A model generated the notes under the pieces. The model worked only from the letters and a program-made list of their open reading frames with translations. It was not told the DNA's origin and searched no databases. Both the position numbers and the translations under genes were made by a program. Of a stretch of 64,000 nucleotides of DNA, positions 1-64,000 are shown piece after piece. The stretch's first letter is position 1. Every line of letters begins with the position of its first letter. Source of the DNA: Variovorax sp. SG517 (GTDB taxonomy: Bacteria > Pseudomonadota > Gammaproteobacteria > Burkholderiales > Burkholderiaceae_C); assembly GCF_013376045.1 (NCBI RefSeq), contig NZ_JABMJG010000006.1, forward strand, positions 248,001-312,000. Direction: 5' to 3'.

Positions 1-483
1 CGCGATGTGCCCGAGTGGTCTGAGCGCGCCAGCGCGATGAACGCGAAGTACGAGGCGCCGACCGAAGCCGATGCCGACTGGGCAGATGCCGTCGTCTTCG
101 GTACGCCGACGCGCTTCGGCTCCATCGCATCGGAGCTCAAGGCTTATATCGATTCCTTGGGTGGCCTCTGGTTCCAGGGCAAGCTCAACGGAAAGGTCGG
201 CTCGGTGTTCGGCTCGACCTCGTCGAGGCACGGTGGCAACGAGGCGACGCTGCTCTCTCTGTACGGCCCCATGGCGCACCTCGGGCTCATCATCGTCCCG
301 CTTGGATACGCCGACCCCGCGATGTTCGCCGCAGGCACGCCCTACGGCGCGACGCACGTCTCCCACAAGGACTCGGTGATGCCCGCGGCTGAAGAGCTCG
401 CGGTGGCCGCCTACCAGGGGCGTCGCGTGGCGCTCACCGCGCGGGCGCTGCGCCTGCCGAAAGCCGTTGCCGAAGCGGCCTGA
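1..483 (+). CDS. NAD(P)H:quinone oxidoreductase WrbA-like (5' partial)
   Basis: The reading frame is open from the first base, so the start lies outside the window; about 160 of the roughly 200 residues usual for WrbA remain. Visible family segments are FGTPTRFGSIASELKAYID, the FMN-binding loop STSSRHGGNE and HLGLIIVPLGY. WrbA-type flavodoxin-fold proteins bind FMN and reduce quinones by two electrons in the cytoplasm, avoiding semiquinones. The missing N-terminus would hold the first FMN phosphate loop. A LysR gene follows in the same direction after 135 bp. Family assignment is firm; the exact physiological quinone is not knowable here. Confidence 0.88.
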   Translation, partial: RDVPEWSERASAMNAKYEAPTEADADWADAVVFGTPTRFGSIASELKAYIDSLGGLWFQGKLNGKVGSVFGSTSSRHGGNEATLLSLYGPMAHLGLIIVPLGYADPAMFAAGTPYGATHVSHKDSVMPAAEELAVAAYQGRRVALTARALRLPKAVAEAA

Positions 484-618
484 GGGAGCCAGGAAGCAGG
501 CTGCAGGAGTGGTGATGGCACCCGCTGCGCGGATCGCCCCTGGCGCTATGCTCGGGCCACACTGCCGCCTCGCGCGGCATCCCACCACCCTCTTCCCAGC
601 GCTCTTCGCAGGCCGCCG

Positions 619-1542
619 ATGTTGGATCTGAAGGATGTCTTCTACTTCGTGCAGGTCGTCGACCGTGGAGGCTTCACGGCCGCCGGCACGGCATTGCGCC
701 TGCCGAAGTCGACCTTGAGCCATCGCGTCCAGGAGCTGGAGAGCTACTTGGGCGTGCGACTTCTCAACAGGACCTCGCGGCAGTTCGGCATGACCGACAT
801 CGGCAAGGAGTTCTACGAGTACGCCGTGGCGATGCTGCACAGCTCCGAGGTCGCCGAAGAGGCCGTACGCCAGCGCCTGACCGAGCCCAGCGGCGTGATC
901 CGCCTGACCACGGCGGTGGAGATCGCGCAGTTCGCGCTGCGCGAGATCCTTCCTGTCTTTCTCAACCAGTATCCGAAGGTGCGCGTGATCGAGATCGCGA
1001 CCGACCGGTACGTGGACATCGTGGGCGAAGGCTTCGACCTAGCGATACGCGGACACACAGCCCCGCTGCAAAACTCCACGCTGGTGCAGCGCGCGCTCGC
1101 GGATGTGCCGTGGTACCTGTTCGCGAGTCCAGCCTATCTCAAAAAGAACGGTGTTCCCGAAAGCCCGGCCGATCTTGCGCAGCACGCAACCGTCGCGATG
1201 GTACGCAACGGCCCGCTCCAGTGGCAGTTGCACGGGCCGCACCGCGAGGAGATCGTGATGCCCATCGATCCACGCTTCCAGAGCAACAACATGGTCGCGC
1301 TGAAGGAAGCCGCGTGCGCCAGCCTGGGCATTGCCGCGCTGCCGGGCTACATCTGCCGCTCGGAACTGCGCTCCGGCGCCCTTCAGCAACTGCTGCCCGA
1401 CTGGTCGGCTGCGGATGCGCGCATTTCCGCGCTCATTCCCTTTCGCACCGGCCTGCTTCCGGCGGTGCGTTCGCTGGTCGATTTCCTAGCGGTGGAAATC
1501 CCGGTCATCACGGCCTTCGACCACCCTTCGCACTTCGTCTAA
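619..1542 (+). CDS. LysR-family transcriptional regulator
   Basis: A 307-residue protein of typical LysR length. The N-terminal winged helix (about residues 1-60) reads LKDVFYFVQVVDRGGFTAAG with the recognition segment PKSTLSHRVQELE, followed by a periplasmic-binding-like effector domain (about 90-300). It resembles the subgroup that sits beside quinone reductase or pirin-type genes, so the WrbA gene just upstream may be its target, but that is inference from position. The iron-containing alcohol dehydrogenase downstream is on the same strand. The ATG at the start is followed directly by the conserved MLDLKDVFYFV segment, supporting this start. Confidence 0.9.
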   Translation: MLDLKDVFYFVQVVDRGGFTAAGTALRLPKSTLSHRVQELESYLGVRLLNRTSRQFGMTDIGKEFYEYAVAMLHSSEVAEEAVRQRLTEPSGVIRLTTAVEIAQFALREILPVFLNQYPKVRVIEIATDRYVDIVGEGFDLAIRGHTAPLQNSTLVQRALADVPWYLFASPAYLKKNGVPESPADLAQHATVAMVRNGPLQWQLHGPHREEIVMPIDPRFQSNNMVALKEAACASLGIAALPGYICRSELRSGALQQLLPDWSAADARISALIPFRTGLLPAVRSLVDFLAVEIPVITAFDHPSHFV

Positions 1543-1662
1543 GCCCCTCCAACGCCCCGCGCCGTCGTCCACACACATGGACGCTGTGTCTGGCAAACAG
1601 CGGCTTGTGACCCGGAGATGCCCAGCCTATCTTGTCGGTCCGACATACAACGTGCGACCGAC

Positions 1663-2793
1663 ATGAATCACTTGAACTGCTTGCCGCAAGAAGGCATCTA
1701 CTGGGGCCAACACATCCTGCAGGGCGTCGTTGCACGGCTCGGCGATCATGGCATCCATCGACCGATCACTTTCACGGTGGCGCCTCTGGAAGCCCTCTAC
1801 CGCAGCTGCGTCCAGCCCAACCTGAAGGAGCAGGCGGGCAGCTTCACGGAACTGCCCGCGCACGTGCCGGACGTCGCGGTGCAGGAAGGGCTCGACGCCT
1901 GCCTGCAAGCCGGTGCCGGATCGATCGTCGCGCTCGGCGGCGGATCGGTGCTCGACGCGGCCAAGGCGGTATCGCATCTGCATCACGAGAAGACCGGGCG
2001 CTACCTGCCCATCACCGCCTTGCCCACCACGCTGTCGGGCTCCGAGTTCTCGCACTACTTCGGCATCACCGAGACAGACGGCCCGCAGAAGTTCAAGCGC
2101 AGCTATGCGGTGCGCGAGACGGTGCCGAAGGTGGTCGTGATCGATCCGGTGCTCGTGTCCGACACCCCGCGCTCGCTGCTGCTCGCATCGGCCGTCAAAG
2201 GCATGGACCATGCGGTGGAGGGCATGCGCAAGGTCACGAAGGAGCATCCTCACGCGATCATGGCGGCCAGCGGCCTAGCCCGGTTTCTGCACATCCTGCA
2301 GAAATGGCCACAAGCTGTGGAAACACGTGCGGCGCTCGAGCAGGGGCTGGTGACGGCCGACGACCTGCTGCAATTGCAGCTCGCGGCGTGGCAGTGCTAC
2401 TTCTCGCCAGCTTCGGTCATCTATGGCCTCAGTCACCGCATCGGCCACATCTTGGGCGGCACCTTTGGCCTGCCGCACAGCGTGACCTCCTGCATCACGC
2501 TGGCACCGGTGATACGTGCCTGCGCTGACTTCTACGGGGACAAGCTCGGCGTCTTCGCCGCGACGCCCTCCAGTGCTTCGCAGAATGCAGATGTTGCAGC
2601 CCACCTGGCCGAACAGATCTCGCAGGTGGTGAAGTCGCTCGGCCTGCCCGACCGCATCAGCGCGTTCGATCTCGATCCGGCCAAGCTCCCCGAGGTCGCC
2701 CGGCTGCTGAAGAAAAACTATCCCAATGAAGTGGCCGATCTCGGCGACAACGCGAGCGTCAAGCTCGACGAGTTGCTGCAGAGCCTGTGGTGA
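1663..2793 (+). CDS. Iron-containing alcohol dehydrogenase
   Basis: A 376-residue group III metal-dependent alcohol dehydrogenase. The nucleotide-binding motif GGGSVLDAAKA is at about residues 92-102, LPTTLSGSEF follows, and metal-ligand segments GMDHAVEG and GLSHRIGHILGG are present. The closest recognisable relatives are the maleylacetate reductase and butanol dehydrogenase groups; the sequence alone does not separate them, so the substrate stays open. The ATG at 1663 is chosen because the protein aligns with the family from here; an in-frame start at 1618 would add 15 unconserved residues. No strong ribosome binding site is seen. Confidence 0.85.
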   Translation: MNHLNCLPQEGIYWGQHILQGVVARLGDHGIHRPITFTVAPLEALYRSCVQPNLKEQAGSFTELPAHVPDVAVQEGLDACLQAGAGSIVALGGGSVLDAAKAVSHLHHEKTGRYLPITALPTTLSGSEFSHYFGITETDGPQKFKRSYAVRETVPKVVVIDPVLVSDTPRSLLLASAVKGMDHAVEGMRKVTKEHPHAIMAASGLARFLHILQKWPQAVETRAALEQGLVTADDLLQLQLAAWQCYFSPASVIYGLSHRIGHILGGTFGLPHSVTSCITLAPVIRACADFYGDKLGVFAATPSSASQNADVAAHLAEQISQVVKSLGLPDRISAFDLDPAKLPEVARLLKKNYPNEVADLGDNASVKLDELLQSLW

Positions 2794-2908
2794 ACCGAAG
2801 GCGCCATTGGTGCCTTGCGGACAACGCCGTGGTCCCTTGCTCATGCCTACCGCCGAGACGCGCGCGTTCCTAGCATCGATGGGGTCCCTTTCCCTTCCAG
2901 GAGCTCCC

Positions 2909-4144
2909 ATGCGTCTCAGCACCATCACCGCCGTCCTTGCCTGCGGCCTTTGCACAGCCTTCGGCGCCGCCGCCGCGGACGTGAAATCCATCTCACGCAT
3001 TGCCGCGGGTCCCGGCAATACCCTGTTCATCGCCGACTGGAAAGTCGCCCGCGTTCACGCGATCTCGTTGCCAGCGGCGCCGCAGCAGCCCTCTGGCTCC
3101 GCTTTCAACATCCTTGACCTCGAGTCACTGCTCTCCGCCCAGGTCGGCGGCGCCAAGGTCACGGTGGAGGACATGGTCGTGCGGCCCGGCACCGCACAGG
3201 TGTACGTCGCCGTGAGCTACGGCAACGCGAAGACGCCCGCACTCATCATGGTCACCAGCGACAGGAAGGCGCGCCGCATCGACCTGAAGGCAGCGGCTTC
3301 GACCTCCGTCGCCCTGCGCGACGCCCCCACCACGGACTACAGCTTCTGGAAGGAAACTCCGGAGCGCAGCTTCACCGTCACCGACATGAAGTGGCGCGAT
3401 GGCGAGCTCTTCGTGGCCGGTCTTTCGAACCAGGACTTCGCCTCGACGCTGCGCCGGATCAGATACCCGTTCGACTCGAAGCAGTCGATCACCTCGGTAG
3501 AGATCTATCACGCGGGCCACAACCTGATCGAGACGCGCGCCCCCATCCGCGCGATGAGCTTCGCGAGTTGGGGCGGCAAGCCGTACCTGGTCGCCGCCTA
3601 CACCTGCACCCCGCTGGTGACGATTCCGCTCGACGACCTGAAGGACGGCGCACACATCCGTGGCAAGACCGTTGCCGAGCTCGGCTATGGCAACACGCCG
3701 GCCGACATGATTTCCTACTCGCGCACCGAGCAGGGCAAGACCGAAGACTTCCTGCTGCTGGCCAACTTCGACCGGGTGTCGAACATCATCCCCGTGTCGC
3801 AGCTGGAGGCGACGGGTTCCCGACCCGGCATCGAAAAGCAGGTGCCCTTCGGGCAACTCGCCGGCGTCGAGGTGATGCAGGCGCCACTGGCCGGTACGCT
3901 GAGGCTGGACAACCTCGACGAGAAATCGTTCGTGGTGGTACGCCGCCGGCTCGAGAAAGACGCGCTGCAGCTCGTCTCCATCGGCAAGGAACTGAGCTTC
4001 CGTCTGACCGACCATGTCTCGGAATACGCTTTCGCGGAGTACAGCTTCAAGGGCAACGACTTCCAGCTGCAGAACATCAAGCCGCGGCAGGACATGCTGC
4101 TGAAGGACGAAGGATTCCCGGACCTGATCAAGGCATCGGAGTAA
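2909..4144 (+). CDS. Secreted beta-propeller-like protein of unknown function
   Basis: A 411-residue protein with a clear signal peptide (MRLSTITAVLACGLCTAFG, cleavage probably after AAA). AGGAG lies just upstream of the ATG, which fixes this start. The mature part is rich in short beta-strand-like repeats (for example NTLFIADWKVARVHAI and QVYVAVSYGN), which suggests a propeller, but no named family is recognised. It is followed after 3 bp by another secreted protein, so the two probably form an operon. Periplasmic or outer-surface location is inferred from the signal peptide. Function unknown. Confidence 0.75.
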   Translation: MRLSTITAVLACGLCTAFGAAAADVKSISRIAAGPGNTLFIADWKVARVHAISLPAAPQQPSGSAFNILDLESLLSAQVGGAKVTVEDMVVRPGTAQVYVAVSYGNAKTPALIMVTSDRKARRIDLKAAASTSVALRDAPTTDYSFWKETPERSFTVTDMKWRDGELFVAGLSNQDFASTLRRIRYPFDSKQSITSVEIYHAGHNLIETRAPIRAMSFASWGGKPYLVAAYTCTPLVTIPLDDLKDGAHIRGKTVAELGYGNTPADMISYSRTEQGKTEDFLLLANFDRVSNIIPVSQLEATGSRPGIEKQVPFGQLAGVEVMQAPLAGTLRLDNLDEKSFVVVRRRLEKDALQLVSIGKELSFRLTDHVSEYAFAEYSFKGNDFQLQNIKPRQDMLLKDEGFPDLIKASE

Positions 4145-4147
4145 GCG

Positions 4148-4927
4148 GTGCCTCTTCGTCGACTGTGCGGCGCCATGGCGCTCGCTGCGGCCCTGCACGG
4201 CTCGCACGCCGCCTCCCTTACGCCGCCAGCACCATCTCCGGCAACCGTGCAGGTGGTGCGCGTGCAGCCGTCCGCGAGCCAGGTGCCGGCCAACCTTCTG
4301 CGCCTTTCCATCGAGTTCGCGACGCGGATCGAAGGCCCAGTGCTTCCAAGGATCGCGCTGCTGCGTCCTGATGGGAAGCCCCTTGCGCAACCCTTTCTCG
4401 AGCAGGAACTCTGGTCCCCCAGTGGCCGGATTCTGACGGTGCTGCTGCATCCAGGGCGCGTCAAGACCGGGCTGAACGCGCGCGAGGCCCTGGGACCAAT
4501 CCTGGTTGACGGCGACGACGTGACATTGACGCTCGATGACCGTCCCATCCAGCACTGGCGCGTCGGCCCCGTGGACACGAACGGTCCCATGGCTTCGGCG
4601 TGGCGCCTGTCGCCGGTTCGCGCCGCATCGAGGCAGCCGCTCGTCGTGACCCTGGACGGCCCCATCGACGGCCGGGACGCCGATTACCTCGCGGTCGCCG
4701 ACTGGCGCGGCCGACGCGTGAACGGCCGCGCGCTATTGAAAGACGGCGAGAGCATCTGGACATTCACCCCGCGCACGCCTTGGCGCGCGGGCGAGTACAG
4801 GCTCGTCGCGCGCGGCACCCTTGAAGACCCGGCCGGCAATCGCCTGAACGGGCGCTTCGAGACGCCCACCGACGTGCCAGCGGTCGCAGCGACCGACGCC
4901 GCGCTGGCGTTCACCGTGGCTCCCTAG
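4148..4927 (+). CDS. Secreted protein with Ig-like domain, unknown function
   Basis: A 259-residue protein beginning at a GTG that lies 3 bp after the previous stop, consistent with translational coupling. Residues 1-22 form a signal peptide (ALAAALHGSHA). The C-terminal part, WTFTPRTPWRAGEYRLVARG followed by LEDPAGNRLNGRFE, has the look of SbsA or Big_5-type Ig-like domains, which usually end in a VxxxLEDxxGN pattern. It probably works with the propeller-like protein before it. No catalytic motif is visible, so a structural or binding role is more likely than an enzyme. Confidence 0.7.
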   Translation: MPLRRLCGAMALAAALHGSHAASLTPPAPSPATVQVVRVQPSASQVPANLLRLSIEFATRIEGPVLPRIALLRPDGKPLAQPFLEQELWSPSGRILTVLLHPGRVKTGLNAREALGPILVDGDDVTLTLDDRPIQHWRVGPVDTNGPMASAWRLSPVRAASRQPLVVTLDGPIDGRDADYLAVADWRGRRVNGRALLKDGESIWTFTPRTPWRAGEYRLVARGTLEDPAGNRLNGRFETPTDVPAVAATDAALAFTVAP

Positions 4928-5040
4928 CCCTCATCGACCGGTACGCACAGGCACACCATGCGCCTGCCCTGACCCTCTGAATCTCTGATGCCTTGAACGA
5001 CACGGTGGTGCCCGTGCCGTTCGATACCTCCGCAACGCAA

Positions 5041-5646
5041 ATGTCCGATCCAACTCTCCGTATGGCCCCCAGGGGGGCTCAACTCCGTCTCACGCGCCAT
5101 GCCGCGGCAGCGGCCCTGCTCGGCCTGGGCGCATGCCTTCCACAGGCGGCTAGTGCCGAAACCTCATTGCTCCAACCCTCTTCCTTCTTCACGCAACTCG
5201 GCTCTGCGCACAGCACCCGCGCCCTGACGGCAGGGCTTACCTGGGACATGCCTTATCGGTGGCAACTCGGCACCGGAGAAGTGAGCAGCTATCTCGAAGC
5301 CTCGTACTCGTACTGGCACATCCAGTCGCGGGACCGGGCCGGGCTTTCGCAGCTGTCGCAAGTCGCGCTGGTGCCCGTGCTGCGCTACCGGCCCGACGAC
5401 GGGGCGTCCCCGTGGTTCGTCGAGGCAGGGATCGGCTTGACGGTGACTTCATCCGTCTATCGAACGAGGCAAAAGAGTTTCTCGACCAGCTTCAACTTCG
5501 GAACGCACTTGGCAGTGGGTCGAAGCTTCGGCGAGCGCGGCCAGCACGAAATTTCGTTGCGGCTGGAGCACTTCTCGAACGCCGGCATAAAGCATCCGAA
5601 CCCTGGAGAGAACTTCATCCAGGTCCGCTACGCACGGCGCTTCTAG
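5041..5646 (+). CDS. Lipid A 3-O-deacylase PagL-like outer-membrane protein
   Basis: A 201-residue protein with signal peptide (LTRHAAAAALLGLGACLPQAASA) and a beta-barrel pattern ending in an aromatic residue (VRYARRF), typical of outer-membrane insertion. The C-terminal LRLEHFSNAGIKHPNPGEN matches the PagL active-site region, where His and Ser of the HFSNA segment are catalytic. PagL removes the 3-linked hydroxyacyl chain from lipid A in the outer membrane. The start at 5041 gives a normal signal peptide; a TTG at 4993 would add 16 residues and ATG 5062 would remove seven. No obvious operon partner. Confidence 0.85.
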   Translation: MSDPTLRMAPRGAQLRLTRHAAAAALLGLGACLPQAASAETSLLQPSSFFTQLGSAHSTRALTAGLTWDMPYRWQLGTGEVSSYLEASYSYWHIQSRDRAGLSQLSQVALVPVLRYRPDDGASPWFVEAGIGLTVTSSVYRTRQKSFSTSFNFGTHLAVGRSFGERGQHEISLRLEHFSNAGIKHPNPGENFIQVRYARRF

Positions 5647-5736
5647 CGCGTCGTAGTACCTCAAAGGGATAGACCGGCCTGCCCCGTCGAGGGCATGGCA
5701 ATCCAGCGCTCACCCGGCAAAGTGAGCCTTCAAGAA

Positions 5737-5757
5737 GATCGACGCTTCGCGTCGATC
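5737..5757. terminator. Hairpin GATCGACGC-TTC-GCGTCGATC, possible terminator
   Basis: A perfect 9-bp stem with a 3-base loop lies between the PagL-like gene and the cupin gene. There is no U-run on either side, so it may be a weak terminator or a structured leader of the cupin mRNA. Confidence 0.35.
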
Positions 5758-5802
5758 GTTGCAACCCGGCCCGACATGACGGGCCATCGAAAGGAAGAAC
5801 CA

Positions 5803-6210
5803 ATGTCTTTGATCAGGAAAACCGGAAGCCGAATCCTGCTGGCGTGCAGCGTCTTGCTCACACAGCACACGATCGCCGCGCCTGCGGCCATCGTGACGCC
5901 GCTGCTGACGCACGACCTGCCCAACATTCCCGGCAAGGAAGTACTGATGATTAGCGTCGAGTACCCCCCGGGCGCGGTCGACCCGGTCCACAGGCACGAC
6001 GCGCACGCATTCGTGTACGTGCTCGAGGGCTCGATCGTCATGGGCGTCAAGGGCGGCAAGGAGGTCACTCTCACCAAGGGTCAGACCTTCTACGAGGGGC
6101 CGAACGACATCCACACCGTCGGGCGCAACGCGAGCAGCACGCAGTCGGCCCGATTCACTGTGACACTCATCAAGGACAAGGGCGTCGACTTCTTCATTCC
6201 GGTGAAGTAA
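5803..6210 (+). CDS. Secreted cupin-domain protein
   Basis: A 135-residue single-domain cupin preceded by a signal peptide (RILLACSVLLTQHTIA). The cupin motif 1 is visible as PPGAVDPVHRHDAHAFVYVLEGS (key metal ligands H-x-H), and motif 2 as GPNDIHTVGRNAS. AAGGAAG lies upstream of the ATG. Such small periplasmic cupins are common in Burkholderiales and lack an assigned reaction; metal binding is expected from the histidines. The convergent AraC-family gene ends 14 bp downstream. Confidence 0.82.
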   Translation: MSLIRKTGSRILLACSVLLTQHTIAAPAAIVTPLLTHDLPNIPGKEVLMISVEYPPGAVDPVHRHDAHAFVYVLEGSIVMGVKGGKEVTLTKGQTFYEGPNDIHTVGRNASSTQSARFTVTLIKDKGVDFFIPVK

Positions 6211-6224
6211 GCAGTGGGGCAAAC

Positions 6225-7034
6225 TCACCGGCCGTGCGCAAGGCGCTGTTCGGCGAGGTAGCGCGCCGGTGGCTTGCCCATCGCCTTCTTGAACATCGCG
6301 ATAAACGAGCCTACCGAGTCGTAGCCCAGGTCGACGGCCACCTGCTGCACCGACTGCCCCGAAGACAGCCACTGCAACGCCACGATCAGCTGCAGCCGCT
6401 GGCGCCATCGGCCGAAGGACATGCCCGTCTCGCGCCGGATTAGGCGTCCGAAGGTGCGCTCGCTCATCGCAAGACGCGATGCCCACTGCGTGGCGGTGGA
6501 GCGTTCGGCGGGGTCGGCCATCAACTCCGCGACCAGCCTGCGCAGGCGTGGCTCGTCGGACACCGGCAGGTGCATCGGCTCCGCGTGCATGCGCACGAGC
6601 TGGTCGAGCACAACGGCATGGAGGCGCCCGATTTCGCCGTCAGGCACATCGCCCCCGGGAGGCGTAGCCAGATGGAGGATGAGTTCTCGCAGCAGGGGCG
6701 AGATGCCCACTGCGCAGCAGTCCCGCGGCATGTCCGCGGCGTCACTCGCCACGAAGAGAAAGCACACATCCGCATCGGCCGTCAGGCGGTTTCCATGCGG
6801 CACGTTGCCTGGAATCCAGAGCCCGCCTTGGACGGGCGCCATCCACAGCGCGCCGGGCACCTCGCAGGTCATGGCGCCATGCAACACCATCACCAGCTGT
6901 CCCTGGGCATGCGCGTGCATCGCCAGCGCTTCGTCGTGCCCAAGGGGACGAATCCGCCATGCCGCGACGTCGGCATCCATCTTGTCGAACTCGAAGTTCC
7001 AGGGGCCTGCTCGGTCGGAGCTCACGTTTTTCAT
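6225..7034 (-). CDS. AraC-family transcriptional regulator with cupin sensor
   Basis: A 269-residue protein: an N-terminal cupin-like effector domain (HAQGQLVMVLHGAMTCEV about residues 40-60) and a C-terminal double HTH (about 165-265) with WASRLAMSERTFGRLIRRETG and QQVAVDLGYDSVGSFIAMFKKAMGKPP. It is divergent from the MFS transporter gene at 7131 and the 96-bp gap between them likely holds both promoters, so it probably controls that transporter. This AraC/MFS pair layout is common for efflux of small toxic compounds. The inducer is unknown. Confidence 0.9.
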   Translation of the reverse strand: MKNVSSDRAGPWNFEFDKMDADVAAWRIRPLGHDEALAMHAHAQGQLVMVLHGAMTCEVPGALWMAPVQGGLWIPGNVPHGNRLTADADVCFLFVASDAADMPRDCCAVGISPLLRELILHLATPPGGDVPDGEIGRLHAVVLDQLVRMHAEPMHLPVSDEPRLRRLVAELMADPAERSTATQWASRLAMSERTFGRLIRRETGMSFGRWRQRLQLIVALQWLSSGQSVQQVAVDLGYDSVGSFIAMFKKAMGKPPARYLAEQRLAHGR

Positions 7035-7130
7035 TTTGACCGGATTCGCGAATCTTCTGTCAGTCGGCAGTCATCCCGAAAGGGGCGTCATCGCTAGATT
7101 CAAGAGCGACACAGCATCACTTCCAACACC

Positions 7131-8324
7131 ATGCATTCTTCGACTTCACAGGTGCGCTCCTCGCAACACTCTGTACTGCTGCTGATCGGCATCCTCTGCA
7201 CCGCCGCCAGCCTGCGCGCACCAATCACCGCGCTGGGCCCGCTGCTCGAACCTGTTCGCGCGAGCTTCGCGCTCGGCGCCTCCGCGGCCGGCCTGCTGAC
7301 CACGCTGCCGCTGTTCGCGTTCGCCGTGGTCTCGCCCTTCGCGGCTGGCGTTGCGCATCGCTTCGGCCTGGAGCGCGTGCTGTTCGCGGCCCTGGTCCTG
7401 CTGATCGCCGGCATCGCCGTGCGGTCCGCAGGCACCACGTTCGCGCTGTACGTAGGCACCTGCGTCATCGGTAGCGCCATCGCCGTCGCCAACGTGCTGC
7501 TGCCCAGCCTGCTGAAGCGCGACTTTCCTGCTCACGTGGCCAGGCTCACGGCCTGCTATGCGCTGGCAATGATCACCGCCGCCGGCCTGGCATCCGCCGT
7601 CGCCGTCCCGCTGGACCAGGCGCTCGGTGCCGGATGGCCGACCTCACTGGGCAGCGTCGCTTTGCTTCCGCTGGCCGCTGCCATCTTGTGGCTTCCGCAA
7701 CTGCGTCTTCGCACGACCTCGGCGCCCGGCCTCGCGACGGAGGCACCGGGTGCCTCGGTATGGAAGGCTCCGCTGGCCTGGCAGGTCGCCGCCTACCTCG
7801 GGCTGACCTGCTTCATCCATTTCGCCGCCATCGCGTGGCTGCCGTCGATCCTTCAGGAAGCCGGAGATTCGAGTGCTCGTGCTGGTGCGCTGCACGGATG
7901 GATGCAGCTGGCGGGCGCCATTCCCGCGCTGCTGCTGATGCCGCTGCTGCAGCGCATGCCCGACCAGCGCTGGATCTCCTTCGCGTCTCCGGCGCTGAGC
8001 GCACTCGGTCTAGTAGGCCTGCTCGCGATGCCTTCACTGGCACCCCTCTGGGTCTTCGCATTCGGCATGGGAATGGGCGCCGCGCTGATCCTGAGCCTCG
8101 CCTTCGTAGGGCTACGTGCAGCCAACCAGAAGATCGCGGCGTCTCTCTCGGGCATGTCGCAATGCATCGGTTACCTGCTCGCGGCCGTCGGACCGACATT
8201 CATCGGTTTCCTTCACGGGTCCTCGGGAAGCTGGACCACGCCGCTCGTGGTCTGCGCGGTGCTTTGCATCGCGATGTGCGCGCTGGGCCTCTCGGTAGGC
8301 CGGGCCAGGCACATCGGGGCCTGA
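7131..8324 (+). CDS. MFS transporter, CynX/NimT-like
   Basis: A 397-residue integral membrane protein with about 12 hydrophobic segments, the usual MFS size. The N-terminal segment LLLIGILCTAASLRAPITALGPLL and the cytoplasmic loop GVAHRFGLERVL resemble the CynX/NimT group (cyanate and nitroimidazole transport proteins). Located in the inner membrane; the substrate cannot be told from sequence. It is divergent from the AraC-type regulator and convergent with the GMC oxidoreductase gene, whose end lies 16 bp away. Confidence 0.88.
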   Translation: MHSSTSQVRSSQHSVLLLIGILCTAASLRAPITALGPLLEPVRASFALGASAAGLLTTLPLFAFAVVSPFAAGVAHRFGLERVLFAALVLLIAGIAVRSAGTTFALYVGTCVIGSAIAVANVLLPSLLKRDFPAHVARLTACYALAMITAAGLASAVAVPLDQALGAGWPTSLGSVALLPLAAAILWLPQLRLRTTSAPGLATEAPGASVWKAPLAWQVAAYLGLTCFIHFAAIAWLPSILQEAGDSSARAGALHGWMQLAGAIPALLLMPLLQRMPDQRWISFASPALSALGLVGLLAMPSLAPLWVFAFGMGMGAALILSLAFVGLRAANQKIAASLSGMSQCIGYLLAAVGPTFIGFLHGSSGSWTTPLVVCAVLCIAMCALGLSVGRARHIGA

Positions 8325-8340
8325 GCCACGCGGCCCCCGC

Positions 8341-10104
8341 TCACAACATCTGCGGCTGGCGGGCATAGCGCACGAGGTCGTCGCCCAAGCGCAGCGCCAG
8401 CGCCGCGAGCGGCCCCGTGGGGTTGTAGCCGGCGTTGTGCGCGTAGACCGAAGCGCCGACTACGAAGAGGTTCTGCGCATCCCAGTGCTGCAACCGGGGA
8501 GACACCACGCTCGTCGCGGGATCGACGCCCATGATGGTTCCACCGGTGGTGTGCGTGGTCTGGTACTGCCTCGCGTCGAAGTCACCGCGTCGCGGCTGAG
8601 GTGCGCCGACGATGGTGGCGCCCATGGCACGCGCGATGCCCGCAGCCTTGCCTGTCACGTACTCGCTCATCCGGTGGTCGTTATCGTGGAAATTGAAGGT
8701 CATGCGCAGCAAGGGCTGGCCGTAGGCGTCGCGGTAGACCGGGTCGAGGTCGAGGTAGTTCTCACGGTGCGGGTAGTTGCTTCCGTGCACGGCCACGTTG
8801 AAGGCGTGCGCGTACCAGTCCGCGTTGGCCTGCTTCCAGGCGGTGCCCCAGCGCGGCGTTCCGGCAGGCAGCAGGCGCGAATTGATCGGGCGGCCGTTGG
8901 TCACGTTCGCGTAGATGTAGCCGCCACCGAAGAAGCCCAGGCCGGTGTGGTCGAAGTTGTCGCCGTTGAACTCATCCACCACCATCTGCGAGGCGCCCGT
9001 AGCCATGAAAGGGTTGATCCATCGGTCCTTGAAGAAAACGGGCACGGACGACATCACCTGGTAGCAGAAGTTCTTGCCCACCGCGCCCTTGCCGGTCTTC
9101 GGGTCGTAAGGCTTGCCGATGCCGCTCGCGAGGAGCAGCTTGGTGTTTGTCATCGTGAAGCCGGAGAGCACGACGACGTCGGCCGGCTGTTCATACTCCT
9201 GCGCAGTCCCTAGGTCGATGAACCGCACGCCGGTCACACGCTTGGCCGTGCGGTCGTAGTCGATGCCTGTCACCTGCGCGTGCAGCCGGATCTCGAAGTC
9301 GCGGTGCTTCTGTAGCATTGGATAAAGCAACACTGCGGGGCTGGCTTTGGCATTGGCTTCGCAGAAGAAGCGCTCGCAATGGCCACAGTACTGGCACGGC
9401 GCCAGGTTCACTCCGTCCGGATTGGTGTAGGCGCGCGGCGAGTTGGCCGCCGGCAGCGGGAACGGCTTGTACCCCAGGCTCTGCGCAGCGGCCTGGAAGA
9501 TCCGGCCCGATTCCAGGATCTCCAGCGGTGGCTGGGGAAAATCCCGCCGTCGCGGTGCTTCGAACGGATTGCCGCCATCGATGAGCCGTCCGCCGATGTT
9601 GCCCGCCTGCCCCGCGATGCCGAAGAGGCGCTCGAAGAGGTCGTGATACGGTTCCATCTCCGCGTAGCTGACGCCCCAGTCCTGGACCGTCATCTCACGG
9701 GGTATGGCCGCCTTGCCATAACGACTCTCAAGGTGGGTGCGCAGTGTGGGGTCGTATTCCGCCCAGCGCCAGGTCTGCCCGTTCCAGTGGTTGGCCGCGC
9801 CGCCCATGCCGTCCCCGGGGAGGAAAGCCTCCATGCGGCGGATAGGCAGGGCCTGTTCGCTGGCGGCGTGGCGCAGCGTGTAGGTCTCAGTGGCCCAGTT
9901 CTGCACCAGGCCATTGCGTACGCCCCAGCGCAACTCGTCGCGCTGGTTGGGTAAGGTCGCTGCGGCGCTGCCGGTGAGATCGCCACCGCGTTCGAGCACG
10001 AGCACGTCGATGCCGGTGTTCATCAGTTGCCGCGCGGCAAGGCCCGCGGTGAGGCCGCCGCCGACGAAAACGACGGTGCGCCTGGGTAGTTTCTTGAGTG
10101 TCAT
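8341..10104 (-). CDS. GMC-family FAD oxidoreductase (gluconate 2-dehydrogenase large-subunit-like)
   Basis: A 587-residue flavoprotein. The N-terminal FAD loop VFVGGGLTAGLAARQLMNTG is at about residues 12-30, and the C-terminal GMC segments TTHTTGGTIMG and FVVGASVYAHNAGYNPTGPLAAL carry the conserved His and Asn region. A CQYCGHCERFFCEANAK stretch with four Cys is present, as in periplasmic gluconate/sorbitol dehydrogenase large subunits. The start is set at the MTLKKLPRR Met, 11 bp after the stop of the Tat-type small subunit gene. It is probably exported with that subunit. The usual cytochrome c subunit is not adjacent. Confidence 0.88.
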   Translation of the reverse strand: MTLKKLPRRTVVFVGGGLTAGLAARQLMNTGIDVLVLERGGDLTGSAAATLPNQRDELRWGVRNGLVQNWATETYTLRHAASEQALPIRRMEAFLPGDGMGGAANHWNGQTWRWAEYDPTLRTHLESRYGKAAIPREMTVQDWGVSYAEMEPYHDLFERLFGIAGQAGNIGGRLIDGGNPFEAPRRRDFPQPPLEILESGRIFQAAAQSLGYKPFPLPAANSPRAYTNPDGVNLAPCQYCGHCERFFCEANAKASPAVLLYPMLQKHRDFEIRLHAQVTGIDYDRTAKRVTGVRFIDLGTAQEYEQPADVVVLSGFTMTNTKLLLASGIGKPYDPKTGKGAVGKNFCYQVMSSVPVFFKDRWINPFMATGASQMVVDEFNGDNFDHTGLGFFGGGYIYANVTNGRPINSRLLPAGTPRWGTAWKQANADWYAHAFNVAVHGSNYPHRENYLDLDPVYRDAYGQPLLRMTFNFHDNDHRMSEYVTGKAAGIARAMGATIVGAPQPRRGDFDARQYQTTHTTGGTIMGVDPATSVVSPRLQHWDAQNLFVVGASVYAHNAGYNPTGPLAALALRLGDDLVRYARQPQML

Positions 10105-10115
10105 GGCATCCGCCT

Positions 10116-10862
10116 TCAGCTGAAGTCCTCGATCGACTGCGGCGCCGCTGCACCTGGATAGGGCCGGCCGCGGTACTCCACGACATTGCGTGCGTGCAAG
10201 GCCGGCAGCCCCGGATAGCCAACCGCCCGCCAGAAGGCCTTGTCGCGGTTGCCGCCGTAGAGCGGATCCGCGAAACAGGCCTGCACGAACAGCGGATAGA
10301 AGCAGTTGTCGAACCACTCGCCGAGCGCGAAACGTTCGTCGTCCCATCTGCCGGCCGCAACGTCCTGGAGCAGCCCGTCGAGCTCGGTGGGGTTGAGTTG
10401 TTCGATGGCCTTGCCCGTGCGCCGACGGATTTCCCGATTCAATGCGGCGACTCCGGCCTTGAACTGCTCCTCCGGCGTCAATGGCGACTGCATGCCGTGC
10501 TGCGGCTTGCCGGGTCGCCACGGGCCTTGGCGGTAGAGCCGGTCGCCGCGCCCCCAGGCACCGGCCAGTTGCCGGTCGATGTAGATGTGCAGGCCGCAAT
10601 CGACGCCGTTCGGCGTGAGCGAGTCGGCGGGACACATCATGTTGACCAGGGCTTCGACACAGGCTGCCTCCCGGGGCCCTAGCGACAGGTAGCCTGACTC
10701 GCGGGACTTCTCAGCGTCGCGGGCTGCGGCATCTCGCGCCGGAGCAGGTGGAGTGCCTGCTCCGCCGAGCAGCATGGGCGCCGCAAGCGCCGCGCCGGAC
10801 GCGCCGCCGAGCCGGCGCAGGAAGAGACGCCGCGCGGGCGGCTCTCGGTCATCGATGGGCAT
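10116..10862 (-). CDS. Gluconate 2-dehydrogenase subunit 3-like protein (Tat signal)
   Basis: A 248-residue protein whose N-terminus carries a twin-arginine signal (PARRLFLRRLGGASGAALAAP), followed by the subunit-3 fold with CVEALVNMMCPADSLTPNG and the C-terminal ALHARNVVEYRGRPYPG. In known enzymes this gamma subunit carries the FAD subunit through the Tat system and helps to attach it to the membrane. It is directly upstream of the GMC gene, so both are one transcript. The Met at 10862 places the Tat signal at the N-terminus; an upstream in-frame Met adds 20 unrelated residues. Confidence 0.85.
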   Translation of the reverse strand: MPIDDREPPARRLFLRRLGGASGAALAAPMLLGGAGTPPAPARDAAARDAEKSRESGYLSLGPREAACVEALVNMMCPADSLTPNGVDCGLHIYIDRQLAGAWGRGDRLYRQGPWRPGKPQHGMQSPLTPEEQFKAGVAALNREIRRRTGKAIEQLNPTELDGLLQDVAAGRWDDERFALGEWFDNCFYPLFVQACFADPLYGGNRDKAFWRAVGYPGLPALHARNVVEYRGRPYPGAAAPQSIEDFS

Positions 10863-11193
10863 GAGATTCTTTCTTGAACGAGAGTGCGGCCGAGTGCGCG
10901 CCACACAGGCAGCCATTGCCACCTCGCGGCCTCGACCTGCGGTACTGTTGGGCGCTCATGCTATGAAGCCGACACGTCGACCGGTAGGCCGGTTTAGGGA
11001 ACCAGCGGGTTGCGCAGCCAGCATCAATGGCACGCGGGCAGGTCCGCTCTCACCAGGGTGCTCGCGCCCTCACAGTTGCCTGGCTGGAAACACCGCGATG
11101 CGGCAGAGCAGCCTTCCGCCCCATGCGTCGCCCTGCCTAGCATCGACTCCCACGTGTCACGATATTCCGCAACATCGATCACGGGGTGAGCAC
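10863..11193. other. Intergenic stretch without recognised feature
   Basis: About 330 bp between the divergent Tat-subunit gene and the small protein gene at 11194. It should contain the promoter of the gluconate-dehydrogenase-like pair; no convincing operator or hairpin was recognised. Confidence 0.5.
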
Positions 11194-11535
11194 ATGAATC
11201 CATCAATCCTCAAACAGGAAGGCATCGCGCACCAGGACAGCGGCGGTGTCATCTCCGAACATCGCTCGTTTGGATTCCGGCCTGCCTTCCGCAACACGGA
11301 AACGGGTCGTGTCTACGCCGCGCGCTTTGCCGACGGCCGGCTCGCGCCGGTCCACATGATCGACGGCCTGCCCGACGAGGTGGTCGTCGCGCGATCGGTC
11401 ACCGGCAAGGCGTTGTCGTTGAAGTCGTCAGTGCAGTCCGGGTTCACCCGGAACGGCCGCTTCTACGACCACGACCAAGCTGCGGCGTATCTGGCGCGTC
11501 GCTTGGCCGATTCGTGCCCTCGGGCATGGACATAG
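11194..11535 (+). CDS. Small conserved-looking protein of unknown function
   Basis: A 113-residue soluble protein (MNPSILKQEGIAHQDSGGVI...). The start is supported by a GGGGTGAG ribosome binding site 7 bases upstream. It has no signal peptide or membrane segment, contains a basic centre (VTGKALSLKSSVQSGF) and an acidic N-terminal half. No family is recognised. It stands alone between divergent and convergent neighbours, so context gives no function. Codon use matches its surroundings, which supports that it is a real gene. Confidence 0.6.
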   Translation: MNPSILKQEGIAHQDSGGVISEHRSFGFRPAFRNTETGRVYAARFADGRLAPVHMIDGLPDEVVVARSVTGKALSLKSSVQSGFTRNGRFYDHDQAAAYLARRLADSCPRAWT

Positions 11536-11572
11536 GGCGACCAACCGTCCCATCGCCCCATCGCTCGGCCTG

Positions 11573-14302
11573 CTATGCGTGGTCCGGGCCGGACCGCATG
11601 ACGGCGAGGCTCCGGGCAGCGCGCAGTTCCCAGCCCTTCGCGCGCTGCTGCCTGGCCGTCTCGATCGCGCGCAGGTAGAAGCCCTCGGCTTCGTCCGTCA
11701 TGCCACGGCGCTCGCTGCGCCAGCCCGCGGCGCGCCAGACCTCTGCGGCGCACCACAGTCCTTCGCCTTGCGCGAGCCGCTCGATCAACTGGTCGTCGAA
11801 CCAATCGGGGCAGAACGTCACGAGCATTTCCCTGCGCGGTGCGTCATAGGTGGCGAACCGTGCAGACACGTCCTGCACGAGCGGATGCCGGTCGTCGGCC
11901 GTCGCGAGCTGCAGTCCCTGCTGGAACCACTCGGCATACCGGAGCCAGCCCAGCAAGCCACGGCGCTGCGCCTCCTCCATCATCAGCGCGACCCACCGGC
12001 GCGCCAACTCCGTCTCGCCAGACCAAAGCGCGACAGGACAGGCGCCATACAGCGCGGAGCACACCGAGAGGGAGTTGGCCAGCAATTCGGCCCGGGAAAC
12101 GGCGGCCTGGGCAACCTCGAGTGCCTTGGCCGTATCGCCTTGCACCCACAATGTGCGGCACAGCACCGCCATCGCCGCCACGCTCGCATCCGGCCCGAGC
12201 ATGTTGGCATGCGTGCGCCCGGCGCCGGCGGAGATGGCGATCGACGCCTCGCTGTGCTGTCGGGACACATCGAACTTGCCGCAGAAATGATTGGCCATCG
12301 CGCTCACGCGGTGGGAAAGGATGAGTGCGGCCGGGTCCTCCCCCGACCGTGCAAGCGCAAGAACAGGCTGCGAGTGCCGCAGGGCCGCGGCGTACTCCCC
12401 GCGAAACATATCGTGCGTGCAGCGGCCCCAGCGTGCGCGCAGCTCCAGCACCGGCATCTTGAGCGCCAGCGCGCCCGCCAACGCCTGATCACAGACGGCA
12501 TTCAGGTCGTCGTTCGAGCCCCGGGTGTTCAGCAGTGCCGTGATCAAGGCGGTTCTCAACCAGGTTGCGCTCTCCAGATCGGGTTCGGGTTGCTGCTCAA
12601 TCAGCGTGAGCGCCGCCGCGACCCTCTCGCGGTATTCGGCCACTTGCGAGAGATGGAACCACAGGGGCATCGACGCGATGACCAGCGCCGCGCCCAACCC
12701 GGCGTCGGGCTGCCACACCAGGCAGACCTCCAGCGCGAAGCGAACGTCGTCGAGGCGGTACGCGTAGCGCTCGCCCCAGGCCTGTTCGGCCAGTTGCGCC
12801 AGCTCAGCCGTGGCTGCTTTCATCACATCGAGCATGTACGACGCATGACGCCGAAGCATGGCCGGGTATTCGTCGCTGCGTTCGAGCAGCGCACTCGCGT
12901 AGCTGCGCGTGGTGTCCAGCAGGCGATAGGGCGAGACGCTGTCGCTAGTGTCGAAGAAGATCAGCGACTTGTTGGTCAGCGAGATCAGCGCGTCGAACGC
13001 GACATCGCCATCCATGTCGGCGTTGATGCCGAGTGCTGCGGCCACGTCGAAGCGCCCCCGGAACACCGACAGCCGGCGGAAGAACCGCAGCTCCGTCTCG
13101 TCCAGCAGCGCGATGCTCCAGTCGAGCGCGGCGGCCAGCGTGCGGTGGCGTGCCGAGACGGCCCGATTGGCGATGGCATACAGTCGCATGTGATCGTCCA
13201 ATGTGCGCGCCAGATCGGCGACCGATTGCACACCAAGACGCGCCGCCACAAGTTCGATGGCCAACGGAATGCCATCGACCTGCCGCGAGATCCGGGCCAG
13301 CAGAGGACCGTGCGCTTCATTGAATACACCTGCGCCCGCCGCCTTGGCGCGCTCGACCAGCAGCCGGACCGAGGACCACTTCAGGGCCTTGGCGAGAGGC
13401 ACCCCTTCCGCGCCGGGAACCGCCAGCGGCGGCAGCCGCACGACGTACTCGGCCGTCACCCGAATCGACTCGCGGCTGGTCGCCAGGATGCGCATTTCTG
13501 GCAAGGCGATCAGCAGCTCGTTGATCAATGGCGCGAGCACGTCGATGACGTGCTCGCAGTTGTCGATCAGCAAGAGTACCTTCTGTCCGGCAAGGCTCTG
13601 GACGATGGCCTGCAAGGTGTCGGGCATGTCGGCGGCGGCCCCCACCGATCGCGCCAGAGTGCCTGGCACGTGGTCCTGCGAAATCAATGACGAAAGATCG
13701 GCAAACGCTATCGGCGCGGCACGCTGCAGCTGATAGCGCTCCGCGACATGGATCGCGACGCTGGTCTTTCCGATGCCTCCCGTGCCGACGATGGTGACCA
13801 ATCGGTTGGCCTCAAGCGCTGAAAGGATGCTCTGCACATCGGCTTCACGACCGACCAGTTCGGTCAACCGGGCCGGCGGCTTGGCAAAAGAAGAAGGAGC
13901 CGGGAAAGGCGGCGGCGCTTCGACGACATCAAGAGGCTCGCGATGCACCCTGGCGTTGAATCGATAGCCCCGCTGGGGCACGTTGGAGATCCACTCCTCG
14001 CAACCGTCCCCTTCGCCCGGCCGCCCGAGCGACTTTCGCAGCATCGACATGTGAACGCGCACGCTGGACTCCTCGACCACCACGCCCGCCCAGACCGCCG
14101 AGAGGAGTTCTTCCTTGCCGATGAATTCGCCGGGCCGCTTGATGAGCTGAAGCAGCAGGTCGAAAGCACGGGGGCCGAGCCGCACCGCTTCACCCGAGCG
14201 CTCGAGCCGGCGCTGCATTTCCTTGAGGATGAAGGGGCCGAAACGCCAGCGAACCTCCGCCAGATCAGTCCGTTCGGGCGACTCAGCGGCGCGTTCTTGC
14301 AT
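11573..14302 (-). CDS. Winged-helix / NB-ARC ATPase / TPR transcriptional regulator
   Basis: A 909-residue multidomain regulator. Residues about 20-105 form an OmpR-type winged helix (AFDLLLQLIKRPGEFIGKEELLSAVW). Residues about 150-400 form a STAND/NB-ARC ATPase with Walker A IVGTGGIGKTSVA and Walker B KVLLLIDNCEHVID. The remaining half is helical repeat (TPR-like), the usual sensor part of STAND proteins. Such proteins are ATP-dependent switches that oligomerise on binding a ligand. It is divergent from the catalase gene at 14545, leaving about 240 bp, so it could control that gene; no direct evidence. Confidence 0.85.
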   Translation of the reverse strand: MQERAAESPERTDLAEVRWRFGPFILKEMQRRLERSGEAVRLGPRAFDLLLQLIKRPGEFIGKEELLSAVWAGVVVEESSVRVHMSMLRKSLGRPGEGDGCEEWISNVPQRGYRFNARVHREPLDVVEAPPPFPAPSSFAKPPARLTELVGREADVQSILSALEANRLVTIVGTGGIGKTSVAIHVAERYQLQRAAPIAFADLSSLISQDHVPGTLARSVGAAADMPDTLQAIVQSLAGQKVLLLIDNCEHVIDVLAPLINELLIALPEMRILATSRESIRVTAEYVVRLPPLAVPGAEGVPLAKALKWSSVRLLVERAKAAGAGVFNEAHGPLLARISRQVDGIPLAIELVAARLGVQSVADLARTLDDHMRLYAIANRAVSARHRTLAAALDWSIALLDETELRFFRRLSVFRGRFDVAAALGINADMDGDVAFDALISLTNKSLIFFDTSDSVSPYRLLDTTRSYASALLERSDEYPAMLRRHASYMLDVMKAATAELAQLAEQAWGERYAYRLDDVRFALEVCLVWQPDAGLGAALVIASMPLWFHLSQVAEYRERVAAALTLIEQQPEPDLESATWLRTALITALLNTRGSNDDLNAVCDQALAGALALKMPVLELRARWGRCTHDMFRGEYAAALRHSQPVLALARSGEDPAALILSHRVSAMANHFCGKFDVSRQHSEASIAISAGAGRTHANMLGPDASVAAMAVLCRTLWVQGDTAKALEVAQAAVSRAELLANSLSVCSALYGACPVALWSGETELARRWVALMMEEAQRRGLLGWLRYAEWFQQGLQLATADDRHPLVQDVSARFATYDAPRREMLVTFCPDWFDDQLIERLAQGEGLWCAAEVWRAAGWRSERRGMTDEAEGFYLRAIETARQQRAKGWELRAARSLAVMRSGPDHA

Positions 14303-14544
14303 GGGTGGTTCGCGGTGCGACGGAGGGATTCGAGCGGCTCATCTGCTGCCTTCATGTTAGACGAAAACATTCACTGGACGAACCGTTCTGGAGATGCAGG
14401 GCGAGTGCCCTCCGCCTAGCTCATCAGAGGTTTCGACGCACCATCCCATCGTGTGCCGCGACCTCTACCCAACGGCAGATGCAGGCATGCGCGGAAGATT
14501 CTTAGAGTGGAAAGACAGTGAACACCAACGACAAGAGTCTTTCC

Positions 14545-16032
14545 ATGAATACCCCACCCGAGCAGTCGAACAAGACTTCTCTGACTACCGCCTTCGGCGC
14601 GCCAGTGGCCGACAACCAGAACAGCCTGTCGGCCGGACCGCGCGGCCCGCTACTCATGCAGGATGTGTGGCTCATCGAGAAGCTTGCCAACCTGAACCGC
14701 GAGGTCATTCCCGAGCGTCGCATGCATGCCAAGGGCTCGGGCGCATTCGGCACCTTCACCGTCACGCACGACATCACCCAGTACACCCGCGCCAAGCTCT
14801 TCGGCGCCGTCGGCAAGAAAACCGAGATGTTCGCGCGCTTCACCACCGTGGCCGGCGAACGCGGCGCGGCCGATGCCGAACGCGACATCCGCGGCTTCGC
14901 GCTCAAGTTCTATACCGAGGAAGGCAACTGGGACCTGGTAGGCAACAACACGCCTGTGTTCTTTCTGCGCGATCCACGCAAGTTTCCCGACCTCAACAAA
15001 GCCGTGAAGCGCGACCCGCGCACGAACATGCGCAGCGCCACCAACAACTGGGACTTCTGGACGCTGCTGCCCGAAGCGCTGCATCAGGTCACCATCGTGA
15101 TGAGCGACCGCGGCATCCCGGCGAGCTACCGCCACATGCACGGCTTCGGCTCGCACACCTACAGCTTCGTCAACGCGCGCGACGAGCGCTTCTGGGTCAA
15201 GTTCCACTTCAAGACGCAACAGGGCATCAGGAATCTCAGCGATGCCGAGGCCGCGAACCTTGTGGGTGCGGACCGCGAGAGCCACCAGCGCGATCTTTTC
15301 GATGCGATCGCGCGCGGAGACTTCCCCCGATGGACGCTGCACGTCCAGATCATGCCCGAGGCCGATGCCGAGAGCGTGCCCTACCACCCCTTCGACCTCA
15401 CCAAGGTCTGGCCGAAGAAGGATTACCCCCTGGTGGAGGTGGGCGTCATGGAGCTCAATCGCAATCCAGAGAACTTCTTCGCCGATGTGGAGCAAAGCGC
15501 CTTCGCGCCCAACAACCTCGTCCCGGGCATCGGGGTGTCCCCTGACAAGATGTTGCAGGCGCGCCTGTTTGCCTATTCCGACGCGCAGCGCTACCGACTG
15601 GGCGTGAACCATCACCAGATCCCGGTGAACGCCGCGCGATGCCCCGTGCACAGCAATCATCGGGACGGCGCGATACGCGTCGACGGCAACTACGCCGGCC
15701 TGCCCCACTACGAGCCCAACAGCTTCGGCCAGTGGCAGGAACAGCCCGGCTATCGCGAGCCTCCCCTCAGGCTGCGCGGCGATGCCGACTTCTGGAACTT
15801 TCGCGAAGACGACGCCGATTACTTCAAGCAGCCCGGTGACCTGTTCCGTCTGATGACGCCTGCGCAGCAGCTGGTGCTGTTCGAGAACACGGCACGCGCC
15901 ATGGGTGATGCGCCGGAGTTCATCAAGCGCAGGCACGTCGGCAACTGCGCCAAAGCGGATGCAGCCTACGGCGCGGGCGTTGCGAACGCGCTGGGACTGG
16001 CTACGCGTTCGGCGCAAGGATCCGCAACCTGA
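14545..16032 (+). CDS. Monofunctional heme catalase (clade 3)
   Basis: A 495-residue small-subunit catalase that disproportionates hydrogen peroxide. Family segments are continuous: [18 protein letters not shown], the distal His in [14 protein letters not shown], the catalytic Asn in [13 protein letters not shown] and the proximal Tyr ligand in [14 protein letters not shown]. The start at 14545 (MNTPPEQ) gives the usual length; a GTG at 14518 would add nine residues and is also possible. No signal peptide is visible, so it is cytoplasmic. A large STAND regulator is divergent to it. Confidence 0.93.
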
Positions 16033-16235
16033 GGATGACATGTTTGGTGCGTTTCAGTCACCACCGTGTGCCCTTGTGCATGCCTACCGCATCGGTCCTG
16101 TCCTGCCTACTCTTGGCGACATGCGGCCTCGTGTCGTGATCCGCGCCCGACAACCCCACTGTTGAACGGCACGTCCTGCCAGCCCCGGGCTGGCTCGGCT
16201 CGAGTGATCGAGCTACCTCTTTTGGAGATTCCGTC

Positions 16236-17153
16236 ATGTTTTCCGTAGATGAAACCCAGCAATCGGGCACCAAGAAAGTCGAAGAGCTTGTGCCGTCCCG
16301 CTATGCCTTGAAAGTCGGCGAGATTGAGGCGCTGGTGGTCAGCGACGGCGTGCTGCCGCTGCCTACTTCGACGATGGCCACCAATGCAGCCCCCGCCGAT
16401 CTTGCGAATTGGCTCAGCGACATGTTCATGCCACCCGACAAGTACGACTGGCCGCTGAACGTGATGGTGGCCCGCAGCGGCGCCCAGACCATCCTCATCG
16501 ACGCTGGTCTGGGCGGTCAGTTCTCGGGCTTCCCGCGTGCCGGTCAGTTCCCCCAGCGACTCGAAGCCGCCGGCATCGCGCTCGAGTCCGTCACCGATGT
16601 GATCCTGACTCACATGCACATGGACCACGTAGGCGGGCTGCTGGTCCCGGGCGTCAAGGAACGCCTGCGCCGGGATGTGCGCATTCATGTCTCCGAGGCC
16701 GAGGTCAAGTTCTGGACCTCGCCCGACTTCACTCGCACCGTCATGCCGAACCCGGTGCCTGAGGTGCTGCGGTCGACAGCCAAGAGCTTCTACGAGGAAT
16801 ACCGCGACAAGCTACAGACCTTCGAAGGCACGCGTGAAGTTGCGCCGGGTGTCATCGTTCGCCACACCGGCGGTCACACTCCTGGGCACAGCGTGGTCGA
16901 CCTGGTGTCAGGCGGTGACCGGCTGACTTTCGCGGGGGACGCCGTGTTTCCGGTCGGATTCGATCACCCCGACTGGCAAAACGGTTTCGAGCACGACCCC
17001 GAGGAGGCTGCTCGCGTCCGCATGCGCCTTTTCCGGGAACTGGCACAAACCGGCGGGCTGCTGGTTGCCGCCCACCTGCCGTTCCCATCGCTAGGCCACG
17101 TCGCGGTTGATGGCGAGGCGTTTCGCTGGGTTCCGATCATCTGGGATTATTGA
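16236..17153 (+). CDS. MBL-fold metallo-hydrolase
   Basis: A 305-residue metallo-beta-lactamase fold hydrolase. The zinc-binding motif is VILTHMHMDHVGGLL (H-x-H-x-D-H) at about residues 125-140, followed by VRHTGGHTPGHSVVDL and FAGDAVFPVGF, giving the remaining His and Asp ligands. The layout with an N-terminal substrate flap resembles the AHL-lactonase/AidC or alkylsulfatase-like secreted lactonase group, but the substrate is not determined. TTTGGAG precedes the ATG. No signal peptide is evident. Confidence 0.87.
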   Translation: MFSVDETQQSGTKKVEELVPSRYALKVGEIEALVVSDGVLPLPTSTMATNAAPADLANWLSDMFMPPDKYDWPLNVMVARSGAQTILIDAGLGGQFSGFPRAGQFPQRLEAAGIALESVTDVILTHMHMDHVGGLLVPGVKERLRRDVRIHVSEAEVKFWTSPDFTRTVMPNPVPEVLRSTAKSFYEEYRDKLQTFEGTREVAPGVIVRHTGGHTPGHSVVDLVSGGDRLTFAGDAVFPVGFDHPDWQNGFEHDPEEAARVRMRLFRELAQTGGLLVAAHLPFPSLGHVAVDGEAFRWVPIIWDY

Positions 17154-17380
17154 CCGCGCAGCCACAGCATCTGAAAGGCAATGTGACACAACTGAACTAG
17201 CCGCAAGGAGTTAGACATCAGCCAGGGGTCGGCAAAAATTCGCCTGGCGATTCCCGCTTCGGAGCGAGGCGTACAGCAGCGATCGTCGGCGCTGGCGCGT
17301 AGATGCTGAGGGGGCATCGTTGGTGATGGATTCCAAGCCAACGATAGATATCGTGGGAGCCTGCGAGGTTACTTGCTATG

Positions 17381-17830
17381 TCACGAACGACGCTGCGTCC
17401 AATCATGCAGCGGCAATTCGAAGATCCGGCTGGCAGGTTGGAGTGGCAGACGCCCCAGCACGTCGCACAGATACGCGTACGGGTCGTACCCGTTGGCGCG
17501 CGCCGAACGCAGAAGGCCCTTCACGGCTGCGGCCCGTTTGCTCGCGCGCAGGCTGCCCCCGAAGAGGCAGTTCGACCTGCCAAGTGCAACGGGCCTGATC
17601 CGGTTCTCAACCCAGTTGTTGTCGATGGGCAGTCGCCCGTCTTCCAGGTAGCGCGTCAACGCGACCCAGCGTCTTCGGCTGTAGTACAAGGCCTTGGTCG
17701 TCGCTGAACCGTCCGGCACCTTCTACCGCTGCGCATCCAGCCATTGCTTGGGCGCGTCGGCGAAGGTGCAGCGGGAGCGCGAGGCCGCAGCGCCCTGGCC
17801 GGCACTCGTTCGAACAGAGGGCGTACAAGC
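17381..17830 (-). pseudogene. IS66-family transposase remnant (3' end)
   Basis: The 113-residue frame 17381-17719 encodes the C-terminal block of IS66 transposases: RYLEDGRLPIDNNWVENRIR, RSNCLFGGSLRASKRAAAV and ARANGYDPYAYLCDVLGRLP. Upstream in the same frame the sequence continues as DAPKQWLDAQR, then an in-frame TAG, then KVPDGSATTKAL, so the copy is interrupted and then lost near 17830. The N-terminal half, the accessory tnpA and tnpB genes and recognisable terminal repeats are absent. This is a dead fragment at the border of the integrase region. Confidence 0.85.
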
Positions 17831-18223
17831 TCATCCGGAGGTTGCGGACGCGCCGATGATCTCGTCCTCGAGCCTGCAGGTCTCGGTGATGATCAACTCG
17901 TAAAGCGTGCGCACGAACACGGGACTCATGCCGTGCTCGACGGCAAAGACTGCCGCGCGCTCCTGCACGATGCCGATGCGATGGGGCTGCATCATCGGAA
18001 TTGCGTGGTTGCGCTTGTGAAGACCGATACGGCAGCAGCAGACAAGCCTTTGCCTCAAGACCTCAAGCAGCGACCTGTCCAACCCGTCGAGCTCGTCGCG
18101 CAGCGACTGCAGGACCTGCTGGGCCGTCTCGCTGTCGGCGACGAGGCCCGTGCTTGCGCCTTCCGGAGCCGGGGCCACGGCCTCCTGGGGCCCGGTCGAA
18201 TGCGACTGTTGTGCTGATGTCAT
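17831..18223 (-). CDS. Chorismate mutase family protein (type II, AroQ fold)
   Basis: A 130-residue all-helical protein. The core LRDELDGLDRSLLEVLRQRL followed by HKRNHAIPMMQPHRIGIVQE and FVRTLYELIITETCRLED matches type II chorismate mutases, including the paired Arg/Lys active-site positions. The family converts chorismate to prephenate, and close variants act on 4-amino-4-deoxychorismate; HKRNHAIPMMQPHR resembles the latter (PapB/CmlD-type) group, but this is not certain. About 30 N-terminal residues are low-complexity. It is cut close at its 3' end by the IS66 remnant and lies 10 bp downstream of the Bug gene. Confidence 0.75.
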   Translation of the reverse strand: MTSAQQSHSTGPQEAVAPAPEGASTGLVADSETAQQVLQSLRDELDGLDRSLLEVLRQRLVCCCRIGLHKRNHAIPMMQPHRIGIVQERAAVFAVEHGMSPVFVRTLYELIITETCRLEDEIIGASATSG

Positions 18224-18233
18224 GTGGATTTCC

Positions 18234-19277
18234 TTATTCGAGCCGGATGCCTTGGCTCGCGATGATCTGGGCAAGCGCGGCCGTGTCCGCCTTCACCCGG
18301 CGCACGAGCGCCTCGCCCGAGAGGCCAACGGCCTCGTAGCCGTGCTGGAACAGCTGCTGTCGCACTTCGGGCAGCCGGATGACTTCCGCGAGCACCCGGT
18401 TCAGGCGCTGCACGATGGGCGCCGGCAGGCTCGCGGGCGCCGCGGCGGCCGTCCAGATCTCCAGTTCGAAATCCTTCAGCCCCACTTCCTGCAGGCTTGG
18501 GTAGTCCGGCACGAGTGCGGAGCGGCGAGGCGAAGTCACGCCGATCGCGCGCAGCTTTCCGGCCTTGACCTGTTCGTCGGCGAGCCCCGGCGGAAGCAGC
18601 GCCAGCTGCAGTTGCTCACCGATCAACCCGGTGATGACCTGCGGATTGCCCTGGTAGGGCACGTGCATGGCGCCGATGCCGGTGCGCGCCTTCAGGAGTT
18701 CCATGCCGAGGTGGCCAATCGTTCCGATGCCGGGCGAGCCGTAGCTCCATCTGTTGCCCGCGGCACGCGCCGCATCGAGAAAGCCGCGGGCGTCCGTTCT
18801 CGATGCCTCCGGCGTCGTGGCGAGCACCAGCGGGGCGGTGCAGATGATGCTGAGCGGCACCAGATCCTTCTGCGGGTCGTAGGAGAGCGCCGGATTGAGG
18901 ATCTTGGCAATGGTCATGTTGCCGTTGATGAGGATGCCGATCGTGTGCTGGTCGGTGGACTTCGCGACGATGTCCGCAGCGATGTTGCCGCTGGCGCCCG
19001 AGCGGTTCTCGACAATCACCGGCTGGCCCAATGCCTTCGCCATGGGCGCGGCCAGTACGCGTGCCACGAAGTCCGGCGAGGAACCGCCACCAAAGCCGAC
19101 GACGAGGCGCAGCGGTCGTGTGGGCCAGTTCAGGCCCGAGCTGCCCGCGGGCTCCGGTGGACCAAGGTTCGGGCGGCTCGAACCGGGTGTTTGCGCGCAG
19201 GCGATGCCGACACAGGCGAGCACGCCGGCCAGACACAGCAGACGCGCGGAGAGCGATCGAAAAAGATGAAGGGACAT
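18234..19277 (-). CDS. Bug-family tripartite tricarboxylate transporter binding protein
   Basis: A 347-residue periplasmic binding protein with signal peptide (LFRSLSARLLCLAGVLACVGIACAQ). Typical Bug segments are WPTRPLRLVVGFGGGSSPDFVAR, VIVENRSGASGNIAADIVA and MHVPYQGNPQVITGLIGEQ. Bug proteins capture carboxylates or amides for TctAB permeases, which are not encoded nearby, as is usual for orphan Bug genes in Burkholderiales. The Met at 19277 puts the signal peptide at the N-terminus. The chorismate mutase-like gene follows and may be cotranscribed, suggesting an aromatic ligand (inference). Confidence 0.9.
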   Translation of the reverse strand: MSLHLFRSLSARLLCLAGVLACVGIACAQTPGSSRPNLGPPEPAGSSGLNWPTRPLRLVVGFGGGSSPDFVARVLAAPMAKALGQPVIVENRSGASGNIAADIVAKSTDQHTIGILINGNMTIAKILNPALSYDPQKDLVPLSIICTAPLVLATTPEASRTDARGFLDAARAAGNRWSYGSPGIGTIGHLGMELLKARTGIGAMHVPYQGNPQVITGLIGEQLQLALLPPGLADEQVKAGKLRAIGVTSPRRSALVPDYPSLQEVGLKDFELEIWTAAAAPASLPAPIVQRLNRVLAEVIRLPEVRQQLFQHGYEAVGLSGEALVRRVKADTAALAQIIASQGIRLE

Positions 19278-19522
19278 GGGTAGGACGTTGGAGATCGAAA
19301 GCCCAAGTCTTTCTCCGGCTGCGCACAGGATCAACTCCTGCCTGGGATGCAAAAAGCATCACCGCACGGCGTCGTCGCGGGAGTCTGGAATGTCCACGCA
19401 CGCGCGTGGTCCGAGGCTTGTCATGCTTGCTTGCTACGCAAGATCGTGGCGAACGCGAGGCCGATGAACGGGCCGCGGCTGGCAGCGACAGGAACCGTCC
19501 GCCGCGAAGTCTCCGTGGGCGG

Positions 19523-21427
19523 TCACGCCCCTGGCCAGGGGCGTGGCTGCTTCGGCAGATACATCGAGGTCGTGCTCGGCAAGGCATGGCCCAGGTTGTT
19601 CTGCACGACCTGCAGGGGCAGCGGCGCACGCCCTTCCCTGCCCTGCAGCGCGTGCGCGCCGTGGGTATGGCGCAGCCAGTGGGTGCTGGCCCTGCGCAGG
19701 CGCTCCGCATCCGCCGCATCGAGGCCCTGGGCAGCACGCGCGAGGAACGCCTTCATGGCCTGGTAAAGCCCAGAGGACGACCATGCGGGCGGATGCTCGC
19801 CGCCCGCCCCGAACCGGGCCAGCACCGCGATACCACGATTGCCCGGCGCATCCGCTTCCCTGTCGAAGCCATGGCGCGCGAGCTCATCGGCCAGTTCGTC
19901 GACCAATTCGTGGGGCACCGGCACCTGGCGGCGGACGCCGCCCTTGCCACTCACTGACAGCGACCAGGCCGCCGGGGCCGCGTCGCCGGGCGTCGAGGCG
20001 GGCTGACGTCGCAGATCCCCGCAATGCGCGCCGGTGATCTCGTTCAGACGCAGCCCGGTTGCATAGAGCCAGCGCATGCCCCTGCGCAGCCGCCGTCCGG
20101 CTTCGGTGCCTATGCGAGCGTGCAGCAGCCTGTCGATGTGGTCCCACTGCGCGAAGCTCAGGGTGCGATTCGCGCCGAGCGGCCCCTGGGAATCCCGAGG
20201 CAATGCCGATGCCGCGAAGGGATTGCCCGTCACATAGCCTTGGCCCTGCAGGAAGGCGAACAGGCTGCGAAGGATGATCAGCGCCTGGCGCAGCGTCACC
20301 GGTGTCAGCGCGCCCTCGAGCGGGCGCCACATCGGCGACCAGCGCTGGTTGTGGCGCGATCCGCACCAGGCCGCGGGCGGCGCGGCCAGAAAGGCCTGGT
20401 AGGCGCCCGCGTCCTCATGCGTCAGCGAAGACAGCGCCTTGCCACGCTCCAGCACGGACCACAGCAGCAATCGCTCCGCTTCCTTGCGGTAGGACCGCTG
20501 CGTGGACGAGAGGGTGCCTGGGGCCGCGCCGGGCTCCCCTTTGGAGGCCAGCCAGGCGCCGATCGCCTCGTGGTCGTTGGCCGCCGCGAGGCGACAGGCC
20601 TCGCGCGGCGCGCGACAGGCCCCGGTGCGGCCGTCCAGCCCAGCGGGCAGCACGAACTTCTCGTAGGGCAGCAAGGCGGTGGCGGCGGGGACCACCGCCG
20701 CCAGGACGGCGGGGCGCAACTGCCGGCGCGGCTGCACCGCATGCGCGCCGACGCGCAGACCGAGCACCTGCTCGTTCGCGTGCAGCCAGTCCAGGATCCG
20801 GCCCGCCTTGCGTTCACCGACACCCGGCACATGGACCCACCAGCGCGCACCGGCGCCATTGATGCGCTCCACCAGTGCGGACAGCGTCGCGAGGCCCGCG
20901 CGCTCCAGCCGCTCGGCCAGCACAGGATGCAGCCAGGCGGCCACGCCGTCCCCTGCTCGGGGATCCTTTGCGACCAGGTCCTCCAGCCAGCGCAGCGCCT
21001 CCAACTGCCGCTCGATGACGCGCGCGCGCCGGGTGGGCCGGCCACCGCCTCCCGCCCGTCCTGGCTGCGCGGCGCCTGCCTGCCCGAAGGCGGCTTCGTA
21101 GGCCTCGATCTGCTCGGCCTCGGAGAAATCCTCCATTCCCTGGGCCAGTGCGAAATCGGCGAGGCTCGGCAGGGCCGGTGCGGCCGTGAAGCGTTCGGGG
21201 TCGAGCAGAATCAGGCGGGCCGTGCCAGGTTTCTGCTCGCGGCGCGCAGCCGCGGCGAAGGCGTCGCGGATCCAGGCGATCGTGCGTCGCACGGTGCGCA
21301 GGTCGACGTGCTCGCCTTCCAGACGGAGGTAGCGGTCCCAGGCGTCGCGCTCGTCGACGCCCTGGGCGAGCGCGCGCATGAACGCGAAGTGGCCGCGGTG
21401 CAACCGGCGCGTGGGCGCTTTCTTCAT
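19523..21427 (-). CDS. Tyrosine recombinase (phage-type integrase)
   Basis: A 634-residue integrase. The catalytic residues appear in order in the C-terminal third: Arg in ATGLRLNEITGAHCGDL, H-x-x-R in HWLRHTHGAHAL, then LGHALPSTTSMYL with the nucleophilic Tyr. The N-terminal 300 residues form a long extra domain as in the plasmid- and chromid-borne integrases of Burkholderiales (DUF3701 type). The start at 21427 overlaps the preceding reading frame by 4 bp (ATGA). Location 2 kb from parB suggests a role in resolving or maintaining the replicon, or in mobility; not proven. Confidence 0.88.
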   Translation of the reverse strand: MKKAPTRRLHRGHFAFMRALAQGVDERDAWDRYLRLEGEHVDLRTVRRTIAWIRDAFAAAARREQKPGTARLILLDPERFTAAPALPSLADFALAQGMEDFSEAEQIEAYEAAFGQAGAAQPGRAGGGGRPTRRARVIERQLEALRWLEDLVAKDPRAGDGVAAWLHPVLAERLERAGLATLSALVERINGAGARWWVHVPGVGERKAGRILDWLHANEQVLGLRVGAHAVQPRRQLRPAVLAAVVPAATALLPYEKFVLPAGLDGRTGACRAPREACRLAAANDHEAIGAWLASKGEPGAAPGTLSSTQRSYRKEAERLLLWSVLERGKALSSLTHEDAGAYQAFLAAPPAAWCGSRHNQRWSPMWRPLEGALTPVTLRQALIILRSLFAFLQGQGYVTGNPFAASALPRDSQGPLGANRTLSFAQWDHIDRLLHARIGTEAGRRLRRGMRWLYATGLRLNEITGAHCGDLRRQPASTPGDAAPAAWSLSVSGKGGVRRQVPVPHELVDELADELARHGFDREADAPGNRGIAVLARFGAGGEHPPAWSSSGLYQAMKAFLARAAQGLDAADAERLRRASTHWLRHTHGAHALQGREGRAPLPLQVVQNNLGHALPSTTSMYLPKQPRPWPGA

Positions 21428-21687
21428 GGGGACGTGGTGGAATCGCCGGCCACATCGGCCTGCCAGAACCTCCACCGGCGCCGGGGTGCATCGGTGCGAG
21501 GCGGCAATTGACGGGCTCGACTGGCTCGGATGCGCTGGCGCAGCTCGACCTCGAGGGCATGGGCCACGCCGTAGGCCTGCTTCACGCCACGCAAGGCCTG
21601 CGTACGCCATTCCACGGCCAGGCGCTCGAGCTCTTCGTCGCTCAGTCCGGCCAGTTCCTCGGGGCCCGGGACAGGGTAACGGCTCAT
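21424..21687 (-). CDS. Small protein translationally coupled to the integrase
   Basis: An 87-residue charged protein starting MSRYPVPGPEELAGLSDEEL, with a helical acidic N-terminus and a basic C-terminus (RRRWRFWQADVAG). Its stop overlaps the integrase start by 4 bp and its start overlaps the stop of a 44-residue frame upstream, so it is embedded in a coupled chain. It could be a DNA-binding accessory factor of the recombinase; no family is recognised. Confidence 0.65.
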   Translation of the reverse strand: MSRYPVPGPEELAGLSDEELERLAVEWRTQALRGVKQAYGVAHALEVELRQRIRASRARQLPPRTDAPRRRWRFWQADVAGDSTTSP

Positions 21688-21818
21688 CGCCTTGCGACCA
21701 TTTTTCTGCGCACGGCGATGGCCAATCTTGTGCAGCGGCGGTACACCGGGCCGGGGCTCGGCGCGTGGCCTCGACCACTCTCCCTGCGGCCGGTGTCCCC
21801 GGCGGTTTCGAATCTCAT
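21684..21818 (-). CDS. 44-residue ORF in ATGA-overlap chain
   Basis: This frame (MRFETAGDTGRRESG...) is preceded by a strong GGGGAGG site 7 bases from its ATG, and ends in a TGA overlapping the ATG of the 87-residue protein. The product is very basic and Gly/Arg-rich. It may be a real small protein or only a translation relay for the genes downstream. Confidence 0.45.
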   Translation of the reverse strand: MRFETAGDTGRRESGRGHAPSPGPVYRRCTRLAIAVRRKMVARR

Positions 21819-21910
21819 AGTGCGACCTCCCCTTCGTTGTCCATGTCGAGATTTTGCATAATCATCAATCCTAATTCTAGGTGTTTGTTGCTACGTTTTG
21901 GAGAAACCAT
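21815..21910 (-). CDS. Short leader ORF heading the integrase chain
   Basis: A 31-residue frame (MVSPKRSNKHLELGLMIMQ..., ending NEGEVAL) whose TGA overlaps the ATG of the 44-residue frame. The internal Met at 21865 is preceded by AGGA and would give a 16-residue leader. Its region is much richer in A/T than the surroundings, as expected for a promoter-proximal segment. Confidence 0.35.
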   Translation of the reverse strand: MVSPKRSNKHLELGLMIMQNLDMDNEGEVAL

Positions 21911-22993
21911 CGGCGATCTGAGCGCTAACTCCTTGATTTAATTACACCTTTTGGATCGCCGGAAGGCCAGATTCAGGCGCTGGGAAGAAGTGGATTCACC
22001 ACAGCTGAGGAGCTTGATTCGCTTTGGCCGCCAAGTCGTTGTCACTGCTAGTGACGAGACGCTAGGCCACGCATGATTCCATCGCGCCAACGATCCATGA
22101 CCGTTTGCGCGTATCGAGCCCCGGACCGGATCGAGGTTCGTCGTAGCCGTGACGACTGGGCAGGCAGGCCAACGAGCGCGGCATGGACGGAAATGGACGG
22201 CTCCTTCGTCGCGCCGCCGACGTCGCTCCGGGATGGAGCGGCGATGTACTCGGGATTCGGAGATATCCGAGATCGGGCATCGGCCTGAACGGCGCTATTC
22301 CAAAAGACGTCGACGGCGACAGTTGAATTCAAATTGGAGTGAGTGCACACAATCATTCTCACCGCCGCCGCGGTGCGATGGGCTTTGAGCCGCGACGGAT
22401 CGTTCTTCTTCTGGGGCCCGGTCAGGACACCCCGACGCTTTCATCTGGCCGGGCCACAGGGCACGACCACAGTCCCCAGAAAGGGCCTTTTAGCTCACCG
22501 CGCTTTCACGCTCCCCTGCCCTTTCGGAAATCCCATTGGCACTCACATGAAGAGCGAATCTGCCGTTCTCGTGTGCCCGACTTCTCCTCCTGAAGCGCTC
22601 GACGAAGGATTTCAGGAGAGCCTCTCATGAGAGGTTTTGCATCACCCTATGGCGTCAGCGCGACGAGCGGTGTTGAAACGCGCGCTTCACTTGGCACCAA
22701 ATGCCCATTGGCGATGCAACGACTTCCTGCAGCGAAGCCGCCGAGACTGCGGTCCCTTCGACCCTGCCCTCGCCTTCAACTCGGGCGGCCGGGCGCGAAC
22801 TCCACTGACACGAACTTCCGCGCGTGGCACCTCGCACCCCTTTTCACGAACCGCAACGATCTGGCCCGGAGCCATATGAACCTGCGCCTCTGTGCCATTG
22901 CAGTATTCCGAGCCGTGCGCGGAGGACTCTTGTCGCCCGACCGTTGGTTGGTGACAGCTTGGGCTCTCGGGCACTACGGACCTGCCGCAGGGA

Positions 22994-23010
22994 TGGAAAC
23001 CTGGTTTCCA
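22994..23010. repeat. parS-like palindrome, copy 1
   Basis: Exact TGGAAACCTGGTTTCCA, an 8+1+8 perfect inverted repeat. Downstream of parB. Confidence 0.8.
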
Positions 23011-23120
23011 CGACAGGATCCGGCCGCCTTGGACGAGATGGCCCGGTCTAGAGATCACTTCGCGGCGGGACCGGCCGATGGCACCGGTTGAAACACTGTC
23101 CGGTGCCGGCGCAATCGCGG

Positions 23121-23137
23121 TGGAAACCTGGTTTCCA
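23121..23137. repeat. parS-like palindrome, copy 2
   Basis: Exact copy of the 17-bp palindrome, 127 bp from copy 1. Confidence 0.8.
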
Positions 23138-23380
23138 GGCGGCAGCCATAGCTTCTTCGATTGCCCGCACGGATCCTGCAGACCCTGCGCCTTGTACAAC
23201 CGGCGACGCATCCGGACTGACGGTTCGACCAGTCCTGCAGAGGCAGAAGGCATCGCGAGACTCGGGGGTACGCTCGCGGGTCTGTCGGCTCTCGCCGCCC
23301 TGCGCCGGGATTGCCGGGCGGGCCGGCAACCAACGCCGAGGGATACGCCGGGGTGGCCATACCCGGATGGTTGACGAAAC

Positions 23381-23407
23381 GCCCTTCGCCGCTCGGTTGC
23401 GAAGGGC
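23381..23407 (-). terminator. Hairpin after parB
   Basis: GCCCTTCGC at 23381-23389 pairs with GCGAAGGGC at 23399-23407, leaving a 9-base loop. It lies 19 bp past the parB stop and would end the parAB transcript; the following U-run is weak. Confidence 0.55.
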
Positions 23408-23425
23408 TTGCATCGGCTCGTGAAC

Positions 23426-24517
23426 CTAGCCGAGCAGCTTGACCCTTTGCAGCGTCTCAGCCAAGGATTTCAGGAGCGCTTCCGATGGAAGCCCCGCAAC
23501 CGGCCCTGGCAGCAGGGTCAGCGTGACGGTACCGTCGGGCGCCCTCAGGCACGAGCCCACCGTCTGGCCATCGCACGTGATCGCGAGCTTCTCCGGCTTC
23601 GCGACCGCCTCCACGCCAAGCAACCGAGCCACGACGGCCGCCGGCGCGAGCTTCTGACCACGGATCTTCTCGGCGCGCTTGAGAATCCCTCGGCGATCTT
23701 TATCGAGGGCCGCATTGAGTTGCTCCGCATGGCGATGCTGGACTTCCAGCGGACTGCGGAAGCACTCCAGCACGGCCGACGGCAGCTGCGCCACCATCAA
23801 TGCCTTGCGGACCCAGGTATGGCTAACGCCGAGCTTCTCAGCCAACTGGCGCTGGGTCGGGAAGAGCTGCTCCTCGAGCGCCCGCTGGTACATCACGCCC
23901 TGCTCATAGGGAGAAAGATCCGCGCGCTCGCGGTTCTCGCGGTCCATGGCTGCGAAGAGTTCGGCGTCGCCAAGTTCGTCGAGCCAGACCGCGGCCAGGA
24001 CAGGAATGCCAAGTTCCAGGCACGCGCGGTGACGACGATGGCCGAAGACCAGTTCGTACTGGCCGGCCTGGTCCGGGAGCGGTCGCACCAGGATCGGCTG
24101 CACATTCCCGCCGGCTTGTTCGATATCGGCCTTGAGCCCGGCGAACTCCGCGTTCTCGAACGAGGCCGGATGACGATTGGCCCAGCGGGAGACGCGGATG
24201 CTTGCGGGGTCCAGCTTGCGTGTCGGAGTCGACCCGTCGTACTGGCGCAGCCGCTCGCGCAGGGTGGCCAGTTCGCCTTCCACCACTTGCATCTGGCCGC
24301 GGAATGCCAGCATCTGGCCGGGGCCTGTGCGCGGCGCGAGCGCTCCGGCCTGCGCCGGTGGAAACCTGGTTTCCACGGCGGTGGCCGCAGCGCCGGGAAG
24401 AACCGGAGCGATCGAAGGCGCCGGGGCCGCAGCGGACTCCGGGGCTGCCGCGGGCATAGGCTCCGGAATCGACAATCCGGCGGTCAGGGCTTCTAAACGT
24501 TTGCGGGTACTAGCCAT
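23426..24517 (-). CDS. parB: ParB-family centromere-binding protein
   Basis: A 363-residue ParB. The nucleotide (CTP) and DNA-clamp domain shows VFGHRRHRAC at about residues 158-166 and ENRERADLSPYEQG at 194-207; the HTH is TQRQLAEKLGVSHTWVRKAL at about 221-240. It binds parS, spreads as a clamp and is segregated by ParA. Residues about 48-54 (VETRFPP) are encoded by one of the parS-like palindromes, so the gene contains a probable copy of its own target. The ATG at 24517 is preceded by GGGAGG. It is downstream of parA on the same strand with a 324-bp site-rich gap. Confidence 0.92.
   Translation of the reverse strand: MASTRKRLEALTAGLSIPEPMPAAAPESAAAPAPSIAPVLPGAAATAVETRFPPAQAGALAPRTGPGQMLAFRGQMQVVEGELATLRERLRQYDGSTPTRKLDPASIRVSRWANRHPASFENAEFAGLKADIEQAGGNVQPILVRPLPDQAGQYELVFGHRRHRACLELGIPVLAAVWLDELGDAELFAAMDRENRERADLSPYEQGVMYQRALEEQLFPTQRQLAEKLGVSHTWVRKALMVAQLPSAVLECFRSPLEVQHRHAEQLNAALDKDRRGILKRAEKIRGQKLAPAAVVARLLGVEAVAKPEKLAITCDGQTVGSCLRAPDGTVTLTLLPGPVAGLPSEALLKSLAETLQRVKLLG
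24359..24375. repeat. parS-like palindrome inside parB
   Basis: Exact TGGAAACCTGGTTTCCA within the 5' part of parB, translated as part of AVETRFPP. Confidence 0.8.
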
Positions 24518-24534
24518 TGACACCTCCCTGGCGA

Positions 24535-24801
24535 TGGAAACCTGGTTTCCACGCGGATCGCGTGGCCTGAAATGAACCGCCCGCGAGCGAGCCCACCGAT
24601 CGGAGCGCGCGGCATGGAAACCTTGTTTCCACTCCGCCAGCCGCCGTCCACACGTGGAAACCTGGTTTCCACGCAGCGCCGACCGCTCCCAGCCGACTGG
24701 CACTCCACCTGATGTTCGGAAAGACGGCGGCCTGCCAACCGCAGCCCGTCGCGACGGGACAGGGCAGGGACCGCGAGTCCTTGCTGGAAACCTGGTTTCC
24801 A
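24535..24801. repeat. Cluster of four parS-like palindromes between parA and parB
   Basis: Exact 17-bp copies start at 24535, 24655 and 24785; a variant with a central CCTTG (TGGAAACCTTGTTTCCA) starts at 24615. Each is an 8+1+8 inverted repeat. This array, in the parA-parB gap and just upstream of the parB start, is the best candidate for the centromere of the replicon and may also let ParB influence parB expression. Confidence 0.8.
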
Positions 24802-24841
24802 CGCCACGTCGACGCACCTTCCGGTTCGTGCATGCGGGGCC

Positions 24842-26083
24842 TCATTGCGCCTGGCCCTTGTCCGACCAGCTGCTCACCACCGACTGCTCCACGAGGTCCA
24901 CGAAGGCATCATAGGCATCGGACGCGCGCTTGTAGGTCTTGGCAGCCCCCTCGTACTTCTGCACGTCATAGACCGTTGCGAACTCGGCGGCCTTGTTGCT
25001 GGTCACGCTGGTCTTCGGAATCTCCACCGGCAGGGTGTACTCGCCGTAGGTCGCCTGAATCCATTGCCGGACCGCCGGCGTCGCCGGGTCGCTCGGATCG
25101 ACCCGGCTGAGCAGCACGTGCAGGAAGTCGAACGCCTTGCCGGCGCGCTCACCGCTTTGCGCATCGAGGTTGCTGCCCAGATCGGCCAGGAGAGACCAGA
25201 ACTGCGCGGACGACGCGAAGTCCAGACCGGACGGCGGCACCGGCACCACGATGCCGTTGGCCGCCCACAAGGCATTGATCGTCACATAGGAAAGCGATGG
25301 GGGAGTGTCGATGACGATCACGTCGTAGAGATCCCGCACGCTCTCCAGCCCGGCGTTGAGCACGTCCCAGAAGCGCGCGCCGGGTTCCTGCATCTGCCGC
25401 GCCGGCAGCGCGAACTCGGCCGAGAAGAGGAAGGGGGCGGCGGCCACGAGGTCCAGCCCGTCCCAGTAGGTAGAGCGGATCGCGTAGCGGATGTCCGACT
25501 GGCTGCCGTCGCACAGCGGCGCGATCGTCATGTCCTCGCTGATCTCCGCCTCCGGCAGCAAACCGTGCAGGGTCGTGAGCGACCCCTGCGGGTCGGTGTC
25601 GATGGCCAGCACCCGGTGGCCGCGAAGGCTCAGCCCTTGGGCCAGCACCATGGCCGTGGTCGTCTTGGCGACGCCGCCCTTGAAGTTACCCACCGCGATC
25701 GTGAAGGCCTTCTTGCCGGCAGGGCGCATCTTGTCGGTGCGGTAGGTTCGCGTCCACCTGCGCAGTTCGCTCAGTTCGAAGTTGCGCTTGCCGCCGGCAG
25801 GCGTCAGCCGACCGCTGGGCAGGTCTTCCTTGGTGATGCGGTAAGCCACGTGCGCCTTGTCGACGCCGCACAAGGCGGCCAGTTGCGCCGTCGAGTAAAT
25901 CGGCGCAACCTTGCGGGCCTCGGGTGCGAGCAGGCGACCGCGGATCTGCTCGATCATGGAACCGGCACGCGTGGCCAGGTTCGCGATCCGTGGCATGTCG
26001 ATGCGCGCCCGGGCAGGAGAGGGGATGGAAGGGGAGGGCGTGGAAACCGGGTTTCCAGCGCCGGCGGGAGCGGGCAGTGCCAT
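24842..26083 (-). CDS. parA: ParA-family partition ATPase (type Ia)
   Basis: A 413-residue ATPase with the deviant Walker A KGGVAKTTT at about residues 135-143, the A' region IDTDPQGS at 161-168 and Walker B VIVIDTPPS. About 60 residues before it (IYSTAQLAALCGVDKAHVAYRITKEDLPSG) form a MerR-like HTH, the mark of type Ia ParA proteins, which also repress their own promoter. The N-terminal tail GNPVSTP is encoded by a variant parS-like palindrome. An internal Met at residue 30 is an alternative start. It heads the parAB operon. Confidence 0.93.
   Translation of the reverse strand: MALPAPAGAGNPVSTPSPSIPSPARARIDMPRIANLATRAGSMIEQIRGRLLAPEARKVAPIYSTAQLAALCGVDKAHVAYRITKEDLPSGRLTPAGGKRNFELSELRRWTRTYRTDKMRPAGKKAFTIAVGNFKGGVAKTTTAMVLAQGLSLRGHRVLAIDTDPQGSLTTLHGLLPEAEISEDMTIAPLCDGSQSDIRYAIRSTYWDGLDLVAAAPFLFSAEFALPARQMQEPGARFWDVLNAGLESVRDLYDVIVIDTPPSLSYVTINALWAANGIVVPVPPSGLDFASSAQFWSLLADLGSNLDAQSGERAGKAFDFLHVLLSRVDPSDPATPAVRQWIQATYGEYTLPVEIPKTSVTSNKAAEFATVYDVQKYEGAAKTYKRASDAYDAFVDLVEQSVVSSWSDKGQAQ
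26041..26057. repeat. Variant parS-like palindrome inside parA
   Basis: TGGAAACCGGGTTTCCA, one base different from the main motif at its centre, in the 5' coding part of parA. Confidence 0.7.
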
Positions 26084-26095
26084 GTGAAAGCGACC

Positions 26096-26143
26096 TCATT
26101 CGACAGAATTCAGCCATTCTATGGGAATCTGTCGAATGAACAA
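26096..26143 (-). promoter_or_regulatory. parAB promoter with inverted-repeat operator
   Basis: Perfect 12-bp arms TCATTCGACAGA (26096-26107) and TCTGTCGAATGA (26128-26139) flank a minus-strand -10 TAGAAT (26116-26121). A poor -35 TTGTTC (26138-26143) lies 16 bp away. The operator therefore overlaps the promoter, as expected for ParA autorepression. Confidence 0.6.
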
Positions 26144-26360
26144 GATTCACAAAGAACACCACCTGACAAGACGCCCAACTGTGAGAACCGTTGGGGAATC
26201 ACGTGAGACTTTCTGGGATTCCAGAGCCGGACGCACCTGCGCGAGCTCCGATTTCGGGTTCGCTGGCCCCTTCGGCGTCCCAAAGATGCTCGGTAAGGCG
26301 GTAGAAGCAGGCGCAAGGTGATCGAAATCGCTCCCTCTGCCTCCACCAACCCTTGTCCAC

Positions 26361-26451
26361 TCACCTCAAATCCCAAGCGTCCGCACATTCCCGCTCCCCA
26401 AACCCCAGCCGGTCTCACATTAAATCCCAAGGAATCTCACGTCAAATCCCA
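26361..26451 (+). repeat. Candidate iterons of the replication origin
   Basis: Three direct repeats fit TCACNTYAAATCCCA and start at 26361, 26415 and 26437. The last two are 22 bp apart (two helical turns). They lie upstream of the rep gene, next to an A/T-rich stretch (about 26485-26580), which is the usual arrangement of an iteron origin recognised by a Rep_3 initiator. Origin function is inferred. Confidence 0.55.
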
Positions 26452-26572
26452 GCGTTACTCACAGAAACCCTTCCAAGTCCTTGTCAGACAAAAAGAAAGT
26501 GCTCCGCCAAATATTCAATATCCCCAAGTGTTAGTTCTTCAAAGATTCAAGAGCCCTTTCGTGATCTGTAAA

Positions 26573-26601
26573 TTGACCTCTTCACAAAACGCGGGCATGA
26601 T
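26573..26601 (+). promoter_or_regulatory. Predicted sigma-70 promoter of the rep gene
   Basis: TTGACC at 26573-26578 and CATGAT at 26596-26601 with exactly 17 bp between, 29 bp before the rep start codon. Confidence 0.55.
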
Positions 26602-26630
26602 GTGAAACCATAGATACCCGAAAGCAGCCC

Positions 26631-28007
26631 ATGGAAGAGGGCGAAGTCCCACGACAGCCGCCCAAACCTGCGTCTCCTCCCGATGAGCAGAGCGTGGCCA
26701 AGGCCAACGAAGCCATCGCGATCCGGCCCAAGCGCGGCCGGCTCACACTGCTGTCGCGCCGCATCTACAACGCACTGCTCTACCATTCGCAGCGCCAGGG
26801 GGTCGACGAACCCGTCTACAAGCTGGCTCTGAGCGAATTGATCGGTGACGCCCGCTTCAACTCCAACAACACCGAACTGCTCAAGTCCCACCTGCGCGAC
26901 ATGCAGGCCACCACCATCGAGTGGTCCACCAGCGGCACGGGACTGAAGCGCTGGGTCTCCTCGCAGCTGTTGGGCACCGTCACCATCGAGGAGCAGGGCA
27001 GGGGACGCCCTTGCACCATCACCTGGCGCTATCCCGAGGAAATCCGCGAGCGGCTGGTCAAGCCGCTGCAATACACGCGCGTGCTGTTGGAGATCAGCGG
27101 GCAGATGCGCAGCTATCCCGCCGCCGTGCTCTACGAGATCGGTGCGCGCTATCTCAGCTCGCCAAGTCGCCTCTCGATGCGCGAGGACGTGCTGTGGTGG
27201 GCCGCGGTCCTGACGGGCCGCAGCGACATCACCGAAGTCGACTACCGCTTTCTCAAGCGCGACGTGATCAGCAAGGCGCTCGCCGAGATCGAAGCCCTGT
27301 GCGAAGACTTCAGCCTCGAACTCATCGAGCACAAGCGCGGCCGCCGCATCGAGGAGATCCAGTTCCGCGTCCAGCCCAAGGTGCAGCAGCGCATGGGGGC
27401 AGCCGATGATCCGAGCCGCAACGTCTTCGACCTGGAACTGGTCGGCAAGCTCATCGCGCTCGGCCTCAAGCAGGACGAGGCCCAGGACCTGTACGCCACC
27501 ACCGACGAGGGCCAGTTGCGCAGCACCCTCGAGCATGTGGAGCAGCGCCTGCGCAGCCAGACCCTGCCCGCGCTCAAGTCCTCGGCCGCGTACTTCAAGG
27601 ACGCGCTGAAGAAGGGCTATGCCGGCATGAAAGGCGCAGGCGAGCCGACCGCCGCTGCGCCGGCCCTGCTTTCGCCCGCGCAGGGGCGCGCAGGCGCCTC
27701 GTTGGGCACCGAGGACCGCATGCACCGGATCCGGGAGCTTTGGGAAAACGACCGCATGCAGAAGGCCAAGGCGCTCTACCTCGAGATGCCCGAAGCCATG
27801 CAGGCCGAGATGCGCTCGCGCTTCGAGGCCGAACGGCTGGCGGAAATTGCCGCGCCCATCGCCCGCGCCTGGCGCCGCGACGGCCCCGCCAGCCGCATTG
27901 CCGGCACCACCTTCCACCGCTGGCTGGCGCAGATCACCTGGCCCGAGGATCCTTCGGATCGCGTGCTGCTCGATTTCGCACTGGCCCAGGGCGTCGCGGG
28001 GATGTGA
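26631..28007 (+). CDS. Replication initiator protein, Rep_3/RepB-like
   Basis: A 458-residue protein. The first winged-helix half contains LTLLSRRIYNALLYHSQRQG (about residues 40-60) and the second contains YPAAVLYEIGARYL and VDYRFLKRDVISKALAEIE, as in the initiators of iteron plasmids. Such proteins bind iterons, melt the origin and recruit helicase. The long C-terminal extension (beyond about residue 270) is helical and typical of larger Burkholderiales versions. It is divergent from parAB across the candidate origin. The start codon is preceded by GAAAG and a plausible promoter. Confidence 0.87.
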   Translation: MEEGEVPRQPPKPASPPDEQSVAKANEAIAIRPKRGRLTLLSRRIYNALLYHSQRQGVDEPVYKLALSELIGDARFNSNNTELLKSHLRDMQATTIEWSTSGTGLKRWVSSQLLGTVTIEEQGRGRPCTITWRYPEEIRERLVKPLQYTRVLLEISGQMRSYPAAVLYEIGARYLSSPSRLSMREDVLWWAAVLTGRSDITEVDYRFLKRDVISKALAEIEALCEDFSLELIEHKRGRRIEEIQFRVQPKVQQRMGAADDPSRNVFDLELVGKLIALGLKQDEAQDLYATTDEGQLRSTLEHVEQRLRSQTLPALKSSAAYFKDALKKGYAGMKGAGEPTAAAPALLSPAQGRAGASLGTEDRMHRIRELWENDRMQKAKALYLEMPEAMQAEMRSRFEAERLAEIAAPIARAWRRDGPASRIAGTTFHRWLAQITWPEDPSDRVLLDFALAQGVAGM

Positions 28008-28110
28008 CCGCGCGGCTGGCCTTGCCCCGCGCAATGGCTGGGTGCGTCGGAGTGCCGATGAACCCGGAGACGACAAGCGGGGTTGTCGATACCGAACGGC
28101 CAGCCTGCCG

Positions 28111-29949
28111 TCAGCTTGCGACGCCGCGCTTGCGCGCCCGGTAAGCCAACTGCGCACGCGTGATGCCCAGTGCGCGTGCGGCGGCGGACAGGTTTCCTCC
28201 GCATTGCGCCAGCGCGTTCTTGATCAGCGTCTCTTCCATCTGTCCCCATGAGCCGGGGCCCGGGGCGCCATCCGCCGCCGCCTGGTTTGCAGAAGAGTCC
28301 GATGAGACCGGGGCGCTGCCAGCCCCGCTCAGGTGGCCATCCGGTCGTATCGACAGCACGTTCTTGTCGAGCGCCTCGCCGCTCGTGAACAGATGATGGA
28401 CGTCCAGCAGCATTCCCTCGGGGGCGATGATGACGGCGCGCTCGATCAGGTTCTGCAGTTCGCGGATGTTGCCGGGATAGTCGTAGTTCAGCAGCGCCCT
28501 GACCGCGGCCTGCGTGAAGCCCGTGGCCGGCCGGCCGTGCTTGCGGCCATAGTGCTGCAGGAAATGGCTCATCAGCAGGGGCACGTCGTCGCGCCGTTCG
28601 CGCAGCGGCGGCAGGTGGATCGGAAAGACGTTGAGCCGGAAGAACAGGTCGTCGCGGAATCGGCCTTCGCGCACAGCCTGGCGCAGATCGACGTTGGTCG
28701 CCGCGATGACGCGCACATCGACCGTGACGCTGCGCGTGCCGCCCACGCGCTCGACGTCGCCCTCCTGCAGCGTGCGCAGCAGCTTGCCCTGGGCCGCGTA
28801 GCTCAGCGTGCCGATCTCGTCCAGAAACAAGGTGCCGCCATGGGCGCGCTCGAAGCGGCCCGGACGGGACGCGCCCGCGCCGGTGTAGGCGCCGCGCTCC
28901 ACACCGAACAGCTCCGACTCGATCAGCGTCTCCGGAATGGCCGCGCAATTCACCGCGACGAAGGGCTTGTCGCGCCGCGGGCCGATGCTGTGCAGCATGC
29001 TGGCGAACTTCTCCTTGCCGACGCCGGACTCGCCGGTGAAGAGCACCGTGGCCGTCGTCGGCGCCACGCGGTGCAACAGGTGGCAGGCCGCGTTGAAGGC
29101 CGCGGACGCGCCCACCATCGCGTCGTGCCTGCGTGGCGCCGCGGGCAGATGCGCGGCCTGCGGTGTCGATGCGCCGTGCGGTGGCGAGCCGACGAAATCG
29201 CGTGCCCGCAGGTAGCGCATGTCCTCCTCCACGTCGTCCCAGCGCTCCGCGGATTTGCCGATCACGCGACAGTGGCTCTCGCCCATCGAACGGCAGGCCA
29301 CCTCGCGGAACACCACCAGCCGACCGAACAGGGTGCTGACGTACCCGGTGGCGTACCCCACCTGCATCCAGCAGGCGGGCGAACCGCCGATGCCGTAGGC
29401 CGCGATGTGCTCGTCGTCCTCGCTCGAGTGGTGCCAGATGAACTCGCCCTCGTAGTCCGAGGTCTCGGGGTCGTAGCGCACGTGCACCAGCTCGACCTTC
29501 ACGACGCCTTCCAAGGCATGCAGGCGCGTGCCGGCGATGGCGGCCGAGGCGGGTTCGGCCTCGGGCCACTGCGCGCGCACCAGCTGCGCGTCTCGCGCAC
29601 CGCTCACGTAGCCCGCGCGCGTGAAGAGACCCCGGGCCTTCTCCTGGCCCAGGCTGTCGATCAGCTCGCGCCGCAGCGAACCCAGCGCCTCGGTGTGCAG
29701 CAGCACCATGCGCTGGTCCTGCAGCCAGATGCGGCCGTCGCCGGGCGAGAAGAACAGGCATTCGCTGATGTCGGCGATCGTCGGATGCGCTTCGCTGCCG
29801 ACGTGGGAGGCCTCGAAGCGGCCCAGCGCGCGTGCCACTTCGTCGCCGTCGAAACGCCCGAGCGCGGCACCGGTGGCGCGCGCCACCTCGGCCAGCGAGA
29901 TCCGTGGCGGGAGGGATGAAGCGGGGGATTTGGTCAAGGTCGGCTTCAT
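28111..29949 (-). CDS. Sigma-54-dependent activator of the XylR/DmpR group
   Basis: A 612-residue activator: XylR_N sensor (about residues 20-130), V4R domain (about 150-230), AAA+ domain with Walker A GESGVGKE (306-313), sigma-54 contact loop GAYTGA (353-358, Tyr instead of the common Phe) and Walker B GTLFLDEIG (372-380), and a Fis-type HTH at the end (NLSAAARALGITRAQLAYRAR). These proteins are derepressed by aromatic effectors binding the sensor. It is divergent from an aldehyde dehydrogenase/SDR pair that has a -24/-12 promoter, so these are its likely targets. The Met at 29949 starts the family-like part. Confidence 0.93.
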   Translation of the reverse strand: MKPTLTKSPASSLPPRISLAEVARATGAALGRFDGDEVARALGRFEASHVGSEAHPTIADISECLFFSPGDGRIWLQDQRMVLLHTEALGSLRRELIDSLGQEKARGLFTRAGYVSGARDAQLVRAQWPEAEPASAAIAGTRLHALEGVVKVELVHVRYDPETSDYEGEFIWHHSSEDDEHIAAYGIGGSPACWMQVGYATGYVSTLFGRLVVFREVACRSMGESHCRVIGKSAERWDDVEEDMRYLRARDFVGSPPHGASTPQAAHLPAAPRRHDAMVGASAAFNAACHLLHRVAPTTATVLFTGESGVGKEKFASMLHSIGPRRDKPFVAVNCAAIPETLIESELFGVERGAYTGAGASRPGRFERAHGGTLFLDEIGTLSYAAQGKLLRTLQEGDVERVGGTRSVTVDVRVIAATNVDLRQAVREGRFRDDLFFRLNVFPIHLPPLRERRDDVPLLMSHFLQHYGRKHGRPATGFTQAAVRALLNYDYPGNIRELQNLIERAVIIAPEGMLLDVHHLFTSGEALDKNVLSIRPDGHLSGAGSAPVSSDSSANQAAADGAPGPGSWGQMEETLIKNALAQCGGNLSAAARALGITRAQLAYRARKRGVAS

Positions 29950-29951
29950 CT

Positions 29952-30027
29952 TTTGGTGAAACGAGCGGCCGATTCTTGATGATTTGGTGAAATCGGGGAT
30001 CAGGGTAAACCAGTTATCCAAGATAAC
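29952..30027. promoter_or_regulatory. Candidate upstream activator sites
   Basis: TTTGGTGAAA occurs at 29952-29961 and 29983-29992, 31 bp (about three turns) apart, and the palindrome GTTATC-CAA-GATAAC lies at 30013-30027. They are 80-160 bp upstream of the -24 element, the normal range for XylR-type enhancers. Confidence 0.5.
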
Positions 30028-30110
30028 CAGTCGGTCCTCGGGATTCCACCTAGTTCTCCTCTGAGAACAGCCTCGTGGCGTGACCCCGAATGACGCGCCG
30101 CTGCGCCCTT

Positions 30111-30124
30111 GGTACGACCGTTGC
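30111..30124 (+). promoter_or_regulatory. Sigma-54 (-24/-12) promoter
   Basis: TGGTACG-ACCG-TTGC matches the TGGCACG-N4-TTGC consensus at all but one position. GG (30111-30112) and GC (30123-30124) have the required 10-base spacing. It would transcribe the aldehyde dehydrogenase and SDR genes. Confidence 0.8.
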
Positions 30125-30193
30125 GCAAAGGAGGCCGTGCCGCAGGCGGTTCAAACCTCGGCCAGCCGATCAATTTTTCTCAAGAGGCAAGTC

Positions 30194-31669
30194 ATGGATG
30201 TTTCCGAGAAGCCGGCGTTCCTGGACGCAGCGGCATGGGCGGGCAAGGTGTTCAACGGCGCGTGGGTCGCGCCCGCGGGGGGCGTGCGCGACGTGGTCGA
30301 ACCGGCCACTGGCAGGGTGATGGCAAGCGTCGGCATCGCCGACGCGCAGGACGTGGCGCGGGCCGCCGCCGCCGCGGCACAGGCGCAGAAAAGCTGGGCG
30401 CAGACGGCGCCGCGCGAGAAGGCCGCGGTGTTCCACCGGGCCGCGGCACTGTTCCAGCAGCACTTCGATGAGCTGGTGCTCTATGTGGCCCGGGAGACCG
30501 GCGCGATCCTGCCCAAGGGGCAGCACGAGGTGCGCGAGGCCATCACCCTGTGCCATTTGGCAGCGGCCATGCCGCTGCAGGCGCAGGGCCAGGTCCTGCC
30601 GAGCGCGAGCGGCACCACCAGCCTCGCGCGGCGCGTTCCGCGGGGCGTGGTCGGCGTGATCTCGCCGTTCAACTTCCCGCTCATCCTCACGATCCGTGCC
30701 GTGGCGCCGGCCCTCGCGACGGGCAACGCCGTGGTGATCAAGCCCGATGTGCGCACGCCCGTGAGCGGCGGCTTCATGCTCGCGCGCGTGTTCGAGGAGG
30801 CAGGCCTGCCCGCCGGCCTGCTGCAGGTTCTGCCCGGCGATGCGGTCGCCGGTGAGGCCCTGGTGACCGATGCGCACGTGCCGATGATCGCCTTCACCGG
30901 CTCGCCCGCCGTGGGCCGGCGCATCGGAGAGCTGGCGGGGCGGCACCTGAAGAAGGTGACGCTGGAGCTCGGCGGCGCCAATTCGCTGATCATCCTGGAC
31001 GATGCCGACCTGGACATCGCCGCGAGCAACGCGGCCTGGGGTGCCTACCTGCACCAGGGGCAGATCTGCATGGCGACCAACCGCATCCTCGTGCACGAGC
31101 GCATTGCCCCCGCGTTCACGCAGCGGCTGGTCGCGAAGGCGCAGCACCTGCCGGTGGGCGACGGCGCGAGCGGGCATGTGGCGCTCGGGCCCCTGATCGA
31201 CGCGAAGCAGCGCGACCGCGTGCATGCCATCGTGCAGGACAGCATCGCCGCCGGCGCGCAACTGCTCGCCGGTGGCGTCAGCGAGGGTCTCTTCTACAAG
31301 CCGACGGTGCTGGCGGGCGTGAAGGCCGGCATGCGGGTGTACGACGAGGAGGTGTTCGGCCCCGTCGCCAACATCATCACCTTCGAGACCGACGATGAAG
31401 CGGTGACGCTGGCCAACAACAACCAGGGCAGTCTCGCATCCGCCGTGATCTCCCCCTCGATCGGACGGGCCATGGCGATCGCCGCGCGACTGAACTCCGG
31501 CATGGTCCACATCAACGACCAGACCGTCAACGACGAGTGCGTCAATCCCTTTGGCGGCCCTGGCATCGCCGGCAACGGCAGCAGCGTGGGCGGCCCGGCC
31601 GACTGGGAGGAATACACCCAGTGGCAGTGGCTGAGCATCAAGCAGGCGCCGCATCCCTATCCATTCTGA
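30194..31669 (+). CDS. Aldehyde dehydrogenase (benzaldehyde dehydrogenase-like)
   Basis: A 491-residue NAD(P)-dependent aldehyde dehydrogenase. The active-site Glu is in KKVTLELGGANSLIIL and the catalytic Cys in YLHQGQICMATNRILVHE. ISPFNFPLILTIRAVAPALATGNAVVIKPD is the conserved cofactor region. The short form and the segment GQICMATNR resemble XylC/benzaldehyde or coniferyl aldehyde dehydrogenases. The ATG at 30194 is preceded by AAGAGG. It lies behind a sigma-54 promoter and before an SDR alcohol dehydrogenase, suggesting that the two genes oxidise an aromatic alcohol through the aldehyde to the acid in the cytoplasm. Confidence 0.9.
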   Translation: MDVSEKPAFLDAAAWAGKVFNGAWVAPAGGVRDVVEPATGRVMASVGIADAQDVARAAAAAAQAQKSWAQTAPREKAAVFHRAAALFQQHFDELVLYVARETGAILPKGQHEVREAITLCHLAAAMPLQAQGQVLPSASGTTSLARRVPRGVVGVISPFNFPLILTIRAVAPALATGNAVVIKPDVRTPVSGGFMLARVFEEAGLPAGLLQVLPGDAVAGEALVTDAHVPMIAFTGSPAVGRRIGELAGRHLKKVTLELGGANSLIILDDADLDIAASNAAWGAYLHQGQICMATNRILVHERIAPAFTQRLVAKAQHLPVGDGASGHVALGPLIDAKQRDRVHAIVQDSIAAGAQLLAGGVSEGLFYKPTVLAGVKAGMRVYDEEVFGPVANIITFETDDEAVTLANNNQGSLASAVISPSIGRAMAIAARLNSGMVHINDQTVNDECVNPFGGPGIAGNGSSVGGPADWEEYTQWQWLSIKQAPHPYPF

Positions 31670-31704
31670 GCGTGCCGTCGACCAATTCCACAAGGAGACA
31701 TTTC

Positions 31705-32472
31705 ATGCAGCTTCAAGGAAAAACCATCGTCGTCACGGGCGCCTCGTCGGGCATCGGCGCCGAGGTCGCGCGCGTGGCGCGCTTCGCGGGCGCCCGCGTC
31801 CTCGGCATGGACCGCAACGACCCGAGCCTCACGCTCGACGGCTTCGTCAAGGCCGACCTGAGTTCCGCCGCCACCATCGACGCGGCCGTGGCCCAGCTGC
31901 CAGAACGTTTCGACGCACTGTGCAACATCGCCGGCGTGCCCGGCACGGCGCCGGCCGGGCTGGTGGCCGACGTCAACTACCTGGGGCTGCGGCATTTGAC
32001 CGAGCAGGCGCTGCCGCGCATTGCGCGCGGCGGTGCCATCGTCAATGTGGCGTCCATCCTCGGTGCCGAGTGGCCGCAGCGACTGGAGGCCCACAAAGCG
32101 TTGGCCGAAGCCCGAGGCTTCGAGGCCGGCGCCCAGTGGCTGCGCGACCATCCCGTGCCTCAGCAGACCTGCTACCAGTACTTCAAGGAGGCGCTGATCG
32201 TCTGGAGTGCCACGCAGTCACAGCAGTGGTTCCTGACGCACGGCGTGCGCATGAACTGTGTCGCGCCAGGCCCGGTCTTCACGCCGATCCTGGGCGACTT
32301 CGTGAGCATGCTGGGCCAGGAGCGGGTGCAGGCAGATGCGCACCGCATGCTGCGCCCCGGTTTCGCCGACGAGATCGCGCCGGTGATCGCATGGTTGTGC
32401 AGCGACGAGGCGCGCTGGATCAGCGGCGCCAACATCCCCGTCGACGGCGGCCTGGCATCGACCTACATCTGA
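31705..32472 (+). CDS. SDR dehydrogenase, coniferyl-alcohol dehydrogenase-like
   Basis: A 255-residue classical SDR. The cofactor loop is TGASSGIG (residues 11-18), the catalytic Ser is in NVASILG (about 117) and the catalytic pair is Tyr157/Lys161 in CYQYFKEAL. The absence of the usual NNAG (here CNIAGVPG) and the YxxxKEAL pattern are typical of the coniferyl-alcohol dehydrogenase group. CAAGGAGA lies upstream of the ATG. It follows the aldehyde dehydrogenase by 35 bp and shares its promoter. Substrate is inferred as an aromatic primary alcohol. Confidence 0.87.
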   Translation: MQLQGKTIVVTGASSGIGAEVARVARFAGARVLGMDRNDPSLTLDGFVKADLSSAATIDAAVAQLPERFDALCNIAGVPGTAPAGLVADVNYLGLRHLTEQALPRIARGGAIVNVASILGAEWPQRLEAHKALAEARGFEAGAQWLRDHPVPQQTCYQYFKEALIVWSATQSQQWFLTHGVRMNCVAPGPVFTPILGDFVSMLGQERVQADAHRMLRPGFADEIAPVIAWLCSDEARWISGANIPVDGGLASTYI

Positions 32473-32564
32473 TGCGGTCTGGCCCAGGCCCCGACGGGGT
32501 GCCCGTGCCTGCCGCCTCGCGCCCTGGCCGCCGCGCCGTGCATGGCGCACGCTGACCTTTGCGG

Positions 32565-32816
32565 ATGCTCGAGATGGAAAAAACTGATGTTCTTGTGACG
32601 ACGATCGAAATGGCGCGCGCCGGCCTGGGCTTCAATCCTCCTGACGCCCTCGACTGCATCTCCGACCTGATCGGCCAGGAGGATCCGGAGGATGCGAGCC
32701 ATGACAGAAACGTCGAAAGACTGCTTCGGCTGGGGGCCTGCATCTGGAGCCTGAGGCAGGCCCTCCTGGCACCGGGCCCTGCCGGGACCAGGGAGGCAGC
32801 AGGGTGGCCCCGCTGA
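32565..32816 (+). CDS. Small hypothetical protein
   Basis: An 83-residue acidic, soluble frame (EMEKTDVLVTTIEMARAGLG, then helix-like DALDCISDLIGQEDPEDASHD). Met at 32565 or 32574 could start it. It might be the last gene of the sigma-54-controlled operon, 92 bp after the SDR gene. No family recognised; the coding status is uncertain. Confidence 0.4.
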   Translation: MLEMEKTDVLVTTIEMARAGLGFNPPDALDCISDLIGQEDPEDASHDRNVERLLRLGACIWSLRQALLAPGPAGTREAAGWPR

Positions 32817-32868
32817 TCAGGCGTTCACCGATGCGGTTCGGGGAGTGAAGACGGGGAGCGCGGCTGCA

Positions 32869-33732
32869 TCAGCGGCACTTTGCGTCGTAGCCGACGACGT
32901 TCGGAAGACCCTTCTCCCCTGCGGTGATGACCGACAGCGCACCGGCCGTGCCGGCATAGCTGAAGCTGCAGTAGGCGAGGCCCGTGCCCGCGCAGGACTC
33001 GACCTCGACGATGCCGCGCTTGATCAAGCCCGCCTGGCGCGATTCGCCGTCCGGCTTCACGCGCACCGGCTTCCAGCCCTTGTCGGCCAACGCCTTGCGC
33101 GCCTTGTCGATCGGCATGCCGTACACGTTCGGCACGACGGCCTTTCCCTTGCAGACGGACTCCTCGTCGGCCAACCTGCCCAGGCGCACGGTGCCGTCGG
33201 CCTCGACGCGCAGGTCGCCCACCGGCGAGCCGACGATGTCGCCGTCCCACACCCGCACGGCACCGCCTTCCAGGGGCGTCAGGTTGCCGATGGCCGTGTC
33301 CTCGGCCGACTTGCCATAGGCCAGTGCAACGAGCCTGTCGCCGTCGAACACCCCGACATTGCCCTGCGTGATGTTGCATGTGCCGCTGGTCCCCGCCTCC
33401 AGCTGGCCGGCGAAACCGAGGGCGCGATAGGAACCCAGCGGCAGATCCGCCATCACCGCCCAGCCTTGCGCTGCCACCGCCTTGGCCGCGGCCGATTTCG
33501 GCTGGATCACGAAAGATGGGCAGCCGCCTCGGTCGCTGGCGCTGCCGCCGGCTCTGGGCAAGCTGGTGATCGCCCTCATCCGGATGTCCTTCAACTCGGA
33601 AATCACGCGCAGCGCGGGCGCATTCGAATTCGGTTGCGCGGCCGCCGGCAGCGAAAACGCGAGGCCAAGCGTGATCGCTGCCCCCCAAGCGGCAGGTGTA
33701 TCGACGAGATTCAGAAAAAAGTGTGACAGCAT
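32869..33732 (-). CDS. Exported protein with PASTA-like C-terminal part
   Basis: A 287-residue protein with signal peptide (NLVDTPAAWGAAITLGLAFSLPAAAQ). The region VVPNVYGMPIDKARKALADKG followed by WKPVRV has the PASTA pattern (PNVxGxxxxxAxxxLxxxGW), found in surface-binding modules. Four or more Cys near the end (ESCAGTGLAYCSF, DAKCR) may form disulfides in the periplasm. No enzyme motif is seen. It is convergent with the small ORF before it and divergent from the AraC-type gene at 33893. Confidence 0.72.
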   Translation of the reverse strand: MLSHFFLNLVDTPAAWGAAITLGLAFSLPAAAQPNSNAPALRVISELKDIRMRAITSLPRAGGSASDRGGCPSFVIQPKSAAAKAVAAQGWAVMADLPLGSYRALGFAGQLEAGTSGTCNITQGNVGVFDGDRLVALAYGKSAEDTAIGNLTPLEGGAVRVWDGDIVGSPVGDLRVEADGTVRLGRLADEESVCKGKAVVPNVYGMPIDKARKALADKGWKPVRVKPDGESRQAGLIKRGIVEVESCAGTGLAYCSFSYAGTAGALSVITAGEKGLPNVVGYDAKCR

Positions 33733-33892
33733 GGCGAGAGATTCGGAGCAAGCAGACTTCAAAGCGTGGCCAGCGCCATGATCGTCGAAGCGTAGCGGGC
33801 ATGGCGATGACCAGTTTCCACCCGATGTAGATGCAATTGCACCTGGCGCCCGCAGCGCGGGAGCCGCGCCGATCGGCGATGATTCCTGGGTC

Positions 33893-34963
33893 ATGAGAAG
33901 AGAGCCCGTTGCCATGGATTCGCTGGATGCCGTCCCTGTCTTCAGATTTGCCACCGCCGACTATCCCGAACGGGACCGATTTCATCTCTGGGTCAAGGAC
34001 AACCTGTGCGACTGCAGGTTCGAGGATGACGGTTGCGGCGCGTTCAACGCCGAGGCCACCGGCGCCGCGCTCGGTCCGCTGGTCATCTCGGGGCGGCGCT
34101 GGCCCAGGCGGCCGCGGCCGTTGACCTATGCGGTCCATCGCAATGCAAGGCGCATCCGGCTGGACGGCCAGGAGTCCTTTCGCTTCACACTGCTGCTCGG
34201 TGGACAGGTGACCCGCCGCGCCATGGGGCCCGATTCCGTCAAGAGACCTGGCGATCTCTTCTTCTACGACGTCGCGCAGGCCAACGATTGCATGGTCGAA
34301 GCCGGTGACGTGATCAGCGTCGTGGTGCCCCGGCATCTCCTGCCTGGATCCGCCGCGCTTGTGCACGACCAGACACTCAGGAGCGGCATCGGCCGCCTGC
34401 TGGGCGACCAGCTGCTGTCGCTGTTTCGCAATCTCCCCACCTTGCAGCAGAAGGATGTGCCCAGCGTCGTCCAGTCGACGTTGCTGCTGATGGCCGCCGC
34501 CGTTTCACCGACTGCCGAGGCAATCCACGAGGCCAGCAGTCCCATCCGCCGGGTGCTGCTCGAACGGATCCGGCACTACATCGACGCGCACTTGCTCGAG
34601 CCCGATCTGACGCCCGAGCGGATCTGCAGGGAGGTCGGTGTGTCGCGGGCCAAGCTCTACCAGCTGTTCGAGGAAGAGGGCGGGATCATGCGGCAGATCC
34701 GGCGCAGGCGACTGCGCCATGCCTACCACGTGCTCAGCGATCCACAGCGTCGGGATGTGCGGATTGCGGAGATCGCCTGGAGCCACGGCTTCTCGGACGA
34801 GAAATATTTCTACCGCCTCTTCAAAGCCGAGTTCGGCCACACGCCGAAGGAGACGTCGCAGCGTCGGGCCAATCCCGTCTTCCTGCCGTACGGTCGCCTC
34901 CCGTCGGACGCGGGGAGCAACCTTTCCGGATGGACGCTGCCATTCGGCGTGCTCAACGACTGA
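33893..34963 (+). CDS. AraC-family transcriptional regulator (AraC_binding_2/FeaR-like)
   Basis: A 356-residue regulator. The N-terminal effector domain (about residues 10-190) matches the FeaR-like group (FTLLLGGQVTRRAMG, RPGDLFFYDVAQ). The C-terminal double HTH (about 235-335) shows ICREVGVSRAKLYQLFEEEGG and RIAEIAWSHGFSDEKYFYRLFKAEFGHTP. FeaR relatives activate aromatic amine or aldehyde catabolism. Either ATG 33893 or ATG 33914 (MDSLDAV) could be the start. Targets are not evident; the secreted PASTA-like protein is divergent. Confidence 0.88.
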   Translation: MRREPVAMDSLDAVPVFRFATADYPERDRFHLWVKDNLCDCRFEDDGCGAFNAEATGAALGPLVISGRRWPRRPRPLTYAVHRNARRIRLDGQESFRFTLLLGGQVTRRAMGPDSVKRPGDLFFYDVAQANDCMVEAGDVISVVVPRHLLPGSAALVHDQTLRSGIGRLLGDQLLSLFRNLPTLQQKDVPSVVQSTLLLMAAAVSPTAEAIHEASSPIRRVLLERIRHYIDAHLLEPDLTPERICREVGVSRAKLYQLFEEEGGIMRQIRRRRLRHAYHVLSDPQRRDVRIAEIAWSHGFSDEKYFYRLFKAEFGHTPKETSQRRANPVFLPYGRLPSDAGSNLSGWTLPFGVLND

Positions 34964-35084
34964 TCAGAAGTGTTGGGGCGGGGAAGCCGCCGGCCGCGAG
35001 GCATCGTCATGGCACTTTTCATGACGGCGCCGACGGCCAGCGGTCGCCCGGCATCGGTGCCGATACCCGTCAGTCGCTCGGACG

Positions 35085-35960
35085 CTAGCGGTGAGCGGAG
35101 CTGGGAGGTTGTGCATCACGCTCCTTCCTGCGGCGCTCCAGCAGCTCGACCTTCCTCATGCTCGGTGCATCGACCGGCGTGTAGACGACGAGCCGCATGT
35201 CTGGCGACTCTTCGACCATGAAGGAGCTTTGCTCCAGTTCCATCCGGCCGACGCCGCGCACCTCGAAGCGCTTGGTCCGGTCGGTGCGCATGCTGACGTC
35301 ATGATCGGGCCACCACTGCCGGAACTCCGGGCTTGCGATCTGCAGGCGCTCGATCAATGCCAGGAAGGCCGGGTCGCCGCGATGACGCCCGAATTCGACA
35401 CGAAAGCGCGCGAGCATCGCGCGTGCATCGGTTTCCCACTGCGGTATCGCCGCACGGTGCGCCGGGCTCGCGAACACCAGCCACAGCATGTTCCTGTCTT
35501 CGGGCGCGATGGCCGAGAGATCGCCGAACACGGCCGACAGCGCGTCGTTCCAGGCAATCACGTGCATCGAGGCGGTGGCAAGGTACGCGGGCCCGGTGAC
35601 CGCATCGAGCATGCGGCGCAGGTGCGGCGTGACCGCCAGCGATGGACCGGGCACGATCGGCGGCGGACGGTTGTGCGCCAGCGTGAAAAGATGTGCACGC
35701 TCGGTCGCATCGAGCTTCAGCGCCTGGGCGATGCGATCGAGGAAATGTGCCGACACCTCGATCTCGCGTGCCTGCTCCAGCCACGTGTACCAGGCGAGGC
35801 CGACGCCCGCGAGGTGGCAGACCTCCTCGCGCCGCAAGCCCGGCGTGCGCCGCCTAGCCGTTGTCGGCAGGCCGACTTCCGCGGGCTTCAAACGCTCGCG
35901 GCGGCTGCGCAGGAACGCGGCCACTTCGGCACGCGCCTGGGGGCTGGACGGGTGGGTCAT
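35085..35960 (-). CDS. XRE-family regulator with MmyB-like ligand domain
   Basis: A 291-residue protein. The N-terminal HTH (about residues 10-75) includes RRTPGLRREEVCHLAGVGLAWYTWLEQAREI, diagnostic for this group. The C-terminal part (about 110-265) is the MmyB-like PAS-fold ligand domain, which is thought to bind a small aromatic or fatty ligand. Divergent to an ester cyclase gene (100 bp between starts), which is therefore its likely target, a common pairing of XRE/MmyB regulators with small enzymes. Confidence 0.9.
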   Translation of the reverse strand: MTHPSSPQARAEVAAFLRSRRERLKPAEVGLPTTARRRTPGLRREEVCHLAGVGLAWYTWLEQAREIEVSAHFLDRIAQALKLDATERAHLFTLAHNRPPPIVPGPSLAVTPHLRRMLDAVTGPAYLATASMHVIAWNDALSAVFGDLSAIAPEDRNMLWLVFASPAHRAAIPQWETDARAMLARFRVEFGRHRGDPAFLALIERLQIASPEFRQWWPDHDVSMRTDRTKRFEVRGVGRMELEQSSFMVEESPDMRLVVYTPVDAPSMRKVELLERRRKERDAQPPSSAHR

Positions 35961-36060
35961 TGCGTGAGGCTGGTGGTTCCTATACCTGGATAACTTCCTG
36001 TCTTGTCGAGGGATATTAGGCGTTCTACGCTGGGTTTTTCAACCGACGAAGGAACACCCG

Positions 36061-36534
36061 ATGACCTCCATCGCCCGTACGAGGGAACGCTTTCTGGACT
36101 TTCGCAGCCGGCTCTACGGTCGGCACGACCTCACGGCCGTCGACGACCACCTGCATCCGGAATTCTCGAGCCACAGCGCCAATGTCCGTCCTTTGCTGGA
36201 AGCGGCCCGATCGAGCGGCGGACGGCACGTCGATGTGCGGCCCGCGTACAAGGAATTCGTGAAAACCTTCTACGTCGGCTTGCCCGACCTCAGACCGGTG
36301 CGCCAGGAGGTCATGGTCGAAGACGAAGGCCTCATGGCGATGACGCGGTGGGAGGCGACGCACACCGGCGTCTTCTTCGGCGTGCCAGCCACCGGCAAGG
36401 CGCTGCATTTCTCGACGGCGGATCGCTATCGCCTGCAAGACGGACTATTGGTCGAGCACTGGGATGTGGTGGATGCGCAGGAGGCGTGGCTCGCGCTCGG
36501 CATCGTCGTTCGCTCTGGGGCTGGCGAGGTGTGA
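36061..36534 (+). CDS. SnoaL-like ester cyclase
   Basis: A 157-residue NTF2-fold protein. Family pattern: HPEFSSHSANV at the first strand, FYVGLPDLRPVRQEVMVEDEGLMAMTRWEATHTGVFFGVPATG and FSTADRYRLQDGLLVEHWDVVD. SnoaL-type proteins cyclise polyketides, but most relatives outside such clusters are uncharacterised and probably act on other small molecules. GAAGGAAC precedes the ATG. It is probably controlled by the divergent XRE/MmyB regulator. Confidence 0.85.
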   Translation: MTSIARTRERFLDFRSRLYGRHDLTAVDDHLHPEFSSHSANVRPLLEAARSSGGRHVDVRPAYKEFVKTFYVGLPDLRPVRQEVMVEDEGLMAMTRWEATHTGVFFGVPATGKALHFSTADRYRLQDGLLVEHWDVVDAQEAWLALGIVVRSGAGEV

Positions 36535-36651
36535 AGAGCCTGCGGCCGAAGCAGCGCATTCGCACTCCCCCCGTTGGAGTGCGTCGGGTCAGGTTGCGGT
36601 CTCGGTAAATTCCTACATCCAGTGCGAGAGGACGGTCCAGAAAATTCATGG

Positions 36652-36897
36652 ATGCTCAGAACTCTGCTTTGCATTGTGGCGAGTCCGGTCATTGCACTCG
36701 CCGTGCTGGTCTTCGGTCTGCTGGCGGCGCTGGCCCATCTCGTCGCAATGCCCGCGCTGTATCTCTGGGAACGCCGGCTTGAGCGAAATCCTCTAGGCGG
36801 GACTGATGGGTCGGCACACGCTTCTGGCCGACTCGCTTCGAGGGAGGACGCCGGAACCGACGAGCTTCGTACGACATCTCGAACTACCCGGGAATGA
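36652..36897 (+). CDS. Small predicted membrane protein
   Basis: An 81-residue frame with one long hydrophobic stretch (LLCIVASPVIALAVLVFGLL, continuing to about residue 33) and a charged soluble tail. It could be a real small inner-membrane protein; no family and no good ribosome binding site are recognised. Confidence 0.4.
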   Translation: MLRTLLCIVASPVIALAVLVFGLLAALAHLVAMPALYLWERRLERNPLGGTDGSAHASGRLASREDAGTDELRTTSRTTRE

Positions 36898-37131
36898 TTG
36901 CATCGCCTTTCGGCCTGCGACCACTTTCCGAGCGGAGATTCAGCCGAGGCACTCAGTCGTGGGTCTTCGTCGAACGGACGCTCGCCCAGCGCAGGGCAGA
37001 CGAATCGTTCTCCGCATTGGATACCCCTGATGTCCACCGCTCCGGCAAAATTCGGCTGCAAGAAGCCCCTTGAAGGCCTTCAGCAAGAAGGCTCGCGGTG
37101 GCACTGCGACCTCAGAAGGAGTTCTCCGCCG

Positions 37132-37887
37132 ATGACCTGGTCACTGTTCTATCGCTTCGACAACGAGGTGCCCACGGACTTTCACGAACTGCGCCAATTC
37201 GGCAATTCGCTGTGGGCCGCGAACGGCAAGGTGCACACCATGGGGCACTCCATGGTCGCCGAGTTCGCAAATCCCGAAGCCGCAAAGGAAGCCCTCGCGC
37301 AGCGAAGCAACGAGATCGAAGCGCAAGGCTACGAGCGAGTACGCCACGGCATACACGATCCCGCTCGAATCGACTTCCCCTTGCTCACCGCAGAGATTCG
37401 CGAAGGTGCTCGCCACACCTTCCAGGCCATCCGCGCGGCCCATCCTGACAAGACCATCCGCCTTTTCGCGCTTTACAGCGATGACGGTGCGATGACCATC
37501 GTCCATGCTGCCAGCGATCTCTCCTTGGGCGCTCCGGGCGACATGGACGATGAAAGCGAGGTCTGGAGTTCCGCCGAATGGCCCTACACGGAGGGCGGTG
37601 AGTTTCTCGACATCGCTTACCGCATGATCCTGGCATGCCATCGCAGCGACTTGCCTTGCGACGTTGAATTCGACGTCCTGCGAGCGGGTCTCTTCGAGGC
37701 CTGCATTGCCGCGATGGAACAACTTGACCGTGAAGGTTTCTTCGGCACGGGCGAGGCGCGTGAAGAGGTTGTGCTGCTATGCCAAATCGAGGGCAACGAA
37801 GACATGGAAGGCTCGATCGGCAGACTGAACACTTCGCGTGTGGTGGGTCGGCTCGAACGCTGGATCAAGCTTTGCCAATCAGCTTAG
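37132..37887 (+). CDS. DUF4303 protein with WGR-like N-terminus
   Basis: A 251-residue protein. The start at 37132 is chosen for the AGAAGGAG site 10 bases upstream. Residues about 10-70 (FGNSLWAANGKVHTMGHSMV, EFANPEAAKEALAQRS) resemble a WGR fold. The rest matches the DUF4303 pattern: RLFALYSDDGA, VWSSAEWPYTEGGEFLDIAY and SIGRLNTSRVV. DUF4303 has no known reaction and is often found near polymorphic toxin or immunity genes. Base composition is visibly less GC-rich than in the metabolic genes nearby, suggesting recent transfer. Confidence 0.7.
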   Translation: MTWSLFYRFDNEVPTDFHELRQFGNSLWAANGKVHTMGHSMVAEFANPEAAKEALAQRSNEIEAQGYERVRHGIHDPARIDFPLLTAEIREGARHTFQAIRAAHPDKTIRLFALYSDDGAMTIVHAASDLSLGAPGDMDDESEVWSSAEWPYTEGGEFLDIAYRMILACHRSDLPCDVEFDVLRAGLFEACIAAMEQLDREGFFGTGEAREEVVLLCQIEGNEDMEGSIGRLNTSRVVGRLERWIKLCQSA

Positions 37888-38031
37888 ATTGGGACTGGCG
37901 GATCGCCGGATAAACCCGAGACTTCGCCTGAGGGATTGCTTGACGAAGTTTCCAGGGACTGCCATTCAGGATGGAGTCGCGCCCGTCCAAGTCGGCCAAG
38001 ACCAGTCGTACCCTTGCATCTCTAGAAGAAG

Positions 38032-38364
38032 ATGAGCCGTGTGACCATTTCTACAGCACCGTGCGACCCGACCGCCTCACTGGTAAGCGAAGTCCGGCGA
38101 ATCACGAATCTCGGTGTGCTCGACGTACAGGACCGACTTTCGACCGGAAAGCCGCTGTTCGACCAAGAGCTTTTTGGAAACCGAGTGGAAGACGTTTTTG
38201 CCAAGGCGCGAGCGCTGCTTGCGGCGCTGGAGAGTAGCGGACATCAACCTCTTGTCAGCGAAGCGGGTCGGCCAATCACGCCCCAGATTCTGCGGAACAT
38301 CTTCCTGGCTTCGGAGGAGGACGTTGAGGTTCACCGCCGGCTCGATGACCTCGGGCATGCCTAG
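38032..38364 (+). CDS. Orphan protein of unknown function (immunity-like context)
   Basis: A 110-residue acidic soluble protein (ISTAPCDPTASLVSEVRRIT..., RPITPQILRNIFLASEEDVE). No family is recognised. It lies between the DUF4303 gene and another orphan gene in the same direction, in DNA of similar lowered GC. Such clusters of unrelated small single-domain genes are typical of orphan immunity arrays, but no toxin gene is visible, so this is only a suggestion. Confidence 0.5.
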   Translation: MSRVTISTAPCDPTASLVSEVRRITNLGVLDVQDRLSTGKPLFDQELFGNRVEDVFAKARALLAALESSGHQPLVSEAGRPITPQILRNIFLASEEDVEVHRRLDDLGHA

Positions 38365-38472
38365 CGATAGGTGGAACACGGCCACATGCAGTCATTCTGC
38401 CAATTGCCATCCAATTGCCAATCGTCCCGAGACTGGCTGTTCGCGGCCATGCCAATCTAGAAGCCTTCGAGA

Positions 38473-39075
38473 ATGCCTCCATCAACTGAAGCCCTGCAAC
38501 GGCTGAGCGACTTCGTTTCTGGCAAAACCCCAGCGCCTGAGTTCGAGCAGCAGCTCTACAACGATCCGGACATTGAAACGTTGCTCTCGGCAGAGAACGC
38601 TCCTCGATTTTGCCAAACGGGAACGACGCTTTTCCACTATCTGATCGAACTTGACTTCAGCGACCCAGGCCACGTGCTCAGTGCACAGGACGTATTGGTC
38701 TCGTTGCTTCAGAAGCACGGAATGAAGACAGCGCCGGCCGGGGGGCCAACGGCGGAGTATGCGCTGCTGCTCGATGCCCAGCCGCGCTGGCTCGACGCGG
38801 ACGTCAAGTTCCTTGCCTCGTTGCTCGAAGCCGCGCCAAGCCTGCCTTCCAAACAGAGAAAGGCATGGCTGCGTCAGAGAATCCTGGAGCTGTTCAGGTA
38901 TGTGAACCAGCCCCCGCGCTGGTTGCAGCCTCCAGCGTGGCCCATCGGAGATGCCGGCCCTTTGGTCTTCCTGGGGCAATTTCCTGTCGCCGACTACTTT
39001 CATGATGAGGCGGCGGTGTATGTTTTCCATGACCCTGCGAAGGACGCGTTCACAACATTCGTTCAGCGCTGCTGA
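38473..39075 (+). CDS. Orphan protein of unknown function (immunity-like)
   Basis: A 200-residue soluble protein. The N-terminal half is helical and acidic (LQRLSDFVSGKTPAPEFEQQ, LLSAENAPRF), and the C-terminal half has a strand pattern QPPRWLQPPAWPIGDAGPLVFLGQ and AVYVFHDPAKDAFTTFVQRC that resembles DUF1963-like and other immunity proteins. No catalytic motif. It starts 108 bp after the previous gene and is in the same low-GC patch. The product is probably cytoplasmic. Confidence 0.6.
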   Translation: MPPSTEALQRLSDFVSGKTPAPEFEQQLYNDPDIETLLSAENAPRFCQTGTTLFHYLIELDFSDPGHVLSAQDVLVSLLQKHGMKTAPAGGPTAEYALLLDAQPRWLDADVKFLASLLEAAPSLPSKQRKAWLRQRILELFRYVNQPPRWLQPPAWPIGDAGPLVFLGQFPVADYFHDEAAVYVFHDPAKDAFTTFVQRC

Positions 39076-39338
39076 GCTCGCGACATGAGGGCAATCACCA
39101 AGATGCCTACTCGCGGCCGGACGGCCGCCGTGAACGCTGATCACGCGTGCTGAAGGACCGCCAGCAACAAGCCGGGACGTCCCGGTATTCGGCTGACGCA
39201 CACCCGTTCACCGACAGTCCAGCCAATCGATCGCAATACTCCACCAGGAGGTCCTTCAGGACGCGTATCTTCCTCGCAGGACGTTGGCCGGGCGTTCGGA
39301 TGACATAGGCGCTTGCCGGAGGTGGCGCTTCATGAGCG

Positions 39339-39431
39339 CTAGGTGAAGTTCAGGGAGCACGCGGCCTGGACACCGACCGAGATGCCCAGCAGCATGAATG
39401 CGGCCGCGCCTTGCAGGGCGAGTCGCTTCAT
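39339..39431 (-). CDS. Possible tiny secreted peptide
   Basis: A 30-residue frame, MKRLALQGAAAFMLLGISVG followed by VQAACSLNFT. It is nearly all signal-peptide-like sequence with an Ala-Cys at the predicted cleavage point. It may be a decayed signal-peptide remnant rather than a gene. Confidence 0.22.
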   Translation of the reverse strand: MKRLALQGAAAFMLLGISVGVQAACSLNFT

Positions 39432-39748
39432 CAGGCGATGGCACGAATGACCACGCCCGGCGGCTGTGTCGCATGCATGTGTGACCCCGTTCGTTCTTTT
39501 GAATTCGGATGCATTGCGTTGTGCGGCAATGCCGGAACGAGCGTAACGACATGCTCGATGAAGCAATCCCATGGCCTTTTCTGGCTTCTGTGATGCCTAT
39601 CGAAAGAATTACTTTGATGACCGGGGAAGTACTGCACGCACTGCTGCCTGTGGTCGATGCGTAGCTTGCCGCGGCCGTCCGGCGAGCAGGCCTTTCCATG
39701 GCCGGTTTGCGCGTCCAGCGGCGGGTGATCCCCCGGTCCATAGAAATA

Positions 39749-39771
39749 GGAAGGGATTTCCATAATGGAAA
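39749..39771. promoter_or_regulatory. IclR-type operator upstream of ThuA/PQQ operon
   Basis: Palindrome ATTTCCATAATGGAAAT at 39756-39772, preceded by GGAAGGG. 23 bases are identical (reverse complement) to 52364-52386 between dctP and iclR. It covers the -35 region of a promoter with -10 TATGAT at 39790-39795. An imperfect half site GTTTCCAT follows at 39774. Confidence 0.7.
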
Positions 39772-39889
39772 TAGTTTCCATAAAATTCCTATGATCGCCC
39801 CCGGTCAGTCCTGCCGCAGCGGACACGGGCCGGCCAGCATCGGCAGAGCGCTCGCACTCTGCGCCATCGATCAGAACGAGGAGACACCC

Positions 39890-40951
39890 TTGGAACTTGC
39901 CAAATCATTGACTCTCAGGCTCGCCTTGGCGGCGGCCGTGACGCTGGCCGTGACTGCATGCGGAGGAGGAAGCGGAGGAGGGGGAGGAGTGCCGCTCACG
40001 GCCCTTCCCGTGTCGCCGGCAGCACCGAGCAATCCGACAGAGCCTGCGGGCGAGACACCGGTTCAGCCGACGGACCCGGTTGCCGAAGCCCCCGACGACA
40101 GCTTCGACACCTACTACAACGTCTGCAGGGGAACGAATCCCAAGTGCTACAACGACTGGGGCGCCTTTGCTTCGACGCCGGACCGGGTGCTGGTCTATTC
40201 GCGCACCGCGGGGCCGCGTCATGCCGTGCTGGGCACGCCGATGGCCGCTGGTTTGAACCCGGTGATGAATCCGGACAACGTGATGCAGGCGGGCCTGGTT
40301 CGCATGCTGTCGGCCGAAGGCATCACGGTCGATTGGACGGAAGATGTCGCGGTCCTCAGCAGCCGCATCAACAACTACAAGGCGATCATCTTCGCGAGCT
40401 CGAACCGCGACACGCTGTGGAACGGCGCGGTCAGCACGAGCCAGGACGCCGCGCGCACCGCGCTGCGCAACTACATGCGCCGCGGCGGCGGCTTCGTCGG
40501 CCTGCACAACGCATTCGGCGCGGAATACAACTGGCCCTACTACGAAGGCCTGCTCGGCAACGCGAACTTCTACAACCACGGGCCGAACCGCGCCGGCGAC
40601 GTCGAGATCGTCTCGGACGATCCGTCGACGAAGGATGTGCCCAAGCGCTTTTCATTCCAGGACGAGTGGTACAACCTCATGCCCTTCCCCACGAAGGTGA
40701 AGTTCCTGGCCAAGGTCGACACCTCGACGCTGAAGCCGCTGACGGCGGCGCCGCATCCGGGCCATGCGGACTTCCATCCCGTCGCCTGGTGCCAGTACTA
40801 CGACGGCGGCCGCGCATGGCTCACGACCCTCGGGCACAACGCCCACTCGTTCACCGCGGACCTGTCGGGCGTAGGGGCCATCGAGTTCCAGAAGCTCGTG
40901 GTCCAGGGCGTCAAGTCGGCCATGGGTCTCACGCCCTTCTGCACTGAATAG
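39890..40951 (+). CDS. ThuA-domain lipoprotein
   Basis: A 353-residue protein starting at TTG; GAGGAG lies 6 bases upstream and the frame from here gives a lipoprotein signal (ALAAAVTLAVTAC, lipidated Cys24) followed by a Gly-rich linker. The ThuA-like domain (class I glutamine amidotransferase-like fold) spans about residues 90-345: RVLVYSRTAGPRHAVLGTP, GFVGLHNAFGAEYNWPYYEG, FSFQDEWYNLMPF and PVAWCQYYDGGRAWLTTLGH. ThuA domains occur in carbohydrate and keto-sugar metabolism, but their reaction is mostly undefined. It is the first gene of the PQQ operon and precedes a PQQ lipoprotein. Confidence 0.85.
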   Translation: MELAKSLTLRLALAAAVTLAVTACGGGSGGGGGVPLTALPVSPAAPSNPTEPAGETPVQPTDPVAEAPDDSFDTYYNVCRGTNPKCYNDWGAFASTPDRVLVYSRTAGPRHAVLGTPMAAGLNPVMNPDNVMQAGLVRMLSAEGITVDWTEDVAVLSSRINNYKAIIFASSNRDTLWNGAVSTSQDAARTALRNYMRRGGGFVGLHNAFGAEYNWPYYEGLLGNANFYNHGPNRAGDVEIVSDDPSTKDVPKRFSFQDEWYNLMPFPTKVKFLAKVDTSTLKPLTAAPHPGHADFHPVAWCQYYDGGRAWLTTLGHNAHSFTADLSGVGAIEFQKLVVQGVKSAMGLTPFCTE

Positions 40952-41057
40952 CGACCGAGCAACGAGCCTGCGAGGCCGGCTTCGCGCACCGCGCACTGCC
41001 CGCGGTGCGTGCGGCCTCGCGCACATCCGTTCCCAACCTCACCAAGTAGAGACATCC

Positions 41058-43280
41058 ATGAACCAAAGATCATTGGTCACGCTGCTGGTTTCCTGCGGCG
41101 TGCTTGCATCCCCCTTGTTGCTCGGCGCTTGCGGCGGTTCGAGCGGCGGCGGCGCGCCGGTGCTGCCTGTCAGCCCGGCCCCCGCGCCACCGCCGGCATC
41201 GAGCGCGCCGCCACCGGCATCTCCGCCGGCGGCCGCCGCGCCCGCGGCCGACCTGTCTGACTGCTGTACGGCCGGCGACAAGGACTTCCCCAAGGTGGGC
41301 GGCAATCTGGGCAACCAGAACTACTCCAGCCTGCGCAAGATCAACAAGGGCCTCGTCGGCCAGCTGGGGGGTGCCTGGGTCAACCAGATCGAGGGCGGCA
41401 TGACCACCGGCACCAACCAGAGCACGACAGTGGTCGTCGACGGCGTGCTCTACATCGAGTCCGCGCTGGGCAACGTGATCGCGGTGGACGGCAAGACCGG
41501 CCTCACGAAATGGAAATGGACCACGCCCTACGGTGCCATCACCCGCCGCGGGGTGGCCGTCGCGAAGGACCTGGGCCTGGTGTTCACCGTCGCCACCGGC
41601 AACCGCCTGGTGGCGCTGAGGACGGACACAGGTGCCATTGCCTGGATCAAGCAGTACCCGAGCAGCAGCACCGACCCCGACTACCAGGGCGCGCTGCAGA
41701 AAGTGGCGCTCGTCTATCACGACAAGCGGCTCTACCTCGGCACCAACGACGGCAATCGCGGTGCGGCGTTCTCCGCCGATGCGTTGACGGGCAAGGTGCT
41801 GACCTCGTTCTGGGGCGTGCCGCGCGCCGGCGAGATCGGCTACGACACCTGGGGCGGTGCCGCCGAATCGGAACGCACCGGTGCGACCCCGTGGATCCAT
41901 CCCGCGGTGGATCCCGAACTGGGCCTGGTCTACTGGACCTTCGGCAACGTGCGCGGCGGTTCGTCGCAGAACGGCTCCACGCGCCCGGGCCTGAATCTCT
42001 TCGCCAATTCGATCGTTGCGCTGGACCTCAAGACCGGCGAATACAAGTGGCACTTCCAGTCCGTGCACCACGACATCTGGGACATGGACAACGTGATGTC
42101 TCCCGTGCTCGCCGACGTCAAGATCGACGGGAAAGACCGCAAGGTCGTGATCTACGGCAGCAAGACGGGCATGTACTACATCCTCGATCGCAAGGACGGC
42201 AGCGCGCCGCTGGGCATCGACGAGGTGCCCGTGAAACAGGACGCCCGCCAGGCCAGCTGGCCGACCCAGCCATTCCCGCGCCAGGGCGCCTGGACCGAGA
42301 CCTGCATCGTGGACCAGCCGCTGGGCACGGCGGTCCCCGGCGACCCCAACCGCGCGGTCCCGAACTACGTGAAGGGCTGCCTCTACGACGCGCACTGGGA
42401 CGTGCCGATCCTCTCCATTCCGGGACATGGCGGCGGTGCCAACTGGAACCACCAGTCCTTCAGCCAGCGCACGGGCCTGGTCTACACGGGCATGGGCTAC
42501 GTGTCGGCGGCGCACTCGCTCACCGAATCGAGCAACGGCCTGCGTCCGCCGGGCACCTACATGACCGGTGCGGTCGTGGCGGTCGATCCGAGCACCAACC
42601 TCGTGAAGTGGAAGAAGCAGATGCCGTACTCGCTGGCGCACGGCAACGGCATCCTGAGCACGGCCTCTGACCTGCTGTTCATCGGACAGCCCGACGGCAA
42701 CCTGCTGGCCCTGGATGCGCATGACGGCAGCGAACTGTGGCGCTTCCAGACCGGTGCCGCGATCAGTGCCAGCCCGGTCTCCTACGAGATCGATGGCGAG
42801 CAGTACATCGCGGTGTTCTCGGGGGGGACGGGCATTCCGTACGGCGATTCGGCACCGCGCGGCGATCGCCTGTGGGCGTTCAAGGTCGGCGGCTCCGTCG
42901 CGCCCGCGCCCACGCCGGTGCCGCCCGTCGTGCGCCGGCCGGTGTCGGGTTCGGCGGTGGAAGGCGCGGCATTGCCGACCCCGAACACAGTGTTCCTGGC
43001 ACGCGTGCAGACCGCCGCGAACGAGCCGGGCACCACCGAATCGACGGCCGTGAATGCCATGACGCCAACCTTCATGCGCGTGCCGGCGAACACCACCGTG
43101 ACCTTCACCAACCCGGGGGCCAATGCGAACACGCACTGCGCCACGCAGTTCTTCGAAGGCAGATTCGATTTCAGGCTGGCTCCGGGCCAGTCCGCGACCC
43201 ACACCTTTGACACGCCGGGCGAATACTTCTACAACGACTGCCATAGCCCGCGCCCGACGGGCAAGATCGTCGTGTATTGA
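41058..43280 (+). CDS. PQQ beta-propeller lipoprotein with C-terminal cupredoxin domain
   Basis: A 740-residue lipoprotein (LLLGAC, Cys25), then a Pro/Ala-rich linker and a PQQ-dependent alcohol-dehydrogenase type propeller (about residues 75-610). Recognisable parts are SALGNVIAVDGKTGLTKWKW, SIVALDLKTGEYKWHFQSVH, catalytic Asp segment HHDIWDMD and LLALDAHDGSELWRFQTGA. The last 100 residues are a cupredoxin-like domain (FMRVPANTTVTFTNPGANAN, HCATQFFEG, TFDTPGEYFYNDCHSPRP), with His, Cys and His as probable copper ligands. Electrons would pass from PQQ to the copper domain in the periplasm. The substrate is unknown. It sits between thuA and pqqA. Confidence 0.88.
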   Translation: MNQRSLVTLLVSCGVLASPLLLGACGGSSGGGAPVLPVSPAPAPPPASSAPPPASPPAAAAPAADLSDCCTAGDKDFPKVGGNLGNQNYSSLRKINKGLVGQLGGAWVNQIEGGMTTGTNQSTTVVVDGVLYIESALGNVIAVDGKTGLTKWKWTTPYGAITRRGVAVAKDLGLVFTVATGNRLVALRTDTGAIAWIKQYPSSSTDPDYQGALQKVALVYHDKRLYLGTNDGNRGAAFSADALTGKVLTSFWGVPRAGEIGYDTWGGAAESERTGATPWIHPAVDPELGLVYWTFGNVRGGSSQNGSTRPGLNLFANSIVALDLKTGEYKWHFQSVHHDIWDMDNVMSPVLADVKIDGKDRKVVIYGSKTGMYYILDRKDGSAPLGIDEVPVKQDARQASWPTQPFPRQGAWTETCIVDQPLGTAVPGDPNRAVPNYVKGCLYDAHWDVPILSIPGHGGGANWNHQSFSQRTGLVYTGMGYVSAAHSLTESSNGLRPPGTYMTGAVVAVDPSTNLVKWKKQMPYSLAHGNGILSTASDLLFIGQPDGNLLALDAHDGSELWRFQTGAAISASPVSYEIDGEQYIAVFSGGTGIPYGDSAPRGDRLWAFKVGGSVAPAPTPVPPVVRRPVSGSAVEGAALPTPNTVFLARVQTAANEPGTTESTAVNAMTPTFMRVPANTTVTFTNPGANANTHCATQFFEGRFDFRLAPGQSATHTFDTPGEYFYNDCHSPRPTGKIVVY

Positions 43281-43320
43281 TCCCGTCCCTCAATCCCCCA
43301 ACCACTGAAGGAGCAATGCG

Positions 43321-43395
43321 ATGAAATGGTGCAAGCCTGAGTTCGAAGAGCTGCGTTTCGGCTTCGAGATCACAATGTACATCTCCGCGCGCTGA
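43321..43395 (+). CDS. pqqA: PQQ precursor peptide PqqA
   Basis: A 24-residue peptide (MKWCKPEFEELRFGFEITMY ending ISAR). It contains the conserved Glu16-x-x-x-Tyr20 pair (EITMY) that is cross-linked by PqqE and becomes PQQ. It starts 40 bp after the propeller gene and is followed by a strong hairpin, so it is probably made in excess over the enzymes downstream. Confidence 0.95.
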   Translation: MKWCKPEFEELRFGFEITMYISAR

Positions 43396-43405
43396 GCGCG
43401 GCCCC

Positions 43406-43439
43406 GACGGCACCGGCTTCGCGCCGGTGCCGTCTTTTT
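43406..43439 (+). terminator. Strong hairpin plus U-run between pqqA and pqqB
   Basis: GACGGCACCGGC (43406-43417), loop TTCGC, GCCGGTGCCGTC (43423-43434) and TTTTT. A perfect 12-bp stem, 10 bp before the pqqB start. It should cause partial termination, giving more pqqA than pqqBCDE transcript. Confidence 0.85.
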
Positions 43440-43449
43440 CTTGTCCCCC

Positions 43450-44370
43450 ATGAAGATTCTGGTTCTTGGTTCGGGAGCGGGCGGTGGCTTCCCTCAATGG
43501 AATTGCAACTGCCGCCTGTGCGCCGGCCAGCGAACCGGGCAGGTCCGGGCCCTTCCTCGCACGCAGAGTTCAATTGCCGTGTCGGCCGACGGCGAACGCT
43601 GGGTGCTGCTGAACGCGTCGCCCGACATCGGCGCTCAGCTGCGCGCCTCGCCGGCGCTGTGGCCTCGCCATGGCCTGCGCGATTCCGCGATCGAGGCCGT
43701 GGTGCTGATGGATTCGCAGATCGACCATGTCGCGGGGCTTCTGAGCCTGCGCGAGGGATCGCGGCTGCAGCTGTACTGCACACCCGAATCCCATGAAGAC
43801 CTCACCGGCAGCCTGCCGTTGTTGAAGGCGCTCGAAAGCTACAGCGGTGTGAGCTGGCATCCGATGCCGCTCGAACCCGGCGGCGGTACGTGGCACGAGA
43901 TCGCCGGCCTGCGCCTGCAGGCCGTGCCGGTTCCCGGCAAGGCGCCCCCTTACTCGCCGCGCCGGCAGGCCGAGACGCGCAGCGACAACGCGGCCGTGCT
44001 GATCGAGGCCCCGGCCAGTGGCCGGCGCGTGTTCTATGCACCAGGCCTCGCACGGGTCGGCGAGGCCGAACGCAGGTGCCTCGACGGCTGCGATACCGTG
44101 CTGGTCGACGGCACCTTCTGGACCGAGGACGAGATGGTCGCGGCGGGCCTCGGCAAGAAGCACGCCGCCGACATGGGCCACCTGCCTCAGTGCGACGGAC
44201 CGCACGGTCCGGGCATGCTGAAGGCGCTGGACGCCTGCACCGCGCGCAGGAAAGTACTCATCCACATCAACAACAGCAACCCGATCCTCGACGAAGACGG
44301 GCCGGAACGCGCCGAGCTCGTGCGTCGCGGCATCGAGGTGGCCTTCGACGGCATGGAACTGGAGATCTGA
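43450..44370 (+). CDS. pqqB: PqqB, MBL-fold PQQ biosynthesis oxygenase
   Basis: A 306-residue protein with the diagnostic N-terminus MKILVLGSGAGGGFPQWNCNC and the metallo-lactamase-like segments LMDSQIDHVAGLL and KHAADMGHLPQCDG, and the C-terminal LIHINNSNPIL. PqqB hydroxylates the cross-linked Glu-Tyr intermediate and needs iron. The Met at 43450 is the family start. It is followed after 3 bp by pqqC. Confidence 0.96.
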   Translation: MKILVLGSGAGGGFPQWNCNCRLCAGQRTGQVRALPRTQSSIAVSADGERWVLLNASPDIGAQLRASPALWPRHGLRDSAIEAVVLMDSQIDHVAGLLSLREGSRLQLYCTPESHEDLTGSLPLLKALESYSGVSWHPMPLEPGGGTWHEIAGLRLQAVPVPGKAPPYSPRRQAETRSDNAAVLIEAPASGRRVFYAPGLARVGEAERRCLDGCDTVLVDGTFWTEDEMVAAGLGKKHAADMGHLPQCDGPHGPGMLKALDACTARRKVLIHINNSNPILDEDGPERAELVRRGIEVAFDGMELEI

Positions 44371-44373
44371 CGC

Positions 44374-45147
44374 GTGACGCAACAGCAACAGCAACAACAA
44401 CAACAGCAGCAGACGCAGACGCAGCAGGAGCCTTGGTCGCCGCAGGTCTTCGAATCGCAGCTGCGCGCGATGGAGTCGCGCTATCACAGCCATCATCCGT
44501 TCAACCGGCGGCTCAATGCCGGCGAACTGCAACCCTTCCAGGTCCGGGGCTGGGTGGCGAACCGGTTCTACTACCAGTGCCGCATTCCCGTGAAGGACGC
44601 GGCGATCCTTTCCAATTGCGATGACCGCGCAACGCGCAGGCGCTGGGTGGTGAGGATGCTCGACCACGACGGGCACGGCGACCACGAGGGCCCCCACGCT
44701 GGCGGCATCGAGATATGGACCCGCCTGGGCCTCGCGACCGGCCTTCGGCGCGATGTGCTGGAGTCGCACGCGCTCGTCCTGCCCGGCGTGCGCTTCGCCG
44801 TGGATGCCTACGTCAACTTCGCGCGCACGGCGCCCTGGCAGGAGGCCGTGATCTCCTCGCTGACCGAGATGTTCGCGCCGCGCATCCACAAGGACCGGCT
44901 CGCGGGCTGGCCCACGCACTATCCGTGGATCGACACCTCGGGCCTGGACTATTTCCGCAGCCGCATCCCGCTGGCCGACCGTGATGTCGAGCATGGCCTG
45001 GAGGTGGCGATGCAGTGGTGCACCACGCGCGAACGGCAGGTTCGTGCCCTGCAGATCCTGGGCTTCAAGCTCGACATCCTCTGGGCCATGCTCGACGCGA
45101 TCGAGAAGGCCTATCCCGACGACCTTGCGAAAGAACAGCAGCCATGA
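44374..45147 (+). CDS. pqqC: PqqC, pyrroloquinoline-quinone synthase
   Basis: A 257-residue all-helical oxidase that carries out the final ring closure and eight-electron oxidation to PQQ. Core segments are [41 protein letters not shown], the His cluster [18 protein letters not shown] and [19 protein letters not shown]. The start is GTG. Residues 3-14 are encoded by a CAA/CAG repeat and give a Gln tract that is not part of the family core. Its TGA overlaps the pqqD ATG by 4 bp. Confidence 0.95.
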
Positions 45148-45413
45148 CCGGATGGACCGACAGCGCACAGCCGGCACTCGGCACGATGTACAGGATGCAA
45201 TGGGAAGAGGCGCAGCAGTGCCATGTGCTGCTGTTTCCCGAGGGCATGATCAGGCTGAACGAGCCGGCGGCGGAGATCCTGAAGCGCTGCGACGGCAAGA
45301 CCTCGGTCGCGGCGCTCGTGGCCGACCTGGAAAGCACCTTCGGTGAACCCGATCTGCGTGCCGACGTGCTCGAGTTCCTGGAGCAGGCCCGTGGACGCCA
45401 CTGGATCCGGTGA
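45144..45413 (+). CDS. pqqD: PqqD, PqqA peptide chaperone
   Basis: An 89-residue protein with the RRE-type winged-helix fold ([40 protein letters not shown]). PqqD binds PqqA and delivers it to PqqE. The ATG at 45144 overlaps the pqqC stop, and the pqqE GTG lies 23 bp inside its 3' end, showing tight coupling. Confidence 0.94.
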
Positions 45414-46569
45414 GCGCGGCCGCGCGGGCGCTGTGAAACCGCCGCTGTGGCTGCTCGCGGAGCTGACCTATCGCTGCCCGCTGCACTGCGCCTTCTGTTC
45501 GAACCCCGTGGACTACACGCGCTACGGCAACGAACTCGACACTGGCGAATGGATTCGCGTGTTCCGCGAGGCGCGCGCCATGGGGGCCGTCCAGCTGGGG
45601 TTCTCGGGTGGCGAGCCGCTGGTGCGCGATGACCTCGAGGAACTCGTCGCGGCGGCGCACCAGCTCGGCTTCTACACCAACCTGATCACCTCGGGCGTGG
45701 GCCTCGTGCCGCGGCGCGCCGAGGCGCTGAAGAAGGCCGGCCTCGATCACATCCAGCTGTCGTTCCAGGACTCCAGCCGCGAGCTGAACGACTTCCTGAG
45801 CTCCACGCGCACCTTCGACCTCAAGCAGCGCGTGGCCCGCACGATCAAGGACCTGGGCTATCCGATGGTGCTGAACTGCGTGATGCACCGGTACAACCTG
45901 CCGCATGTCGGGCGCATCATCGAGATGGCCGAATCCATGGAGGCGGATTTCCTGGAGTTGGCCAACGTGCAGTACTACGGCTGGGCATGGCGCAACCGCG
46001 AGATGCTGATGCCTTCCCGCTCGGCGCTGGCGAGCGCCGAAGCGGTGGTCGAGGCGCACCGGCCGCGCCTCGATGGGCGCATGAAGATCCTCTGGGTGGT
46101 GCCCGACTATGCCGAGGGAAAGCCCAAGCCCTGCATGGCCGGCTGGGGCAGCGTGTTCCTGGTGGTGGCGCCCGACGGCGTGGCCCTGCCGTGCCACAGT
46201 GCGCGAATGCTGCCCGGGCTGGAATTCCCCAACGTTCGCGAGCACGCCGTTCGCAGCATCTGGCACGACAGTCCGGCTTTCGGCGCCTACCGCGGCACCG
46301 GCTGGATGAGCAGCACTTGCGCAAGCTGCGACGACCGGGAAAAGGACCACGGCGGCTGTCGCTGCCAAGCCTATCTCCTCGCCGGCGACGCGGCCGCCAC
46401 GGACCCGGTCTGCCCGAAGAGTCCGCGCCACGCGGAGGTCGAGGCCATGGTCACTGCCGCGGCTGGCGTGGGCGACACCGGCGGCACGCCGATCCGTTTC
46501 GTGCCCGGCGCCAGGCGGTCGGGCGAACTGGTCTTTCGCACCGACGCCAATGCACGGGCGCAGGGCTGA
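45391..46569 (+). CDS. pqqE: PqqE, radical SAM PqqA cross-linking enzyme
   Basis: A 392-residue radical SAM/SPASM enzyme. The SAM cluster motif is C29-x3-C33-x2-C36 in YRCPLHCAFCSNP; LGFSGGEPLVRDDLEELV is the SAM-binding GGE region. C-terminal cysteines (PKPCMAGWGS, LPCHSAR, STCASCDDREK, GGCRCQAY) hold the auxiliary clusters. It forms the C-C bond between Glu16 and Tyr20 of PqqA. The GTG at 45391 (overlapping pqqD) is preceded by GGAG; an upstream in-frame start is less likely. Confidence 0.95.
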   Translation: MDATGSGERGRAGAVKPPLWLLAELTYRCPLHCAFCSNPVDYTRYGNELDTGEWIRVFREARAMGAVQLGFSGGEPLVRDDLEELVAAAHQLGFYTNLITSGVGLVPRRAEALKKAGLDHIQLSFQDSSRELNDFLSSTRTFDLKQRVARTIKDLGYPMVLNCVMHRYNLPHVGRIIEMAESMEADFLELANVQYYGWAWRNREMLMPSRSALASAEAVVEAHRPRLDGRMKILWVVPDYAEGKPKPCMAGWGSVFLVVAPDGVALPCHSARMLPGLEFPNVREHAVRSIWHDSPAFGAYRGTGWMSSTCASCDDREKDHGGCRCQAYLLAGDAAATDPVCPKSPRHAEVEAMVTAAAGVGDTGGTPIRFVPGARRSGELVFRTDANARAQG

Positions 46570-46581
46570 GCGGACCCGCGT

Positions 46582-47565
46582 GTGACGGATGGTCCTCGTC
46601 CGATCGTCCACCGGCTGCCGCTGGACGGCGGGCACGTCATGCATGTCGAGGAGCATGGCGACCCGGCGGGCCTGCCTGCGCTGGTGCTGCACGGCGGGCC
46701 GGGCTCGGGCAGCTCGCCGGTGTTGCGCCGCGACTTCGATGCGAGGCGCTACCGCATCATCTGCCCCGACCAGCGAGGGTCCGGTCGCAGCACGCCGGCA
46801 GGCGCGATCACGGCCAACACGCTCGCCGATCTGCTGGACGACCTGAGGCGCTTGCGCGATCACCTCCGGATCGAGCGCTGGCTCGTGGTGGGCGGCTCCT
46901 GGGGCGCCACGCTGGCTTTGACTCATGCACTGGACCAGCCCGGCGCCGTGGCGGGCCTGCTGCTGAGGAACGTGTTCCTTGCGCGCGCCCGCGACATCGA
47001 CGGCTTCTTCGCGAAGGCGGTACGCCACGGCGACCCCGAGTGGCGCACGTTGTGGAGCGAGGCGTGGCGGCGGCAATGTCCGATCACCGACGTGATCGCG
47101 GAGAACTTGGCGCATGGAACGCCGGAACGCCAGTGCCGGATCGCCGCGCTCTGGTTCGGGTGGGAGCAACGCATGGCCACGGGAAGGCCCGCACCGCAGC
47201 CCGACGACGCAACGCTGCAGCGGCTGGTGGCGCGCTATCGCGTGCAGAGCCACTACCTGAGGCATGGATGCTGGCTGCGCGCGCCCACGCTGCTCGAGCG
47301 TTGCGCCGCATTGCCCGCGGTCCCCACGCTGATCGTGCATGGCACGAAGGACCGCCTGTGCCCGCCGCAGGGCGCCCGGGCGCTGGCGCATGCATTGCAG
47401 GGGCGTGCCATCCTGCGGTGGGCGCCGGGCGCCGGCCACGACCCGACGCACCCGGCCATCGCGGCAGCCATGCGGCAGGCCTTGAACGACTACGCGCTCA
47501 CGCAGGCCTTCAGCGGCGCCGGCGAGTCCGCGCCCGGCATGCGGATCAGCGCAGGCGCTGGCTGA
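46582..47565 (+). CDS. Alpha/beta hydrolase, proline iminopeptidase-like
   Basis: A 327-residue S33-type hydrolase. The oxyanion region is LVLHGGPGSGSSP, the conserved CPDQRGSGRS follows, and the nucleophile Ser is in VVGGSWGATLA (about residue 100). The acid and base are in VHGTKDRLCPPQ and GAGHDPTHPA. Proline iminopeptidases remove N-terminal Pro; similar peptidases next to pqq genes can process the PqqA peptide. The GTG start 12 bp after pqqE and the same orientation make it the last gene of the pqq operon. Its 3' end overlaps the convergent ELWxxDGT gene by 20 bp. Confidence 0.85.
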   Translation: MTDGPRPIVHRLPLDGGHVMHVEEHGDPAGLPALVLHGGPGSGSSPVLRRDFDARRYRIICPDQRGSGRSTPAGAITANTLADLLDDLRRLRDHLRIERWLVVGGSWGATLALTHALDQPGAVAGLLLRNVFLARARDIDGFFAKAVRHGDPEWRTLWSEAWRRQCPITDVIAENLAHGTPERQCRIAALWFGWEQRMATGRPAPQPDDATLQRLVARYRVQSHYLRHGCWLRAPTLLERCAALPAVPTLIVHGTKDRLCPPQGARALAHALQGRAILRWAPGAGHDPTHPAIAAAMRQALNDYALTQAFSGAGESAPGMRISAGAG

Positions 47566-48982
47566 GCGGATCGCCGACCAGGACCACCCGGCCGTCCTTG
47601 CGGTGCGCCCACAGCCGTTCGTTGCCGTTGCCATCGTCTGCAACGAAGAGCACCGAATTGCCCAGCTGGCGGAAACCCTGCGGCATCGCATGGCGTGCGC
47701 CCGACGCGATGTCCGCCACGGCGCGGGTGCCCGCTGGCGTACCGTCGCTGGTCCACGGTTCGACGCCGCTGGCGCTGCCGCCGTTGGCGGAGAACCAGAG
47801 CCGGGAGCCGACGACCGAGAAGCGCGCGGGCGATCCGTTCTGCGCGCCCGGCGCGATGTCCTTGACCAGCACGGTCCCTGCGGCCGTCCCGTCGCTGCGC
47901 CAGAGCTCCGCGCCCGAGGCGCCGTCAGTGGCGGCGAAATAGAGCCGGCCGCCCATGGCCGTCATCGGGCTGGAAATGGCGCCGGACGGTCCCGGGCGGA
48001 TGTCCTTCACCAGTGTGGTTCCGACCTCGGTGCCGTCGCTCTTCCAGAGCTCGAGGCCGTGCACGCCGTCGTCGGCAGCGAAGTACAGGGCGCGGCCGAG
48101 GGCCGTCAGGTGCATCGGTCGGGAGGGTTCGGGACTGGGCCGCAGGTCTTTCACCATGCGTGTGCCGCGTGCCGTGCCGTCGCTCTTCCACAGCTCGATG
48201 CCATGCACGCCGTCGTGGGCGGTGAAATAGAGTTCGTCGCCTGCCGCCGTCAGGTTCTGGATGCCTGCGTCCTCGGGGCCGGGCCGGATGTCCTTCACCA
48301 GGCGCGTGCTCTCGGGCGTGCCTTCGCTGACCCAGAGTTCGTGACCGTGCTCGCGCGTGGTCGCGGTGAAGAACAGACGCTGCCCGGCCACCGTGAGCTG
48401 GCGTGCCACCGCGCGCGGGCCAGCGTCGATCGAGGACACGCGCGCCGTGGTGGACGCGGTGCCCGCCGTCTTCCACAGCTGGAATCCCGAACGCCCGTCA
48501 TTGGCCACGAAGTACAGCGCGTCGCGAAACACCGTCAGCTCGCTCGGCAGCGCGCCTTCTTCGCCCGGCTGAAGGTCGATCACCAGGGCGGTGCCCGCGG
48601 CGGTGCCGTCGGTGCGCCAGAGCTCGATCCCGTGCACGCCATCGGTGGCCGCGGTGTAGACGTGGCCCTTGAACGCCGTCTGGCCGGAGGGGAAGGCGCC
48701 CCGGAAGCCCGGGCGGATGTCCTTGAGCATCGCGGTACCTGCGCGGCTGCCGTCCGTGACCCACAGCTCCTGCCCGCTTTCGACATGGAAGGCACTGAAG
48801 ATCATCTTTCCGCCCAGTGGCGTCAGCCCCGTGGGCGAAACGAAAGCCAGCGGCTGGCGCTGCTCCGGCAGCACCTCGCGGTCGGGTGCCTGCGCGGCCG
48901 CGGGCAACTGCGTCAGGAGCGCGAGCATGCCCAGGAAGATGCGGCCACGCCGCCGCAGGCCGGAAGAAGCGGACCTCGCCAC
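47546..48982 (-). CDS. Secreted ELWxxDGT-repeat protein
   Basis: A 478-residue exported protein (signal peptide RIFLGMLALLTQLPAAAQ) made almost only of about 48-residue repeats, each containing an ELWxxDGT-like core: ELWVTDGSRAGT, ELWRTDGTAAGT, QLWKTAGTASTT, ELWVSEGTPEST, ELWKSDGTARGT, ELWKSDGTEVGT, ELWRSDGTAAGT and EPWTSDGTPAGT. Eight units would form a beta-propeller. The family is found on surfaces and in the periplasm, but its ligand is unknown. It is convergent with the pqq operon and 3 bp from the end of the TRAP operon. Confidence 0.85.
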   Translation of the reverse strand: MARSASSGLRRRGRIFLGMLALLTQLPAAAQAPDREVLPEQRQPLAFVSPTGLTPLGGKMIFSAFHVESGQELWVTDGSRAGTAMLKDIRPGFRGAFPSGQTAFKGHVYTAATDGVHGIELWRTDGTAAGTALVIDLQPGEEGALPSELTVFRDALYFVANDGRSGFQLWKTAGTASTTARVSSIDAGPRAVARQLTVAGQRLFFTATTREHGHELWVSEGTPESTRLVKDIRPGPEDAGIQNLTAAGDELYFTAHDGVHGIELWKSDGTARGTRMVKDLRPSPEPSRPMHLTALGRALYFAADDGVHGLELWKSDGTEVGTTLVKDIRPGPSGAISSPMTAMGGRLYFAATDGASGAELWRSDGTAAGTVLVKDIAPGAQNGSPARFSVVGSRLWFSANGGSASGVEPWTSDGTPAGTRAVADIASGARHAMPQGFRQLGNSVLFVADDGNGNERLWAHRKDGRVVLVGDPLSQRLR

Positions 48983-48985
48983 CGC

Positions 48986-50266
48986 CTAACCCCCGAACCA
49001 TCGCGCGGGCGCGATGACCAGTTGCGGGAATGCGACCATCACGAACAGGATCGCGAACTCGGCAATCATGAAGGGCACCACGCCGCGCGTGACGTCGTCC
49101 ATCGAGATCTTCCCGACGCCGGCCACCACGTTCAGCACCGTGCCCACCGGCGGGGTGACCAGTCCGATCGAGTTGTTGATGATGAACAGCACCCCGAAGT
49201 ACACCGGATCGATTCCCGCGGCCTTGACGATCGGCATCAGCACCGGCGTGAGGATCAGGATGGTCGGCGTCATGTCCATCGCCGTGCCCACGACCATGAC
49301 GAGCACCATGATCGCCGCCATCAGCAGGACCTGATTGCCCATGAAGGGCTGCAGCAGGCCGACGACCTTCGACGGCAGGTCGGCCACGGTGATGAGCCAT
49401 GCGCTCACCATGGCCGCGGCGATCAGAAACATCACGATGGCGCTGGTCTTGGCCGCGCTCACGAAGATGCCGTAGAGGTCCTTCCACGTGATCTCCCGGT
49501 ACACCACCGTCGACACGAACAGTGCGTAGGCGGCGGCCACCACGGCCGCTTCGGTCGGCGTGAACACGCCCATGCGCAGGCCCACGAGGATGATCACGGG
49601 CAGCATGAGCGCCCACAGCGCCTTGCGGAAGGCCGAAACGATCTCGGCCGAGGACTTGCGCGGCGGCGGAACGATCTTCTCGCGCCGCACGAGCCATGCC
49701 CAGGTGATCCACAGGGCGCCGCCGATGAGCAGGCCGGGCACGATCGCCGCGAGGAACAGCTTGGAGATCGACACGTTGGCGGCCACGCCGAAGATCACGA
49801 GGCCGATGCTCGGGGGGATCACCGGGCCGATCACGCCGGTGGCCGCGATGAGGCCGCCCGCGCGTGCCTTGTCGTGCCCCGCGCTCACCATCATCGGCAG
49901 CAGCAGCGCGGTCAGCGCGGCGGCGTCGGCCACGGCCGAGCCGGAGAGCGCCGACAGCAGGCAGCCGGCCATGATGGTCACGTAGCCCAGGCCCCCCTTC
50001 ACATGGCCGACCAGCGCGAGCGCGAAGTCGACGATGCGCTTGGACAGGCCGCCGACGTTCATGATCTCGCCAGCGAGCATGAAGAAGGGAACGGCCAGCA
50101 ATGGGAAGCTGTCGGCGCCGCCGATCACGTTCTGCGCAAGGATCTGTGCGTCGAACAGGTCGAGGTGCCACATCAGCGCCACGCCGCTCGCGAGCAGCGA
50201 GAACGCGATGGGAATGCCCATCGCCATGGCCAGCAGCAAGGTGCCCACGAAGACGAGGATGGTCAT
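48986..50266 (-). CDS. TRAP transporter large permease (DctM-like)
   Basis: A 426-residue membrane protein with about 12 helices. The start MTILVFVGTLLLAMAMGIPI and conserved GGLSKRIVDFALALVGHVKG, SGSAVADAAALTALLLP and VGTVLNVVAGVGKISMDDV are typical for DctM. It forms the inner-membrane transport channel driven by the sodium gradient. Its start overlaps the dctQ stop by 4 bp, so it is in the dctP-aroQ-dctQ-dctM operon. Confidence 0.95.
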   Translation of the reverse strand: MTILVFVGTLLLAMAMGIPIAFSLLASGVALMWHLDLFDAQILAQNVIGGADSFPLLAVPFFMLAGEIMNVGGLSKRIVDFALALVGHVKGGLGYVTIMAGCLLSALSGSAVADAAALTALLLPMMVSAGHDKARAGGLIAATGVIGPVIPPSIGLVIFGVAANVSISKLFLAAIVPGLLIGGALWITWAWLVRREKIVPPPRKSSAEIVSAFRKALWALMLPVIILVGLRMGVFTPTEAAVVAAAYALFVSTVVYREITWKDLYGIFVSAAKTSAIVMFLIAAAMVSAWLITVADLPSKVVGLLQPFMGNQVLLMAAIMVLVMVVGTAMDMTPTILILTPVLMPIVKAAGIDPVYFGVLFIINNSIGLVTPPVGTVLNVVAGVGKISMDDVTRGVVPFMIAEFAILFVMVAFPQLVIAPARWFGG

Positions 50267-50826
50267 CGGCGCGTTCCCTGAGCGTCGTTGTTCGCGCCGA
50301 GTATCTGCTGGAGCTGCACGGCTTCCTCCGACTCCTGGACCATCACGAGGTCGCTCTCGGCGATGCGCCCGGTGAGCAGGCGCAGCAGGTCGAGCGCCAG
50401 GATCAGGCCGGCGAGCACGGAGAAGACCACGCCCGAGGCATAGACGATGGCCATCGATGCGCCGGTGACGGGTGCGGTCACGTCCCAGTTGATGCGCGCC
50501 TGCGCGACGCTGCCCTGGAACAGCAGCCAGACGATGTAGAGCATGACGACGTGCCCGACGGCCAGGCAGACCTTCTTGCCCAGGGGCGGCAGCTTCTGCA
50601 CCACCATGTCCACGCCCAGGTGCCCGTGCTCCTTCAGGGCGACCACGGCGCCCAGGAAGGTCATCCAGATGAAGAGCCAGCGAGACACTTCTTCGGACAC
50701 CGTGATGCCCGAGTTGAAGCCGTAGCGCAGCACGACGTTGCCGAAGACGAGCACGACCATCACCGCGAGCGCGGCCGCGATCAGCGCCTCGATGCCGCGA
50801 CAGCACCGGTCGATCCAGCGGCTCAT
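50263..50826 (-). CDS. TRAP transporter small permease (DctQ-like)
   Basis: A 187-residue protein with four membrane helices (ALIAAALAVMVVLVFGNVVLR, ...WLFIWMTFLGAVVALK, VCLAVGHVVMLYIVWLLF and VVFSVLAGLILALDLL). EEVSRWLFIWMTFLGA is the DctQ signature. It is the small partner of DctM. Its start overlaps the end of the dehydroquinase gene by 4 bp. Confidence 0.93.
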   Translation of the reverse strand: MSRWIDRCCRGIEALIAAALAVMVVLVFGNVVLRYGFNSGITVSEEVSRWLFIWMTFLGAVVALKEHGHLGVDMVVQKLPPLGKKVCLAVGHVVMLYIVWLLFQGSVAQARINWDVTAPVTGASMAIVYASGVVFSVLAGLILALDLLRLLTGRIAESDLVMVQESEEAVQLQQILGANNDAQGTRR

Positions 50827-51278
50827 GCGGCGGCCTGCGCTTCGGTCTGCCTGTGCATCTCCACCAGCGCGCGCAGGGCGGCCAGGTACGACTGGGGGCC
50901 CAGTCCCTGGATCGTGCCCTTGACCGCCGGCGAGATGATCGAGTGGGCGCGCCAGGTTTCGCGCGCGGCGATGTTGGACATGTGCACCTCGATGGTCGGG
51001 AACGGCATGGCCTTGATCGCGTCGTGCAGCGGCACGCCGTGCTGCGTGAGCCCGGCGGGGTTGACCAGCGCGCCCTGCGCGTCGTCGATATGCGCATGAA
51101 GGAAGTCGATCAGGTCGCCTTCATGGTTCGACTGGAGGGTCTCCAGCGTCGCGCCGAGTTCGCCGGCCAGCGCCTGCAGCCGGGCATTGATCTCGGCGAG
51201 CGTGGTCTTGCCGTAGATGTGGGGTTCGCGGCGTCCGAACAGGTTCAGGTTGGGGCCGTGGAGGACGAGTATCTTCAT
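50823..51278 (-). CDS. Type II 3-dehydroquinate dehydratase-like protein
   Basis: A 151-residue AroQ-type dehydratase: LVLHGPNLNLFGRREPHIYG carries the Arg and catalytic Tyr, ETLQSNHEGDLIDFLHAH, and IEVHMSNIAARETWRAHSI carries the Glu and catalytic His. The substrate loop reads NPAGLTQHGVPLHDA: in the usual NxGGLTHTSVALRDA form the first His is replaced by Gln, so specificity may be changed. In a TRAP operon it is more likely catabolic (3-dehydroquinate to 3-dehydroshikimate, as in quinate use) than part of the shikimate pathway; that is inference. It overlaps dctQ by 4 bp. Confidence 0.85.
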   Translation of the reverse strand: MKILVLHGPNLNLFGRREPHIYGKTTLAEINARLQALAGELGATLETLQSNHEGDLIDFLHAHIDDAQGALVNPAGLTQHGVPLHDAIKAMPFPTIEVHMSNIAARETWRAHSIISPAVKGTIQGLGPQSYLAALRALVEMHRQTEAQAAA

Positions 51279-51298
51279 GGAGGTGGCGCGTGGCGCGG

Positions 51299-52300
51299 TC
51301 ATTGTTTGCGGATGCGGGCGAGCTCTTCGTTGTAGAGCTTGACGATGGCGGGGTCGTACTGGGCCGCGAACTTGTCGATCGCCGGCTTGGCGATCTCGCG
51401 CATGCGCACCTGCTCGGCCGCGCTCACCTCGTTGAACTGGGCGCCCTTGGCCTGCAGTTCGCCCACGGCCTTCTGGGCCGCCGCCCGGCTGACCTGGCGC
51501 TGGTAGCCGCGCGCCTCGTCGGCGGCCTCGTGCATCATCTTCTGCTCGGCGGGGGACAGCGAGTCCCAGAACTTCTTGCTGACCAGCACGATGTTGGCGG
51601 CATACACGTGATTCGTCGTGCTCACGAACTTCTGTACCTCGAAGAACTTGTTCGACAGGATCACCGAATACGGGTTCTCCTGGCCGTCGACTGCCTTGGC
51701 TTCGAGCGCGCCGTAGAGTTCTGCGAACGGCATCGGCACCGGGTTGGCCTTGAAGGCCTTGAAGGTCTCCAGGAACACGGGGTTGGGAATGACGCGGATC
51801 TTCAGGCCCTCGAGGTCCTCGGGCCTGCCGATGGGACGCTTGCTGTTGGTGACGTTGCGAAAGCCCAGGTCCCAGTAGCCAAGGGCCACGAGGCCTTTCT
51901 CGGGCAGCTTGGCGACGAGGGCCTGTCCCAGGGGGCCGTCGAGCAGGGCGTCGGCCTGGGCGAAGCTGCTGACGGAGAAGGGGAAGTCGACCAGGCCGAA
52001 CTCCTTGACGATGCCCGCGAGCGACGTGGTGGCCGGCGCCGACATCTGCTGCACGCCGCCTTGCAGCGCGGACTGCTGCTGCATCTCGTTGCCGAGCTGG
52101 GAGGCCGGGAACTCCTGCACCTTCATCTTGCCGCCGCTCTTGGCCGCGAGCAGCTCCGCGAAGCGCTTCACGCCGAAGCTCACCGGATGGTCCGCATTGT
52201 TGAGATGGCCGAAGCGGATCACCCGTTCCTGTTGGGCCCAGGTCGGGGCGACAAGGCCGATGCACAGGCCGGCGGCGGCAAGCGTACGAAGAAGTTTCAC
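51299..52300 (-). CDS. TRAP substrate-binding protein (DctP-like), first copy
   Basis: A 333-residue periplasmic protein with signal peptide (LRTLAAAGLCIGLVAPTWAQ). DctP segments are GYWDLGFRNVTNSKRPIGR, LKIRVIPNPVFLETFKAF and ELYGALEAKAVDGQENPYSVI; Arg in KIRV and the Asn of QENP normally clamp a carboxylate ligand. It is the first gene of the TRAP operon. The divergent IclR gene is 152 bp away with the shared operator between them. A similar binding protein is at 53260. Confidence 0.94.
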   Translation of the reverse strand: MKLLRTLAAAGLCIGLVAPTWAQQERVIRFGHLNNADHPVSFGVKRFAELLAAKSGGKMKVQEFPASQLGNEMQQQSALQGGVQQMSAPATTSLAGIVKEFGLVDFPFSVSSFAQADALLDGPLGQALVAKLPEKGLVALGYWDLGFRNVTNSKRPIGRPEDLEGLKIRVIPNPVFLETFKAFKANPVPMPFAELYGALEAKAVDGQENPYSVILSNKFFEVQKFVSTTNHVYAANIVLVSKKFWDSLSPAEQKMMHEAADEARGYQRQVSRAAAQKAVGELQAKGAQFNEVSAAEQVRMREIAKPAIDKFAAQYDPAIVKLYNEELARIRKQ

Positions 52301-52363
52301 GGAAGGTCTCCAGAGGAAGGCGGAAAGGACTGACTGCGGCGATTCTGAGTTTTTCGGAAAATC

Positions 52364-52386
52364 TTTCCATTATGGAAATCCCTTCC
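52364..52386. promoter_or_regulatory. IclR-type operator between dctP and iclR
   Basis: TTTCCATTATGGAAA at 52364-52378 plus TCCCTTCC; the 23 bases are identical, in the same orientation relative to the controlled operon, to 39749-39771 before the ThuA/PQQ operon. It lies 63 bp from the dctP start and 65 bp from the iclR start. Confidence 0.75.
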
Positions 52387-52451
52387 CGTGATCTGATAGA
52401 GTGATGCCGTCGCGACAGGCGGCTGGGCGCGATTGAACCGGGAGACATCAA

Positions 52452-53234
52452 ATGAGCGAGATGCTGGGACGCAGCTTCAAAGTGTTGGAATACCTGGCGG
52501 AACATCCGCAGGGTGTTGCACTGTCCACGGTGGCCAGTGAGTTGAAGATCCCCCTGAGCGCATCGCACCGACTGCTCACGGAGCTGATTCGCTGCGGCTA
52601 CGTACGACAGAACCTGGGCGACGGTCACTACGTGCTGACCATCAAGCTCGTCTCCGTCGGCCTGTCGTTCCTGAGCAATTCGGGCATCGTGGATGTGGCC
52701 CAGCCGCTGCTGGACCAACTCGCGGCAGCCTCGGGCGAACTGGTGCGCCTGGCGGTGGTCGACGACGAAGACCTGACCTTCGTGGCCAAGGCGCAAGGGG
52801 CCACGCACGGGCTGCGCTACGACCCGGACATGGGGCTGTCGGTGATGCTGTCGTGCAGCGCCGCGGGGCATGCCTGGCTCTCGACGATGAGCGAAGACGA
52901 TGCGATGGCCCTGGTGGCCAAGAAGGGGCTGGGCAAGCCGGAGGACTTCGGCCCGAAGGCGCCCACCACGCTCAAGGCGGTGATGGCCTATGTGAAGGCC
53001 GCCCGCCAGCGCGGCTTCAGCATGATCAACGAGGTCTTCGCGCCGGGAATGACCGCCATGGCCGCCCCGGTCTTCTCCGTCAACGGCGCGGTGATCGGCG
53101 TGGTCACCATCGCGGGCCCGGCCGTCAGGCTGACGCCGCAGCGGATGGAGGCGCTGGGGCCGGCGCTGCTCGGCACGGCCGAGGAAGTCGCACGCGCCAG
53201 CGGCGCCTCGGCGCTGTTCAAGAAGAGAGCCTGA
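52452..53234 (+). CDS. IclR-family transcriptional regulator
   Basis: A 260-residue regulator: winged helix (about residues 5-65, GRSFKVLEYLAEHPQGVALS and LKIPLSASHRLLTELIRCGYV), then the GAF-like effector domain (80-250) with INEVFAPGMTAMAAPVFSVN. IclR proteins bind palindromes of about 15 bp. It lies between two TRAP binding protein genes, is divergent from the TRAP operon and lies by the palindrome that is also found 12.6 kb away, so it probably controls both operons. Confidence 0.93.
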   Translation: MSEMLGRSFKVLEYLAEHPQGVALSTVASELKIPLSASHRLLTELIRCGYVRQNLGDGHYVLTIKLVSVGLSFLSNSGIVDVAQPLLDQLAAASGELVRLAVVDDEDLTFVAKAQGATHGLRYDPDMGLSVMLSCSAAGHAWLSTMSEDDAMALVAKKGLGKPEDFGPKAPTTLKAVMAYVKAARQRGFSMINEVFAPGMTAMAAPVFSVNGAVIGVVTIAGPAVRLTPQRMEALGPALLGTAEEVARASGASALFKKRA

Positions 53235-53259
53235 CAACCCCAACGAGGAGACAACCGCC

Positions 53260-54276
53260 ATGAAGAAGAATCCGATTCGCAAGCTGCTCTGGGCCGCGGT
53301 GGCCGCCACGGCTGTGCTTGCCGCGCCAGGTGCGGTCGCACAGGTCAAGGAGCGCACGCTCAAGTTCGCGTTCCAGAACCAGACCGGCCATCCGCAGGCA
53401 CAGGGCGCGCAGAAGTTCGCCGATCTGGTGGCCGCCAAGTCCGGCGGCAAGATCACCGTCAAGCTGTTCGCGGGCGGCGTGCTCGGCGGCGACCTGCAGA
53501 CCGTGTCGGCGCTGCAGGGCGGCACGGTGGAGCTCACGGTGCTGAACGCGGGCATCCTCTCGGCGCAGGTGAAGGAGTTCGCGGCCTACGATTTCCCGTT
53601 CCTGTTCAACAGCGGCAAGGAGGCCGATGCGGTCACCGACGGCCCCTTCGGCCAGAAGCTCATGGCCAAGCTGGAGGACAAGGGCCTGCACGGGCTGGGC
53701 TATTGGGACCTCGGGTTTCGAAATCTCACCAACAGCAAGCGGCCGATCACGAAGGCGGACGACATCGCAGGCCTGAAGATCCGCGTGATCCAGTCGCCGA
53801 TCTACATCGACATGTTCGCCGCGCTGGGCGCCAACGCCACGCCGCTGCCGTTCCCGGAGCTGTATTCCGCCCTCGAGCAGAAGGCGGTCGACGGCCAGGA
53901 GAACCCGAACACCACCATCCTGTCGTCCAAGTTCGCCGAGGTACAAAAGCACATCACCCAGACCCGGCACATCTACAACCCGCAGGCGCTGCTGGTCAGC
54001 AAGAAAACATGGGACGGCATGAGCGCCGAGGAGAAGAAGATCCTTGCCGAAGCCTCGGCCGAGGCAACGGCGTTCCAGCGCCAGGCCTCGCGCGGCGCGG
54101 CCGACAGCGCGCTCGATGCCCTGAAGGCGGCGGGCATGACCGTGTCGGAATTGCCGCCGGAGGAGATGGCCAAGCTGCGCGCCAAGGTCAAGCCGGTGAT
54201 CGACAAGTACTCCGCGTCCGTGGGCGAGGCCACCGTCAAGGAGTTGATGGCGGAAATCGAGAAAGCGCGGAAGTAG
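53260..54276 (+). CDS. TRAP substrate-binding protein (DctP-like), second copy
   Basis: A 338-residue periplasmic protein with signal peptide (LLWAAVAATAVLAAPGAVAQ). It is clearly similar to the protein at 51299 (GLGYWDLGFRNLTNSKRPI, LKIRVIQSPIYIDMF and AVDGQENPNTTILSSKFAEVQ). It follows the IclR gene by 25 bp and has no permease genes of its own, so it may offer a second ligand to the nearby DctQM. GAGGAGAC precedes the start. Confidence 0.93.
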   Translation: MKKNPIRKLLWAAVAATAVLAAPGAVAQVKERTLKFAFQNQTGHPQAQGAQKFADLVAAKSGGKITVKLFAGGVLGGDLQTVSALQGGTVELTVLNAGILSAQVKEFAAYDFPFLFNSGKEADAVTDGPFGQKLMAKLEDKGLHGLGYWDLGFRNLTNSKRPITKADDIAGLKIRVIQSPIYIDMFAALGANATPLPFPELYSALEQKAVDGQENPNTTILSSKFAEVQKHITQTRHIYNPQALLVSKKTWDGMSAEEKKILAEASAEATAFQRQASRGAADSALDALKAAGMTVSELPPEEMAKLRAKVKPVIDKYSASVGEATVKELMAEIEKARK

Positions 54277-54502
54277 GTCGCTTCGCCACCCAGCGCACCG
54301 GAGCAGCCGAATCGGGCACGCGGGTGTTTCAAAAACCTGCGGGGCTCGTCGGTAGGGCGGTGGCCTGGAAGTCGAAGGGCAAGGTTCGAACCGAGGTGCG
54401 CGGCGTCACGGGGGTGATTGCATCGGACTCGATGACTGTGCGCTGAGGACTCGAGCGGCCAGGCCGGCGGCAAGGAAGGACAGCAAGAGCGCAGGCCGGC
54501 AG

Positions 54503-55399
54503 TCAGCCAGAGCCGTCGCTCGCCGCCGCGAGCAGCGGCACCAGGACGTCGCTGATCGGCGTCGGAATGCCGTGAGCCCGGCCGCGACGTGAGACCACAC
54601 CATTGCGAATGTCCCATTCGAGCGGCCTGCCGGCTTCGCGATCGGTGAGGATGGATGTGCCCATGTCGGCGGGAGACGCCTGGAACTTGTCGAGGATCGC
54701 CTGCGGCACCTCGTCGCCAAGTTCGGCGCCCTCGGCGCGGGCCACCGCCAGACATTCCTGCAGATAGCCCAGGGTGAGACTGGAGATGTCGGACCGGCCG
54801 AACATGCCCGAGCGACGATGCGTGAGCGCCATGAGTCCGGCCACCGCGTTCTGCAGCAGCTTGCGCCAGGCCAGGGATTTGAAATTTGGCGCCAGCTCGA
54901 CGAAGCAGCGAGTGCCTTGCATGGCCTCGGCGATCACGCGGGAAGCCGGCGTGTCCGGCAAGCTCAGGCGAGCGTCGCCACGCAAGCGCACCGAGCCATC
55001 GGATTGCGCCTGTGCGGGAAACCACACGACGGCAGGCACGATCCGCCCACGCGGGCAATGTGGAGCGACCCTCTCCAACTGCTCGACGCCGTTCTGCAGA
55101 ACGCACACCACCGTCTCCGGACCGGTCAATGTGCCAAGCCATGCTGCGGCCGCCTCGATCTGTGTGGCCTTGACAGCGAGAAACACGAGATCGACCGGGT
55201 GCTCGATCTGGGTGCGATCCGCGTGGACCGGACCGGGAATGGTGATGAGGCGATCGCCATCGCGCAGCACCAGTTGATCGCGGGACGTGCGACCGCACAG
55301 CAACGGCGTGCGCCCGACCTCGTGCAGCACCGCCGCGATCGTGGTGCCGATGGCACCCGGCCCCACGACGGCCACGGATGGACTGCGTTCTGGATTCAT
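54503..55399 (-). CDS. 2-Dehydropantoate 2-reductase family protein
   Basis: A 298-residue ApbA/PanE-fold reductase. The NADPH loop is VAVVGPGAIGTTIAAVLHEVG (about residues 9-29); LVFLAVKATQ, VVCVLQNGVEQL and AWRKLLQNAVAGLMAL hold the conserved Lys, Asn and active-site region. Family members reduce ketopantoate to pantoate or act on related 2-oxo acids. The gene is divergent from an RpiR-type regulator (87 bp between starts), which suggests a catabolic rather than housekeeping PanE. Confidence 0.87.
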   Translation of the reverse strand: MNPERSPSVAVVGPGAIGTTIAAVLHEVGRTPLLCGRTSRDQLVLRDGDRLITIPGPVHADRTQIEHPVDLVFLAVKATQIEAAAAWLGTLTGPETVVCVLQNGVEQLERVAPHCPRGRIVPAVVWFPAQAQSDGSVRLRGDARLSLPDTPASRVIAEAMQGTRCFVELAPNFKSLAWRKLLQNAVAGLMALTHRRSGMFGRSDISSLTLGYLQECLAVARAEGAELGDEVPQAILDKFQASPADMGTSILTDREAGRPLEWDIRNGVVSRRGRAHGIPTPISDVLVPLLAAASDGSG

Positions 55400-55486
55400 G
55401 CAACGGGACTCCTGCGGCTTTGTTGCAGAGCACGCCTGCTTGCGCGGCGGTTGTCTGCTTCGGATGAGAGATGTAATATATTCCAA

Positions 55487-56371
55487 ATGAATGAAGAAGT
55501 TGGTAATGGAGTTTCTTCGGACGAAGCACGGCTCGGGCAATGGATAGGGAGCATCCAGGCCCGCTGCGGCGATCTGGCCGCCAGCGAAGCGAAGGTCGTG
55601 GCTCTGCTGCTTGCCGATCCTTTGTTCGTCGGCGCGAGCACGACCGCGCAGGTTGCGGCTCGTGCCGGTGTTTCGCCACCGAGCGTTGTCCGCGCCGCAC
55701 GTGCCATCGGGTTCACCGGGTTCACCGAACTCAAGATCGAGATCGCTCGTGCCCGGGGCACGACCCGGTTCTTCGCGCCGCCTGAGGTGCTCGCCGCGGA
55801 TGCGACGTCGGCCGCGGTGCTCGAAACATCCATCCGCGCAGGCACCGACGCACTGACCGCGCTCGGCGGGGCCGTCGAACTCCCTGCGTTCGAAGAAGCG
55901 GTCCGCTCGATCCAGTCTGCGCGACAGGTCATCGCATTCGGTGCCGGACCGTCGGCGACGGTCGCTGCCGACGCGGTCTTCCGGCTGCGCGCAGTCGGCG
56001 TGACGACCATCGGCATCCAGGACTACCTGTCGGCCATAATCGCGACGCGCCTCCTCGGCCCCGGCGATGTCGTCATCGCCGTCAGTTCGACCGGACGCAC
56101 TTCGACCACGCTCGCCATCGCCGATGCAGCGTCGTCCGCCGGGGCTTCGCTCATTGCCATCACCAACCAGTACGGCACGCCACTGGCGACCCTCGCGGAT
56201 ATCGCGCTGGTCGTCGGCGGTGCGCCGCTGCCGGCGCAGATGGCCGCAGCGGGGAGTCGGCTGGCCCAACTCGTCGTGATCGACGCGCTGGTCGCAATGC
56301 TCGCGCTGCGCGACCCCGAGCGCAGCCGCCTGGCAGAGCGGGCAGGCATCGACCTGCCCGACATCTGCTGA
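55487..56371 (+). CDS. MurR/RpiR-family transcriptional regulator
   Basis: A 294-residue regulator: N-terminal HTH (about residues 10-85, TTAQVAARAGVSPPSVVRAARA) and a sugar-isomerase (SIS) domain (about 125-265; ARQVIAFGAGPSATVAAD and GDVVIAVSSTGRTSTTLAIADAA). SIS domains bind phosphosugars or similar small molecules. The ATG at 55487 is the first Met that gives the family length. Its stop overlaps the EamA start by one base, so the two genes are coupled. Confidence 0.9.
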   Translation: MNEEVGNGVSSDEARLGQWIGSIQARCGDLAASEAKVVALLLADPLFVGASTTAQVAARAGVSPPSVVRAARAIGFTGFTELKIEIARARGTTRFFAPPEVLAADATSAAVLETSIRAGTDALTALGGAVELPAFEEAVRSIQSARQVIAFGAGPSATVAADAVFRLRAVGVTTIGIQDYLSAIIATRLLGPGDVVIAVSSTGRTSTTLAIADAASSAGASLIAITNQYGTPLATLADIALVVGGAPLPAQMAAAGSRLAQLVVIDALVAMLALRDPERSRLAERAGIDLPDIC

Positions 56372-57231
56372 TGCAGCCCGGCACCGTCGCGCTCGTGCTC
56401 GCCGCCGCGGCAGCCCATGCGCTGTGGAACATCGCCTCGAAATACAAGCGCGGCGACACCTTTCTGTTCGTCTGGGCCTATACCTGCGCCTCGGCGCTGC
56501 TGTGCGTGCCGATCGGCATGGCCCTCGTGGCCAAGGGGCAGCAGGTGCTTGATTGGCGGCTCGCGGTGGGTTCCGCCGTCTCGGCCGCATTGCACATCGC
56601 CTACTCCCTGATCCTGCAGGCCGGCTATGACCGCGCAGAACTGGGCGTGGTCTATTCGGTCGCCCGCGGCACGGGACCCATGCTGACGATGCTGTTCGCG
56701 GTTCTCCTGCTGGGGGAACGGCTCACCACGGTCGCCATGCTCGGAGCGTTGCTCATCGTCGCGGGCATCCTCGTCGTCGCGGGCAATCTGTTCGGAGGCG
56801 GACCCCGCCGTCCGGTGCCGGGGATTCTCTGGGGGGCCGCGACAGGTGCCACCATCGCCGCATACACCCTCTGGGACAGCTACTCGGTCACCTCGTGGCA
56901 CCTGGCGCCCGTGAGCTATTACGCAGGCACGCTCCTGCTGCAAGGCCTGATCCTGACACCCATCGCGCTGCTGCGGCGGCATCGGATCCCCGATGTCCTG
57001 CGTGCCAACGCAGTGCCGATTCTCGTCGTTGCCGTGTTGTCCCCGCTGGCCTACATCCTCGTTCTCACCGCCATGCTGAGTGCGCCCGTGGCGCTGATCG
57101 CGCCGCTGCGCGAGTCGTCCATCGTCATCGGCGCTTTTCTGGCGTGCTGGCTCTTTCGTGAGGGCCAGCTCGCACGCCGCATCGCCGGGGGAGTGATCGT
57201 GCTGGCCGGGATCGCGGCGATCAGTCTTTGA
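56371..57231 (+). CDS. EamA/DMT-family transporter
   Basis: A 286-residue inner-membrane protein with ten hydrophobic segments in two EamA halves (VALVLAAAAAHALWNIASKY, YSVARGTGPMLTMLFAVLLL, and in the second half VALIAPLRESSIVIGAFLA). EamA proteins export or import small metabolites such as amino acids. It is translationally coupled to the RpiR regulator, which probably controls it. The ligand is unknown. Confidence 0.88.
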   Translation: MQPGTVALVLAAAAAHALWNIASKYKRGDTFLFVWAYTCASALLCVPIGMALVAKGQQVLDWRLAVGSAVSAALHIAYSLILQAGYDRAELGVVYSVARGTGPMLTMLFAVLLLGERLTTVAMLGALLIVAGILVVAGNLFGGGPRRPVPGILWGAATGATIAAYTLWDSYSVTSWHLAPVSYYAGTLLLQGLILTPIALLRRHRIPDVLRANAVPILVVAVLSPLAYILVLTAMLSAPVALIAPLRESSIVIGAFLACWLFREGQLARRIAGGVIVLAGIAAISL

Positions 57232-57379
57232 TGTTTCGGCGGGCCGACACTACGGATCCGATCTGCTGCGACGAGCCAAGGGACTTGTCCGATGGTTTGG
57301 TGTCCGGTTCGATGTTGTCGATCGATGTCGCGCAGCACTTGGCAGCGACGGTGTCTTGAACGCGACGGCCGACGCGCTG

Positions 57380-57898
57380 TCACCGTCGCCGGCCGGATTT
57401 GTCCCGTCCACTTCGCGTCCCCGCTGGCGATCTGGGATATGGCGGCTTTGAGCCGCTGGCTCGCCCGGCCCCTTTCATGATCAGCACAGCGAGTACCGCA
57501 CCGGCTCCGGCAAAGAGCGCACACGCAAGCAGAAAGCCAAATGGCGCCTGGGCCAGCACGATATCTGGAGCTCCCCAGGGGGCGGGAATGACGCCTCTGG
57601 AGAGGCCTCGCACGGCAATGAAGAGAGGTGCACCGCCGAAGAGGAAGGCGAGAAAGATGCCGAAGACCTTCAACTGCCATGGCGACAGCACGGTGCGCTC
57701 GAAACCGCTGTCCTCGAACGATCTATCTCCGAGGACGGGGAGGTCGAACAGGACCATCGCGAGCGCGAAGAACGCGACGAGCACTGCCGGGATGAGAAGG
57801 ATTGCTGCCAGCCCGGAACCGTCCGAACGCATCCGGATCGCGAGATAGGCCGAACCCAGGAAGATGACCAGCGCAACGGCCCTGCGAAGCAAACTCAT
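57380..57898 (-). CDS. Predicted membrane protein of unknown function
   Basis: A 172-residue protein with about four hydrophobic segments (LVIFLGSAYLAIRM, LAAILLIPAVLVAFFALAMVLF, LKVFGIFLAFLFGGAPLFIAV and FGFLLACALFAGAGAVLAVLIM) and a basic C-terminal tail. The start codon is a clean ATG and codon use is normal. No family is recognised. It is convergent with the EamA gene. Confidence 0.65.
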   Translation of the reverse strand: MSLLRRAVALVIFLGSAYLAIRMRSDGSGLAAILLIPAVLVAFFALAMVLFDLPVLGDRSFEDSGFERTVLSPWQLKVFGIFLAFLFGGAPLFIAVRGLSRGVIPAPWGAPDIVLAQAPFGFLLACALFAGAGAVLAVLIMKGAGRASGSKPPYPRSPAGTRSGRDKSGRRR

Positions 57899-58054
57899 CG
57901 GCGACTCCAGTGTGTCAGCTCAGATCGAGACGTATGGCCTCGACTCGGGCCAGTACGCCGGCCCGATATATTGTCGGCGTCGCGCAAGGGGCACGAGCTG
58001 GATCGCATCTCGCAGCACCTCCTTGTCGCGTCATTACATCCTGGAGAAATTTGC

Positions 58055-58807
58055 GTGCCGGAAAAATCCATGTCCAGCTTGGGACGCATGTTGGGAGTCC
58101 TCGATCTTTTCGACGACACGCACCTGACGCGCACTGCGGACGACATTTCGGCGGCACTGGACGTGTCGCTGCCAACGGGCTATCGCTATGTGCGGATGTT
58201 GCTCGAAGCCGGTCTGCTGCAACGCGTCGAGGACTCGCACTACGCATTGGGACCTCGCATCATCCTGCTCGACCACTACATCCGCAAGGCGGACCCGGTG
58301 CTGCGCGAGGGCATTCCGGTGATGCGCGAACTGGTCGCCGCGACCGGGTTCGACTGCGTCCTCTCCGGCCTCTTTGGGATGCAGGCCCTGGACACGCATC
58401 GCGAGATGGGAGGGGCTCCAGCCGCCCTCGCCTATGGGCGTGGACGCCCCCGCCCATTGTTCCAAGGCGCGGCACCGAAGGTGTTGTTGGCCAATTTCAC
58501 GCCAGCGCAACTGCGCAAGGTCTTCGACGCCCGCCACGACGAAATCATTCGCAGCGGATTGCCCGCGGACTGGAGCGAATTCCGCCGTGGCTTTGCGGCG
58601 ATTCGCAAGGCAGGCCACTACGTATCGATCGGTGAGCTCGAGCCACAGCTTGCGGCGGTGGCCGCGCCGATCCTGAAGACCGACGGTGGCGCATGGGCCG
58701 CGATCTCGCTGGTTTTCGATACGTCGCGCCTGGCCATCGTCGATCTCGAAAAGATCGTTCATCTGATCACCGAGGGCGCCTCGCGTATCGGAGGGCGGCT
58801 GGCGTAG
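58055..58807 (+). CDS. IclR-family transcriptional regulator
   Basis: A 250-residue IclR protein. The HTH (about residues 10-70) is LGVLDLFDDTHLTRTADDIS and LPTGYRYVRMLLEAGLLQRV; the effector domain covers about 85-245 (FAAIRKAGHYVSIGELEPQ, LAAVAAPI). The GTG start is supported by GGAG 8 bases upstream; ATG at 58070 is an alternative. It precedes the aromatic degradation genes at 59-64 kb and is their likely regulator (inference). Confidence 0.9.
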   Translation: MPEKSMSSLGRMLGVLDLFDDTHLTRTADDISAALDVSLPTGYRYVRMLLEAGLLQRVEDSHYALGPRIILLDHYIRKADPVLREGIPVMRELVAATGFDCVLSGLFGMQALDTHREMGGAPAALAYGRGRPRPLFQGAAPKVLLANFTPAQLRKVFDARHDEIIRSGLPADWSEFRRGFAAIRKAGHYVSIGELEPQLAAVAAPILKTDGGAWAAISLVFDTSRLAIVDLEKIVHLITEGASRIGGRLA

Positions 58808-59166
58808 GCCAGCTACGGCGCAGCGTTCAGCCGGCGCGTTGTCGACCTGCGCCGTCTCTTCACAACCGGCACGATGAGCTCTGGCTGAGACCTGCTCTCC
58901 GGCCTCAGGGCCGCAACGCCGAAGAAGTTGTGCCACAAGTGAAGAGCGCCTCGGGCAGCTCGGCGGCGGCATGCAGACCGAGTCCGGCCGGTACGGCAAA
59001 GGTGAGCGCGGAATGTGCCACCACGCGTGTGGCGTAACCGTCGCCGTCGACCAGGTCGTTGTTTGAGAGAGAGAGCGCATGGTCAGCAGACCTCGACGTG
59101 GGTGCCGTGGCGCCGGTCGGGCCCCGCGATCCGGGCAAGCGCAAGAGACACGGGCGTCATGCGTCC
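58808..59166. other. Intergenic stretch, possibly with gene remnant
   Basis: About 360 bp between the IclR and Bug genes. A minus-strand frame (58905-59144) containing DLVDGDGYATRVVAHSALTF and GLGLHAAAELPEAL looks protein-like but matches no family that I recognise; it may be a decayed fragment. Confidence 0.35.
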
Positions 59167-60156
59167 TCAGTCCAGCCTGACGCCCGCGGCACGGATCACC
59201 TTGCCCCACATCGCGCGGTCGGCCTGGATGAAGGCGGTGAATTCGGCCGGCGTGTTGCAGCGCAGCTCGCCGCCGTAGTCGCGCCACTTCTTCGCCAGCT
59301 CGGGCGACTGGCACACCTTGGCCATGGCGCTGCTGAGCTTTTCAAGAATGGCCGGTGCGGTGCCGGCGGGCGCCAGCAGGCCCTGCCAGGCGATGGGCGT
59401 GTAGTCGGGCAGGCCCTGTTCCGCGAAGGTGGGCACGCCGGGGAAGCTCGGGTGCCGCTCGCGGCCGGTGATGGCCAGCAGCTTGAGCTTGCCCGCCTGC
59501 ACGTTGGTGGCCGCGGCGGGCAGGCCGTCGAACATCAGCTGGATCTGGCCGGCAAGCAGGTCGGCATACGGGCTGTTGCTGTTGTAGGGCACCAGGTTGG
59601 ACTTCACGCCGGCCTCCCTGTTGAACCACGCCGCCGACAGGTGCGAATAGCTGCCGATGCCCTGCGTGGCCACGTTGATCGAGTCGGGCCTGGCCTTGAG
59701 CTGCGCGATCAGTTCGCGCGCGTCCTTCGCCTGCACCGAGGGAGTGGCGATCAGCCCGGTGTTGAGCACGCCCAGCAGGCTGATGGGCGCGAAGTCGCGC
59801 TCGGCATTGAAGGGCAGCTTGCCGTAGAGGTGCGGCACCACCGACAGCGAGCTCGTGGTGCCGATGTAGAGCGAATAGCCGTCGTTGGGCGCCTTGGCCG
59901 CCACCTCGGTGCCAATGATGTTCGAGGCACCCGGACGGTTCTCCACGTAGAAGGTCTGGCCCAGGATCTTCGTCAGCTCCGCCGCCAGTTCGCGGGCATT
60001 GGCGTCGGGCCCGCTGCCCGCGGGGAAGGGGGCAATGATGCGCACCGGCTTGGTGGGGTAGTCGGGCTGGGCATTGGCAGTGGTGCCCGACAGCGCCAGC
60101 ACTGCTGCCAGCGGGAAGGCCGCGGCCGCCGCGACGAGCTTTTGGATGGGGGTCAT
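59167..60156 (-). CDS. Bug-family tripartite tricarboxylate transporter binding protein
   Basis: A 329-residue periplasmic binding protein (signal peptide LVAAAAAFPLAAVLALSGTTANAQ). Bug segments: YPTKPVRIIAPFPAGSGPDANARELA, FYVENRPGASNIIGTEVAAK and VPYNSNSPYADLLAGQIQLMFD. The start at 60156 is preceded by GGAGAC; the Met at 60168 is less suited. Divergent from the VOC/hydroxylase/FAH operon, so its ligand may be the aromatic acid degraded there (inference). Confidence 0.92.
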   Translation of the reverse strand: MTPIQKLVAAAAAFPLAAVLALSGTTANAQPDYPTKPVRIIAPFPAGSGPDANARELAAELTKILGQTFYVENRPGASNIIGTEVAAKAPNDGYSLYIGTTSSLSVVPHLYGKLPFNAERDFAPISLLGVLNTGLIATPSVQAKDARELIAQLKARPDSINVATQGIGSYSHLSAAWFNREAGVKSNLVPYNSNSPYADLLAGQIQLMFDGLPAAATNVQAGKLKLLAITGRERHPSFPGVPTFAEQGLPDYTPIAWQGLLAPAGTAPAILEKLSSAMAKVCQSPELAKKWRDYGGELRCNTPAEFTAFIQADRAMWGKVIRAAGVRLD

Positions 60157-60301
60157 GAATGTCTCCATATGCGAATGCGGGCAGGCTGCACGCGACGGGA
60201 TCATACGAAAAACATGTCAATTATCAAAATAAGATAATTGAGATATGATTTGTTTGTCGAATCCAGAAAAGAGATGCTTCGTTATCGAAGGAAGACAATC
60301 C

Positions 60302-60859
60302 ATGCCATCCAAATCTCCTCTCCAGCTGCAGTTCAGTCACATCGGCCTGTACGTCACCGACCTGGACCGCATGGCCGGCTTCTACAAGCGCGCCCTGCGA
60401 TTCACCCAGACCGACGCAGGCGACCTGGGTCCGGTGCGGCTGGTCTTCCTCAGCCGTGACCCGAACGAGCATCACCAACTGGTCCTGGCGACCGGCCGAC
60501 CGGCGGACATGGCCTTCAACGTGGTCAACCAGCTGTCCTTTCGCGTGCCCGACCTGGCAACGCTGCGCGCCTTCCATGGCCGGCTGCTGGACGAGGGCGC
60601 CACGGACATGCACCCCGTGACGCATGGCAACGCGGTCTCCGTCTACTGCCGCGACCCCGAGGGCAACCGCCTCGAACTGTTCATGGACACGCCCTGGTAT
60701 TGCGACCAGCCGCTGCGCGAGCCCATCGACCTGTCTCAGTCCGACGAGGCCATCCTGGCCCGGGCCGAGGCCATCGCGAAGCGCTTCCCCAAGTTCATGA
60801 CCCGCGTCCAGTGGCAGGCCGAGGTCGCGCGCCGCATGCAGGAAGACCAGAATGTCTGA
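60302..60859 (+). CDS. VOC-family extradiol dioxygenase-like protein
   Basis: A 185-residue single-module VOC protein. LQFSHIGLYVTDLDRMAGFYKR gives the first metal His, EHHQLVLATGR a further candidate His pair and NRLELFMDTPWYC the metal-binding Glu. The VNQLSFRV position, often His in extradiol dioxygenases, is Gln here. It is probably a ring-cleavage dioxygenase for a dihydroxylated aromatic, given the neighbouring hydroxylase and FAH hydrolase; isomerase or other VOC chemistry is possible. It overlaps the hydroxylase start by 8 bp. Confidence 0.85.
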   Translation: MPSKSPLQLQFSHIGLYVTDLDRMAGFYKRALRFTQTDAGDLGPVRLVFLSRDPNEHHQLVLATGRPADMAFNVVNQLSFRVPDLATLRAFHGRLLDEGATDMHPVTHGNAVSVYCRDPEGNRLELFMDTPWYCDQPLREPIDLSQSDEAILARAEAIAKRFPKFMTRVQWQAEVARRMQEDQNV

Positions 60860-62363
60860 GCGCCCGCCCGTGTACGACGTGGCCATCGTGGGCCTGGGCC
60901 CGACCGGTGCCACGCTGGCCAACCTGCTGGGTGCGGCCGGCCGCTCGGTGCTGGTGATCGAGAAGGAGGCCGGCATCTTTCCGCTGCCACGGGCCATCCA
61001 CTACGACGGCGAGGTGCTGCGCATCTTCCAGGCGGCGGGACTGCGCGAGCAGGTGCTGGCCATCTCGCGGCCGGGCACGCAGGGCATGCATTTCGTCAAC
61101 GGCGCGGGGCAGACCCTGCTGATCCGCGGCGGGACCGCGGCACTGGGGCCGCACGGCTGCGCCAACAACTACTACTTCCACCAGCCCGAGCTCGAAGCGG
61201 TGCTGCGCGAAGGGCTGGCGCGCTTCCCGCAGGTGGATGTCCGGCCGCGGACCACGCTGAGCGCCATTGAAGCGGACGGCGACGGCGCGACGCTGCACTG
61301 CCGTCAGGGCGACAGCCACGGCAATGACGGCCCGGCGTTCGAGGCCCGCGCGCGCTGGGTGGTCGGCTGCGACGGCGCCCGCTCTCCGGTGCGCCAGCAC
61401 ATCGGCAGCCCGATGGTGGACCTCGGCCTGCGCCAGCCCTGGCTGGTGTTCGACGTGGTGCTGAACGAGGCGCTCGACCTGCCGCCGCACACGGTGCAGC
61501 ACTGCGATCCGCGTCGGCCCATGACCTACTGCAACGTGGTGGGCGACCGCCGCCGCTGGGAAATCATGGTGCTGCCCGACGACGACTGCGAGGCGCTGGT
61601 GCAGCCCGACAATCTCTGGAAACTGGTGGCCCCCTGGGTGAGCCCTGCACAGGCGCGGCTGGAGCGCGCGGCCATCTACACCTTCCATTCGGTGATCGCC
61701 GACGGCTGGCGCCAGGGCCGGCTGTTCCTGGCGGGCGATGCCTGCCACCAGACGCCGCCGTTCCTGGGACAGGGCATGTGCGCGGGCATCCGCGATGCCT
61801 CCAACCTGGGCTGGAAGCTGGATGCCGTGATCGGCGGACGCGCCCCCGAATCGCTGCTGGACACCTACGAATCAGAGCGCAAGCCGCATGTGCGCGCACT
61901 GATCGAGCTGGCCGTGCGCCTGGGCGGCATCATCCAGACCACCGACCCGGCCGCCGCGGCCGAACGCGATGCGCGATTCGTCGACGGCGAGCCCGAGGTC
62001 TTCGAACTGCCGCCGCAGCTGCTGGGCCAGGGCGCCTTCGACGCGCAGCAGCAGGACCTGGCTGGCCGCCCGTTCCCCCAGCCGCGCCTGGATGACGGCC
62101 GGTTGCTGGACGAACTGCTCGGCCGCCGCAGCGCCGTCATCGGCCGGCGCGCGCTGCTGGAGCGCGTGGCACCGGCCACCGCCGAGCGCTGGGCCCGCAG
62201 CGAGGCCCTCGTCATCGACCAGCCCGACGCTCAGCTCGACGCGTGGCTGCGCAGGCACGAAGCAGGGGCCGTGATCCTGCGGCCCGATCGCTACATCGTT
62301 GGCGTGGCGCGCACGCAGGCCGAGCTCGACCGCATCTCCCAGCACCTGCCGGTGGCGCCATGA
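60852..62363 (+). CDS. FAD-dependent aromatic hydroxylase (MhpA-like)
   Basis: A 503-residue class A flavin monooxygenase. FAD/NADPH motifs: VAIVGLGPTGATLANLLGAAG (about residues 10-30), the DG segment GCDGARSPVRQHIG and the second FAD motif GRLFLAGDACHQTPPFLGQG. The layout matches 3-(3-hydroxyphenyl)propionate hydroxylase (MhpA), which adds a hydroxyl ortho to a phenol group using NADH. The exact substrate is not given by the sequence. It overlaps the VOC gene upstream and the FAH gene follows after 159 bp. Confidence 0.9.
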   Translation: MSERPPVYDVAIVGLGPTGATLANLLGAAGRSVLVIEKEAGIFPLPRAIHYDGEVLRIFQAAGLREQVLAISRPGTQGMHFVNGAGQTLLIRGGTAALGPHGCANNYYFHQPELEAVLREGLARFPQVDVRPRTTLSAIEADGDGATLHCRQGDSHGNDGPAFEARARWVVGCDGARSPVRQHIGSPMVDLGLRQPWLVFDVVLNEALDLPPHTVQHCDPRRPMTYCNVVGDRRRWEIMVLPDDDCEALVQPDNLWKLVAPWVSPAQARLERAAIYTFHSVIADGWRQGRLFLAGDACHQTPPFLGQGMCAGIRDASNLGWKLDAVIGGRAPESLLDTYESERKPHVRALIELAVRLGGIIQTTDPAAAAERDARFVDGEPEVFELPPQLLGQGAFDAQQQDLAGRPFPQPRLDDGRLLDELLGRRSAVIGRRALLERVAPATAERWARSEALVIDQPDAQLDAWLRRHEAGAVILRPDRYIVGVARTQAELDRISQHLPVAP

Positions 62364-62522
62364 CGATCCACGCGATCCGCCCGGTCCGCCTTCCTCGCGA
62401 TCGATCTCTCACGGCAGGCGAGCGTCGACCCTGAAAAAAGTCCGCTTGACCACGTGGCCGCGACGCGGTGCCCGGGTCGGCCGGCCTGGAACCTCCCACC
62501 TTCTCAATCCAAAGGAACCACC

Positions 62523-63371
62523 ATGAAACTCATCAGCTACCAGTACAACGGCAAGGACAGCTACGGTGCCGTCGTGGGCGACCGCGTGGTCGACCTGCGC
62601 GAAGTCTTCGGTGCACAAGCACCGGACCTCAAGGCCTTCATCGCTGCGGGCCTGGCCGCCAAGGCGGCGGCGCATGTCGATGCCGCGCGTGCCACCGTGC
62701 CGCTGTCGGAGGTTCGGCTGCTGCCGGTCATTCCCAACCCCGGCAAGATCTTCTGCATCGGCCTGAACTACGGCGAGCACATCCGCGAGACCGGCAAGGA
62801 GGCGACTGAGAAGCCCGTGATCTTCCTGCGCGTGGCCGATTCGCAGTTGGCCCACGGCGAGGACATCGTGCGCCCCGGCGTTTCGCAGCGGCTGGACTAC
62901 GAAGGCGAGATCGCCATCGTCATCGGCAAGGGCGGCCGGCACATCAGCGAGGCGCAATCGTGGTCGCACATCGCCGGCTACAGCTGCTACAACGACGGCA
63001 GCGTGCGCGACTGGCAACTGCACACCTCGCAATGGGCGCCCGGCAAGAACTTCTGGAAGACCGGCGCCTTCGGTCCCTGGATGGTGACCGCCGACGAGAT
63101 CGCGCCCGACCAGAAGATGACGCTGGTCACCCGCCTGAACGGCCAGGAGATGCAGCGCGCCACCACCGACATGATGGTGCACAGCATCCCGCGCCAGATC
63201 GCCTACATCTCGGCCTTCATCCCGCTGGAGCCCGGCGACGTGATCGTCACGGGCACGCCGGGCGGCGTGGGCAACAAGCGCACGCCCCAGGTGTTCATGA
63301 AGCCGGGCGATGTGTGCGAGATCGAGGTGGACGCCATCGGCGTGCTGCGCAACGGCATCCGCGACGAGTGA
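62523..63371 (+). CDS. Fumarylacetoacetate hydrolase family protein
   Basis: A 282-residue FAH-fold hydrolase/isomerase. Key segments: CIGLNYGEHIRETGKEATEK, the metal-binding LDYEGEIAIVIGKGGRHIS (E-x-E) and KNFWKTGAFGPWMVTADEI, GDVIVTGTPGGVG. Family members hydrolyse C-C bonds or isomerise ring-cleavage products in the cytoplasm. After hydroxylase and dioxygenase this is probably the hydrolase step of the meta-type pathway. AAAGGAACC precedes the ATG. Confidence 0.93.
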   Translation: MKLISYQYNGKDSYGAVVGDRVVDLREVFGAQAPDLKAFIAAGLAAKAAAHVDAARATVPLSEVRLLPVIPNPGKIFCIGLNYGEHIRETGKEATEKPVIFLRVADSQLAHGEDIVRPGVSQRLDYEGEIAIVIGKGGRHISEAQSWSHIAGYSCYNDGSVRDWQLHTSQWAPGKNFWKTGAFGPWMVTADEIAPDQKMTLVTRLNGQEMQRATTDMMVHSIPRQIAYISAFIPLEPGDVIVTGTPGGVGNKRTPQVFMKPGDVCEIEVDAIGVLRNGIRDE

Positions 63372-63384
63372 TGAGCGCCGCGCC

Positions 63385-63762
63385 ATGACGAGTGTCGACG
63401 ACGATCTGCGCGCGCTGGAGGCCCGCCGCCGCGACACCATGCTGGCCGGCGATGTGAAAGCCTTGGGCGCGCTGCTCGCGCCCGATCTCCGCTACGTGCA
63501 CTCCACCGGCACGGTCGACTCGCGCGGCAGCCTGCTGCACAAGCTCGCCACGGGCGTCATCGCCTATCGGCAACTCGAGCTTGCACCGCTGGCCGTGTCG
63601 TGTTGCGGCGATGCGGTCATCGTCGCGGGCGAGATGCGGGCCGAGGTGCTGCGCGGCGGCGAGCTGCGGCAGGTCGCCAGTAGCTACCTGGCCGTCTAGC
63701 GGCGGCAAGGGACGGACTGGGAACTGGCTGCCTGCCAGGGCACCGCTTCGCCGGCCAGCTGA
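63385..63762 (+). pseudogene. NTF2-like (DUF4440) protein interrupted by amber codon
   Basis: The frame from 63385 encodes 104 residues (DDDLRALEARRRDTMLAGDV, LLAPDLRYVHSTGTVDSRGS, RQVASSYLAV) and then TAG at 63697-63699. Continuing in the same frame gives RRQGTDWELAACQGTASPAS and TGA at 63762, exactly the C-terminal strand that DUF4440/SnoaL-type proteins have after a conserved YxxVW. A single TGG to TAG change explains it. The gene is probably inactive or truncated; a sequencing error is the alternative. Confidence 0.6.
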
Positions 63763-63815
63763 AGCGGCCCGGCCGGGGCGCCCGCCTCGGCCTCACAACT
63801 ATCGGGAGACAACCC

Positions 63816-64000
63816 ATGATCGACTTGCTGCGTGCTACCGGGAGGGCCGTGCCCGGACTGCTGCTGGCCGCCCTGGCCCTCTGCGCCTCGGCGCAGGACT
63901 TCCCGAACCGCCCTGTGCACATGGTGGTGCCCTTTGCCGCTGGCGGTGGCCTCGACCTCAACGCCCGCAACCTCGGTGCGGCGCTGTCCGAACAGCTGGG
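63816..64000 (+). CDS. Bug-family binding protein (3' partial)
   Basis: Only the first 61 residues are in the window: a signal peptide (RAVPGLLLAALALCASAQ) followed by FPNRPVHMVVPFAAGGGLDLNARNLG, the N-terminal Bug pattern. GGGAGAC lies upstream of the ATG. It follows the aromatic degradation genes on the same strand and might bind their substrate; the window end cuts it. Confidence 0.85.
   Translation, partial: MIDLLRATGRAVPGLLLAALALCASAQDFPNRPVHMVVPFAAGGGLDLNARNLGAALSEQL

Follow-up and report, generated by a model that had tools for sequence, protein, structure and literature searches.

What reaction would be carried out outside the cytoplasm by a quinoprotein whose regular partner is a ThuA-domain protein? 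The question is raised by a locus of Variovorax sp. SG517 that lies within a 64-kb window, the whole stretch of DNA analysed here. A preliminary description, made from the sequence of this window, held that two lipoproteins (lipoboxes LAVTAC and LLLGAC) head a pqqABCDE operon. Profile searches confirm this arrangement, with both proteins assigned to the families named and all five pqq products exceeding their NCBIfam cut-offs; as claimed, the locus encodes an exported ThuA-quinoprotein module and the means to supply it with PQQ. Here we argue that the ThuA protein and the quinoprotein (QP) probably serve to oxidise a plant quinate-type ring acid outside the cytoplasm, for degradation via protocatechuate.

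A pqq operon headed by two lipoprotein genes

The features of the locus are as follows (window coordinates, strand, description).

39890..40951, +, ThuA-domain lipoprotein (lipobox LAVTAC), 353 aa on the assumption of a TTG start; Pfam ThuA E 8.6e-41
41058..43280, +, quinoprotein (QP), lipoprotein of 740 aa; lipobox LLLGAC; Pfam PQQ E 9.2e-78
42957..43277, +, cupredoxin-like domain at the QP C-terminus, apparently lacking a copper site; Cupredoxin_1 27.4 bits alone
43321..43395, +, pqqA, 24-aa PQQ precursor peptide; TIGR02107 44.7 bits, cut-off 20
43406..43434, +, intrinsic-terminator-like hairpin between pqqA and pqqB, 12 pairs and a T run
43450..44370, +, pqqB; TIGR02108 390.7 bits, cut-off 245
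44374..45147, +, pqqC; TIGR02111 309 bits, cut-off 240
45144..45413, +, pqqD; TIGR03859 107.3 bits, cut-off 46
45433..46569, +, pqqE, radical SAM, start codon estimated; TIGR02109 515.5 bits, cut-off 381.35
46582..47565, +, prolyl-aminopeptidase-like alpha/beta hydrolase, last operon gene; TIGR01249 192.8 bits, below cut-off 259.75
47546..48982, -, ELWxxDGT-repeat protein, conserved neighbour; TIGR04534 494.1 bits
48986..50266, -, TRAP large permease DctM; TIGR00786 482.6 bits
50263..50826, -, TRAP small permease DctQ, 4-bp overlap with aroQ; named from position and cluster
50823..51302, -, AroQ (type II 3-dehydroquinate dehydratase) paralogue within the TRAP operon; start 51302 inferred
51299..52300, -, TRAP solute-binding protein DctP; TIGR00787 258.1 bits
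52452..53234, +, IclR-family regulator, divergent from the TRAP/aroQ operon

This gene order recurs in eight more Variovorax loci among the 80 loci fetched. The hairpin between pqqA and pqqB has the longest stem of 7 such sites in the region, where shuffles average 5.5. The top matches of the IclR-family regulator are BhcR, IclR and PcaR/PcaU, each below cut-off. The ELWxxDGT-repeat cluster was found in 25 of the 80 loci, a rough lower bound like all cluster counts taken from the crudely called, GC3-filtered gene set; for counts of quinate-type neighbours, tblastn was used.

ThuA is a nearly obligate companion of the quinoprotein

A check of co-occurrence, proposed in the preliminary description, bears the pairing out. 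Of 200 genomes of the host family, the 13 with QP are also the 13 with ThuA (Fisher p = 1e-20), and in an actinobacterial family (150 genomes) ThuA is found in 25 of the 26 genomes with QP versus 1 of the 124 others (Fisher p = 3e-26); these p-values treat genomes as independent and ignore relatedness. Across Proteobacteria and Actinobacteria, the pairing is close to obligate. The view that the module is membrane-anchored holds for only a subset of its members, as a crude test detects a lipobox in 20 of 80 quinoproteins and 26 of 58 ThuAs, and the actinobacterial proteins inspected carry what appear by eye to be Tat- or Sec-like signals. A ThuA-QP fusion was considered for three loci (L084, L047 and L092) in which the stop-free QP frame extends over the ThuA region; it was dropped for the first two because the frames differ by coordinates, and for L092 because its ThuA is interrupted.

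The window ThuA scores 140.9 bits against Pfam ThuA (PF06283; cut-off 33.4). Its predicted model (pLDDT 87.9) has a class I glutamine-amidotransferase-like fold, and the best PDB match is the ThuA-like structure 4jqs (Z 21.5, rmsd 2.8, 218 residues aligned). In an alignment of 30 sequences, 72 columns are invariant; His, Asp, Glu, Arg, Tyr and Trp account for many of these columns, which thereby look like an active site. The ThuA of thuAB shares this family and fold and likewise works beside a dehydrogenase; its partner, however, is the oxidoreductase ThuB, whereas here ThuA is exported and partnered by a PQQ-type propeller. Passages of the ThuA literature, including one in PMC7229062 that terms 4JQS uncharacterised, give no established activity for the domain.

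We consider it most likely that ThuA would act enzymatically on the ring substrate or on the ketone formed from it, the other option being the role of an accessory subunit. That it serves QP as a structural subunit or a chaperone and is not an enzyme, which would be compatible with our main reading, is possible but less favoured. Near one-to-one occurrence would suit such a role, as would the export signals that both proteins carry in the loci inspected, but the invariant columns with their active-site look argue against it, as do ThuA and QP genes that sometimes lie far apart (genomes G174 and G116).

In a literature search that covered few subscription papers, ThuA was not found together with ‘PQQ-dependent dehydrogenase’, nor a quinoprotein with both ‘cupredoxin domain’ and PQQ. 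The terms ThuA, quinate, cupredoxin and lipoprotein do not occur in a paper on PQQ-binding proteins. The same search found ThuA and quinoprotein together in one unrelated review.

Quinate-type genes often flank the pair in two phyla

AroQ-, QuiC- or AroE-like genes flank 54 of the 80 QP loci by tblastn (a raw count), comprising 30 of 43 beta/gamma-proteobacterial, 24 of 31 actinobacterial and 0 of 6 other loci. Six actinobacterial loci (L055, L065, L073, L077, L078 and L086) have an AroQ-like frame immediately after QP, and the window aroQ overlaps its TRAP neighbour genes. Upstream of QP/ThuA in one further locus (L093) are genes for a 4-oxalomesaconate tautomerase and protocatechuate 4,5-dioxygenase-type subunits, and a QuiC-like gene is present elsewhere in the Variovorax sp. 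SG517 genome. Qsu/Qui quinate-shikimate clusters likewise contain QuiC-, AroE- and AroQ-type neighbours; here the ThuA/QP pair would be the dehydrogenase. The sugar-like or polyol substrate first proposed is narrowed by this neighbourhood to a quinate/dehydroquinate-type ring acid, quinate having been among the assay substrates already suggested.

The window AroQ exceeds the NF003807 cut-off (181.4 bits versus 130) and matches Pfam DHquinase_II (E 1.4e-50), and it falls under the cut-off of the equivalog TIGR01088 (158.1 versus 169.85). It lacks the His of the N-P-G-x-x-T-H motif, which we take to be the active-site His of type II dehydroquinases: the window protein reads NPAGLTQ, and its own-genome paralogue (L108) reads NPGAYTH. 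This His is missing from the QP-linked AroQ in 27 of 34 loci, and the substrate may therefore be a quinate analogue.

Two further observations count against quinate. No quinate-type gene is present in the flank of 26 of the 80 loci (several flanks end at contig ends), and the actinobacterial loci also carry, by rough count, a ThDP-enzyme/ALDH/CoA-transferase/citryl-CoA-lyase set that is unexplained by quinate. The 26 loci would also fit a scheme in which QP and ThuA process a sugar or sugar polyol by 3-keto sugar chemistry, as thuAB does on disaccharides, and the dehydroquinase-type neighbours are unrelated. ThuA is indeed named for trehalose utilisation, and thuAB is tied to 3-keto derivatives by a reference title and a passage in PMC4765114. 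We nevertheless regard this scheme as unlikely, given the AroQ-like frames directly behind QP, the recurrence of QuiC/AroE-like genes in a second phylum, and the protocatechuate-cleavage genes of L093.

The quinoprotein keeps a PQQ-dehydrogenase-type core

In QP, the signal and lipobox are followed by an eight-bladed propeller of the PQQ-dehydrogenase type (about amino acids 64 to 617). The best PDB fold match of the QP model (pLDDT 88.3) is the quinohaemoprotein alcohol dehydrogenase 1kv9 (Z 39.5); this search covers mainly model residues 1 to 551, and therefore the C-terminal domain was judged by sequence profiles. Six residues (R164, W279, D342, D344, K369 and W463) are identical in 81 of 81 sequences. 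From alignment to 1kb0, Asp342 is presumably the catalytic Asp and Trp279 the stacking Trp.

QP resembles the quinohaemoprotein and quinoprotein alcohol dehydrogenases (1kv9, 1kb0, 1yiq; TIGR03075) in its eight-bladed propeller (Z 38.2 to 39.5) and in retaining the residues that we take to be the catalytic Asp, the stacking Trp, the Lys and the NW-pair Trp. However, it has no vicinal Cys-Cys, as Cys116-Cys117 of 1kb0 align to Ala160 and a gap, and 79 of 81 sequences have T, A, S, V, P or G at position 160. The missing disulfide would call for a different path for electrons. The Glu metal ligand is also replaced, the aligned residue being Asn230 (Asn in 67 of 81), and a cupredoxin-like domain occupies the place of the cytochrome c of quinohaemoproteins.

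The pair Asp342-x-Asp344, invariant in 81 of 81 sequences, is of the lanthanide type. Passages of PMC8546591 and PMC11996626 ascribe a lanthanide role to a second Asp two residues past the catalytic one, and the spacing in QP equals that of XoxF2, given as Asp299/Asp301 in PMC8546591. Compared by sequence alone with lanthanide-dependent XoxF/PedH, QP differs in having Asn230 at the metal-coordinating Glu.

Among NCBIfam models, the best match of QP is TIGR04528 (acido-empty-quinoprotein group A), at 276.5 bits below the cut-off of 650. QP is likewise below the cut-offs of TIGR03075 (PQQ alcohol dehydrogenase; 269 versus 480.05) and TIGR03074 (membrane quinate/glucose dehydrogenase, QuiA/mGDH; 179.7 versus 832.65). 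It would share with the last family its probable chemistry and pathway; the membrane quinate dehydrogenase converts quinate to 3-dehydroquinate outside the cytoplasm, according to passages of PMC4213383 and PMC9171043. In contrast, QP has no N-terminal transmembrane domain (the propeller match begins at amino acid 78, past the signal and linker), and is a lipoprotein or soluble protein paired with ThuA.

PQQ may come from the locus or from outside

Genes for pqq flank QP in 15 of 80 loci, distributed over two phyla and arranged in differing orders. In the host-family sample, pqqC is present in 8 of 13 QP genomes versus 40 of 187 others (p = 0.003), and it is only weakly enriched in the actinobacterial sample (6 of 26 versus 12 of 124, p = 0.09). 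A pqqC match is absent from 31 of the 50 QP genomes searched, and thus many hosts may rely on PQQ made elsewhere. PqqU-like (PQQ receptor) genes are found near QP in L034 and L054 and, in genome G174, between QP and ThuA; all three genomes lack a pqqC match. We term these genes ‘PqqU-like’ because no match in 200 genomes reaches the curated PqqU cut-off. At E<=1e-130 they occur in 13 of 13 QP genomes versus 94 of 187 others (p = 0.0002), and at E<=1e-195, a threshold drawn after viewing the list, in 11 of 13 versus 33 of 187.

The 31 genomes without pqqC, the departures of the active site from PQQ alcohol dehydrogenases, and a best NCBIfam match that is an ‘acido-empty-quinoprotein’, although below cut-off, all weigh against a PQQ-dependent quinate dehydrogenase. 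These points, including the missing Glu ligand and vicinal disulfide, would suit a PQQ-free ‘empty’ propeller that acts as a scaffold or binding protein, with ThuA as the enzyme and the pqq operon incidental. Such a role is quite improbable, however, as unrelated lineages repeatedly carry pqq or PqqU-like genes close to QP, and neither the catalytic Asp nor the stacking Trp nor the Lys varies among the 50 genomes compared, whether pqqC is present or absent. A further point against PQQ dependence is that Asn230 is kept in 12 of 19 QP genomes with pqqC versus 28 of 31 without, and Asn297 in 17 of 19 versus 31 of 31, so that both are if anything less conserved where pqqC is present. We nevertheless infer that QP binds PQQ.

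A cupredoxin-like domain, probably without type-1 copper

Against Cupredoxin_1, the C-terminal domain of QP scores 22.5 bits within the whole protein, below the cut-off of 27, and 27.4 bits when scanned alone; 12 of 36 members match at E<=0.001. Its profile reaches a best E of 4.8e-9 against PDB copper-protein domains, and the domain can be classed by profile as cupredoxin-type. The preliminary description pointed to His, Cys and His in cupredoxin order, and these residues are literally present in the window protein (His693, Cys694, Cys728, His729). A type-1 copper site is nevertheless not supported, because the ligands are not conserved (His693, Cys728 and His729 occur together in 24 of 81 sequences), no Met follows position 728 in any of the 81, and profile alignment places Asp727 in the copper-Cys column and residue 730 in the copper-His column. 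Cys694 and Cys728 covary in 79 of 81 sequences (both present in 50, both absent in 29), a pattern that resembles a disulfide. The proposal that QP is wired to type-1 copper in its own C-terminal domain, so that electrons exit without cytochrome c, is therefore very improbable despite the cupredoxin-type profile and the residues that the window protein happens to hold. The domain probably has a structural or docking role. As for a cytochrome c partner, a CxxCH gene of <400 aa was found in L090 only among the crudely called genes of 80 loci, a weak result from a search blind to genes of <80 aa or failing the GC3 filter.

A proposed extracytoplasmic route to protocatechuate

Considering gene order, protein families and folds, co-occurrence, and the conservation or loss of ligands, we infer both the substrate of QP and the direction of flow. 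Exported, PQQ-dependent QP would oxidise one hydroxyl on the ring of quinate, or of a close relative, and so yield a 3-keto (3-dehydroquinate-type) acid outside the cytoplasm, with exported ThuA as its near-obligate partner in the same compartment. The adjoining TRAP transporter would import the oxidised product, the AroQ paralogue of the TRAP operon would dehydrate it, and QuiC, encoded elsewhere in the genome, would convert the dehydroshikimate-type product to protocatechuate. The adjoining pqq operon would supply PQQ in this strain, and relatives without pqq genes would take it from their surroundings. We assign a probability of about 0.57 to this reading as a whole, that is, an exported PQQ quinate-type dehydrogenase with a ThuA partner and a TRAP/AroQ/QuiC route. 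The preliminary interpretation is, overall, partly supported.

A more specific proposal, which we advance only tentatively, is that the pair represents an undescribed two-protein class of exported dehydrogenase, in which a propeller that depends on a lanthanide and PQQ and has no vicinal disulfide is obligately joined by a catalytic ThuA that transforms the 3-keto ring product. Quinate-type acids would thereby reach protocatechuate by an extracytoplasmic route in Proteobacteria and Actinobacteria. If this were true, ThuA would gain a 3-keto ring chemistry that also fits thuAB.

The near one-to-one association of ThuA with a single dehydrogenase family, in two phyla and within a defined pathway, makes the role of ThuA accessible to direct experiment. 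Should QP prove to be a quinate-type dehydrogenase, it would offer an alternative to membrane QuiA. Furthermore, if its Asp pair binds lanthanides, rare-earth enzymology would extend to ring acids and to Actinobacteria.

The ThuA-QP gene row and its genomic setting

The preliminary description placed a ThuA lipoprotein and a quinoprotein lipoprotein (QP) at the head of a pqqABCDE gene row, and this arrangement is borne out by the gene calls and by the fact that all five window pqq genes pass their NCBIfam cut-offs. The row and the genes adjoining it are as follows.

39890-40951, + strand: ThuA lipoprotein
41058-43280, + strand: QP (quinoprotein lipoprotein)
43321-43395, + strand: pqqA
43406-43434, + strand: terminator-like hairpin, after pqqA and before pqqB
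3′ of the hairpin, consecutive, + strand: pqqB, pqqC, pqqD and pqqE
last in the row, ending at 47565, + strand: prolyl-aminopeptidase-like gene
47546-48982, - strand: ELWxxDGT-repeat gene, beyond dctM and on the same strand
adjoining the operon, - strand: dctP-aroQ-dctQ-dctM, with overlapping gene ends

The window (G000:C6:248001-312000) belongs to a genome of 7.42 Mb, and the closest named locus is that of Variovorax gossypii DSM 100435 (L024; best segment 99% identical). Genes resembling parB, parA and a replication initiator were recognized by eye at 23400-28010, and the best plasmid matches to the window are Variovorax replicons of 1.2-1.3 Mb, and two of these replicons encode the quinoprotein as well. 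A megaplasmid or chromid is therefore the probable location of the window. Genes resembling those for a VOC dioxygenase, a flavin hydroxylase and a fumarylacetoacetate hydrolase, likewise assigned by eye, occupy 60245-63371 and may be a set for aromatic degradation on this replicon. At three related loci (L027, L033 and L036) QP is followed by the ELWxxDGT gene with no pqqB-E in between, as if the pqq cassette had been gained or lost at that spot; L033 retains a weak pqqA-like match alone.

ThuA and QP form a conserved exported module

A total of 181 QP relatives were confirmed, and all locus counts refer to the best 80 of these (L024-L103). In 58 of the 80 loci the fetched flank includes ThuA. 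The two matches lie no more than 500 bp apart in 41 of the 58 and farther apart in 17, and in the 41 close loci ThuA is found upstream on the same strand (28), upstream and divergent (7), downstream on the same strand (5) or downstream on the opposite strand (1). Of the 22 loci lacking a flanking ThuA, all but L033, a truncated contig, were followed into their genomes; 18 of these genomes were searched and a strong ThuA (E 7e-116 or better) was found elsewhere in 13. The five searched genomes in which a strong ThuA is absent (L094, L095, L096, L098 and L099) carry divergent QP relatives of ~48-53% identity. The genomes of L055, L072 and L073 also hold ThuA.

Co-occurrence was assessed in 200 genomes of the same family, chosen independently of these genes, in which QP (E≤1e-60) and ThuA (E≤1e-25) are present in an identical set of 13 (Fisher 1e-20, a value that takes no account of genome relatedness). 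A second sample comprised 150 actinobacterial genomes from the family of a Paractinoplanes strain (G229, locus L068), 26 of which carry QP. Of the 150, 83 match the ThuA query at E≤1e-25, in two separate groups, one strong (E 7.6e-55 or better) and one weak (E 1.2e-32 or worse), the latter consisting of other ThuA domains and fragments. With a dividing line of 1e-50, set post hoc once the gap was visible, the strong group includes 25 of the 26 QP genomes versus one (G267) of the 124 without QP (Fisher 3e-26, again uncorrected for relatedness). The 26th QP genome, G244, has only a ThuA fragment, which adjoins QP. The partners are sometimes unlinked, as on separate contigs in G116 and ~22 kb apart in G174. 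The proposed association of ThuA with the quinoprotein is thus upheld, and the pair constitutes a genuine, conserved two-protein exported module.

The suggestion that the module is membrane-anchored holds for a subset only. A crude test finds a lipobox in 20 of the 80 QPs and 26 of the 58 ThuAs; the actinobacterial N-termini inspected by eye are twin-arginine-like or Sec-like.

QP is a divergent PQQ-dehydrogenase-type protein

The propeller model of QP (pLDDT 88.3) matches quinohaemoprotein alcohol dehydrogenases (Z 39.5, rmsd 2.6 and 494 aligned residues against 1kv9). QP passes none of the NCBIfam cut-offs and is therefore not filed under TIGR03075, TIGR03074 or TIGR04528; it is a divergent PQQ-dehydrogenase-type protein. 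We take the residue roles from 1kb0, including that of Asp342 as the catalytic residue and of Glu at the metal site. Arg164, Trp279, Asn297, Asp342, Lys369 and Trp463 (QP numbering) are common to both proteins; among 81 aligned sequences (the 80 loci plus the window), Asn297 occurs in 78 and the other five are invariant, as is Asp344, two positions past the catalytic Asp. In contrast, the metal-site Glu of 1kb0 is replaced by Asn230, which is followed by Asp231, and Cys116-Cys117 by Ala160 and a gap. A disulfide above PQQ has been linked to electron transfer to cytochrome (PMC8546591). The spacing of Asp342 and Asp344 is that of Asp299 and Asp301 in XoxF2, and the extra Asp is described as essential for lanthanide coordination (PMC8546591).

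The C-terminal domain is cupredoxin-like by sequence profile, and it had been proposed that electrons pass from PQQ directly to a type-1 copper there, without cytochrome c. This copper wire is rejected, as the putative ligands are not conserved: His693, Cys728 and His729 are jointly present in only 24 of the 81 sequences, and none of the 81 has a Met after position 728. Moreover, when the domain is aligned by profile with 5fc9, a blue-copper protein, and with 9cck, a copper nitrite reductase, the copper Cys falls in the column of Asp727 and the copper His at residue 730. Cys694 and Cys728 covary (both in 50 sequences, neither in 29, Cys728 alone in 2), a pattern that fits a disulfide. Because conservation is high around TQFFEG and ND..SPR.TGK, the domain probably docks or shapes something.

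PQQ supply

Genes for PQQ synthesis flank QP in 15 of the 80 loci (8 Variovorax and 7 actinobacterial, with differing gene orders). In the 200-genome sample, pqqC is present in 8 of 13 QP genomes versus 40 of 187 others (p 0.003), and in the actinobacterial sample in 6 of 26 versus 12 of 124 (p 0.09); in five of those six, its coordinates place it no more than a few kb from a QP or ThuA. A pqqC search of 50 QP genomes gave a match in 19 and none in 31. PqqU is described as an importer of PQQ (PMC12124388). A PqqU-like TonB receptor lies ~5 kb from QP in L034 (17321-19471), ~0.2 kb behind QP in L054 (12403-14409; so called by homology to the L034 receptor rather than by its own profile scan) and between QP and ThuA in G174 (C1:2154733-2156700), all three in genomes without a pqqC match; none was found in the flanks of the remaining 78 of the 80 loci. 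R164, W279, D342, D344, K369 and W463 show no variation across the 50 genomes, regardless of pqqC. Asn230 (12/19 with pqqC versus 28/31 without) and Asn297 (17/19 versus 31/31) are, if anything, less conserved where pqqC is present. Together, these observations favor, without proving, a PQQ enzyme that often receives its cofactor from an external source.

Neighboring genes point to a quinate-type acid

Quinate is converted via dehydroquinate and dehydroshikimate to protocatechuate, beginning with the PQQ enzyme QuiA/mQDH (PMC4213383, PMC9171043). The family score of the window AroQ (50823-51302, - strand) makes it a type II dehydroquinase, and tblastn finds AroQ-, QuiC- or AroE-type genes in the flanks of 54 of the 80 loci (raw counts), namely 30 of 43 beta/gamma-proteobacterial, 24 of 31 actinobacterial and none of six other loci, as grouped by record titles. 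Chance neighbors should be rare, since there are only four type II dehydroquinases in the 7.4 Mb of the window's own genome. In L055, L065, L073, L077, L078 and L086 an AroQ-like frame, divergent in L055, starts within ~15 bp of the QP end; start codons could be placed by script for three of these frames, and those of L073 and L086 overlap the stop of QP. L093, one of the six other loci, carries a 4-oxalomesaconate tautomerase and the protocatechuate 4,5-dioxygenase alpha and class III extradiol dioxygenase beta subunits 1-6 kb upstream of QP and ThuA, all over cut-off. A second quinoprotein at this locus (L093:13227-15359) sits beside ThuA, and its top family is membrane PQQ glucose/quinate dehydrogenase, well below cut-off. 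A QuiC-like gene on contig 12 of the window's genome, followed by a gene that resembles an MFS transporter by eye, scores 767 bits against a cut-off of 1200 that is likewise not reached in the three control genomes with a match, C. glutamicum included.

The substrate of QP is therefore most likely a quinate-type acid. A sugar-like or polyol compound had been favored, with quinate on the list for assay, and it is to the latter that the pathway neighbors point. The true substrate may be an analogue of quinate, because in 27 of the 34 loci with an AroQ match the top-scoring one is without the His of the N-P-G-x-x-T-H motif (replaced by Gln in 20 and Phe in 1, in Proteobacteria, and by Thr, Ser or Ala in 6, in Actinobacteria); a paralogue in the window's genome (L108) retains it. 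This reading leaves unexplained a set of ThDP enzyme, aldehyde dehydrogenase, CoA-transferase III and citryl-CoA-lyase-like genes near QP (e.g. L051:196-5469), of which the ThDP or lyase cluster occurs in 25 of 31 actinobacterial versus 3 of 43 beta/gamma-proteobacterial loci. The ELWxxDGT-repeat cluster is found in 25 of the 80 loci and accompanies the ThuA-QP pair in many proteobacterial ones.

A possible role for ThuA

The ThuA model (pLDDT 87.9) matches the ThuA-like structure 4jqs (Z 21.5), which has been called uncharacterized (PMC7229062). Across 30 ThuA sequences 72 columns are invariant, many of them occupied by His, Asp, Glu, Arg or aromatic residues. The genes thuAB have been tied to 3-keto derivatives of disaccharides (PMC4765114), and we suggest that ThuA may act on the ring ketone. 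The role of ThuA is now testable.
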